Part shown: positions 1-64,000 of the stretch, piece after piece
Position numbering within the stretch: the stretch's first letter is position 1
How the letters are laid out: every line of letters begins with the position of its first letter
From: Gemmobacter aquaticus
Lineage (GTDB): Bacteria; Pseudomonadota; Alphaproteobacteria; Rhodobacterales; Rhodobacteraceae
Assembly: GCF_007859075.1 (NCBI RefSeq)
Contig: NZ_VOAK01000022.1
Location: 62,001 to 126,000, forward strand
Direction of reading: 5' to 3'
Length of the DNA stretch: 64,000 bases
Notes under the pieces: model-generated
Database searches by the model: none
What the model was told of the DNA's origin: nothing
The model's input: only the letters and a program-made list of their open reading frames with translations
Position numbers and translations under genes: made by a program

Positions 1-2555
1 AGGGCGAAGGCGTCTCACCGGATGCGATTGCAGGGCTCGATGTGTCAAACCATTCGGCCCATTGGGCACGGGTGCAGCAGTTCATGCAGATCCTGCAGCC
101 CTTCTTTTCCGCAGATGAGGCGACCGATCAACAGACAAGGCTGCGGCAGGTGGTCGAAGGGCTCGAGCGTGCCTGGCAGACGCTTGATCCTGCTGACCCG
201 GTGATCATCGCAGGCTCGACCGGCTCACGCGGAACCACGCTGCGCATGATGCAGAAGGTGCTGGCGCGGCAAAAGGGTGTGGTCGTCCTGCCGGGTTTCG
301 ACTTTGACATGCCGCTGCCCGTCTGGGCCGGGCTTGGCGATGCCTTGACCTCGGAAGATCACCCGCAATACCGCTTTCGCCAATTGTTCGAGGTGATGGA
401 CCTGTCGCCCGAAGATGTCCGGCCCTGGACAGATCGCGCGGCACCCAATGGGCCAAGGAACAGGCTGGTGTCGCTGTCGCTGCGACCGGCGCCAGTGACC
501 GACCAGTGGCTGACCGAGGGTGTCGCCCTGACCGATCTGGACGTCGCGACCGCAAGCCTGACATTGATCGAGGCCGACAGCCCGCGGGACGAGGCATTGG
601 CCCTGGCGCTGATCCTGCGCGAGGCCGCCGAACACGGGCTTCGGACGGCGCTGATTACCCCGGACCGCGGCTTGACCCGCCGTGTCGAGGCGGCGCTTGA
701 TCGCTGGGGAATCCGGCCAGACGATTCTGCCGGAAAGCCGCTGCCGCTGACCCCGCCAGGTCGGCTTATGCGCCATGTTGCGTCTCTGTTCGGCCAGAAA
801 CTGACATCCGAAGCGCTTCTGGTCATCCTGAAGCATCCGCTGACGGCGAGTGATTCCGAACGCGGGCGGCACCTCTTGCTGACCCGCGAACTGGAGCTCT
901 GGTTGCGCCGGTCAGGTCCGCCATTCCCGACTGCTCCGGTCCTGCAGGGCTGGGCGACGGCAGGCAAACTGCCCGAATGCGAAGCATGGGTAGACTGGAT
1001 CATCACGACCATCGGCGGCCTTGAGCATCAAGGCGAGGCATCGCTGAAGACCCGGCTGCAGCACCATCTTGGGATCACCGAGGCGCTTGCCCGTGGCCCA
1101 TGGGGTACAGGCAGCGGGGCGCTCTGGAATGGCGTGGCGGGTGAAGCGGCACGGGCGGCGGTGGATGAATTGCTAGCCGAGGCAGAGGCTGGCGGTGACC
1201 TTTTACCCTTTGACTACCGCGCCTTGTTCGACGCCGTCCTTGGTCGCGGCGAGGTGCGGGAGGACCGCATGGTCCACCCACAGATCATGTTCTGGGGCAC
1301 GCTCGAGGCCCGTGTCGGCGGTGCGGATCTTGTGGTTCTGGGAGGGCTCAACGACGGCGTCTGGCCACAATCCCCGCCGCCTGACCCATGGCTTAATCGC
1401 AGGATGCGGCTCGAGGCTGGCCTCAGCCTGCCCGAGCGGCAGATCGGCCTTTCCGCGCATGACTACCAGCAAGCCATCGCCGCGCCCCGCGTGATCCTGA
1501 GCCGTGCGCGCCGCGATTCAGATGCCGAAACCGTGCCGTCCCGGTGGCTGAACAGGCTGACCAACCTTCTGGGCGGTTTGCCCGATCAGGGTGGCCCCGA
1601 GGCGCTCGACGCCATGCGCGGGCGGGGCAATCAATGGCTGGAGTTGGCAAACCGGCTGGAGAGACCAGACGCCGCGTTGCCTGCGGCGGGACGTCCCTCG
1701 CCCCAACCCCCCGTTGCCCATCGACCGCGCGAACTGGCGCTGACGCGCATCGCCACCCTGATCCGCAACCCTTATGAAATCTACGCGCGCTACATCTTGC
1801 GGCTACGCAAGCTAGATCCACTGCATCGCGGGCCAGATGCGCGGTTGCGGGGATCAACGCTGCACAAGATCCTCGAGACATTCGTACGCGCCCGATCCGG
1901 AATCGCCTCTGGCACAGAGAAGGAGCGGCTTCTGGCCATTGCGGATGAGGTCTTGCAGCAAGAGGTGTCCTGGCCGGCCGCGCGGATGCTCTGGCGGGCA
2001 CGGCTTGAACGCGCAGCAGACTTCTTCCTGTCGGTTGACGGTGCCGACGGCGGCATCCCGGTCAGCCTAGAAGAAGCAGGTCGGCTCAGGCTGGCGGATC
2101 TGGATTTCAGCCTGTGGGGGATACCGGATCGGATTGACCTGCTGCCGGACGGACGCCTGCATATCATCGACTACAAGACCGGAACCCCGCCGACGAGCGA
2201 GCAGCAAAACAAGTTTGACAAGCAGTTGCTATTGGCCGCCTGCATGGCAGAACGCGGTGGATTTGATCCGCTTGGGCCAACGGAAGTCGCGCGCATTTCC
2301 TACATCGGGCTTGGCACACAGCCCAAAGTGGTCACCACCCCGATCACAGCCGAAATCACCGCCGAAACATGGGATAGCCTGCATCGGTTGATCGCGCGCT
2401 ACATGCAGCCACAAACCGGATACACTGCCAGAAGGGCTATGTTCGAGACGAATTTTCCCGGCGACTATGACCACCTCTCGCGGTTTGGCGAGTGGGAAAT
2501 GACCGACCCAGCCCAGCCTTGCCGGACAGGAACTGCCGGAGAGCCGAATGCGTGA
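1..2555 (+). CDS. addB: AddB, subunit of AddAB helicase-nuclease (5' end outside window)
   Basis: Second subunit of the AddAB enzyme, which resects double-strand breaks for RecA-dependent repair and replaces RecBCD in alphaproteobacteria. The frame is open from base 3 with no convincing start; a GTG at 42 is probably internal, and about 850 residues are visible against roughly 1000 for the family, so the N-terminus lies upstream. The C-terminal third is a PD-(D/E)XK nuclease: a G-x-x-x-H element (LRGSTLHKIL, around visible residue 615) followed by GIPDRIDL and IDYKTGT (around 722) with a later Gln-rich helix. The cysteines that hold an Fe-S cluster in Bacillus AddB are not evident. The stop overlaps the addA start by 8 bp, so the two are translationally coupled. 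Confidence 0.93.
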   Translation, partial: GEGVSPDAIAGLDVSNHSAHWARVQQFMQILQPFFSADEATDQQTRLRQVVEGLERAWQTLDPADPVIIAGSTGSRGTTLRMMQKVLARQKGVVVLPGFDFDMPLPVWAGLGDALTSEDHPQYRFRQLFEVMDLSPEDVRPWTDRAAPNGPRNRLVSLSLRPAPVTDQWLTEGVALTDLDVATASLTLIEADSPRDEALALALILREAAEHGLRTALITPDRGLTRRVEAALDRWGIRPDDSAGKPLPLTPPGRLMRHVASLFGQKLTSEALLVILKHPLTASDSERGRHLLLTRELELWLRRSGPPFPTAPVLQGWATAGKLPECEAWVDWIITTIGGLEHQGEASLKTRLQHHLGITEALARGPWGTGSGALWNGVAGEAARAAVDELLAEAEAGGDLLPFDYRALFDAVLGRGEVREDRMVHPQIMFWGTLEARVGGADLVVLGGLNDGVWPQSPPPDPWLNRRMRLEAGLSLPERQIGLSAHDYQQAIAAPRVILSRARRDSDAETVPSRWLNRLTNLLGGLPDQGGPEALDAMRGRGNQWLELANRLERPDAALPAAGRPSPQPPVAHRPRELALTRIATLIRNPYEIYARYILRLRKLDPLHRGPDARLRGSTLHKILETFVRARSGIASGTEKERLLAIADEVLQQEVSWPAARMLWRARLERAADFFLSVDGADGGIPVSLEEAGRLRLADLDFSLWGIPDRIDLLPDGRLHIIDYKTGTPPTSEQQNKFDKQLLLAACMAERGGFDPLGPTEVARISYIGLGTQPKVVTTPITAEITAETWDSLHRLIARYMQPQTGYTARRAMFETNFPGDYDHLSRFGEWEMTDPAQPCRTGTAGEPNA

Positions 2556-5500
2556 TGCCGCCAGCCAGCGCCAGGTCGATGCCGCGCGACCTGACAGGTC
2601 AACCTGGCTTTCCGCCAACGCGGGGTCAGGAAAAACCCGTGTCCTGACCGATCGTGTTGCACGGCTCTTGCTGTCGGGCGTCGATCCGGCGCGAATCTTG
2701 TGTCTGACCTACACCAAGGCCGCCGCGTCCGAGATGCAGAACCGGCTCTTTGCCCGGCTTGGCGCCTGGGCAATGACACCCGAACCAGATCTTCGGGGCG
2801 CACTGGCCGAGCTTGGGATCGAAGGAGAGGTTTCACGTGAAACACTCGGCCAAGCGCGGAGGCTCTTCGCGCGGGCCATCGAAACCCCGGGCGGCCTGCG
2901 TATTCAGACGATCCACAGTTTCTGCGCGATGATCCTGCGTCGCTTTCCGCTTGAGGCCGGCGTCTCGCCGCAGTTCACCGAGATGGACGACCGCGCCTCG
3001 CGTCTCCTGCGGGAAGAGATCCTCGAGGAAATGGCGGAGTCGCTGGCGCCGCAGATCATGGCCGATCTGGCCCGATGCCACAGCGGACAGGACTTCATGC
3101 AGCTCGCCTCCGAGGTGATCCGCAACGCAGACGGTTTCCCCGCGGAGCACAGGCCTGACCATCTGGCCAGAGCCTTTGGCCTGCAGGGTCAAGAAACCGC
3201 AGAGTCCATCGTCGCGTCCGTGGTTCTGGGCGACGAAGTGCTCTGGCTACCCGAGGCGATTTCAATCATCGCAAAGGGGACAACGACAGATCAGAAAACT
3301 GCAGATCGACTTGCAGCACTGGATTTTTCGCAGCCGGACCTTGATTTGGTCGAGGCGCTGGAAAGCTTCATGCTGTTCGGGGCAACGGCCAAAACCCCGT
3401 TTGGCGCAAAGGCCGGAAGCCTACCCAACAAAGACGCGCGCACCGCGCTTGGACCACTGACTGTCAAGCTTGATGATCTCATGCGCCGCGTCGAGGACGC
3501 GCGCCCCCGCCGGCTTGCCCTGCTGGCCGCGCAGCGCAGCATAGTGCTGCACCGGTTCGCGCAGGCCTTTCTGCCGATCTACGCCCATCGCAAGACATTG
3601 CGCGGTGCGCTTGACTTTGATGATCTGATCTCGCGCGCCAAGGCCCTGTTGACCGACCCGGCGGTGGCGCAGTGGGTGCTCTTCCGGCTCGACGGGGGGA
3701 TCGACCACATCCTCGTGGATGAGGCGCAGGATACCTCGCCCCAGCAATGGAATGTGATCGAGCTTCTGGCGCAAGAATTCACATCGGGCAAAGGGGCCCG
3801 CGATGTCGAACGCACCATCTTTGTCGTAGGTGACCAGAAGCAATCCATCTACTCGTTTCAGGGCGCCGACGTCACCGCCTTTGCCGCGATGCGCGATGCC
3901 TTCGCCGATCGCCTGAACGCGGTCGGCGCGCCGTTCCAGCGGCTGGAACTTGAACATTCCTTCCGTTCATCCCCGCTCATACTCGACCTCGTCGACAAGA
4001 CCTTTCCGCCGCAGCTGCACCCCGCGCTCGGAGGACCCTCACAGCACCTTGCGTTCCGCAGCTCCATGCCCGGCCGCGTCGAGATCTGGCCGCCGATCCC
4101 GCCCGCGTCAAATCCGGCGGACGACGACTGGAGCAATCCGGTCGATCTCGTCACCTCGGAACATCATGCAGCCAGTCTCGGACGGCAGGTTGCCGAACGG
4201 ATCGGCCAAATCCTGTCGTCAGGCATCCTGATCCCGGATGGCAAAGGCGCCCGCCCTGTACACCCCGGCGACTTCCTCATTCTGGTCCGTCGCCGCTCTG
4301 CCCTGTTTGCCGAGATCATCCGCGCCTGCAAAGAGGCAGGTCTGCCGATTGCCGGGGCTGACCGGCTGCATTTGGGCGGCGAGATGGCGGTCAAGGATCT
4401 GACCTCGCTCCTCGCCTTTCTGGCCCTGCCCGAGGACGATCTCGCCCTTGCCGAAGTTCTGCGCTCACCCCTCTTTGGCTGGTCCGAGGCTCAGCTCTAT
4501 GATCTGGCCCAGCCCCGTCGTGGATACCTGTGGGAGGCGCTGCGCCAGTATGAGCGTGGCGCAGATGCTGTCGCGGTGCTGCAGGATCTGCGCGACAATG
4601 CCGATTACCTGCGCCCCTTCGACTTGATCGAACGCGCCCTGACCCGGCATGACGGAAGGCGCAAACTGCTTGCGCGCCTCGGGTCCGAGGCCGAAGACGG
4701 GATCAACGAGTTGTTGACGCAGGCCCTGATTTACGAACGCAATGACGTGCCAAGCCTGACCGGTTTCCTGACCTGGCTTCAGGCCGACGACGTGCAGATC
4801 AAGCGCCAGATGGAAAGCGCGGGTCGCAAGATCCGCGTGATGACAGTGCATGGCGCCAAGGGGCTTGAGGCCCCGATTGTCATCCTGCCCGACACCGCCG
4901 ATACCCGTCCAAACGACCGGGATGAGGTGCTGCGCCTTGGCCCGCATGCCGTCTGGCGGACGCCCTCGGGCGAGAGCCCCGCCCAGATCGAAGCCGTGCG
5001 CAGGGTGCGCGCAGAGCGCGCGCAGGCCGAATCCATGCGGCTTCTGTATGTCGCGCTCACCCGCGCCCAAAGCTGGCTGATCGTGGCGGCAGCAGGGGCG
5101 CTTGCCTCTCAAAAGGCCGGCGCGACCGAGGGCGAGCCCGCCTGGTATGATCTGGTCCGCAACGGTGCGCTGGCGATCGGGGCAAGCCCTCGCCCGGATG
5201 GAGTCCTCGCCTGCGAGTTCGGGACGTGGGAGCATGGCACACCCGACCTTGGGCCTGTTGCTGCACCGGATGTCCAGCTTCCCGGTTGGACCGCGACCCC
5301 GGCGCCGGCCGGGCAGCAGCCAGAAAAGCCTGTCTCACCGTCCGATCTTGGGGGCGCAAAGGCGCTACCCGGCGAGGGTGAAGGCGGAGATGTGCATGGT
5401 GTTGACCGTGGCACCGCCCTTCACGCGCTGCTGGAGCTGATGGAGCCTGATGCCTCGGATCTGTGGCCCATAATTGCGCGCAGTCTGATTGCTGAACCCG

Positions 5501-5847
5501 TGGCACGCGCCGAGTTGTTGGCAGAGGCCACTCGATTGCTCTCAGACCCGGCGCTGCGGCACGTCTTCGCGCCTGACGCTTTGCGTGAGGTCGAAGTTAC
5601 GGCCCCGCATGAAGGCAAGCGACTACTGGGCAAGATAGACCGGCTGATTGTGCGTCCGGATCATGTGCTGATCATCGATTTCAAATCAAACCGCACGGTG
5701 CCCGATCATCCCGGCGCAATTCCCGAAGGTCTGGTTCGCCAGATGCGCGCCTACGCCGATGCGATGCGCCAGATTTACCCCGACCGCCGAATCGACTGCG
5801 CAATTCTCTGGACCAGAACCGGGGCGCTGATGGCGGTGCCGGTCTGA
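2548..5847 (+). CDS. addA: AddA, UvrD/RecB-type helicase-nuclease
   Basis: ATP-dependent 3'-5' helicase with a second nuclease domain, partner of AddB in double-strand-break processing. At 1099 residues it is near family length. Visible: Walker A ANAGSGKT (residues 23-30), motif II LVDEAQDTS (about 388), a UvrD-like GDQKQSIY, motif VI LLYVALTRAQ (about 831-840), and a C-terminal RecB-type nuclease with GTALHALLE (about 953), GKIDRL (about 1031) and IDFKSN (about 1042). The ATG at 2548 sits in the end of addB, inside an ATGCGTGA overlap. Bases 2829-2844 form a parS site that is read here as Val-Ser-Arg-Glu-Thr. Confidence 0.96.
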   Translation: MRDAASQRQVDAARPDRSTWLSANAGSGKTRVLTDRVARLLLSGVDPARILCLTYTKAAASEMQNRLFARLGAWAMTPEPDLRGALAELGIEGEVSRETLGQARRLFARAIETPGGLRIQTIHSFCAMILRRFPLEAGVSPQFTEMDDRASRLLREEILEEMAESLAPQIMADLARCHSGQDFMQLASEVIRNADGFPAEHRPDHLARAFGLQGQETAESIVASVVLGDEVLWLPEAISIIAKGTTTDQKTADRLAALDFSQPDLDLVEALESFMLFGATAKTPFGAKAGSLPNKDARTALGPLTVKLDDLMRRVEDARPRRLALLAAQRSIVLHRFAQAFLPIYAHRKTLRGALDFDDLISRAKALLTDPAVAQWVLFRLDGGIDHILVDEAQDTSPQQWNVIELLAQEFTSGKGARDVERTIFVVGDQKQSIYSFQGADVTAFAAMRDAFADRLNAVGAPFQRLELEHSFRSSPLILDLVDKTFPPQLHPALGGPSQHLAFRSSMPGRVEIWPPIPPASNPADDDWSNPVDLVTSEHHAASLGRQVAERIGQILSSGILIPDGKGARPVHPGDFLILVRRRSALFAEIIRACKEAGLPIAGADRLHLGGEMAVKDLTSLLAFLALPEDDLALAEVLRSPLFGWSEAQLYDLAQPRRGYLWEALRQYERGADAVAVLQDLRDNADYLRPFDLIERALTRHDGRRKLLARLGSEAEDGINELLTQALIYERNDVPSLTGFLTWLQADDVQIKRQMESAGRKIRVMTVHGAKGLEAPIVILPDTADTRPNDRDEVLRLGPHAVWRTPSGESPAQIEAVRRVRAERAQAESMRLLYVALTRAQSWLIVAAAGALASQKAGATEGEPAWYDLVRNGALAIGASPRPDGVLACEFGTWEHGTPDLGPVAAPDVQLPGWTATPAPAGQQPEKPVSPSDLGGAKALPGEGEGGDVHGVDRGTALHALLELMEPDASDLWPIIARSLIAEPVARAELLAEATRLLSDPALRHVFAPDALREVEVTAPHEGKRLLGKIDRLIVRPDHVLIIDFKSNRTVPDHPGAIPEGLVRQMRAYADAMRQIYPDRRIDCAILWTRTGALMAVPV
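2829..2844. promoter_or_regulatory. parS centromere site A (inside addA)
   Basis: The 14-bp perfect palindrome GTTTCACGTGAAAC spans 2830-2843, with one flanking mismatch to the full consensus TGTTTCACGTGAAACA. It is the outermost of five sites in this window, about 21 kb from the candidate origin. It is read in addA as Val-Ser-Arg-Glu-Thr. Confidence 0.85.
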
Positions 5848-5853
5848 ACCGCC

Positions 5854-6717
5854 CTAATGGGATTGCAGAAACTCGTCGACCTCGGTCGCAAGCGGAATTG
5901 CAGGTGCCGCCCCCGGCCGTGTGACCTGAATCGCCGAGGCCGCCGAGGCCCTCCGCATCGCCGCCGCGCGGTCAAGCCCACGGTCGAGCCCGGCGGCCAG
6001 TGTGCCGATAAACGTGTCACCGGCGCCAGTGGTATCCACAGGCGTCACGGCGAATGCGGGCACAAAAAGCGGCTCTAAATTGGCCGAAATCCACTCGGCG
6101 CCGCGCGCGCCACGGGTAATCACGCAATCACAGTCCGGCAAGCGACCGAGTTCGGAGCGCAGTTGCTCGGCTTCAATCTCGTTCATCACCAGCAGGGAAA
6201 CATGAGGCAGAACCGCCCGCACGGCCGAGATGTCAAAGGGTGCCGCCGAATAGATCACCCGCAGTCCCTTGCTGGCCGCCAGGGCCGCAGCCTCGGCCTG
6301 TGCCGTCGTTTCGTTCTGCAACAGCAGGGTATCCCCTGCCGCAGCACCCGCCAGCGCAGCCGCGGCCATTGCTGGCGACAGTGCGCGGTTTGCCCCCGGA
6401 TAGATGACAATTGCATTCTCTGCGCCGGGGTCGACATTGATGATCGCATGCCCCGTTGCCACCTCGAGCTGCGCAACATAGCTCAGGTCAACGCCATAGC
6501 GCTCCAGTGCGATCAACACCCAGTCGCTTGCGGGGCCGACTGCGCCGATATGCAGGCAGTGGGCGCCTGCCCGGGCTGCAGCAACGGACTGATTGGCCCC
6601 TTTGCCGCCAAGACCTTGCGTATAGTTCAGCGCCGAAAGCGTCTCACCCGGAGCGGGAAGGTGCGGCACGCGATAGACATGGTCGATATTGATCGAACCC
6701 AAGTTGTAGATCGTCAT
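5854..6717 (-). CDS. rbsK: Ribokinase-like PfkB-family sugar kinase
   Basis: Cytoplasmic PfkB-family carbohydrate kinase, best read as ribokinase (ATP plus ribose to ribose 5-phosphate). At 287 residues it is slightly short of the usual 300-310. Signatures are the N-terminal substrate motif GGKGANQ (37-43) and the C-terminal DTTGAGDTF (228-236), whose Asp234 is the expected catalytic base and which also forms the anion hole. It lies 14 bp downstream of maeB on the same strand, so it is probably cotranscribed, though no metabolic link is obvious. It converges on addA with 6 bp between the stops. Substrate is inferred; another pentose or nucleoside is possible. No ribose transporter is nearby. 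Confidence 0.85.
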   Translation of the reverse strand: MTIYNLGSINIDHVYRVPHLPAPGETLSALNYTQGLGGKGANQSVAAARAGAHCLHIGAVGPASDWVLIALERYGVDLSYVAQLEVATGHAIINVDPGAENAIVIYPGANRALSPAMAAAALAGAAAGDTLLLQNETTAQAEAAALAASKGLRVIYSAAPFDISAVRAVLPHVSLLVMNEIEAEQLRSELGRLPDCDCVITRGARGAEWISANLEPLFVPAFAVTPVDTTGAGDTFIGTLAAGLDRGLDRAAAMRRASAASAIQVTRPGAAPAIPLATEVDEFLQSH

Positions 6718-6731
6718 GCCGCCCCCCGTTT

Positions 6732-8987
6732 TTACCCGATCTTGCAGGCGGCAAGCGCCGCCATGTTCAGGATGTCATTCACCGTCGAATTGGTCGAGCA
6801 GATCTGGATCGGTTTCTTCACCCCGGTCAAGATGGGACCGATCACCGTCGCCCCCGCCATCTCCTGCATCAGCTTGACAGAGATTGAGGCTGAATGTCGT
6901 GCCGGCACGACAAGGATGTTTGCGGGCCCCGACAGGCGGCAGAATGGATACTGCGCCATGATCTGCGGGTTCAGCGCAACATCGACCGTCATCTCGCCAT
7001 CGTATTCAAAGTCGACGTTCATCGCATCAAGCACGCGCGGCGCCTCATGCATCTTTGTTGCGCGCTCTGAAACCGGGTACCCGAATGTCGAGAAGCTGAC
7101 AAAGGCCACGCGGGGTTCAAGACCCAGACTGCGCGCAACGCCCGCCGAGCGGATCGCGATCTGCGCCAGATCCTCGGCCTCGGGCCATTCATGCACCAGC
7201 GTGTCACCAATCAGAATGATCCGCCCCTTGTGCAAGAGGGCCGTCACACCCACCGCACCGTCCGCGGCCTTGGCGTCAAAGACATGATTGATCAGGTTCA
7301 GAACATGCGCTGACTTGCGCGTGGCGCCGGTGATCAGGCCATCACCATGTCCATGTGCCAGCATCAACGCCGAGAACACATGACGATCACGGGTCGCCAG
7401 TCGGCGAATGTCATGGTCGTCAAAGCCCTGCCGTTGAAGGCGGCGATAGAGGAATTCCTTGTACTGATCGAGATGACGGGAGTTGCCGGCATTCACCACC
7501 TCAAGCTCGCGGACGGCATCGTGAAGCCCCGCAAGCTCAAGCTTTTCACGCACGTCGGATTCGCGCCCGACGACCAGCGCCTTGCCAAGCCCGGCGCGCT
7601 GGTAGGCAACTGCCGCGCGCAGCACGCGCGGATCGTCCCCTTCGGCAAAGATCATCCGCGCCTGCGCCTGACGCGCACGCGCATGCACGCCTTGCAGGAT
7701 CGACGCCGTCGGGTCCATGCGCGCCTTCAGGCTGGCCTCGTAGCCTTTGAGATCGATGATCGGACGACGGGCCACCCCTGTATCCATACCGGCGCGCGCC
7801 ACGGCGGGCGGGATCACATGGATCAGGCGCGGGTCGAAGGGCGTTGGGATGATGTAGTCCCGCCCGAACGAGAGCTTTCGGCCATAGGCCATCGCCACTT
7901 CATCGGGCACATCTTCCCGCGCAAGGGCCGCTAGCGCGCGGGCGCAGGCAATCTTCATTTCGTCATTGATCGCGCGGGCGTGGATATCCAGCGCCCCGCG
8001 GAACAAATACGGGAAACCAAGCACATTGTTGACCTGGTTGGGATAATCACTGCGGCCAGTTGCGACAATGGCATCGGGCCTTACGGCATGCGCCTCCTCC
8101 GGCGTGATCTCCGGGTCGGGGTTTGCCATGGCAAAGATCACCGGATTCTCGGCCATCGAGGCGACCATCTCGGGCGTCACCGCCCCCTTTGCCGAGACGC
8201 CGAGGAAGACGTCCGCGCCGGTCATCGCCTCTTCAAGCGTGCGGGCGGCGGTGTTCGCCGCATGGGCAGACTTCCATTGGTTCATCCCCTCGGTGCGACC
8301 CTGATAGATCACACCTTTGGTGTCGCACATGATGCAGTTGTCGTGTCGCGCGCCCATCGACTTCAACAGTTCAAGACAGGCGATGCCCGCCGCCCCTGCC
8401 CCGTTGAGGACAATCCTCACATCCTCGATTTTCTTTCCAGACAGTTCCAGCGCATTCAGAAGCCCCGCCGCACAGATCACGGCCGTACCATGCTGGTCAT
8501 CATGGAACACCGGGATGTCCATGATTTCCTTGAGGCGCTGTTCGATGATGAAGCACTCGGGTGCCTTGATATCCTCAAGGTTGATCCCGCCGAAGGTTGG
8601 TCCCATCAGGCGCACAGCCTGAATGATCTCATCCGGGTCTTCGGTATCCAGTTCGATATCGATGGCGTTCACGTCGGCAAAGCGCTTGAAGAGCACCGCC
8701 TTGCCTTCCATCACCGGCTTCGACGCCAGGGCCCCAAGGTTCCCAAGGCCAAGGATGGCGGTGCCGTTCGAGATCACCGCAACCATATTGCCCTTGACCG
8801 TATAGTCATAGGCCGTTTCCGGGCGCTCGGCGATCGCCTGAACCGGAACGGCAACGCCCGGGCTGTAGGCGAGGCTCAGATCGCGCTGTGTCGCCATCGG
8901 CGTCGAGGCGACGATGTCATACTTACCAGGGCGCGGTTCAAGGTGATAAGCAAGCGCCTCTTCAGGCGTGATCTTCGACTTGGTCAT
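6732..8987 (-). CDS. maeB: NADP-dependent malic enzyme fused to a phosphotransacetylase-like domain
   Basis: Oxidative decarboxylation of malate to pyruvate with NADPH formation, linking the TCA cycle to gluconeogenesis and anabolism. I chose the ATG at 8987 (MTKSKITPEEA); an in-frame start at 9044 would add 19 poorly conserved residues. The resulting 751 residues match the large MaeB type: a malic enzyme N-terminal domain, the FHDDQHGTAV motif and a GAGAAGIACL dinucleotide fold, then a phosphotransacetylase-like domain of about 320 residues. In studied MaeB proteins the C-terminal domain is regulatory (acetyl-CoA sensing) rather than catalytic. Divergent from mutS, with about 126 bp between starts for both promoters. 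Confidence 0.95.
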   Translation of the reverse strand: MTKSKITPEEALAYHLEPRPGKYDIVASTPMATQRDLSLAYSPGVAVPVQAIAERPETAYDYTVKGNMVAVISNGTAILGLGNLGALASKPVMEGKAVLFKRFADVNAIDIELDTEDPDEIIQAVRLMGPTFGGINLEDIKAPECFIIEQRLKEIMDIPVFHDDQHGTAVICAAGLLNALELSGKKIEDVRIVLNGAGAAGIACLELLKSMGARHDNCIMCDTKGVIYQGRTEGMNQWKSAHAANTAARTLEEAMTGADVFLGVSAKGAVTPEMVASMAENPVIFAMANPDPEITPEEAHAVRPDAIVATGRSDYPNQVNNVLGFPYLFRGALDIHARAINDEMKIACARALAALAREDVPDEVAMAYGRKLSFGRDYIIPTPFDPRLIHVIPPAVARAGMDTGVARRPIIDLKGYEASLKARMDPTASILQGVHARARQAQARMIFAEGDDPRVLRAAVAYQRAGLGKALVVGRESDVREKLELAGLHDAVRELEVVNAGNSRHLDQYKEFLYRRLQRQGFDDHDIRRLATRDRHVFSALMLAHGHGDGLITGATRKSAHVLNLINHVFDAKAADGAVGVTALLHKGRIILIGDTLVHEWPEAEDLAQIAIRSAGVARSLGLEPRVAFVSFSTFGYPVSERATKMHEAPRVLDAMNVDFEYDGEMTVDVALNPQIMAQYPFCRLSGPANILVVPARHSASISVKLMQEMAGATVIGPILTGVKKPIQICSTNSTVNDILNMAALAACKIG

Positions 8988-9113
8988 CAGGGGGCCATCC
9001 TGTTGGGTTTTCCCCGTCTTATCGCCCATACGCCCGCCTGCCAATTGCGGTTTGCCGCTTTTCGATGCGAAGCCGGTTTTGTAGGGTCAGCAGGCTGATC
9101 AAGGGAGCCCCGC

Positions 9114-11771
9114 GTGAGCGACGAAAACGTGACGCCGATGATGGCGCAGTATCTGGAGATCAAGGCGCAGTACCGCGATGCGATCCTGTTTTACCGGATG
9201 GGCGACTTTTTCGAGATGTTCTTTGACGATGCGCTCGCGGCGGCGGCGGCGCTTGATATCGCTCTGACCAAGCGTGGCCTGCATCTGGGCGAGCCCATTC
9301 CGATGTGCGGCGTGCCCGTTCATGCCTCGGAAGGGTATTTGCTGACGCTGATCCGCAAGGGGTTTCGCGTAGCAATTGCCGAACAGATGGAGGACCCGGC
9401 CGAGGCCAAGAAGCGGGGCTCGAAATCGGTGGTCCGGCGCGACGTGGTGCGCCTTGTAACGCCGGGAACCTTGACCGAAGACAGCCTGCTGGAGGCGCGA
9501 CGCTACAACTTTCTCTGCGCCTACGCCGAGGTGCGCGACGAAGGTGCACTGGCCTGGACCGATATCTCGACCGGCGATCTGCGGGTGATGCGGTGCCCGC
9601 GCGCGCGGCTCTCACCCGAACTCGCCCGCCTCGCCCCTCGCGAGGTTCTGGTCAGCGAGGTCTTGGAGGCCGAACTGCGCGATGTCGTCGAGGACATGGG
9701 CGCCGCACTGACCAGCCTTTCGCGTGGATCTTTTGAATCGGCCGCGGCAGAGGCACGGCTTGCAGCGATCTGGCAGGTTGCCTCGCTCGACGCCTTTGGG
9801 GGGTTTGAGCGAGCCGAGCTCGCCGCCATGGGCGCGCTGGTCGACTATCTGGATCTGACACAGCGCGGCAAGCTGCCGCTGTTGCGCAAGCCACAACGCG
9901 AGGCGCCGGGCGGGACCATGCAGATCGACGCGGCGACGCGGCGCAATCTGGAGATCACGTCGGCACTATCCGGCGGTCGCGCCGGCTCGCTGCTCGACGC
10001 AGTTGACCGGACGGTCACTGCCGGCGGCGCACGCCTGCTGGAGCGGCGACTTTCCTCCCCCTCGTGCGACCTTCATGAAATCGCGCTGCGGCAAGAGGCG
10101 GTCGGGACCCTGCTCGACCAGCCACGCCTGCGCGAAGACCTGCGCGATTCGCTGCGACGCGTGCCTGACATGGAACGTGCCCTGTCGCGTCTTGCTTTGG
10201 ACCGGGGTGGCCCCAGAGACCTTGCGGCAATCCGGAATGGGCTGGTTCAGGCGCAATTGATTGCAGGTCTGATCGCAGGCGTCGAGAGCCCCAGGCTGCA
10301 GGAGAGCATCGACCGGCTGATTGGAAATGACGATCTTATTTCATATTTAGATCAAGCACTTGTCGAGGATCCTCCGCTTCTGGTTCGTGATGGTGGATTT
10401 GTTGCCGACGGCTACGATGCCGATCTGGATGCGACCAGACGCCTTCGTGACGAAGGCCGTGGCGTGATTGCCGGCATGCAGGCCGAGTTCATTGCACGAA
10501 CAGGCATCCAGAGCCTGAAGATCAAACATAATAATGTGCTCGGATACTTCATCGAGACGACCTCGACGCATGCTGAACGCATGCTTGCCCCGCCTCTGAA
10601 TGAGGAATTCATCCATCGCCAGACAACTGCGAATCAGGTGCGCTTTACCACCATCGACCTGAGCGCACTGGAGACGCGAATCCTGAATGCCGGCAATCAT
10701 GCGCTGGAACTGGAGAAGGCGCATTTTGTCGAACTGCGCGCCCGCGCACTTGCCGCATCCGGAGTGATCGGAGATGCGGCATCGGCCATCGCCGAACTGG
10801 ACGTGACGGCGGCATTTGCGGACCTTGCCGCAGCAGAAGATTGGGTGCGCCCCCGCGTCGATGATTCGCAAGCCTTCATCGTGGAGGGCGGCCGACACCC
10901 TGTTGTCGAGCGCGCCCTGCGCCGACAGAGCGGCGCACCATTCGTGGCGAACGACTGTCGGCTGACCGAAGTGGGCACGCCCGCGATCTGGCTGCTGACG
11001 GGGCCGAACATGGCGGGTAAATCCACATTCCTGCGACAGAATGCGCTGATCGCCCTGCTGGCGCAGGCAGGGTCTTTTGTCCCGGCCCGCAGCGCACATG
11101 TTGGGCTTGTCAGCCAATTGTTCAGTCGCGTTGGTGCCGCCGACGATCTGGCGCGGGGCCGCTCGACCTTCATGGTCGAGATGGTGGAGACGGCAGCGAT
11201 CCTCAATCAGGCAGATACACGCGCGCTGGTCATTCTTGACGAGATTGGGCGGGGCACTGCGACCTATGACGGCTTGAGCATCGCCTGGGCGACCCTTGAA
11301 CACCTTCATGCGGTCAACCGCTGCCGCGCGCTTTTTGCGACGCACTACCACGAAATGACCGCCCTCGCCGAAAGATTGCCGGGGGTCGAAAATGCGACCG
11401 TCTCGGTCAAGGAGTGGGACGGTGAGGTTCTGTTCCTGCACGAGGTCCGGCGTGGTGCGGCTGATCGGTCATACGGCGTGCAGGTTGCGCGACTTGCAGG
11501 CTTGCCACCCTCGGTTATCGAAAGAGCGCGCGTTGTTCTGCAATCGCTGGAAGCAGGAGACCGCGAGGGCGGACAACGTCAGAAGGCACTGATCGATGAC
11601 TTGCCGCTCTTTCGTGCGGCGGTCAGTGCGCCCCCACCGCAGCCAGAGCCCCGCGACTCGGCGCTGGTCGCTTTGCTGAATGGTGTAAACCCTGACGAAC
11701 TGTCGCCAATCAGCGCCCTGCAGCTTATCTATGAGATGAAAAAGGCGCTGACAAAGCCGTCAGCGCCTTGA
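9114..11771 (+). CDS. mutS: MutS, DNA mismatch recognition ATPase
   Basis: Binds mispairs and small loops and recruits MutL. At 885 residues it is full length. The mismatch-reading Phe-x-Glu is in GDFFEMF (Phe32, Glu34); the ABC ATPase shows [14 protein letters not shown] (about 626-640), [15 protein letters not shown] and [13 protein letters not shown]. The start is GTG, preceded by AGGGAGC. The last codons ([10 protein letters not shown]) are written in a perfect 11-bp inverted repeat that on the other strand makes a terminator for grpE (see 11738-11769). Confidence 0.97.
11738..11769 (-). terminator. Intrinsic terminator of hrcA-grpE, inside the 3' end of mutS
   Basis: AAGGCGCTGAC (11742-11752) and GTCAGCGCCTT (11759-11769) form an 11-bp perfect stem with a 6-nt loop. 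On the minus strand the stem is followed by a run of five Ts (read from 11743-11739), giving a textbook Rho-independent terminator 31 bp beyond the grpE stop. On the plus strand there is no T run, so it would act mainly on leftward transcription. Confidence 0.8.
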
Positions 11772-11772
11772 G

Positions 11773-11788
11773 CGTTTCACGTGAAACA
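11773..11788. promoter_or_regulatory. parS centromere site B (between mutS and grpE)
   Basis: GTTTCACGTGAAAC at 11774-11787, one flanking mismatch from the 16-bp consensus. It sits in the 28-bp gap between the convergent mutS and grpE stops, directly beside the grpE terminator, and is the only site of the five outside coding sequence. Confidence 0.88.
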
Positions 11789-11799
11789 CTGCAACCTGA

Positions 11800-12333
11800 T
11801 CAGGCGCCCGTGTTTGAGCTGACCCCAACCTGAGCGGGCCGGAGCAGGCGGTCGTGAATCAAAAAGCCTTCTGTCATCACCTGAATGATCTGCCCTGCAG
11901 TGGTTCCGGGAACAGGTGCTTCGAACATGGCCTGGTGAAGCTGCGGGTCGAACACGTCCCCGACCTTTGGCACGATCGTCGTGATCCCATGGCGCCCAAG
12001 AACCGAAGACAGCTCACGCAGTGTCAGTTCGACGCCCTCAATGAGTGCCGCCGCATGGGTGCGATTCTCATCGGTAATGGCGGCGAGCGCACGGCGCAGG
12101 TTATCGTAGACTGGCAGCATGTCACGGGCGAGTTTCGTACCACCGTATTGCTCGGCCTCGCGCCGATCCCGCTCGCCACGCTTGCGGGCATTCTCTGCAT
12201 CCGCGAGCGCGCGCATGAACTTGTCTTTCCATTCGTCACGCTCGGCTCGAAGTGCTTCAAGCTCATCGGTTTCAATGAACTGCTCAAGCTCTTCCAGATT
12301 CAGATCCTTCGCTTCGGTCTGATCCTGCGGCAT
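11800..12333 (-). CDS. grpE: GrpE, nucleotide exchange factor for DnaK
   Basis: Cochaperone that releases ADP from DnaK. The acidic N-terminus is followed by a long coiled-coil helix (ERDEWKDKFMRALADAENAR), then the conserved DNLRRAL and the C-terminal beta domain with GVELTLRELSSVLGRHGI and VFDPQLHQAM. I prefer the ATG at 12333 (177 residues) because AGAGAGG lies 7 nt upstream; an ATG two codons earlier at 12339 leaves almost no spacing. It lies 18 bp downstream of hrcA in a heat-shock operon that ends at the terminator inside mutS. Confidence 0.95.
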   Translation of the reverse strand: MPQDQTEAKDLNLEELEQFIETDELEALRAERDEWKDKFMRALADAENARKRGERDRREAEQYGGTKLARDMLPVYDNLRRALAAITDENRTHAAALIEGVELTLRELSSVLGRHGITTIVPKVGDVFDPQLHQAMFEAPVPGTTAGQIIQVMTEGFLIHDRLLRPAQVGVSSNTGA

Positions 12334-12351
12334 TTCCATTCCTCTCTCATC

Positions 12352-13428
12352 TCAGCCAGTCGTACGACCGGATACCAATCGGCCAACCAGCTGCGCGGTA
12401 TAGTCAACGATCGGTACGACCCGACCGTAGTTCAGACGGGTCGGCCCGATCACACCGATGGCGCCGACAACCTTCCGGTCAGCGTTCATATAGGGAGAGA
12501 CCACCAAAGAGGAACCGGAAAGTGAGAAGAGTTTGTTCTCGGAGCCGATAAATATTCGAACGCCATCACTGCCCTCGGTCAGGTCCAAGACATCTGCAAT
12601 ATCGCGGGCCCGTTCGAGGTCATCAAAAAGTCGCCGGATCCGCGAGAGGTCATCAACCTCGGCAGCTTCCTCAAGCAGGTTGGCGCGCCCACGAACAATC
12701 AAACGCTCTCCACGGTCGCCGGGGTTTTCCCACACCGCAATCCCGGCCTCGACAAGACCCTGAGCCAATGAGTCGATCTCTTGCCGGCGCTGACCGATCT
12801 CGTGCCTCACCTTCGCGCGCAGCTCAGAGAGCGTCGTTCCTGCCGCGACTGCGTTCAGGAAGTTCGCCGCCTCGCGCATGGCCGAGGGTGTGAGGCCAGG
12901 GGGCGGCGTAAGGATCCGGTTCTCCACCTGACCGTCCGAGAACACCAGTACCACAAGGGCGCGATCTGCTGCGAGGCTGACAAACTCGAGATGCCGAATG
13001 GAGGCCTGCTCGCGTTTGGGCGCAAGGACGATCGCGGCGCTATGCGTCACACCCGACAGCGTTGTCCCGACCTTGTCGAGCAACGCCGCAACGTCCGACC
13101 GCTCTCCTTCGCTCGAAGACGCATCGATGCGCTCACGGTCCTCGACCGAAACGCTTCCAATTTCCAGAAGGCCATCCACGAACAGCCGCAGACCAAGATG
13201 CGTCGGAATGCGCCCCGCCGAGACATGCGGACTGTCGAGCAGGCCCAGATGCTCCAGGTCCTGCATTACATTTCGAATGGTCGCGGCGCTGATGCGTTCG
13301 GAAAAATCGCGGGTCAGGGTTCGTGAACCGACAGGGTCCCCAGACGCCAGATAGCTCTCAACTACGCGCCTGAAGACTTCTCTGGATCGCTCACTGAGCT
13401 CCGAAAGCTGCGGTAGGGGAGTGTTCAT
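12352..13428 (-). CDS. hrcA: HrcA, heat-inducible transcription repressor
   Basis: Repressor that binds CIRCE operators, normally upstream of groESL, and is kept active by GroEL. The start is the ATG at 13428 (MNTPLPQLSELSERSREVF), giving 358 residues; an in-frame TTG 16 codons upstream is less likely. An N-terminal winged-helix region (ESYLASGDPVGSRTLTRDF) recognises DNA, followed by the GAF-like core and a conserved C-terminus (GVIGPTRLNYGRVVPIVDY). No CIRCE inverted repeat is visible in front of it, so in this genome the target is probably elsewhere. Followed by grpE. Confidence 0.95.
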   Translation of the reverse strand: MNTPLPQLSELSERSREVFRRVVESYLASGDPVGSRTLTRDFSERISAATIRNVMQDLEHLGLLDSPHVSAGRIPTHLGLRLFVDGLLEIGSVSVEDRERIDASSSEGERSDVAALLDKVGTTLSGVTHSAAIVLAPKREQASIRHLEFVSLAADRALVVLVFSDGQVENRILTPPPGLTPSAMREAANFLNAVAAGTTLSELRAKVRHEIGQRRQEIDSLAQGLVEAGIAVWENPGDRGERLIVRGRANLLEEAAEVDDLSRIRRLFDDLERARDIADVLDLTEGSDGVRIFIGSENKLFSLSGSSLVVSPYMNADRKVVGAIGVIGPTRLNYGRVVPIVDYTAQLVGRLVSGRTTG

Positions 13429-13501
13429 CGGTATCGCCAAAGAGAACCTGCCCGCCAAGATAGCGACGGCAGCCAAAGCCAGTCAATAACGGTTGCATCA
13501 C

Positions 13502-13530
13502 ATATTGTTCGGGAGATAACAGGCTTCAAG
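13502..13530 (-). promoter_or_regulatory. Candidate heat-shock-like promoter for hrcA-grpE
   Basis: On the minus strand CTTGAA (13530-13525) is followed after 17 bp by CAATAT (13507-13502), about 75 bp before the hrcA start. CTTGAA matches the -35 of sigma-32 promoters, but the -10 does not look like the sigma-32 CCCCAT form. Treat it as a candidate only. Confidence 0.35.
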
Positions 13531-13550
13531 ACCTCAGGAAGGATACGGAT

Positions 13551-14264
13551 ATGCGCCCCTCGGGACGAAAGCTTGACCAACTGCGCCACGTTGAAATTGA
13601 AACCGGCTTCACGAAGCACGCGGAAGGATCATGCCTGATCCGAATGGGTGATACCCATGTACTCTGCACGGCGACGGTCGAGGAAAAGGCCCCCCCCTTC
13701 CTGAAGAACACCGGGCTGGGCTGGGTGACCGCCGAGTACGGTATGCTGCCTCGGGCAACCAACAGCCGCAGCCGTCGTGAGGCTGCTGCTGGAAAGCAAT
13801 CCGGCCGAACCCAAGAGATCCAGCGCCTGATCGGTCGCTCGCTGCGCGCAGGCGTCGATCGGTCTGCCCTCGGAGAGCGGCAGATCGTCATTGACTGCGA
13901 TGTTCTGCAGGCTGATGGCGGCACGCGATGTGCCTCGATCACCGGTGGATGGGTTGCCTTGCGGTTGGCAGTGAACCGGCTGCTTGCTTCTGGCGCCATT
14001 TCCAGCGACCCGATCATCGATCATGTCGCGGCCGTGTCTTGCGGCATCTATGCTGGACAACCCGTGCTCGACCTCGATTATCCAGAAGATTCAACCGCAG
14101 GCGTGGACGGCAACTTCGTTTTGTTGGGTGGCGGCCGCCTGATCGAGGTCCAGATGTCAGCTGAAGGGACAGCGTTCTCACGCACCGAGATGACATCCCT
14201 GCTCGATCTGGCAGACCACGGGGTTGCAGAGCTCGTCGCGGCCCAAAAGCGGGCTCTCGGCTGA
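13551..14264 (+). CDS. rph: Ribonuclease PH
   Basis: Phosphorolytic 3'-5' exoribonuclease that trims tRNA 3' ends. At 237 residues it matches the family. Typical elements are the N-terminal [12 protein letters not shown], the conserved [20 protein letters not shown] stretch and the phosphate-site region [20 protein letters not shown]. The coding sequence contains a run of eight Cs near 13690 (Ala-Pro-Pro), a possible slippage spot, but the frame is intact. A single base separates the stop from the rdgB ATG, so the two genes are coupled. Confidence 0.97.
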
Positions 14265-14265
14265 C

Positions 14266-14874
14266 ATGCGGAAGTTCTCTGAGCCCCGTCTCCTGGTCGC
14301 GACGCATAACTCCGGCAAGCTGGAGGAAGTGCGTCAACTTCTATCGCACCTCGAACTTGAGGTCATCTCTGCCGGGGAACTCGGCCTGCCCGAACCTGAA
14401 GAGACAGAGTCGACCTTTGTCGGAAACGCCCGCATCAAGGCGCATGCCGCGGCAAAAGCCGCGCAGGCCCCTGCCCTGGCAGATGACTCCGGCATTGAGG
14501 TCGAGGCATTGGATGGTGCACCCGGAGTCTATACCGCAGACTGGGCTGAAACACCGAACGGTCGGGACTTTCTTCAAGCAATGACCCGGACCTGGCGGGC
14601 ACTTGAAGAAAAGGGCGCGGCTCACCCTCGTCGTGCCCGGTTCTGCTGCACGCTGGTTCTTGCCTGGCCCGATGGCCATGATGAGGTGTTCGTGGGTGGT
14701 GTTGACGGTCATCTGGTCTGGCCACCGCGCGGGGCGCTCGGCCATGGCTATGATCCCATCTTCGTCCCCTCAGGCAGCGATCACACCTTTGCGGAAATGA
14801 CCGCCGATGAAAAGAACAAGATAAGCCACCGGTCCGTTGCGCTGCGGAAGCTCGTTGCGGATTGTTTCACGTGA
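14266..14874 (+). CDS. rdgB: XTP/dITP pyrophosphatase (RdgB/HAM1)
   Basis: Hydrolyses non-canonical purine NTPs (dITP, XTP) and so keeps deaminated bases out of DNA. 202 residues from the ATG just after rph. Signatures are the N-terminal VATHNSGKLEEV (substrate and Mg loop), ESTFVGNARIKA, ALADDSGIEVEALDG and the C-terminal GYDPIFVPSG with KNKISHRSVAL. The final residues Cys-Phe-Thr and the TGA stop are all written inside parS site C. Confidence 0.96.
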   Translation: MRKFSEPRLLVATHNSGKLEEVRQLLSHLELEVISAGELGLPEPEETESTFVGNARIKAHAAAKAAQAPALADDSGIEVEALDGAPGVYTADWAETPNGRDFLQAMTRTWRALEEKGAAHPRRARFCCTLVLAWPDGHDEVFVGGVDGHLVWPPRGALGHGYDPIFVPSGSDHTFAEMTADEKNKISHRSVALRKLVADCFT

Positions 14875-16076
14875 AACAGCGATTGGATAATCCGGGCGCG
14901 TCTTCAGATAACGACAGCTGGCGCTCGGGGGGCTTCGGGCTATATGTTCACTGGCCATACTGCCTGGCGAAGTGCCCTTACTGTGACTTCAACAGCCATG
15001 TCTCAAACCAGGTGGACACGCAGGCATGGACAGAAGCCCTACGCGCAGAGGTCAGGCGGGTGGCTGAGGCAACCAGGGGCAGAGTGCTGAACAGCGTGTA
15101 CTTCGGCGGCGGAACGCCCTCCTTGATGCCACCCGAGATGGTTGGCGAAGTCCTCTCCGAAGCCTTCACACATTGGGCACCTGCCAATGATATCGAGGTG
15201 ACGCTCGAGGCAAATCCAACGTCCGTTGAAGCCGGAAAACTGTCAGCGTTTCGCGACGCCGGCATTAACCGTGTTTCGATGGGACTGCAGGCCCTGAACG
15301 ACGCTGATCTGAGACGTCTCGGCCGCCAGCATTCCGCGCAAGAAGGCAAATCGGCGTTTGAACTGGCGCAACGCGTCTTTGATCGGGTTTCGTTTGATTT
15401 GATCTATGCCCGCCAGTTTCAGACACTCGAAGCTTGGCGTTCCGAACTGCAGGAAGCGCTGTCGATGCAGGCCGGTCATCTTTCGCTCTATCAGTTAACG
15501 ATCGAGGACGGCACGGTCTTTGGCCGCATGCATCAACAGGGACTGCTGCGCGGGTTGCCAACTGACGATTTGGGAGCTGATTTTTGGGATCTGACGCAGG
15601 AGCTTTGCGAAGCTGGCGGTCTGCCCGCCTATGAAGTCTCCAACCACGCCCGACCGGGGCAGGAATCGCGCCACAATCTGGTCTATTGGAATTACGGAGA
15701 CTACGCAGGGGTTGGTCCAGGCGCGCATGGCAGGCTTTCGATCGGTGGTGCACGATACGCAACAGCGGCACCAAAAGATCCTGCAGCCTGGCTAAAGCAG
15801 GCGCTTTCTCTGCATGTTGACGACAGTCCGGTTCACTTGAGGCGCGATGAGCAGTCGACCGAATTCTTGTTGATGGGTCTACGCCTGCGCGAAGGGATCA
15901 GCGCTTCGCGCTTCGCCTCAATCGCCGGTCATCCGCTGTCCGAAGCAGCCGTAACCGAACTGGTCGAGCTTGGCATGATCGAGGTCAATGGTGATCAGGT
16001 TCGCACGACCAAATCCGGGAGACCGCTTCTGAATGCGGTCCTCCGCAAGCTCATTCTGGCGATGCCAGGGGAATAG
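14862..16076 (+). CDS. hemW: HemW-type radical SAM protein (haem chaperone / HemN-like)
   Basis: Radical-SAM protein of the coproporphyrinogen dehydrogenase-like family; HemW members are thought to carry haem to target proteins rather than act as HemN. The [4Fe-4S] motif is CLAKCPYC (Cys-x3-Cys-x2-Cys), followed by GGGTPSLM and a C-terminal HemN-like domain. The start is uncertain: a TTG at 14862 gives 404 residues and reads through parS site C as Phe-His-Val-Lys, while a GTG at 14871 lies in the middle of the site and a TTG at 14883 follows it. It overlaps the rdgB end by 13 bp and converges on parB. Confidence 0.9.
   Translation: MFHVKQRLDNPGASSDNDSWRSGGFGLYVHWPYCLAKCPYCDFNSHVSNQVDTQAWTEALRAEVRRVAEATRGRVLNSVYFGGGTPSLMPPEMVGEVLSEAFTHWAPANDIEVTLEANPTSVEAGKLSAFRDAGINRVSMGLQALNDADLRRLGRQHSAQEGKSAFELAQRVFDRVSFDLIYARQFQTLEAWRSELQEALSMQAGHLSLYQLTIEDGTVFGRMHQQGLLRGLPTDDLGADFWDLTQELCEAGGLPAYEVSNHARPGQESRHNLVYWNYGDYAGVGPGAHGRLSIGGARYATAAPKDPAAWLKQALSLHVDDSPVHLRRDEQSTEFLLMGLRLREGISASRFASIAGHPLSEAAVTELVELGMIEVNGDQVRTTKSGRPLLNAVLRKLILAMPGE
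14863..14878. promoter_or_regulatory. parS centromere site C (rdgB end / hemW start)
   Basis: A perfect 16-bp TGTTTCACGTGAAACA. It supplies the last codons and TGA stop of rdgB and, in another frame, early codons of hemW. Located about 1.2 kb beyond the 3' end of parB. Confidence 0.95.
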
Positions 16077-16080
16077 TCGA

Positions 16081-16995
16081 TCAGAGGCCGTCGCGGCGAG
16101 CCAAAGATAGTGCCTGGCAGAGAAAATCTAGGTCGTCCAGCGTATTGTAGCGTATCCGGACTTCACCTCGCTCGCCGCCCGGCTCATGCAGAATCGATAC
16201 CTGCATTCCGAGGTTTGCGATCAGGTCCCGCTCCAGCGCAATCGTGTCAGCATCTTTTGCGGCCGACGGGCGCTCACCAGTCGGTCTCGGCGGAGCAATC
16301 GGGTTGCCCGCGCGCTTGACCAGGTTCTCGGTCTCGCGCACCGATAGTCCCCGGTCGATTACCTCGCGGGCCAGTTTGGACGGATCAGGTGTGGTTATCA
16401 GGGCGCGCGCATGTCCCGCACTCAGCTTTCCGGAGATGACGTGCGCCCGGACTTCCTCTGGCAGGTTGAGCAACCGCAAGAGGTTGGCAATGTAACTCCG
16501 GCTCTTTGAAAGCGCATCGGCCAGTTTCTCCTGAGTGTGGCCAAACCGGTCCATCAGTTGACGAAAGGCTTGTGCCTCTTCGATTGGGTTCAGATCGGCG
16601 CGCTGAATGTTCTCGATGATCGCAATCTCGAGCACCTCAGTGTCGCTCAGGTCACGGATCAGCACTGGAACTTCATGAACCTTGGCGAGTTGCGCGGCTC
16701 GCCACCGCCGCTCACCCGCAACGATTTCGTATCCGGATTGACCCTGCGACGGACGAACAATCAGTGGCTGCAGAATTCCCTTGGCCTTGATCGATTCCGC
16801 CAGGTCGGCGAGGTCTTCTTCGACAAAGTTCCGCCGGGGCTGATCCGGGTTCGGTCGAATCTGGTCGACAGGGAGCATGTCGGTCCTGCGCGTGGGTGGT
16901 CCATTCGCCTCGACCTGTCCCGGCGCGATGTTGATGTCGGCCATCAGGGCAGAAAGCCCCCGCCCCAGACCACGTGTCGGCTTACGTTCCATCAT
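16081..16995 (-). CDS. parB: ParB, CTP-dependent chromosome partition protein
   Basis: Loads as a clamp at parS and spreads along DNA for origin segregation. At 304 residues it is typical for chromosomal ParB. Visible: the ParA-interacting N-terminal box [12 protein letters not shown] (9-20), the CTP-binding arginine patch GERRWRA (94-100), ENIQR (128-132), a helix-turn-helix around 152-175 ([20 protein letters not shown]) and a C-terminal dimerisation tail. The start overlaps the parA stop by 4 bp (ATGA). Its binding sites are the five parS sequences in this window. Confidence 0.98.
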
Positions 16996-17816
16996 GCTCT
17001 CTCTCTTCCCCGCGACCGGAAACCGTTTCGACCAACAATCTCCAATGCCAGCGCCTTGTAGGCCTCACTGCCCTTCGATGACGGGTCATAGGTCAGCACT
17101 GGCATCGCAAATGACGGCGCCTCGCTGACCCGGACATTCCTTGGTACCACCGTTCCAAAGACCAGGCTCCCCAGCGTAGCCCTGACATCGCTCTCAACCT
17201 GTTGTGACAGATTGTTCCGGCCGTCATACATCGTGAGGATAACACCCTCGATCCGAAGATTAGGGTTCGCAGATTCCCGAACCGTTCGAATCGTAAGCAT
17301 CAGATTCGAAAGTCCCTCCAGCGCGAAGAACTCGGTCTGGAGCGGAATGAGCACAGAATCGCTGGCGCAGAGCGCATTGACCGTCAGCAGACTCAGCGAC
17401 GGCGGGCAATCTATCAGGACATAGTCCAGGGACAACGAGTCAATGTCCGGCCCGCGCAGTGCGTCACTGAGGAGAAAGCTTCGTTTTTCATTGGCCACCA
17501 TCTCGATGTCAGCAGATGCGAGATCAGAGTTTGCCGGACAGATCCAGAGATTCTCAAAACGCGTCGGCCGAATGACATCCGTGATGCGCGCGTCCTCGAT
17601 CAGAAGGTCATAGCTTGTGAGCGTACGGTCGGCAGGCTCAACGCCCAAGCCGGTAGAAGCGTTTCCCTGCGGATCAATATCGACAACAAGCACCCTGCCA
17701 CCAAGCTCTGCGAACCCAGCTGCGAGATTGATTGCCGTTGTTGTCTTACCGACACCGCCCTTCTGATTGGTGATGGCGATGATCTTGGGCAAAGGCGGGC
17801 GTGTTGGGTCAGACAT
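16992..17816 (-). CDS. parA: ParA, Walker-type ATPase for chromosome segregation
   Basis: ATP-dependent, non-specific DNA-binding partner of ParB that moves origins apart. 274 residues, with the deviant Walker [10 protein letters not shown] (19-27), Walker A' [11 protein letters not shown] and Walker [14 protein letters not shown]. Its 5' end overlaps the 3' end of rsmG by 8 bp and its 3' end overlaps parB, so mnmG-rsmG-parA-parB read as one operon pointing away from the candidate origin. Confidence 0.98.
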
Positions 17817-18432
17817 GTTCGATTGCAGACAACTTCAGGAGGCGGGCATCCTTGTTTGTCATACTCTCTATCTCTTCAATGTGAAACCGCCACGTATTCC
17901 TCGCCTCATGCACCTCATCGAGATAGGCTGCACCCTTAGGGAAGACTGCAAACCCGCCGCTTGAAAGGTGCTTCGCCGCATAGCCGCAAAGAACCGATAG
18001 GTTGGACAGCGCCCGAGCAGAGACCACATCGGCAGACATAGGTTTGAGTTCCTCTATTCGAACGCTGTGAACGCAGACATTCCGCAGCTCAAGCTCACGG
18101 GCTGCCTGACGAAGGAAGGTGCACTTTCTCTGGTCAGAATCCACGAGCTCAAATCTGGTGTTCGGAGATACTTCATTCGAAACGATCGCAAGCACCAGAC
18201 CTGGCAGTCCACCGCCAGACCCGAGATCGAGCCAGGTTCCGGGCAAACGATCAAGAAACGGCGCCAGCTGAACCGAATCCAAGATGTGGCGAGCCCACAA
18301 ATCCTCGATCGTTGATCGGGCAACCAGGTTGATGGCGGGATTCCACTTGACGAGCAGAGCGGCGAATTGCTCAAGCCTATCCAGTGTTTCACGTGAAACA
18401 TCTACCCCCGCGACAACGGTACCCGCGCTCAC
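17809..18432 (-). CDS. rsmG: RsmG (GidB), 16S rRNA m7G527 methyltransferase
   Basis: SAM-dependent methyltransferase that modifies G527 of 16S rRNA. 207 residues, with the SAM-binding [15 protein letters not shown] (around 67-81) and the [20 protein letters not shown] region. Residues Val-Ser-Arg-Glu-Thr near position 12 are encoded by parS site D. It overlaps mnmG by 4 bp and parA by 8 bp. Confidence 0.96.
18385..18400. promoter_or_regulatory. parS centromere site D (inside rsmG)
   Basis: A perfect 16-bp TGTTTCACGTGAAACA in codons 11-16 of rsmG, about 0.6 kb upstream of the parA start. Confidence 0.95.
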
Positions 18433-20300
18433 GACGCAACCTTCACATTCGTGCGCCGGATCTTGGCCAACAGCAGCACCAAGGCAGCAGGTGTCATACC
18501 TTCGATCTTTGCTGCCATGGCGAGAGTTGAGGGGCGGAGCCGGACAAGCTTGCTGGCAAGCTCACCGGATAGCCCCGAGACCGCACCATAGTCAAAGTCA
18601 TCCGGGATCCGGGTCATCTCGTCGCGGCGCAAAGCAGAAACGTCAGCCGCCTGCCGCTCAGCAAAACGCGAATAGAGCGCGTCGGTGCGAATTTGGACCC
18701 GGGTCTCGGGGCTTAATGCTGCAAACACTGGCGCGACCGGGCACATTTGTTCGGGCGTTACGTCAGGATACGACAGCAACTCCAGCCCCGTACGCCGACC
18801 GCCGTCCTTGCTAACCTCAACGCCCAGGCCAGCTGCCTCGCCTGGAGTGAGTGAGACATTCTGCAAAGCCAGTGATCCGCGCTCCAGGTCTTCGAGCTTT
18901 TGTTCAAACGCCTGTCGTCTGGCTTCACGCACGCAGCCAATGTCCACACCCAACGGGGTCAGACGCTGATCCGCGTTGTCAGCGCGGATCGTCAGCCGAT
19001 ACTCAGCGCGAGAGGTAAACATGCGATACGGCTCTGTCACACCAAAGCTGATCAGGTCATCGATCATCACGCCAATATAGCTTTGCGACCGACTAAACAC
19101 TGTCGGTTCGCGGTCACGGACATGCGCGACTGCGCCGAGAGCCGCCACAAGCCCCTGCGCTGCGGCTTCCTCATATCCTGTTGTGCCGTTGATCTGACCA
19201 GCAAGAAACAGCCCAGGAACAGATTTCGACTCAAGGGTATCGCGCAGCGCACGAGGATCAAAATAGTCGTACTCAATAGCGTAGGCCGGCTGGAGGATCC
19301 GCACATCTTCAAGCCCGACAATCGAACGGACGTAGCATTCCTGTACGTCTACCGGCAGGGAACTGGAGATACCGTTGGGATAGACTGTATCGTCTTCCAA
19401 ACCCTCCGGCTCGAGGAAAACCTGATGGCTGTCCTTGTCGGCGAACCGCACAACCTTGTCTTCAATCGACGGGCAGTACCGCGGCCCGACACCCTCGATA
19501 TGCCCCCCATACATGGCGGATCGCGACAGGTTCTCGCGAATTATCTCATGGGTCCGGCTGTTCGTATGGGTAATCCCGCAACTCACCTGTCGCGCAAAGG
19601 GCTTACTGTTCAGGAATGAAAACAGAACCGGCTCTTCATCACCGTCCTGACGGCCAAGAATATCCCAATTGATCGTCTTCCCATCGAGGCGCGGGGGTGT
19701 CCCCGTCTTCAGGCGGCCTCGGGGCATGTCCATGTCCGCCAGTCGTTGCGCCAGGGAAATCGACGGCTTATCGCCCATGCGCCCGGCCGAGTGACGAACG
19801 TCACCAATATGGATGATACCATTCAAAAAGGTTCCAGCGGTCAGAATCACTGCGCCAGCTGCGATCTCAGCCCCGTCAGCCAGGCGGATGCCAGAAACGC
19901 GCCCGCCATCGAACATCAGATCGACAGCTTCACCCTCGATGATTGTCAGCAGAGGTTCAGCCCGCAGCCTCTCCTGCATGGCCTTGCGGTAGAGCGCACG
20001 ATCCGCCTGCGCGCGCGGCCCCTGAACGGCAGGGCCCTTCCGCCTGTTCAGAACCCTGAATTGAATACCCGCACGGTCGGCGACATCCGCCATCACGCCG
20101 TCGAGCGCGTCAATCTCGCGAACCAGATGCCCTTTCCCCAACCCGCCAATAGCCGGATTGCAGGACATCGAACCAATGTCACGTAGACGCAGGGTCACCA
20201 GCGCCGCAGTCGCACCCATTCGGGATACTGCAGCCGCCGCTTCGCAGCCAGCGTGGCCAGCGCCGATCACAATGACATCGAAATGTTTCACGTGAAACAC
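18429..20300 (-). CDS. mnmG: MnmG (GidA), tRNA U34 carboxymethylaminomethyl-modifying enzyme
   Basis: FAD-dependent partner of MnmE in forming cmnm5U34 in tRNA. 623 residues, with FAD motif [12 protein letters not shown] (12-23), [20 protein letters not shown], a second GGR-type nucleotide motif and the C-terminal tRNA-binding region. The start codon and next five codons (Met-Phe-His-Val-Lys-His) are parS site E. Three bp separate it from mnmE upstream. Confidence 0.97.
20284..20299. promoter_or_regulatory. parS centromere site E (mnmG start)
   Basis: A perfect 16-bp TGTTTCACGTGAAACA covering the first codons of mnmG. It is the site nearest the candidate origin, about 3.2 kb away. Confidence 0.95.
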
Positions 20301-20303
20301 TCC

Positions 20304-21596
20304 CTACTTTCCTATGCAGAAGGACGAGAAAATCTCGCCCAATACGTCTTCAACGCCCACGCGCCCGATCAGAATATCAAGCGCACGGATCGCGCGATGC
20401 ACTTCCTCCGCCGCAAGCTCAGTAAGACCGTGTCCGGAGTTAATCACTTCCAGCGCGGTTTCCAACGATTCGACAGCAGATTCAACAACTGTTCGATGCC
20501 GTTCTCGCACCAACATACCTGAGCCCGCCGTACGCCGGGCCAGGCGGGCGCCGAGATCTCCCACCAGTTCCTCAAGACCCTCGCCCGTCAGTGCCGAAAT
20601 CTGGCGAGCGCCCTCGTGACGCCGCAGATCAGCCTTCCCAACAAGAACAAGATCATCGGGCTGAAGATCAACTGGAACTGGATCTGACGGATCGCTCAGG
20701 ATGACCACCCGAAGGTCGGCCTCTTGCCCACGGCGCACCGCACGTTCGATGCCAATCGCCTCGATCTCATCCGCAGTCTCACGCAAACCTGCGGTATCCA
20801 GCAAAGTTACGGGGAGCCCGGCGATCTCCATTCGTACCTCAATCACATCACGTGTCGTACCCGCGTGTTCCGAGGTAATCGCAGCATCCCTACCTGCCAG
20901 TGCATTGAGAAGGCTAGATTTTCCGACATTCGGCGCACCAATGATCGCCACTTCAAAGCCGTCGCGAATGCGCTCTGCAGCTCCAACACCGGCCAGTTCT
21001 CTTCGAAACTCAACCAGAAGCCCCCTCAACAGTCCGATGACTTCCGGCGTTACATCCACCGGCACGTCCTCGTCGACAAAGTCGATCGTCGCCTCCAGAA
21101 GCGCCGCAGCGCGCAAGAGTTGGGGTCGCCAGCCGCTGATCCGCTTGCGAAGCTCGCCTGACATGGCGCGTACCGCTTGGCGGCGCTGCGCCTCGGTCTC
21201 GGCATCAATCAGATCGGCCAGTCCCTCGACCTGCGCCAGATCGAGACAGCCATTCTCAAGTGCCCGGCGCGTAAACTCTCCGGGTTCTGCCAATCTCAGT
21301 CCAGGCTGCTGCGACAGCACACGCAACAATGCCGACACCACTGCAATCGACCCGTGTGCCTGCAGTTCGGCAACATCCTCGCCGGTAAAGCTGGCACCTG
21401 CGCCAAACAGCAGCACAACAGCCTCGTCCAGCACTTCACCTTGCCAGACGATCTTCCGCAGGGCGGCAGTCCGCAGGTCCGGCAAGGGCCGACCGGTGAG
21501 ATCGCTCACAACAGCATGGGCGCGCGGGCCCGACAACCGGATGACCGAAACGCCCGCCCGGCCCCGAGCCGTAGCCAGAGCATAGATCGTGTCCAT
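20304..21596 (-). CDS. mnmE: MnmE (TrmE), tRNA modification GTPase
   Basis: GTPase that works with MnmG on tRNA wobble uridine. 430 residues: N-terminal folate-binding TrmE domain, helical domain, inserted G domain with G1 GAPNVGKSS (220-228), TTRD (G2) and [13 protein letters not shown] (G3), and the strictly conserved C-terminal FCIGK whose Cys is needed for modification. It begins 20 bp after the rho stop and is followed by mnmG after 3 bp. Confidence 0.97.
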
Positions 21597-21616
21597 CGGT
21601 GGCCAGCCCCGTCAGG

Positions 21617-22900
<1,284 letters not shown>

Positions 22901-23029
22901 GGGAATCTGCTCGTCCAATACGACCCCTGTGCCGGGGTTCGGGATCATGCTGTCATAGGGAAACGCCAAAGGCCGGACGGCCCCGCTTGCCCGCCGAAAT
23001 AAGCGCTCACCTTCCTCGAGTCAACACAA

Positions 23030-23485
23030 TCAGAACTTCACGATCACCGAGGCCACGATCACGATCATCAAAATCGTCGGGACCTCGTTCATGATCCGGT
23101 ACTGTCGCCCGCTCAACCGGTTGCCCTGCACCTGAAACTCCTTGCGACGCGCAGAGAGCCACATGTGGAACCAGGTCATCCCCAGCACCGAGGCTCCCTT
23201 CGTCCAGGGCCAGATCATCGACCAGTCGACGATCCCCGGCGTGAACACCAGCGCAAGCCCAAAGATCCAGGATGCAATCATCGCAGGGTTCATGATCGCC
23301 CTCAGCAGCCTGCGTTCCATCACCTGGAACAGCGCATCGGTCTTGCTTCCCGCCTCTACGCTTTCGACGTGATAGACGAAAAGCCTCGGCAGATAGAACA
23401 GCCCCGCCATCCAGCTGATCACCGAGATCACATGCAGGAATTTCACCCAAGGGTAGCCACTTGCCAGCAGGTCGGTGATCATCAT
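23030..23485 (-). CDS. hemJ: HemJ-type protoporphyrinogen IX oxidase (membrane protein)
   Basis: Small integral membrane protein of the HemJ/CopD-like family that oxidises protoporphyrinogen IX in haem synthesis. 151 residues with four predicted membrane segments, and the conserved early helix HVISVISWMAGLFYLPRLFV whose His18 is a likely haem ligand; RxxxIMNPAM and WFHMWL also fit the family. Two adjacent ATGs (23485, 23482) are possible. It is the last leftward gene before the candidate origin; the 129 bp to rho hold nothing I recognise. Confidence 0.9.
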   Translation of the reverse strand: MMITDLLASGYPWVKFLHVISVISWMAGLFYLPRLFVYHVESVEAGSKTDALFQVMERRLLRAIMNPAMIASWIFGLALVFTPGIVDWSMIWPWTKGASVLGMTWFHMWLSARRKEFQVQGNRLSGRQYRIMNEVPTILMIVIVASVIVKF

Positions 23486-23892
23486 GCTCTCCTTCTCTGC
23501 ATCTTCTTAAAGAAAGAATAGAAAAAGGGAATGATGTGGTAGGGACCGTGGATAACCGGATTTCGTGAACTGTCCCTGAGTTTCTCCACAGGAACCCTGT
23601 CGTGGACAAGTCTGGGACAAGCAGCCGGATCTTGACAGTATGGTCTGAAAAAATTCCGTAAATTCAATGAGAAGAGATAGATGCCGCACTGTGGGAAAAG
23701 GCGGCCTGTCTGTCCCTTGCCTGTGAGTGTCGCCTTCCTCCACGCAAGGCGGGATCGCCCTTGCACAGGTGGACAGTTCTCTCGCTTGTCTTGACAAGTG
23801 GCACCATCCGTCGGCACCTCTCGGCACAGACCTCTTTCATCCGGAACTGGCATGCAGGAACAAACCGCGCTTTTCCACAGGTCCGCCCCCAG
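23486..23892. other. Candidate chromosomal replication origin (oriC)
   Basis: 407 bp without a plausible gene, between outward-pointing hemJ (left) and maf (right). DnaA-box-like 9-mers against TTWTNCACA: TTTTCCACA at 23871-23879 (perfect), minus-strand TTATCCACG at 23555-23547, TTCTCCACA at 23582-23590 and minus-strand TTTCCCACA at 23698-23690 (one mismatch each); weaker ones at 23601-23609 and 23759-23767. AT-rich patches lie at about 23503-23540 and 23638-23685, rare in this GC-rich window. GACAAG recurs at 23605 and 23615 and as an inverted pair CTTGTC-TT-GACAAG at 23785-23798; GGCAC recurs at 23800, 23813 and 23823. parAB and five parS sites lie within 21 kb. No replication data can be read from sequence alone. 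Confidence 0.72.
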
Positions 23893-24492
23893 ATGACCAG
23901 ACCGCTTCTTCTGGCCTCGGGCTCGACCACCAGACTTGCCCTGCTCCGCAACGCGGGCTTGCAGGTCACCGCCACTCCCGCCCGGATCGACGAGGCCTCC
24001 ATCCGCGCCTCGCTTGAGGCCGAGGGCGCAAATCCGCGCGACATTGCCGACACGTTGGCCGAAATGAAGGCCCGCAAGCTTTCAGATCGCAATCCTGACG
24101 CGCTTGTTCTGGGCTGCGATCAGGTGCTCGAATTCGACCGCCGGGTGTGGGGAAAGCCGGAAACGCCGTCGCAGGCGCTGGAACATTTGCAGATGCTGCG
24201 CAGAAACCCCCATCGCTTGCTCTCGGCACTGGTCCTCTATGACAAGCAAGAGCCGGTCTGGCGCCATGTGTCGCGGGCCGATCTGACAATGCGCAACGTC
24301 TCGGACCGGTGGCTCATTGGCTATATCGAACGGAACTGGGACCAGATCCGCCACTGTGCCGGCGCCTATATGATTGAGGCCGAAGGGCTTCGGCTTTTCA
24401 GCGCCATCGAAGGTGACTACTTTACCATCCTGGGGCTGCCGATGTTGCCGCTTCTCTCCTATCTCGAACTCAGGGGCTTTATCGAGTCATGA
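23893..24492 (+). CDS. maf: Maf family nucleotide pyrophosphatase
   Basis: Hydrolyses modified or non-canonical NTPs (in the family: dTTP/UTP or 7-methyl-GTP). The ATG at 23893 ([11 protein letters not shown]) gives 199 residues; longer in-frame starts would run into the candidate origin. Visible: [16 protein letters not shown] (7-22), the conserved LGCDQVLEF and the C-terminal Asp/Glu-rich [19 protein letters not shown]. It is the first rightward gene after the origin, and maf-aroE-coaE are joined by 4-bp ATGA overlaps. Which Maf subtype it is cannot be decided here. Confidence 0.93.
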
Positions 24493-25328
24493 CGGAACTT
24501 CCGCGCATTCCCCTCGCTGGCGTCATCGGATCTCCCATTGCCCACAGCCGATCCCCTGCGCTGCATGGGTACTGGCTCAAGCGGTATGGGTTGAAGGGCT
24601 TCTATATTCCGATGGATATCGCGCAGGCTGATCTGGCCGAGGCGCTACGCACTCTTCCAAAGCTGGGGTTCGTGGGCATCAATGTGACGATCCCCCACAA
24701 GGAAGCCATTCTTGGCATGGCGGATATCATCACCGACCGTGCCGCGCTGATTGGCGCCGCGAACACGCTGATCTTCCGCAAGGATGGACGGATTCACGCC
24801 GACAACACCGATGGTGCGGGCTTTATCGCCAATATCCGCCAAAACGCCCCACAGTGGAATCCGGCCGCCGGCCCGGCCGCGGTCTTTGGTGCCGGCGGCG
24901 CTGCGCGCGCTGTCGTTGCCGCCCTGATCGAGGTTGGCGTACCCGAGATTCGCATTGCCAATCGCAGCAGGCCAAGGGCCGATGTTTTCCGCTCTGATTT
25001 CGGCGCCAAGATCGCGGTCTATGAATGGACGCAGGCGGCCAACATGCTCGAAGGGGCGGCGACGGTGGTGAACACAACCTCGCTCGGCATGACCGGAAAG
25101 CCGGATTTCCGCGTGCCGCTCGACGCGCTTGAACGTGGCGCGCTGGTCACCGACCTCGTCTATACCCCGCTGCGCACCCAATTCCTGATCGAGGCCGAGG
25201 CCGCAGGCGCCACCATCGTTGACGGCTTGGGCATGCTGCTGCATCAGGCGGCGCCGGGGTTTGAACGCTGGTTCGGCCGTCGCCCCGAAGTGGACGATGC
25301 CACGCGGCAGGCGGTGCTTTCGGCATGA
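24489..25328 (+). CDS. aroE: Shikimate dehydrogenase
   Basis: NADPH-dependent reduction of 3-dehydroshikimate in aromatic amino-acid synthesis. 279 residues: substrate loop [22 protein letters not shown] with the catalytic Lys, DNTDGAGF, and the NADP-binding [13 protein letters not shown] followed by the NRSRPRA phosphate-binding stretch. Overlaps maf and coaE by 4 bp each. Confidence 0.97.
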
Positions 25329-25921
25329 ACCATCCGTTCCGCCTTGGGCTGACCGGCTCCATCGGCATGGGAAAGTCCACCACGGCGGGCTTCTTCCGGG
25401 CACGGGGCGTCGCGGTCTGGGATGCCGATGCGGCGGTGCACCGCCTTTACGGTCAAGGCGGCGCGGCGGTTGCGCCGATCTCGGCGCTGGTGCCGGAAGC
25501 CGTGATCGACGGCGTGGTGTCGCGGCCGGCGCTATCCGCGCAGCTTGGACATGATCCGGCACTTCTGCCCCGGATCGAAGCTATCGTGCATCCGCTCGTC
25601 GCTGCTGATCGTGCAGAATTTTTGCAGAAAACAGTCTCTGACATCGCGGTTTTCGACATTCCGCTGCTCTTTGAGAAGGGCACCGAGGCCGAGATGGATG
25701 CAACCCTTCTTGTGACTGCGCCGCCCGAGTTGCAGCGCCGCCGCGTTCTTGCCCGCCCCGGCATCACCGAGGCGCAGTTCCAGTTGATCCTGTCACGCCA
25801 GATGCCCGACGCCGAAAAGCGCGCCCGCGCGACGCATATCATCGAAACACTGGGCCTCGCGGCGGTTGAAGCCGCCGTTGTTGCCCTCATCGCCTATATC
25901 CGGGAGACCCGCCTTGCGTGA
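25325..25921 (+). CDS. coaE: Dephospho-CoA kinase
   Basis: Last step of coenzyme A synthesis. 198 residues with P-loop [12 protein letters not shown] (about 10-21), the [10 protein letters not shown] substrate region, [10 protein letters not shown] and the arginine-rich lid [15 protein letters not shown]. Overlaps aroE by 4 bp and dnaQ by 8 bp. Confidence 0.96.
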
Positions 25922-26612
25922 GATCGTTCTCGACACTGAAACGACCGGGTTCGAGCCCTCGGAAGGGCATCGCATTGTCGAGATTGGTGCGGTGGAGTTG
26001 TTTAACCACCTGCCGACCGGGCGCACCTTCCACGTGTACCTGAACCCTGAACGGTCGATGCCGAAAGAGGCGTTCGAGGTGCACGGGCTGGGCGATGATT
26101 TCCTGCGTGACAAGCCGCTCTTCCGGCAAGAGGCGCAGAATTTCCTCGATTTCGTCGCAGATTCAAAGCTTGTCATCCACAATGCAAGCTTCGACATGAA
26201 GTTCCTGAACTGGGAGTTGCGCACCCACGGATTCCCGCAGATCCCGAACGATCGGGCGATCGATACGCTGATGATCGCGCGGTCACGGTTCCCCGGCTCG
26301 CCTGCCTCGCTCGATGCGCTGTGCCGCCGCTTCGGCATCGACAATTCGATGCGCGAAAAACATGGCGCGCTGCTCGACAGCGAAATTCTGGCAGAGGTCT
26401 ATCTGGAGCTGATTGGCGGGCGTCAGCCGGATCTGGTACTCGCCCCGGTCGCGTCAACGCCCTCACGTCAGGCGGGCGCGCCAGATGAAGTCTGGCGCCC
26501 TCGCGCGCGCCCGACGCCCCTGCCCTCGCGCCTGACCGAGGCTGAGGCCGCCGCCCATGCTGCCTTTGTGGCAAAGCTGGGCGACGGGGCGATCTGGCTT
26601 AAGCGCAGCTGA
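25914..26612 (+). CDS. dnaQ: DNA polymerase III epsilon subunit, 3'-5' proofreading exonuclease
   Basis: Proofreading subunit of the replicase. The start is taken as the TTG at 25914, which makes the protein open with the usual [11 protein letters not shown]; no ATG fits. 232 residues with Exo[10 protein letters not shown] (Asp7, Glu9), Exo[16 protein letters not shown] and ExoIIIe [17 protein letters not shown], the full DEDDh set. A C-terminal tail matches the alpha-binding region in position. Stops directly abut the convergent secB stop (26612/26613). Confidence 0.95.
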
Positions 26613-27116
26613 TCACTGCACCGGCTGGGCTTCGGGCTTGGCCTGCGCCTGGGCGCGCCGGGCCAGTTCCTGCCGGTACAGCGCGAGGAAATCGACGGTA
26701 TCGACATTGAGCGCCGGGAAGCCGCCGTCGCGCGTGACATCCGAGATGATGCGGCGGATGAACGGGAACAGCAGCCGCGGGCATTCGATAAGCAGGAAGG
26801 GGTGAAGCTGGTCTTCCGATACGCCTTCGACATGGAAGACCCCGCCATATTCCAGCTCAAGCAGGAACAGCGTGTCGCCCGTGGCCTTGTTCTTGGACGA
26901 TACGCGGAACTTGCTGACCACTTCGTACTGGTGCTCAACCGCGCGCTTACGGGCATCAAGGCTGACGGCAACCTGTACATCGGGCTGCATCTCAGAGCCG
27001 GTAAAGCCCTTCTGGGCCAGAACGTTCTCAAAAGACAGGTCGCGGACGAACTGCGCCAGAACGCTCATCTTCACCTGCGGGGCGGCTTCCGGGGCCGCGC
27101 CATTCGCTTCGGTCAT
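26613..27116 (-). CDS. secB: SecB protein-export chaperone
   Basis: Tetrameric cytoplasmic chaperone that keeps preproteins unfolded for SecA. The start at 27116 (MTEANGAAPEAAPQ) follows an AGGAGAGA on the minus strand; 167 residues. Conserved elements are LAQFVRDLSFENVLAQ, the beta-sheet EYGGVFHVEGV and the ECPRLLFPFIRRIISDVTRDGGFP stretch. It lies 68 bp downstream of fxsA, same strand. Confidence 0.96.
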   Translation of the reverse strand: MTEANGAAPEAAPQVKMSVLAQFVRDLSFENVLAQKGFTGSEMQPDVQVAVSLDARKRAVEHQYEVVSKFRVSSKNKATGDTLFLLELEYGGVFHVEGVSEDQLHPFLLIECPRLLFPFIRRIISDVTRDGGFPALNVDTVDFLALYRQELARRAQAQAKPEAQPVQ

Positions 27117-27184
27117 GGATCTCTCCTGCTGCATTGGCATTTGCCAGTTTTCGCCGACCTTCCTAGCAGCGCCGAGATCTTATC

Positions 27185-27667
27185 TCAATGCCGCGTCCAA
27201 CCCGAGGGGCGGCTGTCGTTCCCGCGCGGCGATTCACTGCCGTCGCTCGGGTCAAGCTCGATGAACTCGCCATCGATGACCACTTCTGGCCCCTGGCGAA
27301 CCCCGAAGCGTTCTGCCACTTGCACGCGGCGCGCAATCGCGTCGGTTATCAGCCTGCGCACCGGCGGGATCAGCAGCAAAAGCCCGATCGCATCACCCAG
27401 AAATCCGGGCAGGATCAGCAGACCGCCCGCCAGGATCAACAGCGCCTGATCGCCGATGGTGCCGCCCCTTGGCTCACCGATGCCCGCCATCGTTGCGCGG
27501 AACTGCGCGGCAGTGCGCTCACCGCTGGTACGGATCACTGCGCCACCCAGAAGCGCCGTCCCAAAGATCACCGCAAGCGAGGCAAGCAGGCCAATTCGAC
27601 CGCCAACCGTGACAAACAGCGCGATCTCGATCAACATGATGGCCACCAAAAGGCCAAACAGCCGCAT
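27185..27667 (-). CDS. fxsA: FxsA family membrane protein
   Basis: Small cytoplasmic-membrane protein; E. coli FxsA reduces F-plasmid exclusion of phage T7, but the ordinary role is unknown. The start at 27667 (MRLFGLLVAIMLIEIALF) gives 160 residues. Membrane segments lie at about 1-20, 26-45 and 75-95, with the family's GxxxLxxxGGLLILPGFLGDAIGLLLLIPPVR stretch (only its character is given here) and a polar C-terminal tail. Divergent from the Tim44-like gene across a region with two dyads. Confidence 0.85.
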   Translation of the reverse strand: MRLFGLLVAIMLIEIALFVTVGGRIGLLASLAVIFGTALLGGAVIRTSGERTAAQFRATMAGIGEPRGGTIGDQALLILAGGLLILPGFLGDAIGLLLLIPPVRRLITDAIARRVQVAERFGVRQGPEVVIDGEFIELDPSDGSESPRGNDSRPSGWTRH

Positions 27668-27692
27668 TTTTCGTCCTCTTGCTCTCAACAGT

Positions 27693-27717
27693 CCGTCAGA
27701 CGGTGGACTTGTCCACC
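27693..27717. promoter_or_regulatory. Two abutting dyads between fxsA and the Tim44-like gene
   Basis: CCGTC-A-GACGG (27693-27703) runs into GGTGGAC-TT-GTCCACC (27702-27717), both perfect inverted repeats, in the 108-bp gap between divergent genes. The place suits an operator or overlapping promoters; no regulator can be named. Confidence 0.45.
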
Positions 27718-27775
27718 CCCCTTTCCTACATAGTGTGGCAAGTCCAATGATGCCATATCTGTTCCCGAGGTCCGC

Positions 27776-28438
27776 ATGAACAACGCTTTGATCCAACTCC
27801 TCGTCCTGGCAGGGATCGCGGTGTTTCTCATCATCAAGCTGCGCTCGGTCCTTGGAACGCGCGAAGGCTTTGAGAAGCCGCCGTTGCCCGTGGATGAAAC
27901 TGCGTCGCGTCCGGTGCTGCGCTCGGTCGATGCGACCGACCCGACAGATGACCGCGACATCACCGACCACGCCCCCGAAGGCTCGCCCGCGGCTTTGGCC
28001 TTGGCGCGCATGAAGCAGGTTGAGCCCAGCTTTGCGGTGGGCACCTTCCTGCAAGGCGCCCGCGGGGCCTATGAAATGATCCTGATGGCCTTTGAGCGTG
28101 GCGACATCTCTGGCGTGCGGGCCTTTTTGACGCCCGAAGTTGCCGAAAGCTTTGATGAGGCGATAGCCGCGCGCAAGGATCAGGGGCTGACCGTCGAGGC
28201 GAATTTCGTCGGTCTGCGCGAACTCTCGCTGGTTACTGCCGATTTCGTTGAATCAACGCAAGAGGCCGAGGTGACTGTCCGCTTCGTGGGCGAGCTGACC
28301 TCGGTGGTGCGCAATGCGTCGGGCCAGATCGTCGAAGGCTCGGCGACCGAGATCAAGCGCCAGCGCGACGTGTGGACCTTTGGCCGCAAGATGGGCAGCA
28401 CCGACCCGAACTGGCAGCTGGTGGCCACCGGAGAATGA
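27776..28438 (+). CDS. Tim44/TimA-like membrane-anchored protein
   Basis: Bacterial relative of the mitochondrial import motor subunit Tim44. 220 residues: one N-terminal membrane anchor (about 5-22), a low-complexity acidic linker to about 75, then the Tim44-like fold (FLQGARGAYEMILMAFERGD, LTPEVAESFDEAI, EIKRQRDVWTFGRKMGS, NWQLVATGE). In alphaproteobacteria this family (TimA) sits with secB, as here two genes away. The stop overlaps the mltA ATG by 4 bp. Confidence 0.88.
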   Translation: MNNALIQLLVLAGIAVFLIIKLRSVLGTREGFEKPPLPVDETASRPVLRSVDATDPTDDRDITDHAPEGSPAALALARMKQVEPSFAVGTFLQGARGAYEMILMAFERGDISGVRAFLTPEVAESFDEAIAARKDQGLTVEANFVGLRELSLVTADFVESTQEAEVTVRFVGELTSVVRNASGQIVEGSATEIKRQRDVWTFGRKMGSTDPNWQLVATGE

Positions 28439-29466
28439 TGGGTGGCGCGCGACCAGTCCTTGTTGCCCTGCTGGCGGCGCTTGCCATGACGGCACCGGCA
28501 AAGGCACAGGTGCTGGCTTTCGAAGAGCTTGACGGCTGGGCCGAGGACGATCATCGCGCCGCGCTCAGGACGTTTCTGAACACCTGCGACCAACTGGAGG
28601 ATGCGGCCTGGCAGCCGCTATGTTCCCTGGCCCGCGATGCAGCCGCCAGCCCAGAAAGCGCGCGCGCGTATTTCGAGCTGTTCTTCCGGCCCGTTCTGAT
28701 CGGCGATCCTCCTGCGCTCTTCACCGGCTACTATGAGCCAGAGCTCGACGGCTCGCCCAGCCAGACCGCGCGGTTCCGCGTTCCGATCTATGCCCGCCCG
28801 CCTGAATTGCAGGATGGCTCTGTCTACTACTCGCGCGCCGACATCGAGGCGGGCGCGCTGCGGGGCCGTGGGCTTGAGATTGCGTGGCTGGAAGATCCAG
28901 TCGATGCGTTTTTCTTGCAGATTCAGGGCTCTGGCCGCATTCGGATGCCGAATGGTCATGTGATGCGCGTGGGATATGGTGGCAAGAATGGCCATCCGTA
29001 CCGGTCGGTCGGGCAAGAATTGGTGCGACAGGGCACCTATTCGGCCGATCAGGTATCGGCCCAGACGATCCGGGGATGGGTCAAGCAGAACCCGGGACCC
29101 GGCAATGCGCTACTTGATCACAACCCCTCTTACGTGTTCTTCCGCCGCCTGCCCGACCTGCCCGCCGACCGCGGCCCGATCGGTGCAATGGGGCGGTCAA
29201 TCGTCGACATGCGCTCGATCGCGGTCGATCCGAGCTATCATACTCTGGGTGCGCCGGTCTGGATCGAGAAAGACGGGCGCGAGCCGATGCGGCGGCTGAT
29301 GGTCGCGCAGGATACCGGTGGGGCGATCAAGGGCGCGCAGCGCGCCGATATCTACTTTGGCACCGGTGACCGCGCGGGTGATGCGGCGGGAACGGTCAAG
29401 GATGGTGGGCGGATGGTCGTGCTGTTGCCCATCGACCTGGCCTTTGCGCAAACCCTCGACGGCTAG
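28435..29466 (+). CDS. mltA: MltA family lytic murein transglycosylase
   Basis: Cleaves peptidoglycan glycan strands to 1,6-anhydromuropeptides. The start at 28435 or the adjacent ATG at 28438; 343 residues. A signal peptide ends near ALAMTAPAKAQ without a lipobox, so a soluble periplasmic rather than lipoprotein form is likely. The MltA domain shows FTGYYEPELDGS and FFLQIQGSGRI, and the 3D domain has QDTGGAIKGAQRADIYFGTG, containing the catalytic Asp in DTGG. Start codons overlap the Tim44-like gene. Confidence 0.92.
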   Translation: MMGGARPVLVALLAALAMTAPAKAQVLAFEELDGWAEDDHRAALRTFLNTCDQLEDAAWQPLCSLARDAAASPESARAYFELFFRPVLIGDPPALFTGYYEPELDGSPSQTARFRVPIYARPPELQDGSVYYSRADIEAGALRGRGLEIAWLEDPVDAFFLQIQGSGRIRMPNGHVMRVGYGGKNGHPYRSVGQELVRQGTYSADQVSAQTIRGWVKQNPGPGNALLDHNPSYVFFRRLPDLPADRGPIGAMGRSIVDMRSIAVDPSYHTLGAPVWIEKDGREPMRRLMVAQDTGGAIKGAQRADIYFGTGDRAGDAAGTVKDGGRMVVLLPIDLAFAQTLDG

Positions 29467-29469
29467 ACC

Positions 29470-30072
29470 ATGGCCCGGCGTCGTGATCTGCGCCCTGAGG
29501 AGGCCGAGTTGTGGCAGGCGGTCGCCCGCACGGCCCGGCCAATGCACGCAGGGCAGGTCCATCATCGTGCGACCCCGAAGCCTGATCCCACCCCGACCCG
29601 CGACCAGATCGCCCCCGCCCCGACGGAGCCCGGGCTCAACCGCTTTCGCGTGGGCGAAAGGGCCGGTGCAAAGCCGGTGATCGACGTTCAGCCCGGCACG
29701 GCTGACCGTCTGTCATCGGCGCCTGTCCTGATGGATGCCAAACATCATGGTCGGATGATCCGTGGCAAGCTGGTTCCCGAGGCGCGGATCGACCTGCACG
29801 GCATGACCGTGGCCGAGGCCCACCCCGAACTGATCCGCTTTGTGATGAACAGCTGGCATGCTGGCTTTCGGCTTCTGCTGGTGATTACCGGCAAGGGAAA
29901 ACCGGGGCCGGATTACGGTCCGATCCCGATGCGCTATGGCGTTCTGAAGCACCAGGTGCCGCACTGGCTGCGCCTGCCGCCGCTTGGACCTTGCGTCCTG
30001 CAGGTAACCGAGGCGCATCTGCGCCATGGCGGCGCAGGCGCCTATTACGTCTATCTGCGCCGCGGCGGTTAG
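29470..30072 (+). CDS. Smr domain protein
   Basis: Small protein with a C-terminal Smr (MutS2-related) domain, a fold with nicking-endonuclease or RNA-cleavage activity in studied relatives. 200 residues; a basic N-terminus (MARRRDLRPEEAELW), a Pro-rich linker and the Smr domain from about 100 with IDLHGMT and the loop LVITGKGKPG, which stands in place of the usual G-H/K-G motif. It starts 3 bp after mltA and is probably cotranscribed. Function in the cell is unknown. Confidence 0.88.
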   Translation: MARRRDLRPEEAELWQAVARTARPMHAGQVHHRATPKPDPTPTRDQIAPAPTEPGLNRFRVGERAGAKPVIDVQPGTADRLSSAPVLMDAKHHGRMIRGKLVPEARIDLHGMTVAEAHPELIRFVMNSWHAGFRLLLVITGKGKPGPDYGPIPMRYGVLKHQVPHWLRLPPLGPCVLQVTEAHLRHGGAGAYYVYLRRGG

Positions 30073-30075
30073 GCG

Positions 30076-31200
30076 CTACTGCGCCAGATCGTTCGCGACG
30101 GCGCCCACCGGCGCCATGATCACTTGCGTCGCATTCTGTACCGTCAGCACGACGCCCGGCAACAGGCCCACCTTGCCGCGCTGATCGCCCGAGAAGGCGG
30201 TGTTGATGTCCTCGACCCGGCCAATGATCTGCAGCAGCGCCGGGTTGTCGCCGACGTTGAAATGCCCCGCACCCTTGTTGAACTCCGTGGTGTCAAGATA
30301 GGTGACCTCGAGATCGGAAATACGCGAGATGTCCTGCAGGTTGCCAAGCCGCTCGGGCTGGCCGGTGATGCGCGCCGAGACGCTGAGCGCCGTGTCGCGT
30401 GAAGACCCGAAGATCACAAAGGGCTGCGGAAGCTGATCGAAGGACTGCGCCTGAATGCGGAACAGATCCACATCGATATCCGGTGAAATCAGAATGACCC
30501 CCGCGATGCGGTCCTTCGCCGGATCCTGCCTCAGCGCCATCTGGCGCAGCGTTTCCATCGTGAGGGCCGCACCCATCGAATGCGCCACGATGATGATGCG
30601 CTGAACCCCCGCCGCCGCCGTCTCGCGCAGCAGCGTCTCCAGTCCGTCGCGGGCAAACATCGACGAATCCCGATCAGCAACATAGCCTAGCGGGTTCGCG
30701 GCCGATGGCCAGCTGTAGTGCATGGTTATGCCGGGGGTCTCGATGTCATGCGCCAGCTGCGCGATGCGGAACAGCCCATCGGCGAAGGTGTTGTTAAAGC
30801 CATGCACAAAGATCACGGCGTCGCGCTCATTGCGCGGCCGAGCCCGTACCTGCCCGGCAAGATTGGATCGAAACTCGCGTGTTGAGGGGTAGTGAACCGC
30901 CTCTGTGATCAGGAAATGCCGCTCTGGATCGGACTTCTGCGATGAGCCCGGAAAGGCGATCTGGCCCGGTTTGCGGTCAGGTGGTACCGAGACGTCATAT
31001 CGCGCAAAGCGCTCAACCTCGGACCGCTGGTTTCCGAAGGTTCCGGTCTCGGGGTTGATGTCGCGCATCGTGCCGATGAAGACCTGCTCTACAGCACCAA
31101 CTTGGGCCGCAGCAGGATCAAGGCGCACATAGGCGCGCTGCGCGCATCCGACCAGAACCAGCAGGCAGCAGCCAATAACAATCTGACGCACCGACAGCAC
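30076..31200 (-). CDS. Alpha/beta-hydrolase lipoprotein (DUF900 type)
   Basis: 374-residue predicted lipoprotein: a short signal peptide ends in the lipobox LVGC (Cys19). The domain resembles the DUF900/esterase-like alpha/beta hydrolases: FVHGFNNTFADGLFR around the oxyanion region, HYSWPSAANPLGY, the nucleophile elbow AHSMGA, and DIDVDLFR for the acid. It is likely anchored on the periplasmic side. Substrate unknown. Downstream of hslU (58 bp) on the same strand and convergent with the Smr gene. Confidence 0.82.
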   Translation of the reverse strand: MLSVRQIVIGCCLLVLVGCAQRAYVRLDPAAAQVGAVEQVFIGTMRDINPETGTFGNQRSEVERFARYDVSVPPDRKPGQIAFPGSSQKSDPERHFLITEAVHYPSTREFRSNLAGQVRARPRNERDAVIFVHGFNNTFADGLFRIAQLAHDIETPGITMHYSWPSAANPLGYVADRDSSMFARDGLETLLRETAAAGVQRIIIVAHSMGAALTMETLRQMALRQDPAKDRIAGVILISPDIDVDLFRIQAQSFDQLPQPFVIFGSSRDTALSVSARITGQPERLGNLQDISRISDLEVTYLDTTEFNKGAGHFNVGDNPALLQIIGRVEDINTAFSGDQRGKVGLLPGVVLTVQNATQVIMAPVGAVANDLAQ

Positions 31201-31258
31201 TCCTGCCTTGGGTTAAAGCCGCGCGAAGGTCGCCGATTCGAGTATCAGCGACAAGACC

Positions 31259-32557
31259 TTACAGCACATAGCGGCTGAGATCGGCGGATTTCGCCAAAGC
31301 GCCCACGTTCGTTTCCACGAAGGCCGCGTCAACCACCACCGCCTCGCCGCCGCGATCGGGGGCCGTGAACGACAGCTCCTCGAAAACCCGCTCCATGACG
31401 GTGTATAGCCTGCGCGCCCCAATGTTCTCGACACTCTGGTTTACGTCGGCGGCTATACGGGCAAGGGCGGCGATCCCGTCTTCGGTAAAGCGTATCTCCA
31501 CCGCTTCGGTCGCCATCAGTGCTGCATACTGGCGCGTCAAGGCGTTGTCGGTCTCGGTCAGAATGCGGACAAAGTCGCCTTCGGTCAGCGGACGCAACTC
31601 GACCCGGATCGGCAGTCGTCCCTGCAGTTCCGGCAGCAGGTCTGACGGTTTGGCGATATGGAAGGCGCCGCTTGCGATGAACAGGATATGATCTGTCCTG
31701 ACCGGCCCGTACTTCGTCGAAACCGTCGTCCCTTCGATCAAGGGAAGCAGGTCGCGCTGCACGCCTTCGCGGCTGACGTCGGCACCACGGGCATCGGCGC
31801 GTGCGCAGATCTTGTCGATCTCATCCAGAAAGACGATGCCGTTTTCCTGAACACTCTCCAGCGCCGCCGCTTTCACGGCCTCGTCATCCAGCAGCTTGTC
31901 GGCCTCTTGCCCCAGCAGGATTTCATAGCTGTCGGCCACCGTCAGCTTCTTGCGGGTCGCGCGGCCGCCAAAGGCCTTGAACAGATCCTGCAGACCCTGC
32001 ATCTGCATCTCCATTCCATTACCGCCCCCCATCATCATCGGAAAGCTGGGTGTATCCTGCACCTCAAGCTCGATCACCGTCTGATCCAGTTCGCCCTTCT
32101 TCAGCTTCTGGCGGAACATCTCGCGCGTCTGTTCGCGGGCGTCCTTCCCCGCGATGGCCTCGATCACCCGGTCCTCGGCGGCCTTGAGCGCGCGGGCCTT
32201 GACGTCCTCGCGCATACGGGCGCGGGTCTCGATCATCGCGGCATCAACCAGATCGCGGATTATGCTGTCGACATCGCGACCGACGTATCCCACTTCGGTG
32301 AACTTGGTCGCCTCGACCTTGAGGAAGGGTGCGCGTGCGAGTTTCGCCAGGCGGCGGCTGATCTCGGTCTTGCCGACGCCGGTCGGGCCGATCATCAAGA
32401 TGTTCTTCGGGTAGACCTCGTCCCGCAGGTCGTCGCCCAGTTGCTTGCGCCGCCAGCGGTTACGCAGGGCGACCGCCACGGCGCGCTTGGCCTCGGCCTG
32501 GCCGATGATGAAGCGATCAAGCTCGGACACGATTTCGCGCGGGGTCAGGTTGGTCAT
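31259..32557 (-). CDS. hslU: HslU, ATPase of the HslUV protease
   Basis: AAA+ unfoldase that feeds proteins into HslV. 432 residues with Walker [10 protein letters not shown] (about 57-65), the pore loop GYVGRDVDS, an I domain that includes a Met-rich stretch [13 protein letters not shown], Walker [11 protein letters not shown], and a C-terminus ending DLSRYVL that inserts into HslV. It is separated from hslV by a GNAT gene whose stop overlaps the hslU ATG by 4 bp. Confidence 0.97.
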
Positions 32558-33090
32558 GCGTGCTCCTCGGGAACGTGCCGCATCAGAAGGCTATCGCCTG
32601 TGCGGTCTTTCAGGTCTTCAATCACCCGGAACCCTGCCTTTTCATAGGCGCGCACGGCCCGAAGGTTGGCGGGGTCGGGGTCGATGATGATGACGGTTTC
32701 GCCTTCAGTGCGAAGGCGCGCCACGAACAGACGCAAGGCGGCAGAGCCAATGCCTTGCGAGAGCCTCGACGCTTCGGCGAGGCTCAGATCCACGCCCACT
32801 GTATGATCAGCAAGCCACGCAAGCCAGGGCGCCTCTGTCAACCAGGGTTCCACCCTGTTCGAGGCAATCCGCCAGACCTGAATGTAGCCGATGGGCTGGC
32901 CCCGCTGCAGGATGATGAAGGGCCGTGTGTCATCGCGCCCTTCGATCATGTCGCGGATATAGCCGAGTTCGGTCTCGGGCGTGCCCCACCATTCGCGCCA
33001 GTGGGGGCGTTCCAGCCAGTCGGCAAGCATGGACAGATCGTCCGTTGAAACCGGCCGAAAGTCGAGATCTTGTGCCGCCTCAGCGGGCAC
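32554..33090 (-). CDS. GNAT N-acetyltransferase between hslV and hslU
   Basis: 178-residue acetyltransferase of the GNAT fold, closest in look to the AAC(6')-type branch: [47 protein letters not shown], the acetyl-CoA loop [16 protein letters not shown], and [20 protein letters not shown]. It is translationally embedded: its start overlaps the end of hslV by 11 bp and its stop overlaps hslU by 4 bp. Substrate unknown; nothing here shows antibiotic modification. Confidence 0.88.
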
Positions 33091-33640
33091 GGATCGTCTC
33101 CACGGTCAGGTTGCCGTTCGTGTAGACGCAAATGTCAGCCGCGATTGCCATGGCCTTGCGCGCAATCTCTTCGGCTCCAAGGTCGGTCTGCATCAGGCCG
33201 CGCGCAGCGGCCAAGGCAAAATTGCCGCCCGATCCGATGGCGGCGATGTCGTGCTCAGGCTCCAGCACATCGCCTGCGCCGGTGATCACGAAGAGGTCCG
33301 TGCCATCCGTCACGATCAACATGGCTTCAAGGTTGCGCAGGTACTTGTCCATGCGCCAGTCCTTGGCCAGATCGACACAGGCGCGCGCGAGCTGGCCGGG
33401 TGCGGCCTCCAGCTTTTTCTCCAGCCGTTCAAGCAGGGTAAAGGCATCGGCGGTTGATCCCGCAAAACCACAGACAACATCGCGTCCGCCGGGGGATAGC
33501 CTGCGAACCTTGCGCGCCGAGCCCTTGATGACGGTCTGTCCCAGGCTCACCTGCCCGTCGCCCGCCACCACAACCTCGCCGCCGCGCCGGACGGCAAGGA
33601 TCGTAGTGCCGTGCCAGCCGGGAAATCTGTCTTCCGCCAT
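33080..33640 (-). CDS. hslV: HslV, proteolytic subunit of HslUV
   Basis: Threonine protease of the proteasome fold. The start at 33640 ([17 protein letters not shown]) gives 186 residues; the N-terminal extension is typical of alphaproteobacteria and is processed to expose Thr in HG-TTI as nucleophile. Visible: [16 protein letters not shown] and [17 protein letters not shown]. First gene of hslV-GNAT-hslU and divergent from motB (138 bp between starts). Confidence 0.96.
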
Positions 33641-33778
33641 GGGTGCCTCCGTTTCCATTCTATATGGCGCGCCAGTGGCCGCTTCACAAGCGCAGGGCAA
33701 ATGCGCGGGATTTTATCCGTTAAGCGGTTCTTTACGCAGGCCTTTCAATCTGGGACCGGGTGAATGCAGGGGTGTGAT

Positions 33779-34591
33779 ATGGCCGGCAGCAACAATGCCG
33801 CGCCCGTCATCATCAAACGGAAGAAGATCGTCGCGGGCGAGGGTCACCACGGGGGTGCGTGGAAAGTTGCCTATGCCGATTTCGTGACGGCCATGATGGC
33901 CTTCTTCCTGCTGATGTGGCTTTTGGGCGCAACAACCGAAAAGCAGCGCAAGGGCGTTGCTGATTATTTCAACCCGACCGTCACTGTCTCGACCAGCGGT
34001 GGGGGTGAGGGCGTTCTGGGCGGGGATGCGCCAATGCCGGAGCAGACCGGGCATACCTCGGGCACCGGGGTTGCGGGCGGGCGCGTGCTGGGCGACGGCC
34101 CCGAGAGCGATGGCGCCCGGCTGAAGGAGGTCAAGGCCGAGATCGATCGTCTGCTGACCGCCTTTGGTGGAGAGAGCATGACCATGCAACGCGCCCTGCG
34201 CCATGTCGTGACCCGCGTGACGGACGAGGGGGTTGTGCTTGAAATTCACGATCTGCCTGACGCCCCCCTCTTTCAATCCGAAGGTGCACTGGCCACGCCC
34301 GTGCTGCACACCATCACCGATGCGATGGCCGAGGCGCTTGGCATCACGCAGGCGCAGATCGCGGTGAACGGCCATGTCCGCGCCTATCCGGTTGTTCTGG
34401 TCGACAATCCCGTCTGGACACTCTCGGCGGCGCGGGCAGAAACGGTCCGACAACTTCTGCAGGATGGGGGTCTGGCACCCGGTCGCGTTCAGCGCGTTGT
34501 CGGGCATGCCGATCGGCGCCCGGTGACGGCGGACCCGATGGCCGCGCGCAACAACCGGATTGAAGTTGTGCTGCTGCGTGAGGATCGATGA
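33779..34591 (+). CDS. motB: MotB-like flagellar motor stator protein
   Basis: Stator subunit of the flagellar motor. The ATG at 33779 follows AGGGG; 270 residues. The N-terminal plug and membrane segment WKVAYADFVTAMMAFFLLMWLLG carries the ion-binding Asp (AYADF). After a Gly/Pro-rich linker comes an OmpA-like peptidoglycan-binding domain (SAARAETVRQLL, VVGHADRRPV, NNRIEVVLL). No motA is adjacent. First gene of a rightward flagellar cluster. Confidence 0.92.
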   Translation: MAGSNNAAPVIIKRKKIVAGEGHHGGAWKVAYADFVTAMMAFFLLMWLLGATTEKQRKGVADYFNPTVTVSTSGGGEGVLGGDAPMPEQTGHTSGTGVAGGRVLGDGPESDGARLKEVKAEIDRLLTAFGGESMTMQRALRHVVTRVTDEGVVLEIHDLPDAPLFQSEGALATPVLHTITDAMAEALGITQAQIAVNGHVRAYPVVLVDNPVWTLSAARAETVRQLLQDGGLAPGRVQRVVGHADRRPVTADPMAARNNRIEVVLLREDR

Positions 34592-34685
34592 CCGGGTCGC
34601 GCGACTGTTGTCGTTAGGGGGATCTTAAGCCCGCGGGCGCAGGGTCGGCTCCAGACCGGATTCGATCTTTGGAAAGGCACCCATC

Positions 34686-35984
34686 ATGACGATCTCTTCT
34701 GCCCTGAACGCCGGTGTGGCGGGACTGAATGCCAATTCCTCACGCCTCGCGGCGATCTCTGACAACATCGCCAACTCGGGGACCTATGGCTACAAGCGCA
34801 CGACGACCGAGTTTGAAAGCGTTGTGCTGACCGGCTCTGCCTCGGCGGGAACCTATACGGCAGGGGGCGTGCGGTCGCAGGCCAGCCGGTTGATCGATCA
34901 GTCTGGTTCTCTGATCACCACGTCGAATGCGCTCGATCTTGCGGTCAGCGGTCGCGGGATGTTGCCGGTGACCCGCTCCGGCGATGCGGCGGCGGGCAGC
35001 AACTTGCTGATGACGCGCACCGGCGCTTTCCGTGCCGACCAGAACGGGTTCCTGACCACGGGATCTGGCCTCGTGCTGCTGGGATGGCCGGCGGGAACCG
35101 ATGGCGCGATCCCGGCGCTTCCACGCGACAGCGCCGCGGGCCTGACGCCGGTTGTGATCAACGCAAACCAGCAGGCAGGCGATGCCACAACCGAAATCAC
35201 CTTGGGCGTAAACCTCCCCGCGACGGCAACCGCGCCTGACGGTACCGGCGAGGACTTCCCTCTGTCTGTCGAATACTTCGGCAACCTCGGCACCTCGGAA
35301 ACGCTGGAGTTCACCTTTACGCCGACGGTCGGGGGGGCGGCGAACTCCAACGCCTGGACGATGCAGATCCGCGATTCCGCACAGGCCGGGGTGGTGATCG
35401 GGGAATATGAACTAACGTTCGATAATAGCCGCGCCAATGCTGGAACGCTTTCGTCCGTCGCGGTCATCTCGGGCGGGGCCTATGACCCGGCGACGGGCGC
35501 GCTCGACCTCACCGTCGCGGGCGGCCCGCTGCAAATCAACATCGGAATGCTGGGGGATACCTCGGGGCTGACCCAGCTTTCCGACAGTTTCAGCCCGACT
35601 TCGATTTCAAAGAATGGCTCGGCTGTCGGCAACCTGACCTCGGTCGAGATTGATGATCAGGGCATGCTGACCGCAACCTATGACACGGGGCTGACGCGCA
35701 CGCTCTATCAGATCCCGCTGGTCGATGTGCCGAACATCAACGGCCTGACCGCCCTGAACGATCAGGTCTATGAGACCTCGATCAGCTCGGGCAGCTTCTA
35801 TCTTTGGGATGCGGGTGAAGGGCCCACCGGCACGATCGCAGGGTTTGCGCGCGAGGAATCGACCACGGATCTTGCAGCTGAACTGACGAGCCTGATCCAG
35901 ACCCAGCGGGCCTATACCTCCAGCGCGAAGATCATCCAGACCGTGGATGAGATGCTGCAGGAAACCACCAATATCAAGCGATAG
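34686..35984 (+). CDS. flgE: FlgE, flagellar hook protein
   Basis: Structural protein of the hook. 432 residues, with the N-terminal rod/hook/filament motif LNANSSRLAAISDNIAN, the GYKRTTTEFE segment, a variable D-domain middle, and a C-terminal heptad helix containing SLIQTQRAYTSSAKII. The SD GGAAAGG precedes the ATG. Ten bp lie between it and flgK. Confidence 0.94.
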   Translation: MTISSALNAGVAGLNANSSRLAAISDNIANSGTYGYKRTTTEFESVVLTGSASAGTYTAGGVRSQASRLIDQSGSLITTSNALDLAVSGRGMLPVTRSGDAAAGSNLLMTRTGAFRADQNGFLTTGSGLVLLGWPAGTDGAIPALPRDSAAGLTPVVINANQQAGDATTEITLGVNLPATATAPDGTGEDFPLSVEYFGNLGTSETLEFTFTPTVGGAANSNAWTMQIRDSAQAGVVIGEYELTFDNSRANAGTLSSVAVISGGAYDPATGALDLTVAGGPLQINIGMLGDTSGLTQLSDSFSPTSISKNGSAVGNLTSVEIDDQGMLTATYDTGLTRTLYQIPLVDVPNINGLTALNDQVYETSISSGSFYLWDAGEGPTGTIAGFAREESTTDLAAELTSLIQTQRAYTSSAKIIQTVDEMLQETTNIKR

Positions 35985-35993
35985 GGGCGCGCC

Positions 35994-37442
35994 ATGAGCC
36001 TGTCTTCCGCGATGCTCTCGGCGGTTTCGGGGCTTGCGACAGCAAGCCGGCTGGCCGGGGTTGCATCCAACAACATCGCGAATGCCGAAACGCCCGGCTA
36101 TGTCCGTCGCGCCGCCGATGTCACATCAATTGTTCTGGACGGTGCGGGAACGGGCGTCACGGTCAGCGGAATCCGGCGCGAGGCGAGCCCGCTCTTGCTC
36201 GCCGAACGGCGTGAAAGCGAGGCCTCAGCCGCAGCCGCGGATACCACGCAGGACTTTCTCGTGTCCGTGGAAGAGGCCCTGGGTGACGCGGACAGTGAGG
36301 ATTCGCTGGTCGGTCGGATTGCCGCCTTCGAATCCGCGCTGATTTCGGCGGCCAGCCGGCCCGAGTCGCAAAGCCAACTACTGTCCGTCTGGACGGTGGC
36401 ATCGGCGCTTGCGGGTCAATTGAATGACGTATCCGCTGCCGTACAGAGCAGCCGCGCGCAGGCAGATGCCGAGATTTCGGCGCAGGTGACGTCGTTGAAC
36501 GATGCCTTGGCTCAGGTCGCAAGCCTCAATGATCGTATTCGCGTCGCAAAAGCCTCTGGTGCGGATGCAAATGACCTGATCGATCTACGCCAGAAAACGG
36601 TCAACGGGATCTCGGCGATCATCCCGGTGCGGGAATATGCGCGCGACGGGGGAGAGATCGCACTTTTCTCAACCCGGGGTGCTGTTCTGGTTGACGGGCG
36701 GGCCTCGGTCTTTGGCTTCGCGGCGGCCGGTGCGGTGACATCGGATCAGACGGTTGAAAATGGCGGTCTGGGCGGCCTCAGCCTCAACGGGCGCGCCATC
36801 GGTACGGGCCTGATTGCCGGTGGCAGCCTTGCCGCAAACTTTGCGATCCGCGACGAGCTTGGTCCGCAGATGCAGGCGAACCTCGATGCCGTGGCACGCA
36901 GCCTGGTTGAGCGCTTTCAGGACGCGGATGTCGATGCGACGCTCGGCCCTGGCGACGCCGGACTCTTCACCGATTCCGGTGCTGCCTTCGCGCCTGCGAA
37001 TGAAAGCGGTCTTGCCGGGCGCATCGCGCTAAACTCCGCTGCTGATCCGGCTGCGGGCGGCCTTCTCACACGTCTTCGCGACGGGCTTGGTGCCGCAGCC
37101 CTTGGCGAGGCCGGTGAGTCCAGCCTGCTGATCCGGCTGAAAGAGGCGCTGACACAGGCAACGGTGGCCGCCAGCGGGGCAAGCTTCGCCACGGGTCAGC
37201 ACAGCCTTTCCGGTTTCGCCTCAGCATTGGTTTCAGATGTGGCGACGCGACGGATCGACGCCCAGGCACACGCCTCATTCTCCGCAGCACGGCTGACCGC
37301 CGTGACAGAGCAAGAGGCTGCCCTCGGCGTTGATACCGATGCCGAACTGCAGGACCTGATGCAGATCGAGAAATCCTACGCCGCCAACGCGCGCGTCCTG
37401 CAGGTTCTGGACCAGATGCTGCAGACAGTCATGGAGATCTGA
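35994..37442 (+). CDS. flgK: FlgK, hook-filament junction protein 1
   Basis: Adaptor between hook and filament. 482 residues, N-terminal ASRLAGVASNNIANAETPGY, an Ala/Ser-rich middle and a C-terminal DLMQIEKSYAANARVLQ that pairs with the N-terminal helix. One bp separates it from flgL. Confidence 0.93.
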   Translation: MSLSSAMLSAVSGLATASRLAGVASNNIANAETPGYVRRAADVTSIVLDGAGTGVTVSGIRREASPLLLAERRESEASAAAADTTQDFLVSVEEALGDADSEDSLVGRIAAFESALISAASRPESQSQLLSVWTVASALAGQLNDVSAAVQSSRAQADAEISAQVTSLNDALAQVASLNDRIRVAKASGADANDLIDLRQKTVNGISAIIPVREYARDGGEIALFSTRGAVLVDGRASVFGFAAAGAVTSDQTVENGGLGGLSLNGRAIGTGLIAGGSLAANFAIRDELGPQMQANLDAVARSLVERFQDADVDATLGPGDAGLFTDSGAAFAPANESGLAGRIALNSAADPAAGGLLTRLRDGLGAAALGEAGESSLLIRLKEALTQATVAASGASFATGQHSLSGFASALVSDVATRRIDAQAHASFSAARLTAVTEQEAALGVDTDAELQDLMQIEKSYAANARVLQVLDQMLQTVMEI

Positions 37443-37443
37443 G

Positions 37444-38442
37444 ATGACGACAATGATCGGTGATCTGGTCCAGAGCGGCCAATTGCGTCGCAGCATCGGC
37501 CAGACCAAGGCGCAGATTCAGACGCTGACGACTGAGGTGACGACGGGCGTGGCGTGGGATATCCCGCAGCACCTGCGGGGTGATCTTGGTGCCTTGCATT
37601 CGGTGCGGACCGCACTGGTGCGACTGGACGGCTACAAGACCGCGACGACTGAAATGGGCCTGATCGCCAGCGCGGCGCAGCAGGTGGTGCAGGGGATTTC
37701 TACTTACGCCGCCGATCTGGCTGAACCGCTGATGTCGGCCGGAACCTACGGCCAATCCTCGACCATCAAGGCCATGGGCGTTGAGGCCGCGGAGAAGTTC
37801 AAAGCGGCGGTGACCATGCTCAATACCAGGGTTGGGGATCGGGCGATCTTTTCGGGTACGGCCACAGATCGTGCGCCGCTGCCAGGTGGCGACGACCTGC
37901 TGCAAACCCTGTCGGCGCGGGTCGCGGGCGCAACCACGGCGGCCGAGGTCGAGGTAGCAGTCTCTGGCTGGTTTGACGACCCTGCGGGGTATTCGGCGAC
38001 GTTTGCGGGCTCGACTGAAGCGATGCGGGCTGAAATCGCCGTGGGCGAATACGCCGAACTTTCCGTGACGGCCGGATCGGATGCCTTGCGGGATACGCTC
38101 AAGGCACTTGCCCTGGCCGCGATGCTGGATGATGGGACGCTGTCGCTGAACAGTGCCGAGGGCGCGCGGCTTGCCTCGGCAGCCGGATCGGCCCTGATTG
38201 AGGGGTCAACGGCGCGGGCTGATCTGACCGCAGAGTTGGCGGTTACCGAACAGCGCATTGCCGAGGCGCAAACGCGCAACAGTGCAGAGGCGAGCGCCCT
38301 TGAAATCGCCCAGGCGGGTCTGGTCGAGGTCGATCCCTATCAGGCCTCGGCTCAGCTTTCCGATGCACAGACCCGGCTTGAAACCATCTTTGCGATCACG
38401 GCGCGCATGTCACAGCTTTCATTGGTGAACTTCCTGAAATGA
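37444..38442 (+). CDS. flgL: FlgL, hook-filament junction protein 3
   Basis: Second junction protein, flagellin-like. 332 residues: an N-terminal flagellin-type helix (LRRSIGQTKAQIQTLTTEVT), ARVGDRAIFSGTATDRAPL style central part (here NTRVGDRAIFSGT), and a C-terminal helix with SQLSLVNFLK. It overlaps flgI by 4 bp (ATGA). Confidence 0.92.
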   Translation: MTTMIGDLVQSGQLRRSIGQTKAQIQTLTTEVTTGVAWDIPQHLRGDLGALHSVRTALVRLDGYKTATTEMGLIASAAQQVVQGISTYAADLAEPLMSAGTYGQSSTIKAMGVEAAEKFKAAVTMLNTRVGDRAIFSGTATDRAPLPGGDDLLQTLSARVAGATTAAEVEVAVSGWFDDPAGYSATFAGSTEAMRAEIAVGEYAELSVTAGSDALRDTLKALALAAMLDDGTLSLNSAEGARLASAAGSALIEGSTARADLTAELAVTEQRIAEAQTRNSAEASALEIAQAGLVEVDPYQASAQLSDAQTRLETIFAITARMSQLSLVNFLK

Positions 38443-39536
38443 GGATCATCGTCACGCTTTGGCTGCTGCTCCTCGCCCTGCCCTGTCATGCAGGCCCGAT
38501 CCGCATCAAGGATCTGGTCGAGTTCGATGGCGTTCGTGGCAATGATCTTGTCGGCTACGGGCTCGTTGTCGGCCTGAACGGAACCGGTGACGGTATTCGC
38601 AATGCCCCCTTCACCGAAGAGATCATGGCGAACTTGCTGGAACGCCTGGGCGTCAACGTCACGGGTGAGGAGTTTCGCCCAAAGAACGTCGCAGCGGTCT
38701 TCGTCACGGCCACTCTGCCACCCTTCGCCCGTTCTGGTGCGCGTATCGACGTCACCGTGTCTGCGATTGGGGATGCGAAAAGTCTTCTTGGCGGGACGCT
38801 GATCATGACACCGCTGAACGGCGCCGACGGCCAGATCTATGCTGTTGCGCAGGGCACCATCATCGCCGGAGGCGTCTCGGCAGAGGGTGAGGCGGCAAAG
38901 GTCGTGCAGGGCGTTCCAACCGCAGGGGTAATCCCATCTGGCGCGCGGGTTGAGCGCGAGATCGAGTTCGATTTCAGCACCACCAGCTCGGTGCGCCTCG
39001 CGCTACGCCAGCCGGATTTCACGACGGCAGGGCGCATTGAGTCGGTCATCAACCGCGAATTTGGCCGGGCGGTTGCTGTGATGACTGATGCGGGCACCGT
39101 TGGGCTCGATCTGGCGCGAACAGGAATGGCCTCGCCCGCGCATGCCCTGGGGCGCGTCGAAAACCTTCTGGTCGAGCCCGAGACGCGGGCGCGCGTGATC
39201 GTCGATCAGCGGTCGGGTACTATCGTAATGGGGGCGGATGTCCGCATCAGCCGTGTCGCGGTGGCGCAGGGTAACCTGACTCTGACAGTTGAAGAGGCGC
39301 CCGTCGTCGTCCAACCCAATCCCTTTGGTGAGGGTGAGACGGTCGTCGTTCCGCGCAGTTCGGTGGGCATTGCCAAGTCGCCCGGCACCAGCATGGCCGA
39401 GGTTCAGGGAAGCACATCGCTTTCCGAGGTCGTATCCGGCCTGAACGCCCTCGGCGTGGCACCTCATGACATGATCGACATTCTCAAAAGCATCAATGCG
39501 GCGGGCGCCCTGCATGCGGAGTTCATCGTCCAGTAA
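38439..39536 (+). CDS. flgI: FlgI, flagellar P-ring protein
   Basis: Periplasmic P-ring of the flagellar basal body. 365 residues with a Sec signal peptide (cleavage near LPCHAG, residues 15-20) and the conserved start RIKDLVEFDGVRGNDLVGYGL, GLNGTGD and NVAAVFVTA. It ends the flagellar cluster; flgH, flgA and the rod genes are not in the window. Confidence 0.95.
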   Translation: MRIIVTLWLLLLALPCHAGPIRIKDLVEFDGVRGNDLVGYGLVVGLNGTGDGIRNAPFTEEIMANLLERLGVNVTGEEFRPKNVAAVFVTATLPPFARSGARIDVTVSAIGDAKSLLGGTLIMTPLNGADGQIYAVAQGTIIAGGVSAEGEAAKVVQGVPTAGVIPSGARVEREIEFDFSTTSSVRLALRQPDFTTAGRIESVINREFGRAVAVMTDAGTVGLDLARTGMASPAHALGRVENLLVEPETRARVIVDQRSGTIVMGADVRISRVAVAQGNLTLTVEEAPVVVQPNPFGEGETVVVPRSSVGIAKSPGTSMAEVQGSTSLSEVVSGLNALGVAPHDMIDILKSINAAGALHAEFIVQ

Positions 39537-39570
39537 AGGGTGTGCACAAGAAACAGGCTTGATGGTCATA

Positions 39571-39657
39571 GATTGTGCATCTGCATCTGTCTGCGTGATC
39601 GGGCGCCAAAGCTGTACCGCAATGCCGGTTGTTGCGGCACTCTGACGATGCACAGTC
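39571..39657. promoter_or_regulatory. Promoter region of the urease operon with paired inverted motif
   Basis: In the 142 bp between flgI and ureD, GATTGTGCATC (39571-39581) is matched by an inverted copy GATGCACAGTC (39647-39657), 10 of 11 bases; a third TGTGCA begins at 39541. The arrangement suits a dimeric regulator binding two sites. No sigma-54 or NtrC site is clear. Confidence 0.4.
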
Positions 39658-39678
39658 GCCCTGAAACAGGGAGGCAGC

Positions 39679-40512
39679 ATGTTCGACGGGCCGGCCATTC
39701 AGACCTTGCAGCGCAGCCGGGGGTTCGCCTGGCTGGAGGTCTACGCGCGTGCCGGCGCCCCTGCGGTTCGGGGGCTACGACAATCCGGCTCGGCCAAGGC
39801 GTTCCTTCCGGGACGCATGCCTGACGCGGCGATTTTCCTGAATACCTCGGGCGGGCTGACCGGCGGCGATCGGCTGGAATATGCCCTGGATCTGGCGCCA
39901 GACTTGCGGCTTGCCGCCACGACCCAGACGGCCGAGCGCGCCTATGCATCGCAGGGGCAAATGGCCGAGGTTACGGTGCAGATGCAAGTCGCCCCGGGGG
40001 CGCATCTTGACTGGTTGCCGCAAGAGACGCTGCTTTACGAAGGCAGCGTACTGGCGCGCGACACCCGGATTGACCTTGCCGGAACCGCATCGACCCTGCT
40101 TTGCGAGATGATCGTCCTCGGGCGCCACGCGATGGGAGAGTTCCCGGCGCAGTTGCGCCTGCGCGACCGCCGCCGGGTGTTCCGGGACGGGCGTATTGTC
40201 TGGGCCGATAGCCTGATGGTCGACGCAGGCGCCCTTGCCCGGCAGGGCAGCGCGGCGATTCTCGGAAACGCCCGCTGTCATGCCGTGATCGCGCTTGTCG
40301 CCCAAGGCGCCGAGGATGCGACGGGGGCCCTGCGCCCGCTGCTTGCCGCCGATGGCGTGGAGGGTGCGCTATCGGCATGGAATGGCCGGCTGATCCTGCG
40401 CATGACTGCGCGCGACAGTTGGCCAATGAAGGTCCAGCTTGCCCGGATCCTTTCCCAGTTGCGTGGCCGGCCCGTGCCTCGGGCCTGGCAGATGAACGGA
40501 GATATCCCATGA
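39679..40512 (+). CDS. ureD: UreD, urease accessory protein
   Basis: Maturation factor that binds apo-urease and helps pass nickel from UreE/UreG. 277 residues, with [18 protein letters not shown], the [10 protein letters not shown] segment and [12 protein letters not shown], all family hallmarks. An SD GGGAGGC precedes the ATG. It overlaps ureA by 4 bp. Confidence 0.95.
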
Positions 40513-40811
40513 ACCTGACCCCGCGTGAACGCGAGAAGATGATGGTCAGCCTGGCCGCGATGATCGCGCGCAACCGACTGGCCCGTGGCGTCAGGCTGAA
40601 CCACCCCGAGGCCGTGGCGCTGATCACGGATTTCGTGGTCGAAGGTGCCCGCGACGGGCGCAGCGTTGCCGATCTGATGGAGGCGGGCGCGCATGTCATC
40701 ACCATCGATCAATGCATGCCCGGCGTGCCCGAGATGATCCATTCGGTTCAGGTCGAGGCCACCTTTCCGGACGGCACCAAGCTTGTCACCGTCCACCATC
40801 CCATCCGCTAA
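40509..40811 (+). CDS. ureA: Urease gamma subunit
   Basis: Small structural subunit. 100 residues from the ATG at 40509 ([20 protein letters not shown]), with [13 protein letters not shown] and [19 protein letters not shown]. The full length matches UreA exactly. Confidence 0.97.
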
Positions 40812-40820
40812 GAGGCCAAC

Positions 40821-41372
40821 ATGAAACGCGTGCTGCTTCCCCTTCTGCTGGTTCCGGGTACGGCCTTTGCCCATACCGGGCATGCGGGCGACCACCCCTT
40901 CCTGTCGGGCCTGACCCACCCCGCGCTTGGCGCGGACCATCTGCTGGCCATGGTTGCGGTGGGGTTGTGGGCGGCCGTGATCGGAGGCCGTGCGATGTGG
41001 GCACTTCCGGCTGCATTTGTCTCTGCCATGCTTCTGGGTGGCCTGCTGGGCTCGGCGGGCGCGCCGCTGCCGGGGGTGGAGCCGATGATCCTCGCCTCGG
41101 TTGTCGCACTCGGCGTGTTGACCGCGCTGGCGCTGCGGCCGGGTCTGGCCGCCGCCATGGGTTTTGTTGCGCTTTTCGGCCTGTTTCACGGCCACGCACA
41201 TGGTGTCGAGGGCCCCGCCAGCGGGCTTGGCAGTTATGCGGTGGGCTTTGTTCTGACGACGATGGGGCTGCATATGGCAGGTGTCGCGCTTGGCCGTCTG
41301 GCACAGGGCGCCCTGCCGCGCGTGATCGGTGGGCTGACAGCCGTCGCCGGCTTTGCCCTTGCGATGATGTGA
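40821..41372 (+). CDS. ureJ: HupE/UreJ family membrane protein
   Basis: Predicted nickel (or cobalt) permease of the HupE/UreJ family, inserted between ureA and ureB. 183 residues: a signal peptide ends near GTAFAH, then His/Asp-rich [14 protein letters not shown] and [19 protein letters not shown] followed by about five membrane helices; [11 protein letters not shown] is another typical metal-binding motif. Transport is inferred from the family. Confidence 0.88.
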
Positions 41373-41379
41373 GGGTGCC

Positions 41380-41685
41380 ATGATCCCCGGTGAAATCTTC
41401 CCCGCCGATGGCACGATTACCCTGAACGCCGGGCTTGAGGCGATCACGCTGATGGTTGCCAATACCGGCGACCGCCCGATCCAGGTCGGCAGCCATTATC
41501 ATTTCGCAGAGACCAATCCGGGTCTTAGCTTTGACCGCGTGGCGGCGCATGGCATGCGGCTCGACATTGCCTCTGGCACGGCCGTGCGGTTTGAGCCCGG
41601 CCAGTCGCGCGAGGTGCGTCTGGTTCCCTTCGGGGGTCTTCGGCGCGTCTTCGGCTTCAACCAGAAAGTCATGGGGGATCTCTGA
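41380..41685 (+). CDS. ureB: Urease beta subunit
   Basis: Structural subunit. 101 residues, with [46 protein letters not shown] and [14 protein letters not shown]. It directly abuts ureC (stop at 41685, start at 41686). Confidence 0.97.
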
Positions 41686-43392
41686 ATGGCAACCCGGATT
41701 TCCCGCCCCGCCTATGCCGCGATGTACGGTCCAACCACCGGAGACCGGCTTCGCCTTGGTGATACCGACCTGATCATCGAGGTTGAACGTGACCTCACCA
41801 CCTATGGGGAAGAGGTCAAGTTCGGTGGCGGCAAGGTCATCCGCGACGGCATGGGCCAAAGCCAGATCAGCCGCGCAGGCGGCGCGGTGGATACTGTTAT
41901 CACCAATGCGCTGATCGTGGATCATACTGGCATCTACAAGGCCGATATCGGCCTGCGCGATGGCATCATTGCCGCGATTGGCAAGGCCGGAAACCCCGAT
42001 GTCCAACCTGATGTGACCATCATCATCGGCCCCTCGACCGATGTGATCGCGGGTGAGGGGCGCATCATCACTGCGGGCGGCATGGATGCTCATATCCATT
42101 TCATCTGCCCCCAGCAGGCCGAAGACGCCCTGCATTCGGGCATTACCACCATGCTGGGTGGTGGAACTGGCCCGTCGCATGGCACGCTCGCCACCACCTG
42201 CACACCGGGGCCCTGGCACATCGGGCGCATGTTGCAGGCGCTGGATGCAATCCCGATGAACTTCGGGGTCTCGGCCAAGGGAAATGCGTCCCTGCCCGAG
42301 GCGCTTGTCGAGATGGTCAAGGCCGGTGCCTGCGCCATGAAACTGCATGAGGATTGGGGCACCACTCCTGCAGCCATCGACTGCTGCCTGACGGTCGCCG
42401 ATGACATGGACGTGCAGGTGATGATCCACACCGACACGCTGAACGAAAGCGGCTTTGTGGAAAACACTCTTGCCGCCATCAAGGGTCGGACGATCCATGC
42501 CTTCCACACAGAAGGCGCAGGCGGCGGCCACGCGCCCGACATCATGCGCGTGGTCAGCAGCCAGAATGTCATCCCCTCGTCCACCAACCCGACGATGCCC
42601 TATACTCGGAACACGGTGGAAGAGCATCTCGACATGCTGATGGTTTGCCATCACCTGGATCGCTCGATCCCCGAAGATGTGGCCTTTGCCGAAAGCCGCA
42701 TCCGCAAAGAGACGATCGCGGCCGAGGATATCCTGCATGACATGGGGGCGTTCTCGGTCATCTCCTCCGACAGTCAGGCCATGGGTCGGGTCGGCGAGGT
42801 GATCACGCGCACCTGGCAGACGGCCCACAAGATGAAGATTCAACGGGGCCGGCTAGCTGAGGAAACCGGCGCCAACGACAATTTCCGCGTGCGCCGCTAC
42901 ATTGCCAAATACACGATCAACCCGGCCATTACCCACGGACTGTCACGCCATATCGGTAGTATCGAAGTGGGCAAGCGCGCCGATCTGGTGCTGTGGACGC
43001 CCGCCTTCTTTGGCGCAAAGGCCGACATGGTGCTGATGGGGGGAATGATCGTTCTGGCACAGATGGGCGACCCCAACGGATCGATCCCGGTGCAGCCGAT
43101 GTATTCGCGCCCGATGTTTGGCGCATTGGGGCGTGCGCGTCACGAAAGCTGCGCCACCTTCCTGTCCGGCGCGGCCCTTGCGGGTGGGGTTGGTGCGTCG
43201 CTGGGGTTGCAAAAGCGTCTCTACGCGGCCGAAAACACCCGCAATATCGGGAAATCCGATATGCGTCTGAATGCGGCCACGCCCCTGATCGAGGTCAACC
43301 CTGAAACCTATGAGGTGCGCGCGGATGGCGAGATTGTCACCTGCGAGCCCGCAACCGAACTGCCGCTCGCACAGCGGTACTTCCTGTTCTGA
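41686..43392 (+). CDS. ureC: Urease alpha (catalytic) subunit
   Basis: Nickel-dependent hydrolysis of urea to ammonia and carbamate. 568 residues. The catalytic set is visible: [14 protein letters not shown], the carbamylated Lys in [40 protein letters not shown], the mobile flap MVCHHLD (Cys-His) and the Ni-binding Asp in [12 protein letters not shown]. Nothing is missing. Confidence 0.98.
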
Positions 43393-43409
43393 GATCCGGG
43401 GAAACGACT

Positions 43410-43922
43410 ATGAACCAACCCGTTGCACGCGCCATCCTGCGCTCGGGCCAGTGGCTGAAGGCTGATGGGCGCGTCACTCTCGGCTACGATGCGCGCTTCT
43501 TGCGCCGCAAGCGTCTGGTGGCCGAAGACGGCAGCAGCTTCTTGGTCGATCTGACCGAGACGACAAGCCTTGACCAGGGCGACGCGTTCAAGCTGTCGGA
43601 CGGGCGCCTCGTCGTTGTCATCGCGGCGAAAGAGCCGGTGGTGCAGGTGCGGGGCGACCTGCCGCGTCTGGCGTGGCACATCGGCAACCGACATACCCCC
43701 TGCCAGATCGAGGCCGACCATCTGGTGATCCGGCGCGATCATGTGCTGGAAAAGATGCTGACCGGTCTTGGTGCCGAACTCATCATCTGTGATGCCCCGT
43801 TCCGGCCAGAGGGCGGTGCCTATGGGCATGGGCGTACCATGGGTCACGATCACGGGGGTCACGATCACGCCCATGATCACGGGCACAGCCACGGGCACGG
43901 ACATGTCCATTTCCACGGCTGA
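43410..43922 (+). CDS. ureE: UreE, urease nickel metallochaperone
   Basis: Delivers nickel to urease. 170 residues: an N-terminal peptide-binding domain, a C-terminal metal domain (WHIGNRHTPCQIE), and a strongly His-rich tail ([20 protein letters not shown]). The coding of that tail overlaps the ureF start by 20 bp. Confidence 0.95.
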   Translation: MNQPVARAILRSGQWLKADGRVTLGYDARFLRRKRLVAEDGSSFLVDLTETTSLDQGDAFKLSDGRLVVVIAAKEPVVQVRGDLPRLAWHIGNRHTPCQIEADHLVIRRDHVLEKMLTGLGAELIICDAPFRPEGGAYGHGRTMGHDHGGHDHAHDHGHSHGHGHVHFHG

Positions 43923-44547
43923 AGACCGGCTCAAGCTGGCCCATTGGCTCTCGCCAGCATTTCCGATCGGCGGCTTTGCCTATAGCCAGGGGCTGGAGCA
44001 GCCGATGGCTATGGGTCAGGTTCGAACGGCAGACCAGATTGATGAATGGGTGCGCGATTGCCTGTCCTTTGGCACACCCAGAATGGACGCGATCTTTCTG
44101 GCGCGCGCAAGGGCAGGTGATGAGCCTGAGATGCTCTCGGACCTGATCCTCGCCTATGCAAGTTCTGCCGAGCGCGAACTGGAGTTGATGGAACAGGGGC
44201 GCGCCTTCACCACGCTGATGGCGGCAATGTCGAGCGAGGTCGTGCCCGTCCGCCCCTATCCAGTGGCCGTTGGCGTCGCGTCGCGGGTGCTGTCGCTGCC
44301 CGACACCGAGGTGATTGCGCTGTTCCTTCAAGGGGCGGCTGCGCAGATGATCTCGGCTGCAACGCGGTTTCTGCCGCTGGGCCAGTCGGAATCGCAAGTG
44401 ATGCTGGCGCGGCTTGCCCCCCTTGTCACCACGCTTGCCGAGTTCGCGGCTGCGGCGACGCTTGATGACCTTGGCACCTTTACCCCCGGCGCAGACATTG
44501 CCGCGATGCGCCATGAAACCCTAGAAGTCAGGATCTTTCGCACATGA
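43903..44547 (+). CDS. ureF: UreF, urease accessory protein
   Basis: Part of the UreDFG maturation complex and regulator of UreG GTPase. The ATG at 43903 ([20 protein letters not shown]) gives 214 residues; longer frames run through the ureE His tail and lack family support. Family motif [14 protein letters not shown]. Overlaps ureE by 20 bp and ureG by 4 bp. Confidence 0.94.
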
Positions 44548-45164
44548 CGAGCCCCAATGGTCCCCTGCGTGTCGGTATTGGTGGTCCGGTGGGCGCCGGA
44601 AAGACAACGCTGACCGAAAAGCTCTGCGCGGCACTGGCGAGTCGCTGCTCGATGGCTGTCATCACCAATGACATCTACACGCGCGAGGATGCCGATTACC
44701 TGACGCGCGCACAGGTTCTGCCCTCTGACCGCATCCGCGGGGTCGAAACCGGCGGCTGCCCACATACGGCGATCCGCGAGGATGCTTCGATCAACCTTGC
44801 CGCTGTGGCCGATCTGCGGGCGAGCTTTCCGGATCTGGATCTGATCCTGATCGAATCGGGCGGTGACAACCTTGCCGCGACCTTCAGCCCCGAGCTTGCC
44901 GACCTGACAATCTACGTGATCGATACCGCCGCCGGGCAGGACATTCCGCGCAAGAAGGGGCCGGGGCTGACGCGGTCGGATCTTCTGGTGGTCAACAAGA
45001 CGGATCTCGCGCCCCATGTCGGCGTCGATCTTGCGCAACTCGAATCCGATACACGCAATGCACGTGGCGTGCGGCCCTATGTCATGGCCCGGTTGCGGCA
45101 GAACGCAGGCATTGCCGAAATCATAGGCTTTCTGCAGCAGGAAGGTGGCCTTTCGCTGAACTGA
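44544..45164 (+). CDS. ureG: UreG, urease maturation GTPase
   Basis: SIMIBI-class GTPase for nickel insertion. 206 residues with P-loop [29 protein letters not shown], the metal-binding [17 protein letters not shown] (Cys-Pro-His), [18 protein letters not shown], and the guanine-specific VNKTDLAP. Last gene of ureDA-J-BCEFG. Confidence 0.97.
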
Positions 45165-45168
45165 TCTA

Positions 45169-45196
45169 CGACTAAAGTCGAACTTACCTAAGGTAA
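45169..45196. repeat. Two tandem palindromes downstream of ureG
   Basis: CGACT-AA-AGTCG (45169-45180) is followed by TTACCT-A-AGGTAA (45184-45196). They lie between ureG and the next gene and could end the urease transcript or be an operator for the small gene; neither is followed by a T run, so an intrinsic terminator is not supported. Confidence 0.4.
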
Positions 45197-45254
45197 TGCT
45201 TGTTCCAGAGATAGCTTTGACATGTTCTAAATCGAAGCCATTGAGGACGCGCCG

Positions 45255-45554
45255 ATGTTTTTGACCCCCTTTCAGGCAGCGCGGCTCGCGCAGGAAACCG
45301 GCATGATGCTGGCAGAGGCGCAGATGGTGATCGCGATGCGGATGTTCGGCATGGCGGGTCTTGTGCCCATGTCACCACGAGAGCCCACGCGAATGGTGCA
45401 GGAAAAGGCCGAGGCGATGATGCAGGCCTCCAAAGCGGCAAGCCGCGCGATGATGTCGGGCGGTGGCGCCGCATCGGTCGCGATGGCTGCTCTCAAGCCT
45501 GTACGGCGGCGGACCCGCGCCAATGTCAAACGGCTGACAAAGCCCGCATCCTGA
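45255..45554 (+). CDS. Small Met-rich hypothetical protein
   Basis: 99 residues, function unknown. About 14 Met, with MM pairs, an amphipathic N-terminal half (QETGMMLAEAQMVIAMRMFGMAG), a Gly-Ala-rich middle and a basic tail (KPVRRRTRANVKRLTKP). AGGA precedes the ATG by about 7 nt. It resembles a group of about 100-residue proteins in Rhodobacteraceae that share a Met/Ala-rich helix; database labels such as antifreeze protein are not informative. Polyhydroxyalkanoate-granule or membrane association would fit the composition, but this is inference. Confidence 0.7.
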   Translation: MFLTPFQAARLAQETGMMLAEAQMVIAMRMFGMAGLVPMSPREPTRMVQEKAEAMMQASKAASRAMMSGGGAASVAMAALKPVRRRTRANVKRLTKPAS

Positions 45555-45654
45555 ACAATCGGTTTCCGATTGCGTCGCGCGAATGTGACGAAACCAGTGC
45601 TATGATGCAGGGATACTGATCCCGATTGTCCTGAGTCGCCCCTGAGCGTTTGCC

Positions 45655-46311
45655 ATGAGATCCTTGTTTGCCTCTCGTGCCACCTATTCCACGCCTGAAC
45701 TCGTCAGCGACGGCGTCGTGCATGTCTTGGGGGTCGTCGCGGCCCTGTCTTCGGTTCCGGTGCTGATCACCCTGACCGCGCTGAAGCGCGGCGATCCTTC
45801 GGCGATTGCCGGAACGGCGATCTATGGCGTGACCCTCATTGCAATGCTTCTGGCCTCGGGGCTTTACAACATGAACAGGTCCGACCGCTGGACCGGACTG
45901 CTTCGGCGGATGGACCATTCGGCGATCTACTTCAAGATTGCCGGGACCTACACCGCGTTCATCCTGTTGTCAGGAACCGGGCTGGTTCTGGCGGCTGTCC
46001 TATGGATCACCGCGACGGCCGGCGCAGCGCTCAAGATCGCGGCCCCTTACCGTTTCCGCTGGGTGGGACTTGCGCTCTATTTCTGCATGGGCTGGGCCGG
46101 GGTGGTTGGTGGCTGGCAGGTCTTTGCTACGATGTCTGCGCCGGTGTTTGCCTTGGTGGTGTTGGGCGGGCTGATCTATAGCATCGGCACGCTCTTCTAC
46201 TTGATGGAGCGCCTGCCGTTTCACAACACGCTTTGGCACGTCTTCGTTCTGGCGGCGAGCGCGGTCTATTACGCGGCGGTGACCGCACATGTGATGCAAA
46301 CCGCAACATGA
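45655..46311 (+). CDS. Hemolysin III family (PAQR-like) membrane protein
   Basis: 218 residues with about seven membrane helices, of the hemolysin III/PAQR family (TrhA/YqfA). Visible: the early HVLGVVAA, GLYNMNRSDRW, MDHSAIYFKIAGTYTAF with the family Asp/His pair, and a late FHNTLWHVFVLAAS carrying the metal-binding His residues. Role is membrane-lipid energetics in the E. coli relative; not a toxin as such. The 100 bp in front hold small hairpins (45556-45572, 45610-45623) of unclear meaning. Confidence 0.85.
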   Translation: MRSLFASRATYSTPELVSDGVVHVLGVVAALSSVPVLITLTALKRGDPSAIAGTAIYGVTLIAMLLASGLYNMNRSDRWTGLLRRMDHSAIYFKIAGTYTAFILLSGTGLVLAAVLWITATAGAALKIAAPYRFRWVGLALYFCMGWAGVVGGWQVFATMSAPVFALVVLGGLIYSIGTLFYLMERLPFHNTLWHVFVLAASAVYYAAVTAHVMQTAT

Positions 46312-46325
46312 CTCATGCACGACGT

Positions 46326-46371
46326 GTCTGTATTTCGGGCAAACTTGTGAAGTTCGTCTGATATTCGGGCA
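46326..46371. promoter_or_regulatory. 16-bp direct repeat upstream of nasT
   Basis: GTCTGTATTTCGGGCA (46326-46341) and GTCTGATATTCGGGCA (46356-46371) match in 13 of 16 positions and are 30 bp apart, about three helical turns. They lie 90-135 bp before the nasT ATG. A paired activator or repressor site is the simplest reading. No promoter could be placed with confidence. Confidence 0.45.
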
Positions 46372-46460
46372 GTGTTTGGCCAGATTGTCGTGATCTGCGG
46401 CAAGCGGCCTTGCTGCGGCCGGTCGGTGAATGGGAACCCAAGGGTCGCACCGGGGGAATC

Positions 46461-47045
46461 ATGGACAAACGCCTGTCGATCATCGTTGTCGAACGCGACC
46501 ATGAGCGCGCGATCCGTATCGTTGATGGATTGCGCGAGGCGGGCGACTATCACATCCAGGTCATTGCCGATGAGTCCGGCCTCGCCCGCAGGATTGCCGA
46601 GCATCGGCCCGATATCGTTCTGATCGACCTCGCCAACCCTTCGCGCGACATCCTTGAAGCGATTGCAGTCGCATCCGGACCGACCGAGCGCCCGGTCGCG
46701 ATGTTTGTCGACCGGTCGGATGAGCAGCTTACGCGCGCGGCGATTGAGGCCGGGGTGTCGGCCTATGTTGTCGACGGATTGCGGCCAGAGCGGATCAAGC
46801 CGGTACTCGATGCCGCCATCGCACGTTTCCACATGTTTCAGCGGATGCGCGCCGAGCTTGCTGCAACCAAGGCCGCGCTGGAAGAGCGAAAGATCATCGA
46901 TCGTGCCAAGGCGATCCTGATGAAGGCACGCGGCATTGACGAAGAGGCGGCCTATGCGCTGCTCCGCAAGACCGCGATGGATCAGGGCAAGCGCGTGGCC
47001 GATATTGCCCAGCAGCTTGTTCTGGCGGCGGGGCTTCTGACATGA
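46461..47045 (+). CDS. nasT: NasT-like ANTAR response regulator / antiterminator
   Basis: RNA-binding regulator of nitrate assimilation that lets transcription pass a leader terminator when released by NasS. The ATG at 46461 (MDKRLSIIVVERDHERAIR) gives 194 residues. It has a receiver-like N-terminal domain (IVLIDLANPSRD) and a C-terminal ANTAR domain: LEERKIIDRAKAILMKARG, followed by DEEAAYALLRKTAMDQGKR and VADIAQQLV. Overlaps nasS by 4 bp, as is usual. The likely RNA target is the leader between nasS and the transporter gene. Confidence 0.93.
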   Translation: MDKRLSIIVVERDHERAIRIVDGLREAGDYHIQVIADESGLARRIAEHRPDIVLIDLANPSRDILEAIAVASGPTERPVAMFVDRSDEQLTRAAIEAGVSAYVVDGLRPERIKPVLDAAIARFHMFQRMRAELAATKAALEERKIIDRAKAILMKARGIDEEAAYALLRKTAMDQGKRVADIAQQLVLAAGLLT

Positions 47046-48214
47046 ACCTGGTCCGCCTGCGCCTTGGCTATGTGCCGCTGACCGATGCCGCCCCGTTGAT
47101 CGTGGCGCACGAGCTGGGTTTCGCCGCTGAAGAGGGGTTGGAGCTCGATCTCGTCCGTGTTGGTGCCTGGGCACAGAGCCGCGATCTGCTGGGTGCAGGC
47201 GTGATCGATGCGGCGCATATGCTGGTGCCGATGCCGATTGCCCAGCGACTTGGTCTTGGTCCTGCACTGCCTGAGTTCGATCTGGTGATGTTCCTGTCGG
47301 TTGGCGGTCAGGCCGTCGCAGTGTCCGAGGCGATTGCGGAAAAGCTGCGCAACAATGGCTTTGCGTTCGACTTTGCCGACGCCCATTCGGCCGGACTGGC
47401 ACTATGCGCCGCGACCGGTGGGCGTTTGCGCGTGGGCGTTCCCTTTCCATTCTCCACCCAGGCCGAGCTGGTCTGGCATTGGTTGGGCGCCAGCGGCTTT
47501 GCCGATGGGGTGGAGGTTGTTACCGTGCCGCCGCCCATGATGGCTGATGCCATGGAGGCGGGCGAGGTTGATGCGTTTTGTGTGGGTGAGCCCTGGGCCT
47601 CATTTGCTGTGGAACGCGGCATCGCTTCACTTTTGCTACCCGGCCGCGCGATCTGGGCCTCGCCCCCCGAAAAGGGGCTGGTATTGCGCAAATCGATGGC
47701 CGAGGACCAGCCTGAAGTAACGGGGCGGTTGATGCGCGCGGTCTGGCGTGCCGGGCGTTGGCTGGATGTTGCCGAAAACCGCGGCACAGCCGCTGAAATC
47801 CTGTCGCAGGGCGCCTACCTCAATCTCTCGTCCGAGCTGACCGAGCGCGGCTTGACCGGACGCATGCTCGTCAGCCCGGCCGGGGAGTTGCGTGTCGCAC
47901 CGGATTTCATCGCCTTTCATTCGGGCGCGGCGACATTTCCCTGGAAAAGCCTTGCCGCGCTGATCGCGCGCCGTATCGCGCTCCGCCATGGTCTGCCTGT
48001 TGATCCGGCGATGCGTCAGGCAATGGCCTGTTTCCGCACGGACCTGTACCGCCAGCATTTGCGCCAGGCCGGGGCTGATCTTCCCGGCGCCTCGGCCAAG
48101 GTCGAGGGCACACTGACCCACCCGCATGCGGTGGCGTCGGAACATGGGCGTATGATTCTTCGCCCGGATGCCTTTTTTGACGGCCATATGTTCGAGCCAC
48201 CATTCGATCGCTGA
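47042..48214 (+). CDS. nasS: NasS-like nitrate/nitrite sensor
   Basis: Cytoplasmic nitrate-binding protein related to NrtA/CmpA that holds NasT inactive when nitrate is absent. 390 residues; no signal peptide, unlike true periplasmic binders. Visible: VRLRLGYVPLTDAAPLIVAHELGF, VGAWAQSRDLL, DAAHMLVPMPIAQRLGLG and AFCVGEPWASFAVERG. Cotranscribed with nasT. Confidence 0.93.
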   Translation: MNLVRLRLGYVPLTDAAPLIVAHELGFAAEEGLELDLVRVGAWAQSRDLLGAGVIDAAHMLVPMPIAQRLGLGPALPEFDLVMFLSVGGQAVAVSEAIAEKLRNNGFAFDFADAHSAGLALCAATGGRLRVGVPFPFSTQAELVWHWLGASGFADGVEVVTVPPPMMADAMEAGEVDAFCVGEPWASFAVERGIASLLLPGRAIWASPPEKGLVLRKSMAEDQPEVTGRLMRAVWRAGRWLDVAENRGTAAEILSQGAYLNLSSELTERGLTGRMLVSPAGELRVAPDFIAFHSGAATFPWKSLAALIARRIALRHGLPVDPAMRQAMACFRTDLYRQHLRQAGADLPGASAKVEGTLTHPHAVASEHGRMILRPDAFFDGHMFEPPFDR

Positions 48215-48252
48215 CTAAAAAAGCAGCATATCCGGCGCCAACGGCAAAAGCT

Positions 48253-48287
48253 TTGTGCTGCGCGAGCGATGCGGCGGCGCAGCACAA
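48253..48287 (+). terminator. Long inverted repeat after nasS
   Basis: TTGTGCTGCG (48253-48262) and CGCAGCACAA (48278-48287) form a 10-bp perfect stem with a 15-nt loop, 38 bp after the nasS stop. It may end the nasTS transcript or be part of the nas leader. There is no T tract. Confidence 0.4.
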
Positions 48288-48336
48288 GGGCGCGACTTGC
48301 CGCAGACGGATGCGGCGCTAACAATCGACATATCAG

Positions 48337-48396
48337 CGGGCAACGGCGCCCGTCTGCCCGGCACGCAAAGATGCGTCATGCCCGCGAAGCCGCGGG
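48337..48396 (+). ncRNA. nas leader RNA with two hexaloop hairpins (ANTAR target)
   Basis: P1: CGGGC-AACGGC-GCCCG (48337-48352). Ten nt later, P2: ACGC-AAAGAT-GCGT (48363-48376). Both have six-base loops with A at position 1 and G at position 4, the two bases conserved in known ANTAR RNA targets. Five nt later CCCGCG-AAGC-CGCGGG (48381-48396) is a strong hairpin that could be the terminator governed by P2, although no clear U tract follows. It lies 86 bp before the transporter ATG. Confidence 0.7.
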
Positions 48397-48481
48397 AACC
48401 CGGAGCCTCGCGTTCCTGACAGCATCATCTGCCGAACGCGTTTCCCCATAGCACGCCCATAGCCCTGCCATTGGAGATACC

Positions 48482-49708
48482 ATGTCCGCCGTACCAACCC
48501 CCGACTCTCGCACCGCCAATCGTGCGCTCGCCATGTCCACCATCGCCTTCACCACCTGTTTCGCGGTGTGGACCATCTTTTCCATCCTCGGCCTGAAGAT
48601 CCGCGAGGATCTGGGCCTGACCGAGACCCAGTTCGGCCTGCTCGTCGGCATGCCGATCCTGACCGGATCGCTGATCCGTGTTCTGCTGGGCATCTGGACA
48701 GACCGTCTGGGTGGCCGCGTCGTCTATGTGGCGACCATGGTGGCGGCCGCCATCTCGACCTTCCTGCTGTCCTACGCCCAAACCTATACCCAGTTCCTGA
48801 TTGCCGCCCTTGGGGTTGGCATTGCGGGCGGATCGTTCGCTGTCGGCGTGGCCTATGTCTCGCGCTTTTTCCCGGCCAGCCGGCAGGGCACGGCACTCGG
48901 CATCTTCGGCGTGGGCAACGTCGGCGCCGCCGTCACCAAGTTCGTGGCGCCCTTCGTGATGGTCGCCTTTGGCTGGCAGGCACTGGCTCAGACCTGGGCC
49001 GTGGCCCTGTTGCTGATTGCCGTCGCCTTCTGGTTCCTGACCGAGGATGATCCGGTCCACAAGGCGCGCGCCGCCGGCCAGGTGTCGAACCGCAGCTTCG
49101 CCGCCGAATTCGCGCCGCTGCGTGACCTGCGGGTCTGGCGCTTCGCCCTCTACTACTTCTTCGTCTTCGGTGCCTTTGTCGCGCTGTCTCTCTGGCTGCC
49201 GCGCTACCTGATCGGCGTCTATGGCTTTGACATCAAGACCGCCGGCATGATTGGCGCTGCCTACTCGATCCCCGGCTCGATCTTCCGCGCCTATGGCGGC
49301 GTACTTTCGGACAAGGTTGGTGCCCGCACCGTGATGTACTGGACCTTCGCGGTCTGCGCGGTGGCCACAGCCATCCTGTCGATCCCCTCGACCGAGATCA
49401 TCACCCCCATCGTTTTCATCGGGGTGGCCTTCGTGCTCGGCTTCTTCATGAGCCTCGGCAAGGCGGCCGTCTACAAGCACATCCCGGTCTACTACCCGCA
49501 GAACGTGGGTGCGGTGGGCGGTCTCGTCGGCATGATCGGCGGGCTTGGCGGCTTTGTCCTGCCGCTGGCCTTTGGCTGGCTGAAGGACGCAACCGGCATG
49601 TGGTCGAGCTGCTTCATGGCGCTGTTCGTGATCGTCATTGTCTCGCTGGTCTGGATGCACCTGTCGGTTCGCCGCATGGCCGCGCAATCCACGATGCAGA
49701 CGGCCTGA
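48482..49708 (+). CDS. Nitrate/nitrite MFS transporter (NarK/NasA family)
   Basis: Nitrate uptake at the inner membrane. 408 residues and 12 predicted helices. NNP-family signatures are both present: GNVGAAVTKFVAPF in helix 5 and GGLVGMIGGLGGFVLP in helix 11; the family's arginines lie at RVLLG and RAYGG. Start MSAVPTPDSRTANRALAMS, behind GGAGAT. First gene after the leader RNA and followed by nirB after 28 bp. Confidence 0.95.
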   Translation: MSAVPTPDSRTANRALAMSTIAFTTCFAVWTIFSILGLKIREDLGLTETQFGLLVGMPILTGSLIRVLLGIWTDRLGGRVVYVATMVAAAISTFLLSYAQTYTQFLIAALGVGIAGGSFAVGVAYVSRFFPASRQGTALGIFGVGNVGAAVTKFVAPFVMVAFGWQALAQTWAVALLLIAVAFWFLTEDDPVHKARAAGQVSNRSFAAEFAPLRDLRVWRFALYYFFVFGAFVALSLWLPRYLIGVYGFDIKTAGMIGAAYSIPGSIFRAYGGVLSDKVGARTVMYWTFAVCAVATAILSIPSTEIITPIVFIGVAFVLGFFMSLGKAAVYKHIPVYYPQNVGAVGGLVGMIGGLGGFVLPLAFGWLKDATGMWSSCFMALFVIVIVSLVWMHLSVRRMAAQSTMQTA

Positions 49709-49736
49709 CCCGTTCATCACCAGGAAAGTCCCGAAG

Positions 49737-52175
49737 ATGAAAGAGAAACTCGTCGTCATTGGTGCTGGCATGGCCTCGGGCCGACTGCTGGAACACCTGT
49801 TCGAAATTGCGCCGGACCGGTTCGAGGTGACGCTGTTCAATGCCGAACCGCGCGGCAACTACAACCGGCTGATGCTGTCACCGGTGCTGTCGGGCGAAAA
49901 GACCTATGAACAGATCGTCACCCATGATGACGACTGGTACGCCGCACATGCCGTGGACTGCCGCTTCGGCGAGTCGATCGTCAAGATCGACCGCTCAAAC
50001 CGGATCGTCTTTTCCAACCATGGCGGCGTGCCTTACAACAAGCTGGTGATCGCCACCGGATCGGCCCCCTTCATCATCCCGGTTGCCGGAAAAGAGCTGC
50101 CGGGCGTGGTGACCTACCGCGATCTGGAAGACACCAACGCCATGATCGAGGCCGGTGTGGCGGGCCAGAATGCCGTCGTGATCGGCGGCGGCCTTCTGGG
50201 GCTTGAGGCCGCGGCCGGAATGGCTGCGCGTGGGGCCAAGGTCACGGTGATCCATCTTATGGGTCACCTGATGGAACGCCAGCTTGACCCCTCGGCCGGC
50301 TATCTTCTGCAGCGCGATCTGGAAAAGCGCGGGATCACCGTGCATTGCAAGGGCGCAACAAAGGCGATCCTCGGCAAGGAACGGGTTGAGGCGGTGCTAC
50401 TGGACGACGGCACGATCTACCCGGCCGATCTGGTCTGCATGGCCGTGGGTATCCGCCCGGAAACCCGCATCGCCACCGATGCCCGGCTCGAGGTCAATCG
50501 CGGCATCGTTGTCGATGATGCGATGCGCACCTCGGACCCGAACATATTCTCGCTGGGCGAATGTGTCGAACACGACAGCCAGCTCTTCGGCCTGGTTGCA
50601 CCGCTCTATGATCAGGCCAAGATCCTTGCCAAAACCCTTCTGGGCGAGGAGGCCGTGTTCCGCCCAGTACAGACAGCAACCAAGCTCAAGGTTACCGGTT
50701 GCGATCTTTTCAGTGCGGGCGATTTCGCCGACGCGCCAGATCGCGAGGACATTGTCTTTCGCGATCCGGGGCGCGGCCAGTACAAGCGCATCGTCCTGAA
50801 GGACGACCGCATCATTGGCGTCGTCATGTATGGCGATACTGCCGACGGCAACTGGTTCTACGGCCTGATGAAGGACCAAACCGACGTGTCGGAAATGCGC
50901 GACACGCTCATCTTTGGCCCGGCATTCCAGGGGGGCCAAAAGCTGGACCCTATGGCGGCCGTTGCAGCATTGCCGCCTGAGGCGGAGATTTGCGGCTGCA
51001 ACGGCGTCTGCAAGGGCAAGATCGTGGATGCAGTTCTGGGTGGTGCCACGACACTCGATCTGGTGCGCGCGCAGACCAAGGCATCCAGCAGCTGCGGCAC
51101 CTGCACAGGGCTGGTCGAGCAGGTGATGAAAGCCACGCTGGGCGATGGCTTTGTGATGGCCAAGCCGCAGGGCATGTGCAAATGCACCGATCACAGCCAT
51201 GAGGACGTCCGGCGCCTGATCAAGGCCATGGGGCTGAAATCCATTCCTGCGGTTCAGCAGGAACTGGGATGGACGTCGGTCGGCGGCTGCTATTCCTGCC
51301 GCCCTGCGCTGAACTACTATCTGCTGGCGGAATGGCCGCTGGAATATAAGGATGATCGGCAGTCGCGCTTCGTGAACGAACGCAACCACGCGAATATCCA
51401 GAAGGATGGCACCTATTCGGTTGTCCCGCGCATGTGGGGCGGCGTGACAACCCCGGCCGAGTTGCGTGCCATTGCGGATGCGGCCGAGAAGTACAATGTG
51501 CCCATGGTCAAGGTGACCGGCGGGCAGCGCATCGATCTTCTGGGCGTCCGAAAGGAAGACCTGCCGCAAATGTGGGCCGATCTGAACGAGGCTGGCCTCG
51601 TCTCGGGCCACGCCTATTCCAAGGGGCTGCGCACGGTAAAGACCTGTGTCGGCGCGCAGTTCTGCCGCTTTGGCACGCAGGATTCGACCGGTCTGGGCAT
51701 CCGTCTTGAAAAGCTTCTCTGGGGGTCATGGACGCCCCACAAGGTGAAGCTGGGCATCTCCGGTTGTCCGCGCAATTGCGCCGAGGCCACCTGCAAGGAT
51801 GTGGGCGTGATCTGCGTCGATAGCGGCTATCAGATCAGTGTCGCTGGCGCCGCTGGCATGGAGCTGAAGGAAACCGAGCATCTCGCCTCCACAGCCTCCG
51901 AGGATGAGGCGGTCGAGATCATCACCGCCTTTGTCCAGCTTTACCGCGAACACGCGCGCTATCTCGACCGCCCCTACAAATGGGTTGCCAAGGCCGGCCT
52001 CGACTGGGTGAAGGCGCAGGTGGTTGACGATCTGGAAAACCGCAAGGCGTTGGTCGAGCGGTTCGAGATCAGCCAGTCGGTCTATCGCACCGATCCCTGG
52101 GCCGAACACGCCGCACCTGATGAGCGCGCAAAATGGGCGCCGCTTGCCGATCTTACGCTGGAGGCAGCAGAATGA
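49737..52175 (+). CDS. nirB: Assimilatory nitrite reductase, large subunit
   Basis: NADH-dependent reduction of nitrite to ammonium. The ATG at 49737 (MKEKLVVIGAGMASGRLLE) gives 812 residues. FAD motif VVIGAGMASG (6-15), NAD motif VVIGGGLLGLEAA, a BFD-like [2Fe-2S] site (CGCNGVCKGK near 418 and SSCGTCTGL), and the sirohaem/[4Fe-4S] cysteines in CVGAQFC (about 636-642) and SGCPRNC (about 676-682). Overlaps nirD by 4 bp. Confidence 0.96.
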   Translation: MKEKLVVIGAGMASGRLLEHLFEIAPDRFEVTLFNAEPRGNYNRLMLSPVLSGEKTYEQIVTHDDDWYAAHAVDCRFGESIVKIDRSNRIVFSNHGGVPYNKLVIATGSAPFIIPVAGKELPGVVTYRDLEDTNAMIEAGVAGQNAVVIGGGLLGLEAAAGMAARGAKVTVIHLMGHLMERQLDPSAGYLLQRDLEKRGITVHCKGATKAILGKERVEAVLLDDGTIYPADLVCMAVGIRPETRIATDARLEVNRGIVVDDAMRTSDPNIFSLGECVEHDSQLFGLVAPLYDQAKILAKTLLGEEAVFRPVQTATKLKVTGCDLFSAGDFADAPDREDIVFRDPGRGQYKRIVLKDDRIIGVVMYGDTADGNWFYGLMKDQTDVSEMRDTLIFGPAFQGGQKLDPMAAVAALPPEAEICGCNGVCKGKIVDAVLGGATTLDLVRAQTKASSSCGTCTGLVEQVMKATLGDGFVMAKPQGMCKCTDHSHEDVRRLIKAMGLKSIPAVQQELGWTSVGGCYSCRPALNYYLLAEWPLEYKDDRQSRFVNERNHANIQKDGTYSVVPRMWGGVTTPAELRAIADAAEKYNVPMVKVTGGQRIDLLGVRKEDLPQMWADLNEAGLVSGHAYSKGLRTVKTCVGAQFCRFGTQDSTGLGIRLEKLLWGSWTPHKVKLGISGCPRNCAEATCKDVGVICVDSGYQISVAGAAGMELKETEHLASTASEDEAVEIITAFVQLYREHARYLDRPYKWVAKAGLDWVKAQVVDDLENRKALVERFEISQSVYRTDPWAEHAAPDERAKWAPLADLTLEAAE

Positions 52176-52507
52176 CCCTGTTCATCGACATCGGCGCATT
52201 GGAGGACATCCCCGTCCAGGGCGCCCGCGTGGTCAAGACGGTCGAGGGCTGCGTCGCGATCTTTCGCACCTCGGATGACCGTATCTTCGCGCTTGAGGAT
52301 CGCTGCCCCCACAAGGGCGGCCCGCTCTCCGAAGGCATCGTGCATGGTGACCGCGTGACATGCCCCCTGCACAACTGGGTCTTCGACATGAACTCGGGTG
52401 AGGCGCAGGGCGCGGATAAGGGCATGGTGCGCACCTTTGCCGCCAAGGTCGAGGCTGGCCGCGTCTTCCTCGATGCAGCCCTTCTGAAACGGCGGAGCGC
52501 GGCATGA
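52172..52507 (+). CDS. nirD: Assimilatory nitrite reductase, small subunit (Rieske type)
   Basis: Small partner of NirB. The ATG at 52172 (MTLFIDIGALEDIP) gives 111 residues. The Rieske ligands are present: CPHKGGPLSEG and CPLHNWVFD (Cys-x-His ... Cys-x2-His). Overlaps nirB and nasA by 4 bp each. Confidence 0.94.
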   Translation: MTLFIDIGALEDIPVQGARVVKTVEGCVAIFRTSDDRIFALEDRCPHKGGPLSEGIVHGDRVTCPLHNWVFDMNSGEAQGADKGMVRTFAAKVEAGRVFLDAALLKRRSAA

Positions 52508-55167
52508 CAGATGCCGCCCCGATCCGCGCGGGTCGCGCCCTGCCCGCCGCCGGTACGGCGGTGCGCACCACCTGCGCCTATTGCGGCGTCGGCTGCGGTG
52601 TGCTGGCCACGCCTGATGGACAGGGCGGCCTTGCCATCGCAGGCGACCCGGATCACCCGGCGAGCTTTGGCAGGCTCTGCGTCAAGGGCTCGGCGCTTGG
52701 TGAGACGGTGCGTCTGGATGGCCGCCTGCTGGCGCCGCGCATCAATGGGCGTGATACGGGTTGGGATGCGGCGCTGGATCTCGTGGCGCGGCGTTTTTCG
52801 GACACCATCGCCGCGCATGGGCCGGATTCTGTGGCCTTCTACGTCTCGGGCCAGTTGCTGACCGAAGACTACTACGTGGCCAACAAGCTGATAAAAGGCT
52901 TCATCGGATCGGCCAATATCGACACGAATTCAAGGCTGTGCATGGCTTCTTCGGTTGCCGGCCACCGCCGCGCCTTTGGTACTGACACGGTGCCGGGGCT
53001 TTATGAGGACATGGAAGAGGCCGATCTGGTGGTGCTGGTGGGGTCGAACCTTGCCTGGTGCCACCCGGTGCTGTTCCAGCGTCTGGCGGCCGCGAAGGAG
53101 GCGCGGCCCCAGATGCGCATTATCGTGGTGGACCCGCGCCGCACGGCCACCTGCGATATTGCCGATCTGCACCTTGCGCTGGCGCCGGGGTCGGATGCGG
53201 TGCTTTTCAATCGTCTTCTGGTCGAGATTGCGCGGCGCGATGCGCTGGATGCCGGCTTCCTTGAACACGTCAACGGTTTCGATGCGGCGTATCAGGCCGC
53301 CTGCGCCAGCGATCCGGATCAGCTTGGCCTGTCCGAAGCCGATCTCGGGCGGTTTCTCAACCTGTGGATCGGTTCGGAAAAGGTCGTGACCGTCTATTCG
53401 CAGGGCATCAACCAGTCCGACAGCGGCAGCGACAAGGTAAACGCAATCCTCAACTGCCATCTGGCGACGGGGCGCATCGGGCGCCCCGGCATGGGGCCGT
53501 TCAGCGTGACGGGCCAGCCCAATGCCATGGGCGGGCGCGAGGTTGGCGGGCTTGCCAACATGCTGGCCTGCCATCTGGATATCGAAAACCCCATGCATCG
53601 TGATGCGGTGCAAGGCTTCTGGGCGGCGCCCACCATGGCCCCGAAGCCGGGGCTGAAGGCCGTCGATCTGTTCCGCGCGGTCGAAGAGGGCCGCATCAAG
53701 GCGCTGTGGATCATGTGCACCAACCCCGCCGTCTCGATGCCCGAGGCCGACCGCGTCGCCCGCGCCATCGCGGGCTGCGACTTTGTCGTGGTCTCTGACA
53801 TGATGGCGGAAACTGATACGACGCGCCTTGCCCATGTGTTGCTGCCTGCGACCGGATGGGGTGAGAAGGACGGCACCGTCACCAACTCCGAGCGCCGCAT
53901 CAGCCGGCAGCGGCGCACGATGCCGCCCGCCGGACAGGCGCGCGACGACTGGCGCATCATCGCCGAGGTTGGGCGTCGGATGGGCTGGCGCGATGCCTTC
54001 ACCTGGCAGTCGGCGGCCGAGGTCTTTGCTGAACATGCGGCGCTTTCGGGGGTTGCGGGTGATCTGGGTAGCGACTTCGATATTTCGGCCTATTCGGCCA
54101 TAACAGAGACTGATTACGCCGCACTCGACCCATTTCTCTGGCCGCAGTCTGCCCGGAAAAACGGCGGCAGGTTCTTTGCTGACGGGCGCTTTCACACGCC
54201 CGACGGCAAGGCGCGGATGATCGCCGTGACCCCGCGCGCACCGCAGTCCGTGACGCCTGACCACCCGTTCCGGCTGAACACTGGCCGGGTGCGCGATCAC
54301 TGGCACACGATGACCCGCACGGGCCTTTCGCCACGCCTCGCCCGCCACATGGCCGAGCCCTATCTTGAACTGCACCCTGCCGACGCCCGACGCCTTGGGT
54401 TACAACCTGCAAGTCTGGCCGAGGTGGAAAGCCCGCATGGGCGTGCCATCCTGCGTGTGCTGGTGACGGATCGCGTGGCCGAAGGTCACCCCTTCGCCCC
54501 GATTCACTGGACGGGAGAGACCGCGCCTTCTGGCCGTGTGGATGTGCTGGTGCCGGGGCTGGTTGATCCGGTATCGGGGCAGCCAGCGTCGAAATCCGCC
54601 CCGGTTGCGGTGCGGCCTTTCTGTGCAGCGTGGTACGGTTATGCCATTGCCGCGCGAGAGTTCCGGCCCGATTGCGACTACTGGGCGCGCGCGACGCTGC
54701 CCGATGGTGTGCAGGTCGAACTGGCGGGCGCCGCCGTGCCCGAAGACTGGGCGGCCTATGGTGCTGCCATGTTCGGTCTGGAGGTGGAGCCCATCGTGAT
54801 GCGTGACCGCAAGCGCGGCCTGACGCGGCTTGCCTTCATTCAGGACGGGCGGCTGGTTGCAGCCCTGTTCGTGGGGCCCGATCCGGTGGCGGTAGCGCGC
54901 GCGCATGTCGCGGGGCTCCTCGGTGCCCCGGCCGATCCCGGTGTGCTGGCGGGCCAACCCGGTGCCGACCGGCCCGATCAGGGGGCAACCGTATGTGCCT
55001 GCTTTGGCGTGGGTGTGAACACCATCGCCCGCGCCATTGCCGAACAAGGTCTGGTCACGGTCGAAGGCATCGGCGCGGCACTACGCGCCGGAACCAACTG
55101 CGGATCCTGCCGGCCCGAGATCGGTGCGTTGATCCGGCTGCACATGCCGCGCTGCGCGGCCGAGTAG
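52504..55167 (+). CDS. nasA: Assimilatory nitrate reductase catalytic subunit
   Basis: Cytoplasmic molybdenum enzyme reducing nitrate to nitrite. 887 residues: N-terminal [4Fe-4S] TTCAYCGVGCGV with later RLCVKG (Cys-x2-Cys-x3-Cys-x26ish-Cys), the bis-MGD binding domain (GRIGRPGMGPFSVTGQPNAM), a MopB C-terminal domain (HPFRLNTGRVRDHWHTMTR) and a fused C-terminal BFD-like [2Fe-2S] domain (VCACFGVGVNTI, NCGSCRPEI from about 830). No separate NADH-oxidising subunit is in the operon, so the electron donor is not shown here. Confidence 0.95.
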   Translation: MTDAAPIRAGRALPAAGTAVRTTCAYCGVGCGVLATPDGQGGLAIAGDPDHPASFGRLCVKGSALGETVRLDGRLLAPRINGRDTGWDAALDLVARRFSDTIAAHGPDSVAFYVSGQLLTEDYYVANKLIKGFIGSANIDTNSRLCMASSVAGHRRAFGTDTVPGLYEDMEEADLVVLVGSNLAWCHPVLFQRLAAAKEARPQMRIIVVDPRRTATCDIADLHLALAPGSDAVLFNRLLVEIARRDALDAGFLEHVNGFDAAYQAACASDPDQLGLSEADLGRFLNLWIGSEKVVTVYSQGINQSDSGSDKVNAILNCHLATGRIGRPGMGPFSVTGQPNAMGGREVGGLANMLACHLDIENPMHRDAVQGFWAAPTMAPKPGLKAVDLFRAVEEGRIKALWIMCTNPAVSMPEADRVARAIAGCDFVVVSDMMAETDTTRLAHVLLPATGWGEKDGTVTNSERRISRQRRTMPPAGQARDDWRIIAEVGRRMGWRDAFTWQSAAEVFAEHAALSGVAGDLGSDFDISAYSAITETDYAALDPFLWPQSARKNGGRFFADGRFHTPDGKARMIAVTPRAPQSVTPDHPFRLNTGRVRDHWHTMTRTGLSPRLARHMAEPYLELHPADARRLGLQPASLAEVESPHGRAILRVLVTDRVAEGHPFAPIHWTGETAPSGRVDVLVPGLVDPVSGQPASKSAPVAVRPFCAAWYGYAIAAREFRPDCDYWARATLPDGVQVELAGAAVPEDWAAYGAAMFGLEVEPIVMRDRKRGLTRLAFIQDGRLVAALFVGPDPVAVARAHVAGLLGAPADPGVLAGQPGADRPDQGATVCACFGVGVNTIARAIAEQGLVTVEGIGAALRAGTNCGSCRPEIGALIRLHMPRCAAE

Positions 55168-55170
55168 GCG

Positions 55171-55452
55171 TCAGCCCAGAAGTTTCGCAAGCCCCATGGC
55201 CACTGCGGGGTTGCCCGACAGCTTGAGCTTGCCGGTGGCCAGCGCCATCATCGGGTTCAGCTTGCCCTTCAGAAGACTGGTCAGATTGTCCCGGCTTAAG
55301 GTCAGGGTGCAATCGGTTTCGCGGTCAGTGGTGCTGGCGGTGCCATCGGCCAGAACAATGACCCCGTCCGATCCGCAGTCGAACTTGAGGCTACCCGAAA
55401 AGCTGCGCGTCTCCAGCGCCTTGCGAATGTCTGCCGCGATCTGTTCCATCAT
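55171..55452 (-). CDS. SCP2 sterol-carrier-like lipid-binding protein
   Basis: 93 residues (or 92 from the adjacent ATG at 55449) of the SCP2 fold: an N-terminal helix MMEQIAADIRKALE, SLKFDCGSDGVIVLADG, the LSRDNLTSLLKGKLNPMMALATGKLKLSG signature region and a final VAMGLAKLL helix. Possible lipid or acyl-CoA binding; role unknown. Converges on nasA with 3 bp between stops. Confidence 0.85.
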   Translation of the reverse strand: MMEQIAADIRKALETRSFSGSLKFDCGSDGVIVLADGTASTTDRETDCTLTLSRDNLTSLLKGKLNPMMALATGKLKLSGNPAVAMGLAKLLG

Positions 55453-55519
55453 GCACCTCCATGGACAGGGGCAGACAGCCAGAAACCGGCCCGCCCCGCA
55501 ACAGAAGCGTCGCGTCACG

Positions 55520-55548
55520 AAAAGGGCCGCGCCCAAAAGCGCGGCCCC
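55520..55548 (-). terminator. Intrinsic terminator of argG
   Basis: On the minus strand, GGGCCGCGC (55547-55539) pairs with GCGCGGCCC (55532-55524) around a 6-nt loop; four Ts follow (55523-55520). A 9-bp perfect stem 24 bp after the argG stop. Confidence 0.88.
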
Positions 55549-55571
55549 GATCCATTGCGATAGGTCGATGC

Positions 55572-56801
55572 TTACTTCTTGGCCACACGTGCGTTGCGCG
55601 TGGCAATCAGCTTCAGGCGCAGCGCGTTCAGGCGGATGAAGCCCGCGGCATCTTTCTGGTCATAGGCACCGGCGTCTTCTTCGAAGGTCACATGCTTTTC
55701 ACTGTAGAGCGAATGGTCGGACCAGCGGCCGACGCAGGTGACCGAGCCCTTGTAGAGCTTCAGCCGCACCGTGCCGGTGACGTGCTCTTGCGATTTGTCG
55801 ATCAGCGCCTGCAGCATTTCGCGCTCGGGGCTGAACCAGAAGCCATTGTAGATCAGTTCCGCATAGCGCGGCATGATCGAATCCTTCAGGTGGCCTGCGC
55901 CCGCATCCAGCGTGATTTGTTCGATGCCGCGGTGTGCCTCAAGCAGGATGGTGCCGCCGGGGGTTTCATAGATCCCGCGCGACTTCATGCCGACAAAGCG
56001 GTTTTCCACGAAATCGAGCCGCCCGATCCCATGCTTGCCACCAAACTCGTTCAGCTGGGTCAGGATCGTCGCGGGCGACATCGCCTGCCCGTTGATCGCA
56101 ACCGCATCGCCCTTTTCGAAGGTCACCTCGATGAATTCGGGCGTGTTGGGCGCATCCTCGGGGTTCACGGTGCGCTGATAGACATAGTCGGGCGCGGCCT
56201 CGGCCGGGTTTTCCAGCGCCTTGCCCTCGCTGCTGGTGTGCAGCAGGTTGGCGTCAACCGAGAACGGCGCCTCGCCGCGCTTGTCCTTGGCAATCGGGAT
56301 CTGGTTCGTCTCGGCAAACTCGATCAGCTTGGTACGCGAGGTCAGGTCCCATTCCCGCCAGGGAGCGATCACCTTGATCGAGGGGTCAAGCGCATAGGCC
56401 GACAGCTCAAACCGGACCTGATCGTTGCCCTTGCCGGTCGCGCCATGGGCCACGGCATCGGCGCCATGGCGATGCGCGATCTCGACCAGATGCTTGGAAA
56501 TCAGCGGACGCGCGATCGAGGTGCCCAGAAGATAGAGCCCTTCATAGACCGCATTGGCGCGGAACATCGGGAAGACGAAGTCGCGCACGAATTCCTCGCG
56601 CACGTCGACGATATGGATATTCTCGGGCTTGATGCCCAGAAGCTCGGCCTTGGCGCGCGCGGGCTCCAGCTCTTCGCCCTGCCCCAGATCGGCGGTGAAG
56701 GTGATCACCTCGCAGCCGTATTCGGTTTGAAGCCATTTCAGGATGATCGAGGTATCAAGGCCGCCGGAATAGGCGAGCACGACTTTCTTGGGCTTGGACA
56801 T
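55572..56801 (-). CDS. argG: Argininosuccinate synthase
   Basis: ATP-dependent joining of citrulline and aspartate in arginine synthesis. The ATG at 56801 ([18 protein letters not shown]) gives 409 residues. PP-loop AYSGGLDTS (10-18), [15 protein letters not shown], and the C-terminal [19 protein letters not shown]. Single-gene unit with its own terminator; divergent from the membrane-protein pair (113 bp between starts). Confidence 0.97.
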
Positions 56802-56914
56802 GGGGCGCTCCAATCGGTTTTGCCCGCGATTAAAGGGAAAACGCCGCTTGCGCAAGCCGCGCAGCCCGAGGTTGACAGCGGCCCGGCGGTCTGCCTTCTG
56901 TGCGGTAGCGATCC

Positions 56915-57673
56915 ATGGAGATGAAGATGAAGGCCTGGGCCATATTCGTGCACTCGATCCGGCAGGTTTTTGGCAATCTGCCCGAGGCCCTGCAGATATC
57001 CGGCCTGATCTATCTGGCCCAGATGGCGATTGCCATCGCACTCGGGGTCACGACCACCGCGATGGAGGCCACGACCGAGCCGACGGGCGCAGAGGCGACA
57101 AAGGTGACAATCGCCATGATGGCGATGCTGATCGCGCTGATGTGGATCGCCGTAGCCTGGCACCGCTTCGTTCTGTTGAACGAACGCCCGGCCGGCTATC
57201 TGCCGCAGTTCTCGTTGCAACGGCTGGGCCGCTATGCCGGTCGGTCGATCCTGATCGCGCTTCTGTCGCTGCTGATCGGGATGGTATTGTGGCTGGCGTT
57301 CGGCACGCTGTTCGTCGGGCTTTTCGGTCTGACCTGGCTGACCGAGCTTCTGATCGTTATCTGCGTCATCGTGCCGGTCCTGACCTTTCTCTACCGCCTT
57401 AGCACAATCCTTCCGGGAGTGGCGGTTGATCGCGATCTGGGCTTCGCCGATGGCTGGGTCGCAACGACCGGCGAGACGCCGACGATCCTGATCCTTGCGT
57501 TCCTGTCGGGGGTGGCAGCCATTGTGCTGGGCAGCCCGCTTGCCCTGCTGCCCGAGGGATCGATCCTGTCGCTATTGTGGCAGGTGATCAGTGGCTGGGT
57601 GCAGATGATGATCAGCGCCTCGATCCTGACCACGCTCTATGGCCACTACATCGAAAAGCGCGCACTTCTCTAG
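56915..57673 (+). CDS. Multi-pass membrane protein, first of a tandem pair
   Basis: 252 residues, about six membrane helices, no recognised domain that I can name with confidence. Notable features are the central [44 protein letters not shown] and the C-terminal [19 protein letters not shown]. It aligns end to end with the next gene (same 'WHRxVLL', 'LPGxAxDRxxGFxxxWxAT', '[13 protein letters not shown]'), so the two are tandem duplicates. 48 bp between the genes. Confidence 0.75.
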
Positions 57674-57721
57674 GTTGACAAATCGCAGGCCCACATCACC
57701 AATGTGGATAAGTCACAGGTG

Positions 57722-58483
57722 ATGGAGGTGCGGGTGAAGGGCTGGAAAATTCTTGAGGCGTCGATCAGGCTGCTGATGAACAACATTGGTGCGGCCTTCA
57801 GGGTTTCGGTAGTTCCGGGACTCATGATCTTGGCCTTGAGCATTGCCCTCATCGCTGGCGTCTATGCCCTGACAGGCGGGACCCCCGAACCTGTTGCAGA
57901 ACCGGGCGTCGTGCCAGTAGCTTTGGTTGTATTCGTGATCTATGCGGCGCTTTTTGCCAGTGTCGCGGTCAGTTGGCACCGCCACGTTCTGCTGGCCGAG
58001 CCAGTGGGCTGGCTTCCCGCGCTGCGGAGGAGGCGGATCGGGGCATACGCCCTGCGCGTGATCCTGTTGGTTGTTCTGCTGTTGGCGATCGGATTTCTCG
58101 TCATGACCCCAATTTTCCTTATAACCGGCGCTAGTGACGGCGCAGGGGTTCTGACAGTGATCCTGGGATTGGTGGCTTTGTTGTTCCTCAACATCGCGGC
58201 CTGGCGGTTTTCGACCGCGCTGCCGGGCGCAGCACTTGATCGTGGCGAAGGATTTGGCGCCGCCTGGACAGCAACGCAGGGCGAATGGCCTGCCATGCTT
58301 ATCCTCGTCGTCGGTTTCGGCCTGATCTCGTTCCTGTGTGGACTTATCGGCGGGCTGCTGGCCATCGTGCCTGTGCTCGGCATGATTGCGAATCTGGCAA
58401 TCAACTGGTTCCTCGGCATGCTGGGCCTGTCGATTCTGACCACGCTTTACGGCCATTACATCGAGAAGCGTCCGCTGGTCTGA
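57722..58483 (+). CDS. Multi-pass membrane protein, second of a tandem pair
   Basis: 253 residues. The ATG at 57722 (MEVRVKGWKILEASIRLL) is preferred because it aligns with the start of the upstream paralogue; a GTG at 57704 in the same frame is possible. About six membrane helices, shared WHRHVLL, LPGAALDRGEGFGAAWTAT and [16 protein letters not shown]. Function unknown; probably cotranscribed with its paralogue, ending 36 bp before ilvA. Confidence 0.75.
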   Translation: MEVRVKGWKILEASIRLLMNNIGAAFRVSVVPGLMILALSIALIAGVYALTGGTPEPVAEPGVVPVALVVFVIYAALFASVAVSWHRHVLLAEPVGWLPALRRRRIGAYALRVILLVVLLLAIGFLVMTPIFLITGASDGAGVLTVILGLVALLFLNIAAWRFSTALPGAALDRGEGFGAAWTATQGEWPAMLILVVGFGLISFLCGLIGGLLAIVPVLGMIANLAINWFLGMLGLSILTTLYGHYIEKRPLV

Positions 58484-58519
58484 TCTTGCCAATTCCGCCG
58501 ATGCGGGTCTAATCGGCGC

Positions 58520-59779
58520 ATGACCGATCTGATCCAATCCGCCAGCCAGACCAGCGACGCCTTGCGTGCGCTGTTCGAGCCGACCCCCCTGCAGCGCAAC
58601 GACCATCTCTCGACCCGTCTGGGCGCAGAGATCTGGCTGAAGCGCGAGGACCTGACGCCCGTGCGCAGCTACAAGCTGCGCGGCGCCTTCAACGCAATGC
58701 GCAAGGTTCTGGCCAACAGCCCTGCGCAGGGCCATTTCGTCTGTGCAAGCGCGGGCAACCATGCGCAGGGCGTGGCCTATGCCTGTCGGCACTTCGGCGT
58801 GAAGGGCACGATCTTCATGCCGGTCACCACCCCGCAGCAGAAGATCGACAAGACCCGCACCTTTGGCGGCGCCGCAATCGAGATCGTGCTGACGGGCGAC
58901 TATTTCGACCAGACGCTTGCCGCGAGCCAAACCTATTGCCGCGATCAGGGTGCGCATTTCCTGTCGCCCTTCGATGATCTGGACGTGATCGAGGGGCAGG
59001 CGAGCGTCGGGGTCGAGTTGCTTGCACAGTTGCGCGATCTGGCTGGATGCGCGCCCGATATGGTCATCCTTCCCGTGGGCGGCGGCGGCCTTGCCTCGGG
59101 CGTCACCGGTTATCTGCGGGCGGTGTCACCGGCGACAGATTTCCGCTTCGTCGAGCCGCTTGGCGGGGCAAGCCTGACGGCCGCGCTGCAGGCAGGCGCG
59201 CCGACCACCCTGCCCCGCATCAACAGCTTTGTCGATGGTGCCGCCGTTGCCCGACTGGGTGCGCTGACCTATGACCGGCTGAAATGGGCGCAGCCCGATC
59301 AGGTGCTGCTCGCGCCCGAAGACCGGATCTGCGTCACCATGCTGGAGATGCTGAACGTCGAGGGTATCGTGCTTGAGCCTGCGGGGGCCATGTCGGTCGA
59401 TGTACTGCCGGTGCTGGCCGACCAGATCCGCGGCAAGACGGTGGTCTGTATTACCTCGGGTGGTAACTTTGATTTTGAGCGCCTGCCCGAAGTGAAAGAG
59501 CGGGCGCAGCGCTATTCGGGTCTGAAGAAATATTTCATCCTGCGTATGCCGCAGCGCCCCGGCGCATTGCGCGAGTTTCTGTCGATGCTTGGCGCGGATG
59601 ACGACATCAGCCGGTTCGAATATCTGAAGAAATCGGCGCGCAACTTCGGTTCGGTCCTGATCGGTATCGAGACGAAGCGCGCAGAGAACTTTGCCGATCT
59701 GACGCGCCGGATGGATGAGGCAGGCTTTGCCTATCGCGACATCACCGGCGACGAGGCCTTGGCCGAGTTCCTGATCTGA
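58520..59779 (+). CDS. ilvA: Threonine ammonia-lyase (threonine deaminase)
   Basis: PLP-dependent deamination of threonine to 2-oxobutyrate, first step to isoleucine. 419 residues: PLP Lys52 in SYKLRGAF (50-57), SAGNHAQGVAYA, the phosphate-binding GGGGLASG, ITSGGNFDF, and a single C-terminal ACT-like domain (YFILRMPQRPGALREFLSML), shorter than in the E. coli biosynthetic enzyme. Its 3' end overlaps the antisense HPt gene by 49 bp. Confidence 0.94.
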   Translation: MTDLIQSASQTSDALRALFEPTPLQRNDHLSTRLGAEIWLKREDLTPVRSYKLRGAFNAMRKVLANSPAQGHFVCASAGNHAQGVAYACRHFGVKGTIFMPVTTPQQKIDKTRTFGGAAIEIVLTGDYFDQTLAASQTYCRDQGAHFLSPFDDLDVIEGQASVGVELLAQLRDLAGCAPDMVILPVGGGGLASGVTGYLRAVSPATDFRFVEPLGGASLTAALQAGAPTTLPRINSFVDGAAVARLGALTYDRLKWAQPDQVLLAPEDRICVTMLEMLNVEGIVLEPAGAMSVDVLPVLADQIRGKTVVCITSGGNFDFERLPEVKERAQRYSGLKKYFILRMPQRPGALREFLSMLGADDDISRFEYLKKSARNFGSVLIGIETKRAENFADLTRRMDEAGFAYRDITGDEALAEFLI

Positions 59780-60102
59780 CGCTCTTGCGTCGCCAGGCCG
59801 GCGCAAAACTGGATGCGTGACTGATCGTGGCAGGCGAGAAGATTGTCGAGATCGACGAGCGGTGCCTGCCCCGATGTGCAGGCCCGCTCACCCTCGTGGC
59901 AGAGTTGCGCAAGACCGCTAAGCCCAATGTTCAGCGCGCTGCCCTTCAGGAAATGCAGGTCATGCGCCAGACGCGTCCGGTCGCCCAATCGCAGGCGGGC
60001 GATCACCTCGTCGGCCTCTTCGAGAAACAGAACGATCACTTCGGCGAAATCATCCTCGCCGATTTCGGATCGCAGTTCAGCGACACGCGTCCAGTCGATC
60101 AT
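59731..60102 (-). CDS. HPt-domain phosphotransfer protein
   Basis: 123-residue stand-alone histidine phosphotransfer domain. The phospho-acceptor is His50 in LHFLKGSALNIG (family pattern H-x-L-K-G-S), in a four-helix bundle: EDDFAEVIVLFLEEADEVI, then the His helix and LSGLAQLCHEGERA. Its last 16 codons lie antisense over the end of ilvA. It is divergent from the response-regulator phosphatase gene (161 bp between starts), which suggests a shared signalling path; partner kinase not in the window. Confidence 0.85.
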   Translation of the reverse strand: MIDWTRVAELRSEIGEDDFAEVIVLFLEEADEVIARLRLGDRTRLAHDLHFLKGSALNIGLSGLAQLCHEGERACTSGQAPLVDLDNLLACHDQSRIQFCAGLATQERQIRNSAKASSPVMSR

Positions 60103-60263
60103 GGATTACCCCCTTCAGACCACCCGGAGCCAGTCTCGCTGCCGCAGGTTAACAGCCGGTTGCGCCAGCCCGCCTCTGGCCCGCCCCGACGCGTGGCATT
60201 TTAGGCTTCACTTTCCCTTAAGACCGCCCGGTCAGTCTGCATCCCGGACGTATCGAGGATGTC

Positions 60264-61532
60264 ATGACCCATCACCGCCCGAACATCGCAGGCCCGATCG
60301 CCGCGTGCCGCGTGGCACATCCAAGGCGTGTGCTCGTGGTCGATGACAGTCGTGCGCAACGCCACATCCTTGCGCTGATGCTGCGTCGCTGGGGGTATGA
60401 TGTGACCGAGGCGGGCTCGGCCGAACAGGCGCTCCGCCAGTGTGCCGATACGATCTTTGATATCGTCCTTTCGGGCTGGGTCATGCCGGGGATGACCGGG
60501 CTTGAATTCTGTCGTGCCTTCCGCGCCCTGCCCCATGATCATTACGGCTATTTTGTCCTTCTGACCTCGAAATCCGAAAAGACCGAGATTGCGGACGGGC
60601 TCGACGGTGGCGCGGATGACTTTCTGATCAAGCCTGTCAGCCCCGACGAATTGCGCGCCCGCCTGCGCGCGGGGGAACGCATCCTGGGCATGCAGCGCGA
60701 GCTGATCGAGAAGAACCGGCTGATCGGCGACACGCTGAACGAGTTGCGCCATCTGTATGATTCGCTCGACCGCGACCTGATCGAGGCGCGCAAGCTTCAG
60801 CAGACACTGATGCGGGAAAGGGTCCGCGATTTCGGCCGGGCCAGCGCCACCATCCTGATGCGCCCGTCGGGGCATGTCGGGGGGGACCTGGCGGGGTTTT
60901 TCGAGATCAGCGCGCGCCGGATTGCGGTGTTCTCCATCGATGTCTCAGGCCATGGCGTGGCCTCGGCCATGATGACGGCGCGTCTGGCCGGGATGCTGTC
61001 GGGCGCGCTGCCCGACCAGAACATCGCGCTGACCGGCGGGGTTGACGGCAATCGCGGCGCCTGGCCACCCGAGATGGTGGCGTGGCGCTTCAACCGGCTG
61101 ATGCTCGATGACATGCAGGTCGACCAATACTTCACCATGGCTTATGCCGAAATCGATTTGCAGACGGGCAAGACGATGCTGGTGCAGGCCGGGCATCCGC
61201 ATCCCGTGCTTATGCGCCGTGACGGGCGCGTCGAGCCCGTTGGCAATGGCGGGATGCCCATTGGCTTGATCCCGGGCGTGACGTTCGAGCGGGTCGAGTT
61301 GCAACTGCACCCCGGAGACCGGCTGTTTCTGGTCTCGGACGGTGTGACCGAATGCCCAGATGCGCAGGATCAGGAACTGGGCGCCGAGGGGTTGAATGAT
61401 TTCCTGCGCGCAAATGCGGATCTGGAGCCTGCGGCACTTCTCGATGCGCTGGTCTGGCATCTGTCGGCACGGACCGACACGCCGGATTTCCCGGACGATG
61501 TCTCAGGCGTTCTGCTGCACTATCGCGGCTGA
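60264..61532 (+). CDS. Receiver-PP2C (SpoIIE-type) phosphatase with degenerate receiver
   Basis: 422 residues: N-terminal receiver (about 20-138), a coiled-coil linker (ELIEKNRLIGDTLNELRHLYDS) and a PP2C/SpoIIE Ser/Thr phosphatase domain (from about 200) with the metal ligands in GGDLAGFF (about 207) and DVSGHGVASAM (about 226), and VSDGVTECPDA. The receiver keeps the acidic pair Asp27-Asp28, the LLTSKS switch and LIKPV Lys, but at the phospho-acceptor position the sequence is LSGWVMPG: Gly71 (GGC, 60474-60476) instead of Asp (GAC). So the receiver probably cannot be phosphorylated by the standard route. The 3' end overlaps the convergent Nudix gene by 13 bp. Confidence 0.92.
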   Translation: MTHHRPNIAGPIAACRVAHPRRVLVVDDSRAQRHILALMLRRWGYDVTEAGSAEQALRQCADTIFDIVLSGWVMPGMTGLEFCRAFRALPHDHYGYFVLLTSKSEKTEIADGLDGGADDFLIKPVSPDELRARLRAGERILGMQRELIEKNRLIGDTLNELRHLYDSLDRDLIEARKLQQTLMRERVRDFGRASATILMRPSGHVGGDLAGFFEISARRIAVFSIDVSGHGVASAMMTARLAGMLSGALPDQNIALTGGVDGNRGAWPPEMVAWRFNRLMLDDMQVDQYFTMAYAEIDLQTGKTMLVQAGHPHPVLMRRDGRVEPVGNGGMPIGLIPGVTFERVELQLHPGDRLFLVSDGVTECPDAQDQELGAEGLNDFLRANADLEPAALLDALVWHLSARTDTPDFPDDVSGVLLHYRG

Positions 61533-61966
61533 ACCAGCGCGCGTGCCAGAAAAGCACGGTCGCCGGCATTTCCCAACAGGTCCAGCGCCTCGATTGCCGG
61601 CAACCAGATCGCGCTGTGGCCTGCTTCGGTCGGGGGGCCGATGGGGCGGACGGGGCGCGCAAGGTAAATCGTGCACAGCTTTTCGGCCCAGAACTCGTAT
61701 TCCGGCATATAGCAGAACCGCCGGAACGCACCCAGACGGCGGGTCACGCGGATCGACCAGCCGGTCTCCTCCATAACCTCGCGGTGCAGGGCGGCGATGG
61801 GTTGCTCACCCCGGTCGATGCCGCCTCCGGGAAGCTGGAATTCGGGCTTCGGCGCGTCTTGAAACGTGGTCAGGATCTGGTCGCCCTCAAGCAGCACAGC
61901 ATAGACGCCGGGGCGCCGTCTGTAGCTTTGGGCGGTTTTCACCGCTTCACCATATCGCCGGATCAT
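61520..61966 (-). CDS. Nudix hydrolase
   Basis: 148 residues from the ATG at 61966 (MIRRYGEAVKTAQSYRRRPG). The Nudix box is complete: GGIDRGEQPIAALHREVMEETG (described in pieces: GGxIDxGExxxxAxxREVxEETG). Substrate unknown; the tail YLARPVRPIGPPTEAGHSAIW resembles NTP- or sugar-nucleotide-type members. Divergent from hslO, convergent with the phosphatase gene. Confidence 0.87.
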   Translation of the reverse strand: MIRRYGEAVKTAQSYRRRPGVYAVLLEGDQILTTFQDAPKPEFQLPGGGIDRGEQPIAALHREVMEETGWSIRVTRRLGAFRRFCYMPEYEFWAEKLCTIYLARPVRPIGPPTEAGHSAIWLPAIEALDLLGNAGDRAFLARALVQPR

Positions 61967-62039
61967 GCCATTGGGTCCTGAACTTGCCGTGCCTATATGA
62001 TCGCGGTATGCCAAGACTGGCGCATTCAGGAAACCCCCA

Positions 62040-63041
62040 ATGACTATCGGAACACAGATCGCATGGGACGATACGGTCCTGCCATTTCAACTTGATCACT
62101 CGGATATCCGCGGCCGGGTCGCCCGGCTGGACGGTGTGCTGGATCAGGTGCTCAAGCAGCATGCCTATCCGCCACAGATCGAGGCGCTGGTGTGCGAGGC
62201 GGCGCTGCTGACCGCGCTGATCGGGCAGACGATCAAGCTGCGCTGGCGGCTTTCGCTGCAGATCCGTGGCACCGGCGCGGTCAAGATGATCGCGACCGAC
62301 TACTATGGCCCCACCGATGACGGGCAGGCCGCACGCATCCGCGCCTATGCCCATTTCGAGGAAGATCAACTCGACACGGCCGAAAAGCCCTTTGACCTTC
62401 TGGGCGAGGGTTACTTCGTGATTGTGATCGATCAGGGGCAGGGCATGGTTCCCTATCAGGGGATCACGCCGCTGACGGGGGACTCGATTTCTGCCTGTGC
62501 AGAGACATATTTTGCCCAATCGGAACAGCTGCCCACGCGCTTTGCCCTGACCTATGGCCGCAGCCAGCTGCCGGGCTCCAACCCGCATTGGCGGGCCGGT
62601 GGCGTCATGATCCAGCACATGCCCAAGGCCTCGCCCTTCGTGGCGGGCGAGGGCGGCTCGGGCGAGGGTGGGCTGCTCAAGGCCTCTGACATCGTGCAGG
62701 GCGAAGAGGGCGAGAACTGGAACCGCGTGAACCTGCTGCTCGACACGGTCGAGGAGATCGAGTTGATCGGCCCTTCGGTCGCGCCGACTGACCTTCTGGT
62801 GCGGCTCTTCCATGAGGAAGGCCCGCGGGTCTTCGATGCGCAGCCCGTGCGCTTTGGCTGCTCATGTTCGGCCGACAAGGTGCGCAATGCGATGTCGATC
62901 TACTCGGCGAAGGACCTGCGCCACATGACCACGCCCGAGGGGATTGTCACCGCCGACTGCCAGTTCTGCGGTGCGCATTATGAGTTTGATCCGGCAACGC
63001 TAGGGTTTGAGGCCGAAAAGGCGCGGAAGGATGAAGCTTGA
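62040..63041 (+). CDS. hslO: Hsp33 redox-regulated chaperone
   Basis: Chaperone switched on by oxidation. 333 residues: an N-terminal substrate-binding core (LRWRLSLQIRGTGAVKMIATDYYG) and the C-terminal zinc-binding redox switch, CSC in FGCSCSADKV (about 273-275) and CQFC in DCQFCGAHYEF (about 307-310). All four Cys are present. Its end overlaps the CoA Nudix gene by 11 bp. Confidence 0.95.
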   Translation: MTIGTQIAWDDTVLPFQLDHSDIRGRVARLDGVLDQVLKQHAYPPQIEALVCEAALLTALIGQTIKLRWRLSLQIRGTGAVKMIATDYYGPTDDGQAARIRAYAHFEEDQLDTAEKPFDLLGEGYFVIVIDQGQGMVPYQGITPLTGDSISACAETYFAQSEQLPTRFALTYGRSQLPGSNPHWRAGGVMIQHMPKASPFVAGEGGSGEGGLLKASDIVQGEEGENWNRVNLLLDTVEEIELIGPSVAPTDLLVRLFHEEGPRVFDAQPVRFGCSCSADKVRNAMSIYSAKDLRHMTTPEGIVTADCQFCGAHYEFDPATLGFEAEKARKDEA

Positions 63042-63621
63042 TCAGTGGCGGGCGGCGCTTGAACGGGTGGCGCCCGAAAGTTCGGACTATGATCTGAATC
63101 CGGGAACCGTGCTGCCGCCGGGGCGTGTTCTGCGCCCGGCCGCAGTGCTGGTGGCGATCTGCGAAGGTGCGGCAGGTCCGTCGGTGCTGCTCACCAAGCG
63201 CGCCTCCGGCCTGCAGCACCATCCGGGGCAGATCGCCTTTCCGGGCGGCAAGATAGATGCGGGCGATGCCTCGGCCGAGGCGGCAGCCCTGCGTGAGGCG
63301 CGCGAGGAGGTGGGGCTTGACCCTGCCATCGTGCAGATCCTTGGCCGGCTGCCAGCCCATGAAACCGTCACCGGATACAGTGCCATCCCGGTTCTGGCCC
63401 ATGTCACCCGATCCTTCACCCCGATCGCCGAGGCCGGCGAGGTAGACGAGGTGTTCCATGTGCCACTTGCGCATCTGGCCGACCTCTCGCGCTACCGGGT
63501 TGAACGGCGCATGTGGCGCGGAGACTGGCGGCGCTACTATGCGGTGCCGTGGGGCCCCTATTACATCTGGGGGGCGACGGCCCGAATGCTGCGCGGTCTG
63601 GCAGAGAGGTTGCAGCCATGA
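63031..63621 (+). CDS. CoA pyrophosphatase-like Nudix hydrolase
   Basis: 196 residues from the ATG at 63031 (MKLDQWRAALERVAP). The CoA-type motif LLTKRASGLQHHPGQIAFPGG (given as its parts: LLTKR, HHPGQIAFPGG) directly precedes a Nudix box GGKIDAGDASAEAAALREAREEVG (core EAxREAREEVG). Likely hydrolyses CoA or its oxidised derivatives. Overlaps hslO by 11 bp and the CCA gene by 4 bp. Confidence 0.9.
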   Translation: MKLDQWRAALERVAPESSDYDLNPGTVLPPGRVLRPAAVLVAICEGAAGPSVLLTKRASGLQHHPGQIAFPGGKIDAGDASAEAAALREAREEVGLDPAIVQILGRLPAHETVTGYSAIPVLAHVTRSFTPIAEAGEVDEVFHVPLAHLADLSRYRVERRMWRGDWRRYYAVPWGPYYIWGATARMLRGLAERLQP

Positions 63622-64000
63622 GGGTGAGTGGAGACTGGATCGACAACCCCGCGACGCAGGCCGTGTGCCACGCGATTGAGTGCGCGGGTCATCAGGCGCT
63701 GTTCGTGGGCGGCTGCGTGCGCAACGCGCTGCTGGATCGTCCGGTCTCCGACATCGACATCGCCACAGACGCCGATCCTCATTCAGTCTCTGATATTGCC
63801 GAAAGGGCCGGATTCAAGGTCGCACCCACGGGGATCGACCACGGAACCGTGACGGTGATTGCGCAAGGTATCCCGCATGAGGTCACGACCTTCCGTCAGG
63901 ACATCGAAACCGATGGGCGCCGCGCGGTGGTCGCCTATTCGCCGCATATCGAGGATGACGCTGCCCGTCGTGATTTCACGATGAATGCGCTTTACGCCCG
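63618..64000 (+). CDS. CCA-adding tRNA nucleotidyltransferase (3' end outside window)
   Basis: Class II poly(A) polymerase/CCA-enzyme head domain. The ATG at 63618 overlaps the Nudix stop. Visible: FVGGCVRNALL, the catalytic DIDIATDADP (two Asp), GIDHGTVTVI, and RRDFTMNALY. 127 codons lie in the window; the rest is beyond base 64000. The alphaproteobacterial pattern matches tRNA CCA repair/addition, but a poly(A) polymerase role cannot be excluded from the fragment. Confidence 0.93.
   Translation, partial: MRVSGDWIDNPATQAVCHAIECAGHQALFVGGCVRNALLDRPVSDIDIATDADPHSVSDIAERAGFKVAPTGIDHGTVTVIAQGIPHEVTTFRQDIETDGRRAVVAYSPHIEDDAARRDFTMNALYA

Follow-up and report, generated by a model that had tools for sequence, protein, structure and literature searches.

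The 407-bp intergenic gap between hemJ and maf in Gemmobacter aquaticus is the predicted replication origin (oriC) of the main chromosome and is of the Rhodobacteraceae type. We put the probability of this reading at roughly 0.94. The gap lies in a window of 64,000 nucleotides that corresponds to bases 62001-126000 of contig C22 in a draft genome of 3.99 Mb and 27 contigs. The original prediction placed oriC between hemJ and maf, and both the place and the function are supported by our analysis: the GC skew points to this region, and the parS sites, the density of DnaA boxes, the conservation of the gap and the synteny with the Caulobacter origin (Cori) agree with an origin here.

An oriC next to maf is already in print. 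The oriC of Ketogulonicigenium vulgare, predicted with Ori-Finder, adjoins maf, and this is described as conserved across Rhodobacteraceae in DoriC (PMC4793288). oriC has also been assigned in 101 Rhodobacteraceae with Ori-Finder and curated by skew, GC content and parAB (PMC6699656). The gap studied here is directly next to maf, in the same place as in K. vulgare and DoriC, and nothing essential differs. The identification is correct and ordinary. What is added for this genome is hemJ on the other side, the spacing of the boxes and the positions of the parS sites.

Gene neighbourhood and DnaA boxes of the gap

hemJ and maf are divergent, and their starts leave exactly the 407 bp between outward-pointing genes that had been predicted (Table 1). 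The GC content of the gap is 0.533 as compared with 0.614 in its 5-kb flanks, 0.625 in the window and 0.636 in contig C22. The AT-rich patches in the original prediction are present, with 70% AT over 40 bp. Open reading frames overlapping the gap were not considered further, as the alignment of the region (12 sequences) is rich in indels and has a mean column identity of 58%. An Rfam scan of 23000-24400 found no RNA; one match was at chance level (E 0.94, 18.5 bits versus a gathering score of 68).

We scored the neighbouring genes against protein family models. Matches above NCBIfam cut-offs were obtained for hemJ, rho, mnmE, mnmG, rsmG, aroE, coaE and the ParB-family protein, and matches above Pfam cut-offs for dnaQ (RNase_T) and secB. 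The neighbours that had been named from the sequence hold for rho, mnmE, mnmG, aroE and parB (NCBIfam) and for maf and dnaQ (Pfam). The name of parA relies partly on its place, with solely ParA-type models, all below cut-off, among the matches listed for it (25 of 29). The names mutS, hrcA and hemW used below were assigned from the sequence and are presumed. The maf side of the gap has motB-like and flagellar rod/hook genes at 33764-37442 and a urease alpha subunit gene at 41686-43392. Flagellar genes near oriC have been reported in Phaeobacter inhibens and Dinoroseobacter shibae (PMC12363192).

Table 1. Features in and around the gap (positions in the window).
Feature	Position	Strand	Remarks
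Predicted oriC	23486..23892	.	407-bp intergenic region between hemJ and maf
hemJ (protoporphyrinogen oxidase HemJ)	23030..23485	-	left flank; above NCBIfam cut-off
maf (Maf-like protein)	23893..24492	+	right flank; well above Pfam cut-off, below every NCBIfam cut-off listed
rho	21617..22969	-	above NCBIfam cut-off
parA	16992..17816	-	ParA-type matches below cut-off; named also from place beside parB
parB (ParB/RepB/Spo0J family)	16081..16995	-	above NCBIfam cut-off
DnaA box A TTATCCACG	23547..23555	-	1 mismatch
DnaA box B TTCTCCACA	23582..23590	+	1 mismatch
DnaA box C TTGTCCACG	23601..23609	-	2 mismatches
DnaA box D TTTCCCACA	23690..23698	-	2 mismatches
DnaA box F TTTTCCACA	23871..23879	+	1 mismatch; directly upstream of maf
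Purine-rich, AT-rich block beside box A	23505..23545	+	conserved in genus; weak candidate for unwinding region, six NAN triplets (DnaA-trio-like)
AT-richest 40 bp of gap	23644..23683	.	70% AT; second strand-opening candidate
parS TGTTTCACGTGAAACA	20284..20299	.	perfect; over first codons of mnmG
parS	18385..18400	.	perfect; within rsmG
parS	14863..14878	.	perfect; start of ORF 14862-16076 (presumably hemW-like)
parS-like	11773..11788	.	1 mismatch
parS-like	2829..2844	.	1 mismatch

One perfect and three near-perfect DnaA boxes had been predicted in the gap. The perfect box TTATCCACA is absent from it; within the window this sequence occurs once, at 57703-57711. The near-perfect boxes are there: three boxes differ from TTATCCACA at one position and two more at two positions, making a cluster of five in this intergenic region. 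We take box F to be perfect only against the looser E. coli consensus TTWTNCACA. In 3000 dinucleotide shuffles of the gap, none had as many as three boxes within one mismatch and 0.13% had five or more within two. The gap is also the sole place on the 284-kb contig C22, scanned in 10-bp steps, with three boxes per 407 bp, or with five at two mismatches. The remaining 21,142 non-coding bases of this contig, as defined by rough ORF-based calls, contain none of its 24 near-box sites.

Across the genome there are 253 near-boxes versus 265 matches to the reversed pattern, so single near-boxes mean little. Exact copies of TTWTCCACA outnumber those of the reversed control (35 versus 12 in the genome), and the window has more near-boxes than its shuffles (11 versus a mean of 4.1). 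At the density of 253 sites, a Poisson estimate gives approximately 0.03 non-overlapping three-box windows per genome. Outside C22, no other triplet was seen among the 92 contig C1 sites (from the 100 of 253 sites that were listed). Among the listed sites there were six close pairs of DnaA-like boxes on contig C1, at 437614, 948043, 1067550, 1149399, 1395012 and 1440557, and these are possible DnaA titration or promoter sites.

GC skew and parS sites around the gap

The original prediction named a skew minimum at another locus as evidence against it. We examined contig C22 and four relatives. On C22 and in G003 and G013 the minimum was near the gap, in G023 a change of sign bracketed it, and in G019 the offset was 169 kb, largely explained by an inversion. 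For G. aquaticus the skew was computed from this one contig, which is 284 of 3987 kb. The cumulative skew drops to C22:95,687 (33,687 in the window), after which it climbs, with local dips and plateaus, almost as far as the other end of the contig. This puts the minimum 9.8 kb to the right of the gap. We counted this offset and the weakness of the skew against the gap being oriC.

For the relatives we took 20 samples of 20 kb in G003, G013 and G019 and 15 in G023, and read through stretches of 420 kb in G003, 257 kb in G013 and 280 kb in G019. In the 420 kb read in G003, which is of the same genus and has a 3.4-Mb contig, the minimum, at 1,878,496, is 15 kb from the gap (about 1,893,828-1,894,239), and the signs of the 20 samples along the contig fit an origin at the gap. 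In G013 (one contig, 3.56 Mb) the minimum in the stretch read is at 3,475,899, less than 2 kb from the gap at 3,477,464-3,477,846. To the left of this gap, samples have negative skew as far back as 1.6 Mb; to the right they are mostly positive beyond the first 0.4 Mb, but over that distance they are near zero, and this was counted against an origin at the gap. In G023 the sign flips between the samples at 1.10-1.12 and 1.20-1.22 Mb, so that the gap is bracketed, with maf at 1,180,517-1,181,107.

The exception is G019, where the minimum is at 2,743,869 and the gap near 2,912,300-2,912,860. In this genome mutS is inverted and 176 kb off, together with the block that adjoins mutS in G013; in the window, G003 and G013, mutS adjoins hrcA. 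A segment of about 178 kb has thus been inverted in G019, and one of its breakpoints separates mutS from hrcA, at about 11 kb from the gap. The gap itself is outside the inverted segment, whose skew should be flipped, and this largely explains the offset. However, the outer 20 kb, at 2,723-2,744 kb of C3 in G019, keeps a skew sign that the inversion does not explain (the inverted loci, L139-L148, span 2,723-2,902 kb), and we counted this against the origin. Contig C22 also differs from G013 at 44-68 and 117-138 kb, where blocks that flank the gap have swapped arms and orientation, resembling inversions around an origin.

We also fitted a change-point model to third-position skew with a gene-strand term. 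The 5-95% bootstrap interval was 1,875-1,933 kb in G003 and 3,440-3,493 kb in G013, and the gap is inside both. On C22 the model fails to locate an origin (best position 48 kb, interval 8-277 kb), which again counts against our reading.

In many bacteria the origin is beside dnaA, and the gap might then be a site that is only regulated by DnaA. dnaA is at C22:231,646, on the same contig as the gap and 146 kb from it, the record of G013 begins at dnaA, and dnaA has been described as kept close to ori in Rhodobacterales (PMC8116508). By contrast, the cumulative skew over the whole of C22 has no minimum at dnaA, and no other 407-bp stretch of this contig, the dnaA region included, has three boxes. 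The stretch read in G013 includes dnaA, yet its minimum is at hemJ-maf, 81 kb from dnaA. We rejected an origin at dnaA for the lack of a skew minimum and of a box cluster there and regard it as extremely unlikely.

An origin close to the gap and outside it, for example at the skew minimum at 33.7 kb in the window, with the gap boxes serving transcription of hemJ and maf or titration of DnaA, is very unlikely. The minima on C22 and in G003 do both fall on the maf side of the gap, and two outward promoters in the gap are plausible. However, there is no box with up to one mismatch from 26,181 to 42,422 in the window, and the minimum in G013 is on the opposite side of the gap.

The distribution of parS sites is also as expected of an origin at the gap. 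Matches to TGTTTCACGTGAAACA with two or fewer mismatches occur at five places in the 4.0-Mb draft, all of them in the window, with distances to the gap of 3.2-20.7 kb. As a control, the pattern reversed gave one match per strand in the draft genome. In the stretches read from relatives there are three perfect sites in G003, two in G013 and two in G019, all within 9 kb of their respective gaps, and, in addition, two imperfect sites in G003 and one in G013. The gap has both parAB and parS close by. As a comparison, parAB was near ori in almost all alphaproteobacterial genomes analysed in a published survey (PMC8116508). In G. aquaticus, all three perfect parS sites sit in coding sequence.

Conservation of the gap in relatives

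We compared the boxes of 10 of the 11 genomes of the genus, leaving out G009, which had no close Maf and no HemJ match. Boxes B and C are 19 bp apart in 10 of 10 loci, and the distances from box A are 35 bp to B and 54 bp to C in 9 of 10. The box on the maf side is identical in all 10. Although G009 is given as 100% complete (360 contigs), a HemJ match is absent and the only Maf match is a distant one.

We also examined two larger sets of loci. Maf places were matched in 58 of 61 genomes; the best 30 became loci, and the gaps analysed are those of these 30. hemJ is upstream of maf in 26 of them and rho in four. The hemJ-type gaps are 351-423 bp in 24 of the 26, with two at 1205 and 1223 bp, and the rho-type gaps are 509-540 bp. 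A second set of named loci comprises the best 80 of at least 568 confirmed stretches, and these are the closest loci and not a sample. In all 80 the order is hemJ (74) or rho (6), gap, maf, and the gap is 300-700 bp long in 79, with a median of 399.5.

Among these 80 closest loci, boxes with no more than one mismatch numbered 187 over 33,827 bp of gap sequence (5.5 per kb), whereas the flanks, which are mostly coding, had 113 over 634,512 bp (0.18 per kb). The density is thus 31-fold higher in the gaps. At least one such box was present in 75 of the 80 gaps and at least two in 57. One-mismatch boxes were absent from the other five, and this was counted against the gap being oriC. In the hemJ-type gaps (97 of 110) the boxes are concentrated at a small number of relative positions, and at each of these one strand predominates; the middle bin, that of box D, holds 43 minus-strand boxes with up to one mismatch.

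Boxes also persist where the flanking genes differ. All six rho-type named loci have at least one box with hemJ not adjoining, and boxes are kept where hemE or ppsR intervenes between the gap and hemJ or maf (L249, L044 and L047). This argues against the boxes being there for transcription of hemJ and maf, and for an oriC in the gap itself.

Two observations concern individual records. In L032, L034, L040 and L041 hemJ is missing from the locus, and the rest of the genome offers no more than a weak match to the HemJ family (E 4.7e-12 to 1.3e-14). The records of L224 ("Nocardioides marinus") and L248 ("Exiguobacterium profundum") carry a Rhodobacteraceae hemJ-gap-maf locus, and their titles look wrong.

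Relation to Cori and a proposed mechanism of opening

Cori of Caulobacter crescentus lies between hemE and COG1806 (PMC1914354). The gene neighbourhood, DnaA boxes and an AT-rich stretch are common to Cori and the gap. We take COG1806 to be ppsR, which is PF03618. Whereas Cori is flanked by hemE and ppsR, the G. aquaticus gap is not: contig C21 carries hemE, and a PF03618 search that was positive in Caulobacter gave no match in the draft genome. Over a wider set, PF03618 was found in 3 of 37 genomes of the family (G. aquaticus included in the search) and in 11 of the 24 class members outside the family. In 12 of these 14 genomes it lies no more than 250 bp from maf; in G037 the distance is 2 kb, and in G055 it is on another contig. 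Where the locus is longer, these genes account for the extra length: between gap and maf in L044 and L047 it is a PF03618 gene, and between hemJ and gap in L249 it is a PF01208 (hemE) gene. Because ppsR or hemE adjoins the gap in these three loci and PF03618 is beside maf in 12 of 14 genomes, the gap is the counterpart of Cori by position, hemE and ppsR having left.

The gap also differs from Cori, with its regulators, in having no consensus site for CtrA or IHF, and this was counted against an origin at the gap. CtrA sites (TTAA-N7-TTAA) were absent from the gap with up to one mismatch; across the 30 gaps of the whole-genome loci, by raw count, 4 had an exact site and 13 a site with up to one mismatch. 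With an assumed consensus, IHF sites were absent from the gap and occurred in 2 of the 30. A scan of the gap for CcrM sites (GANTC) gave nothing. The loci L045 and L047, from different genera, share the same exact CtrA-type 15-mer (TTAA-N7-TTAA) near gap positions 182 and 176, which suggests that CtrA control may persist in some lineages.

One tentative reading, which we hold to be possible although rather doubtful, is that the Rhodobacteraceae origin is a stripped-down Cori. A core of about 400 bp would have outlived moves or losses of hemE and ppsR on either side, keeping a rigid A-B-C triplet (35 and 19 bp in the genus) and the maf-side box. In this lineage the core would be without recognisable CtrA or IHF sites, and initiation might then depend on DnaA geometry alone and be uncoupled from CtrA.

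How the strands might open is suggested by the DNA next to box A. In E. coli the opening region is on the CACA side of box R1, and the purine-rich block is on the CACA side of box A in the same geometry. Its run of six NAN triplets has a p of 0.05 versus shuffles, with a spacer of 19. Over 96 of 110 gaps the mean run was 3.93 triplets versus 3.31 in shuffles, and 19% of the gaps were below p 0.05. The basal unwinding system of Bacillus subtilis is described as a DnaA box, a spacer of up to 16 (the limit of the program used) and at least three NAN triplets (PMC8287927). The gap resembles this in that consecutive NAN triplets follow a box, here box A; it is unlike it in that the spacer exceeds the program's limit and shuffles give runs almost as long. 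We regard the block as a weak candidate for a DnaA-trio-like unwinding step.

From the features of the gap we propose the following sequence of events. DnaA-ATP would bind a fixed set of boxes, namely A (minus), B (plus) and C (minus) at constant spacing, one in mid-gap and one before maf. The bound DnaA would oligomerise and open AT-rich DNA, most likely at the purine-rich block on the hemJ side of box A, or else at the AT-rich centre. DnaB would then be loaded, and two forks would leave, one through rho-mnmEG-parAB and the other through maf-aroE-coaE-dnaQ. Bound at the parS sites close by, ParB would then separate the new origins.

A firm origin position gives the orientation of the genome, the assignment of replichores and growth rates from coverage. 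A database record may set base 1 at dnaA instead, as that of G013 does. For the family, the comparison indicates that the core of the origin is kept while its textbook neighbours leave.
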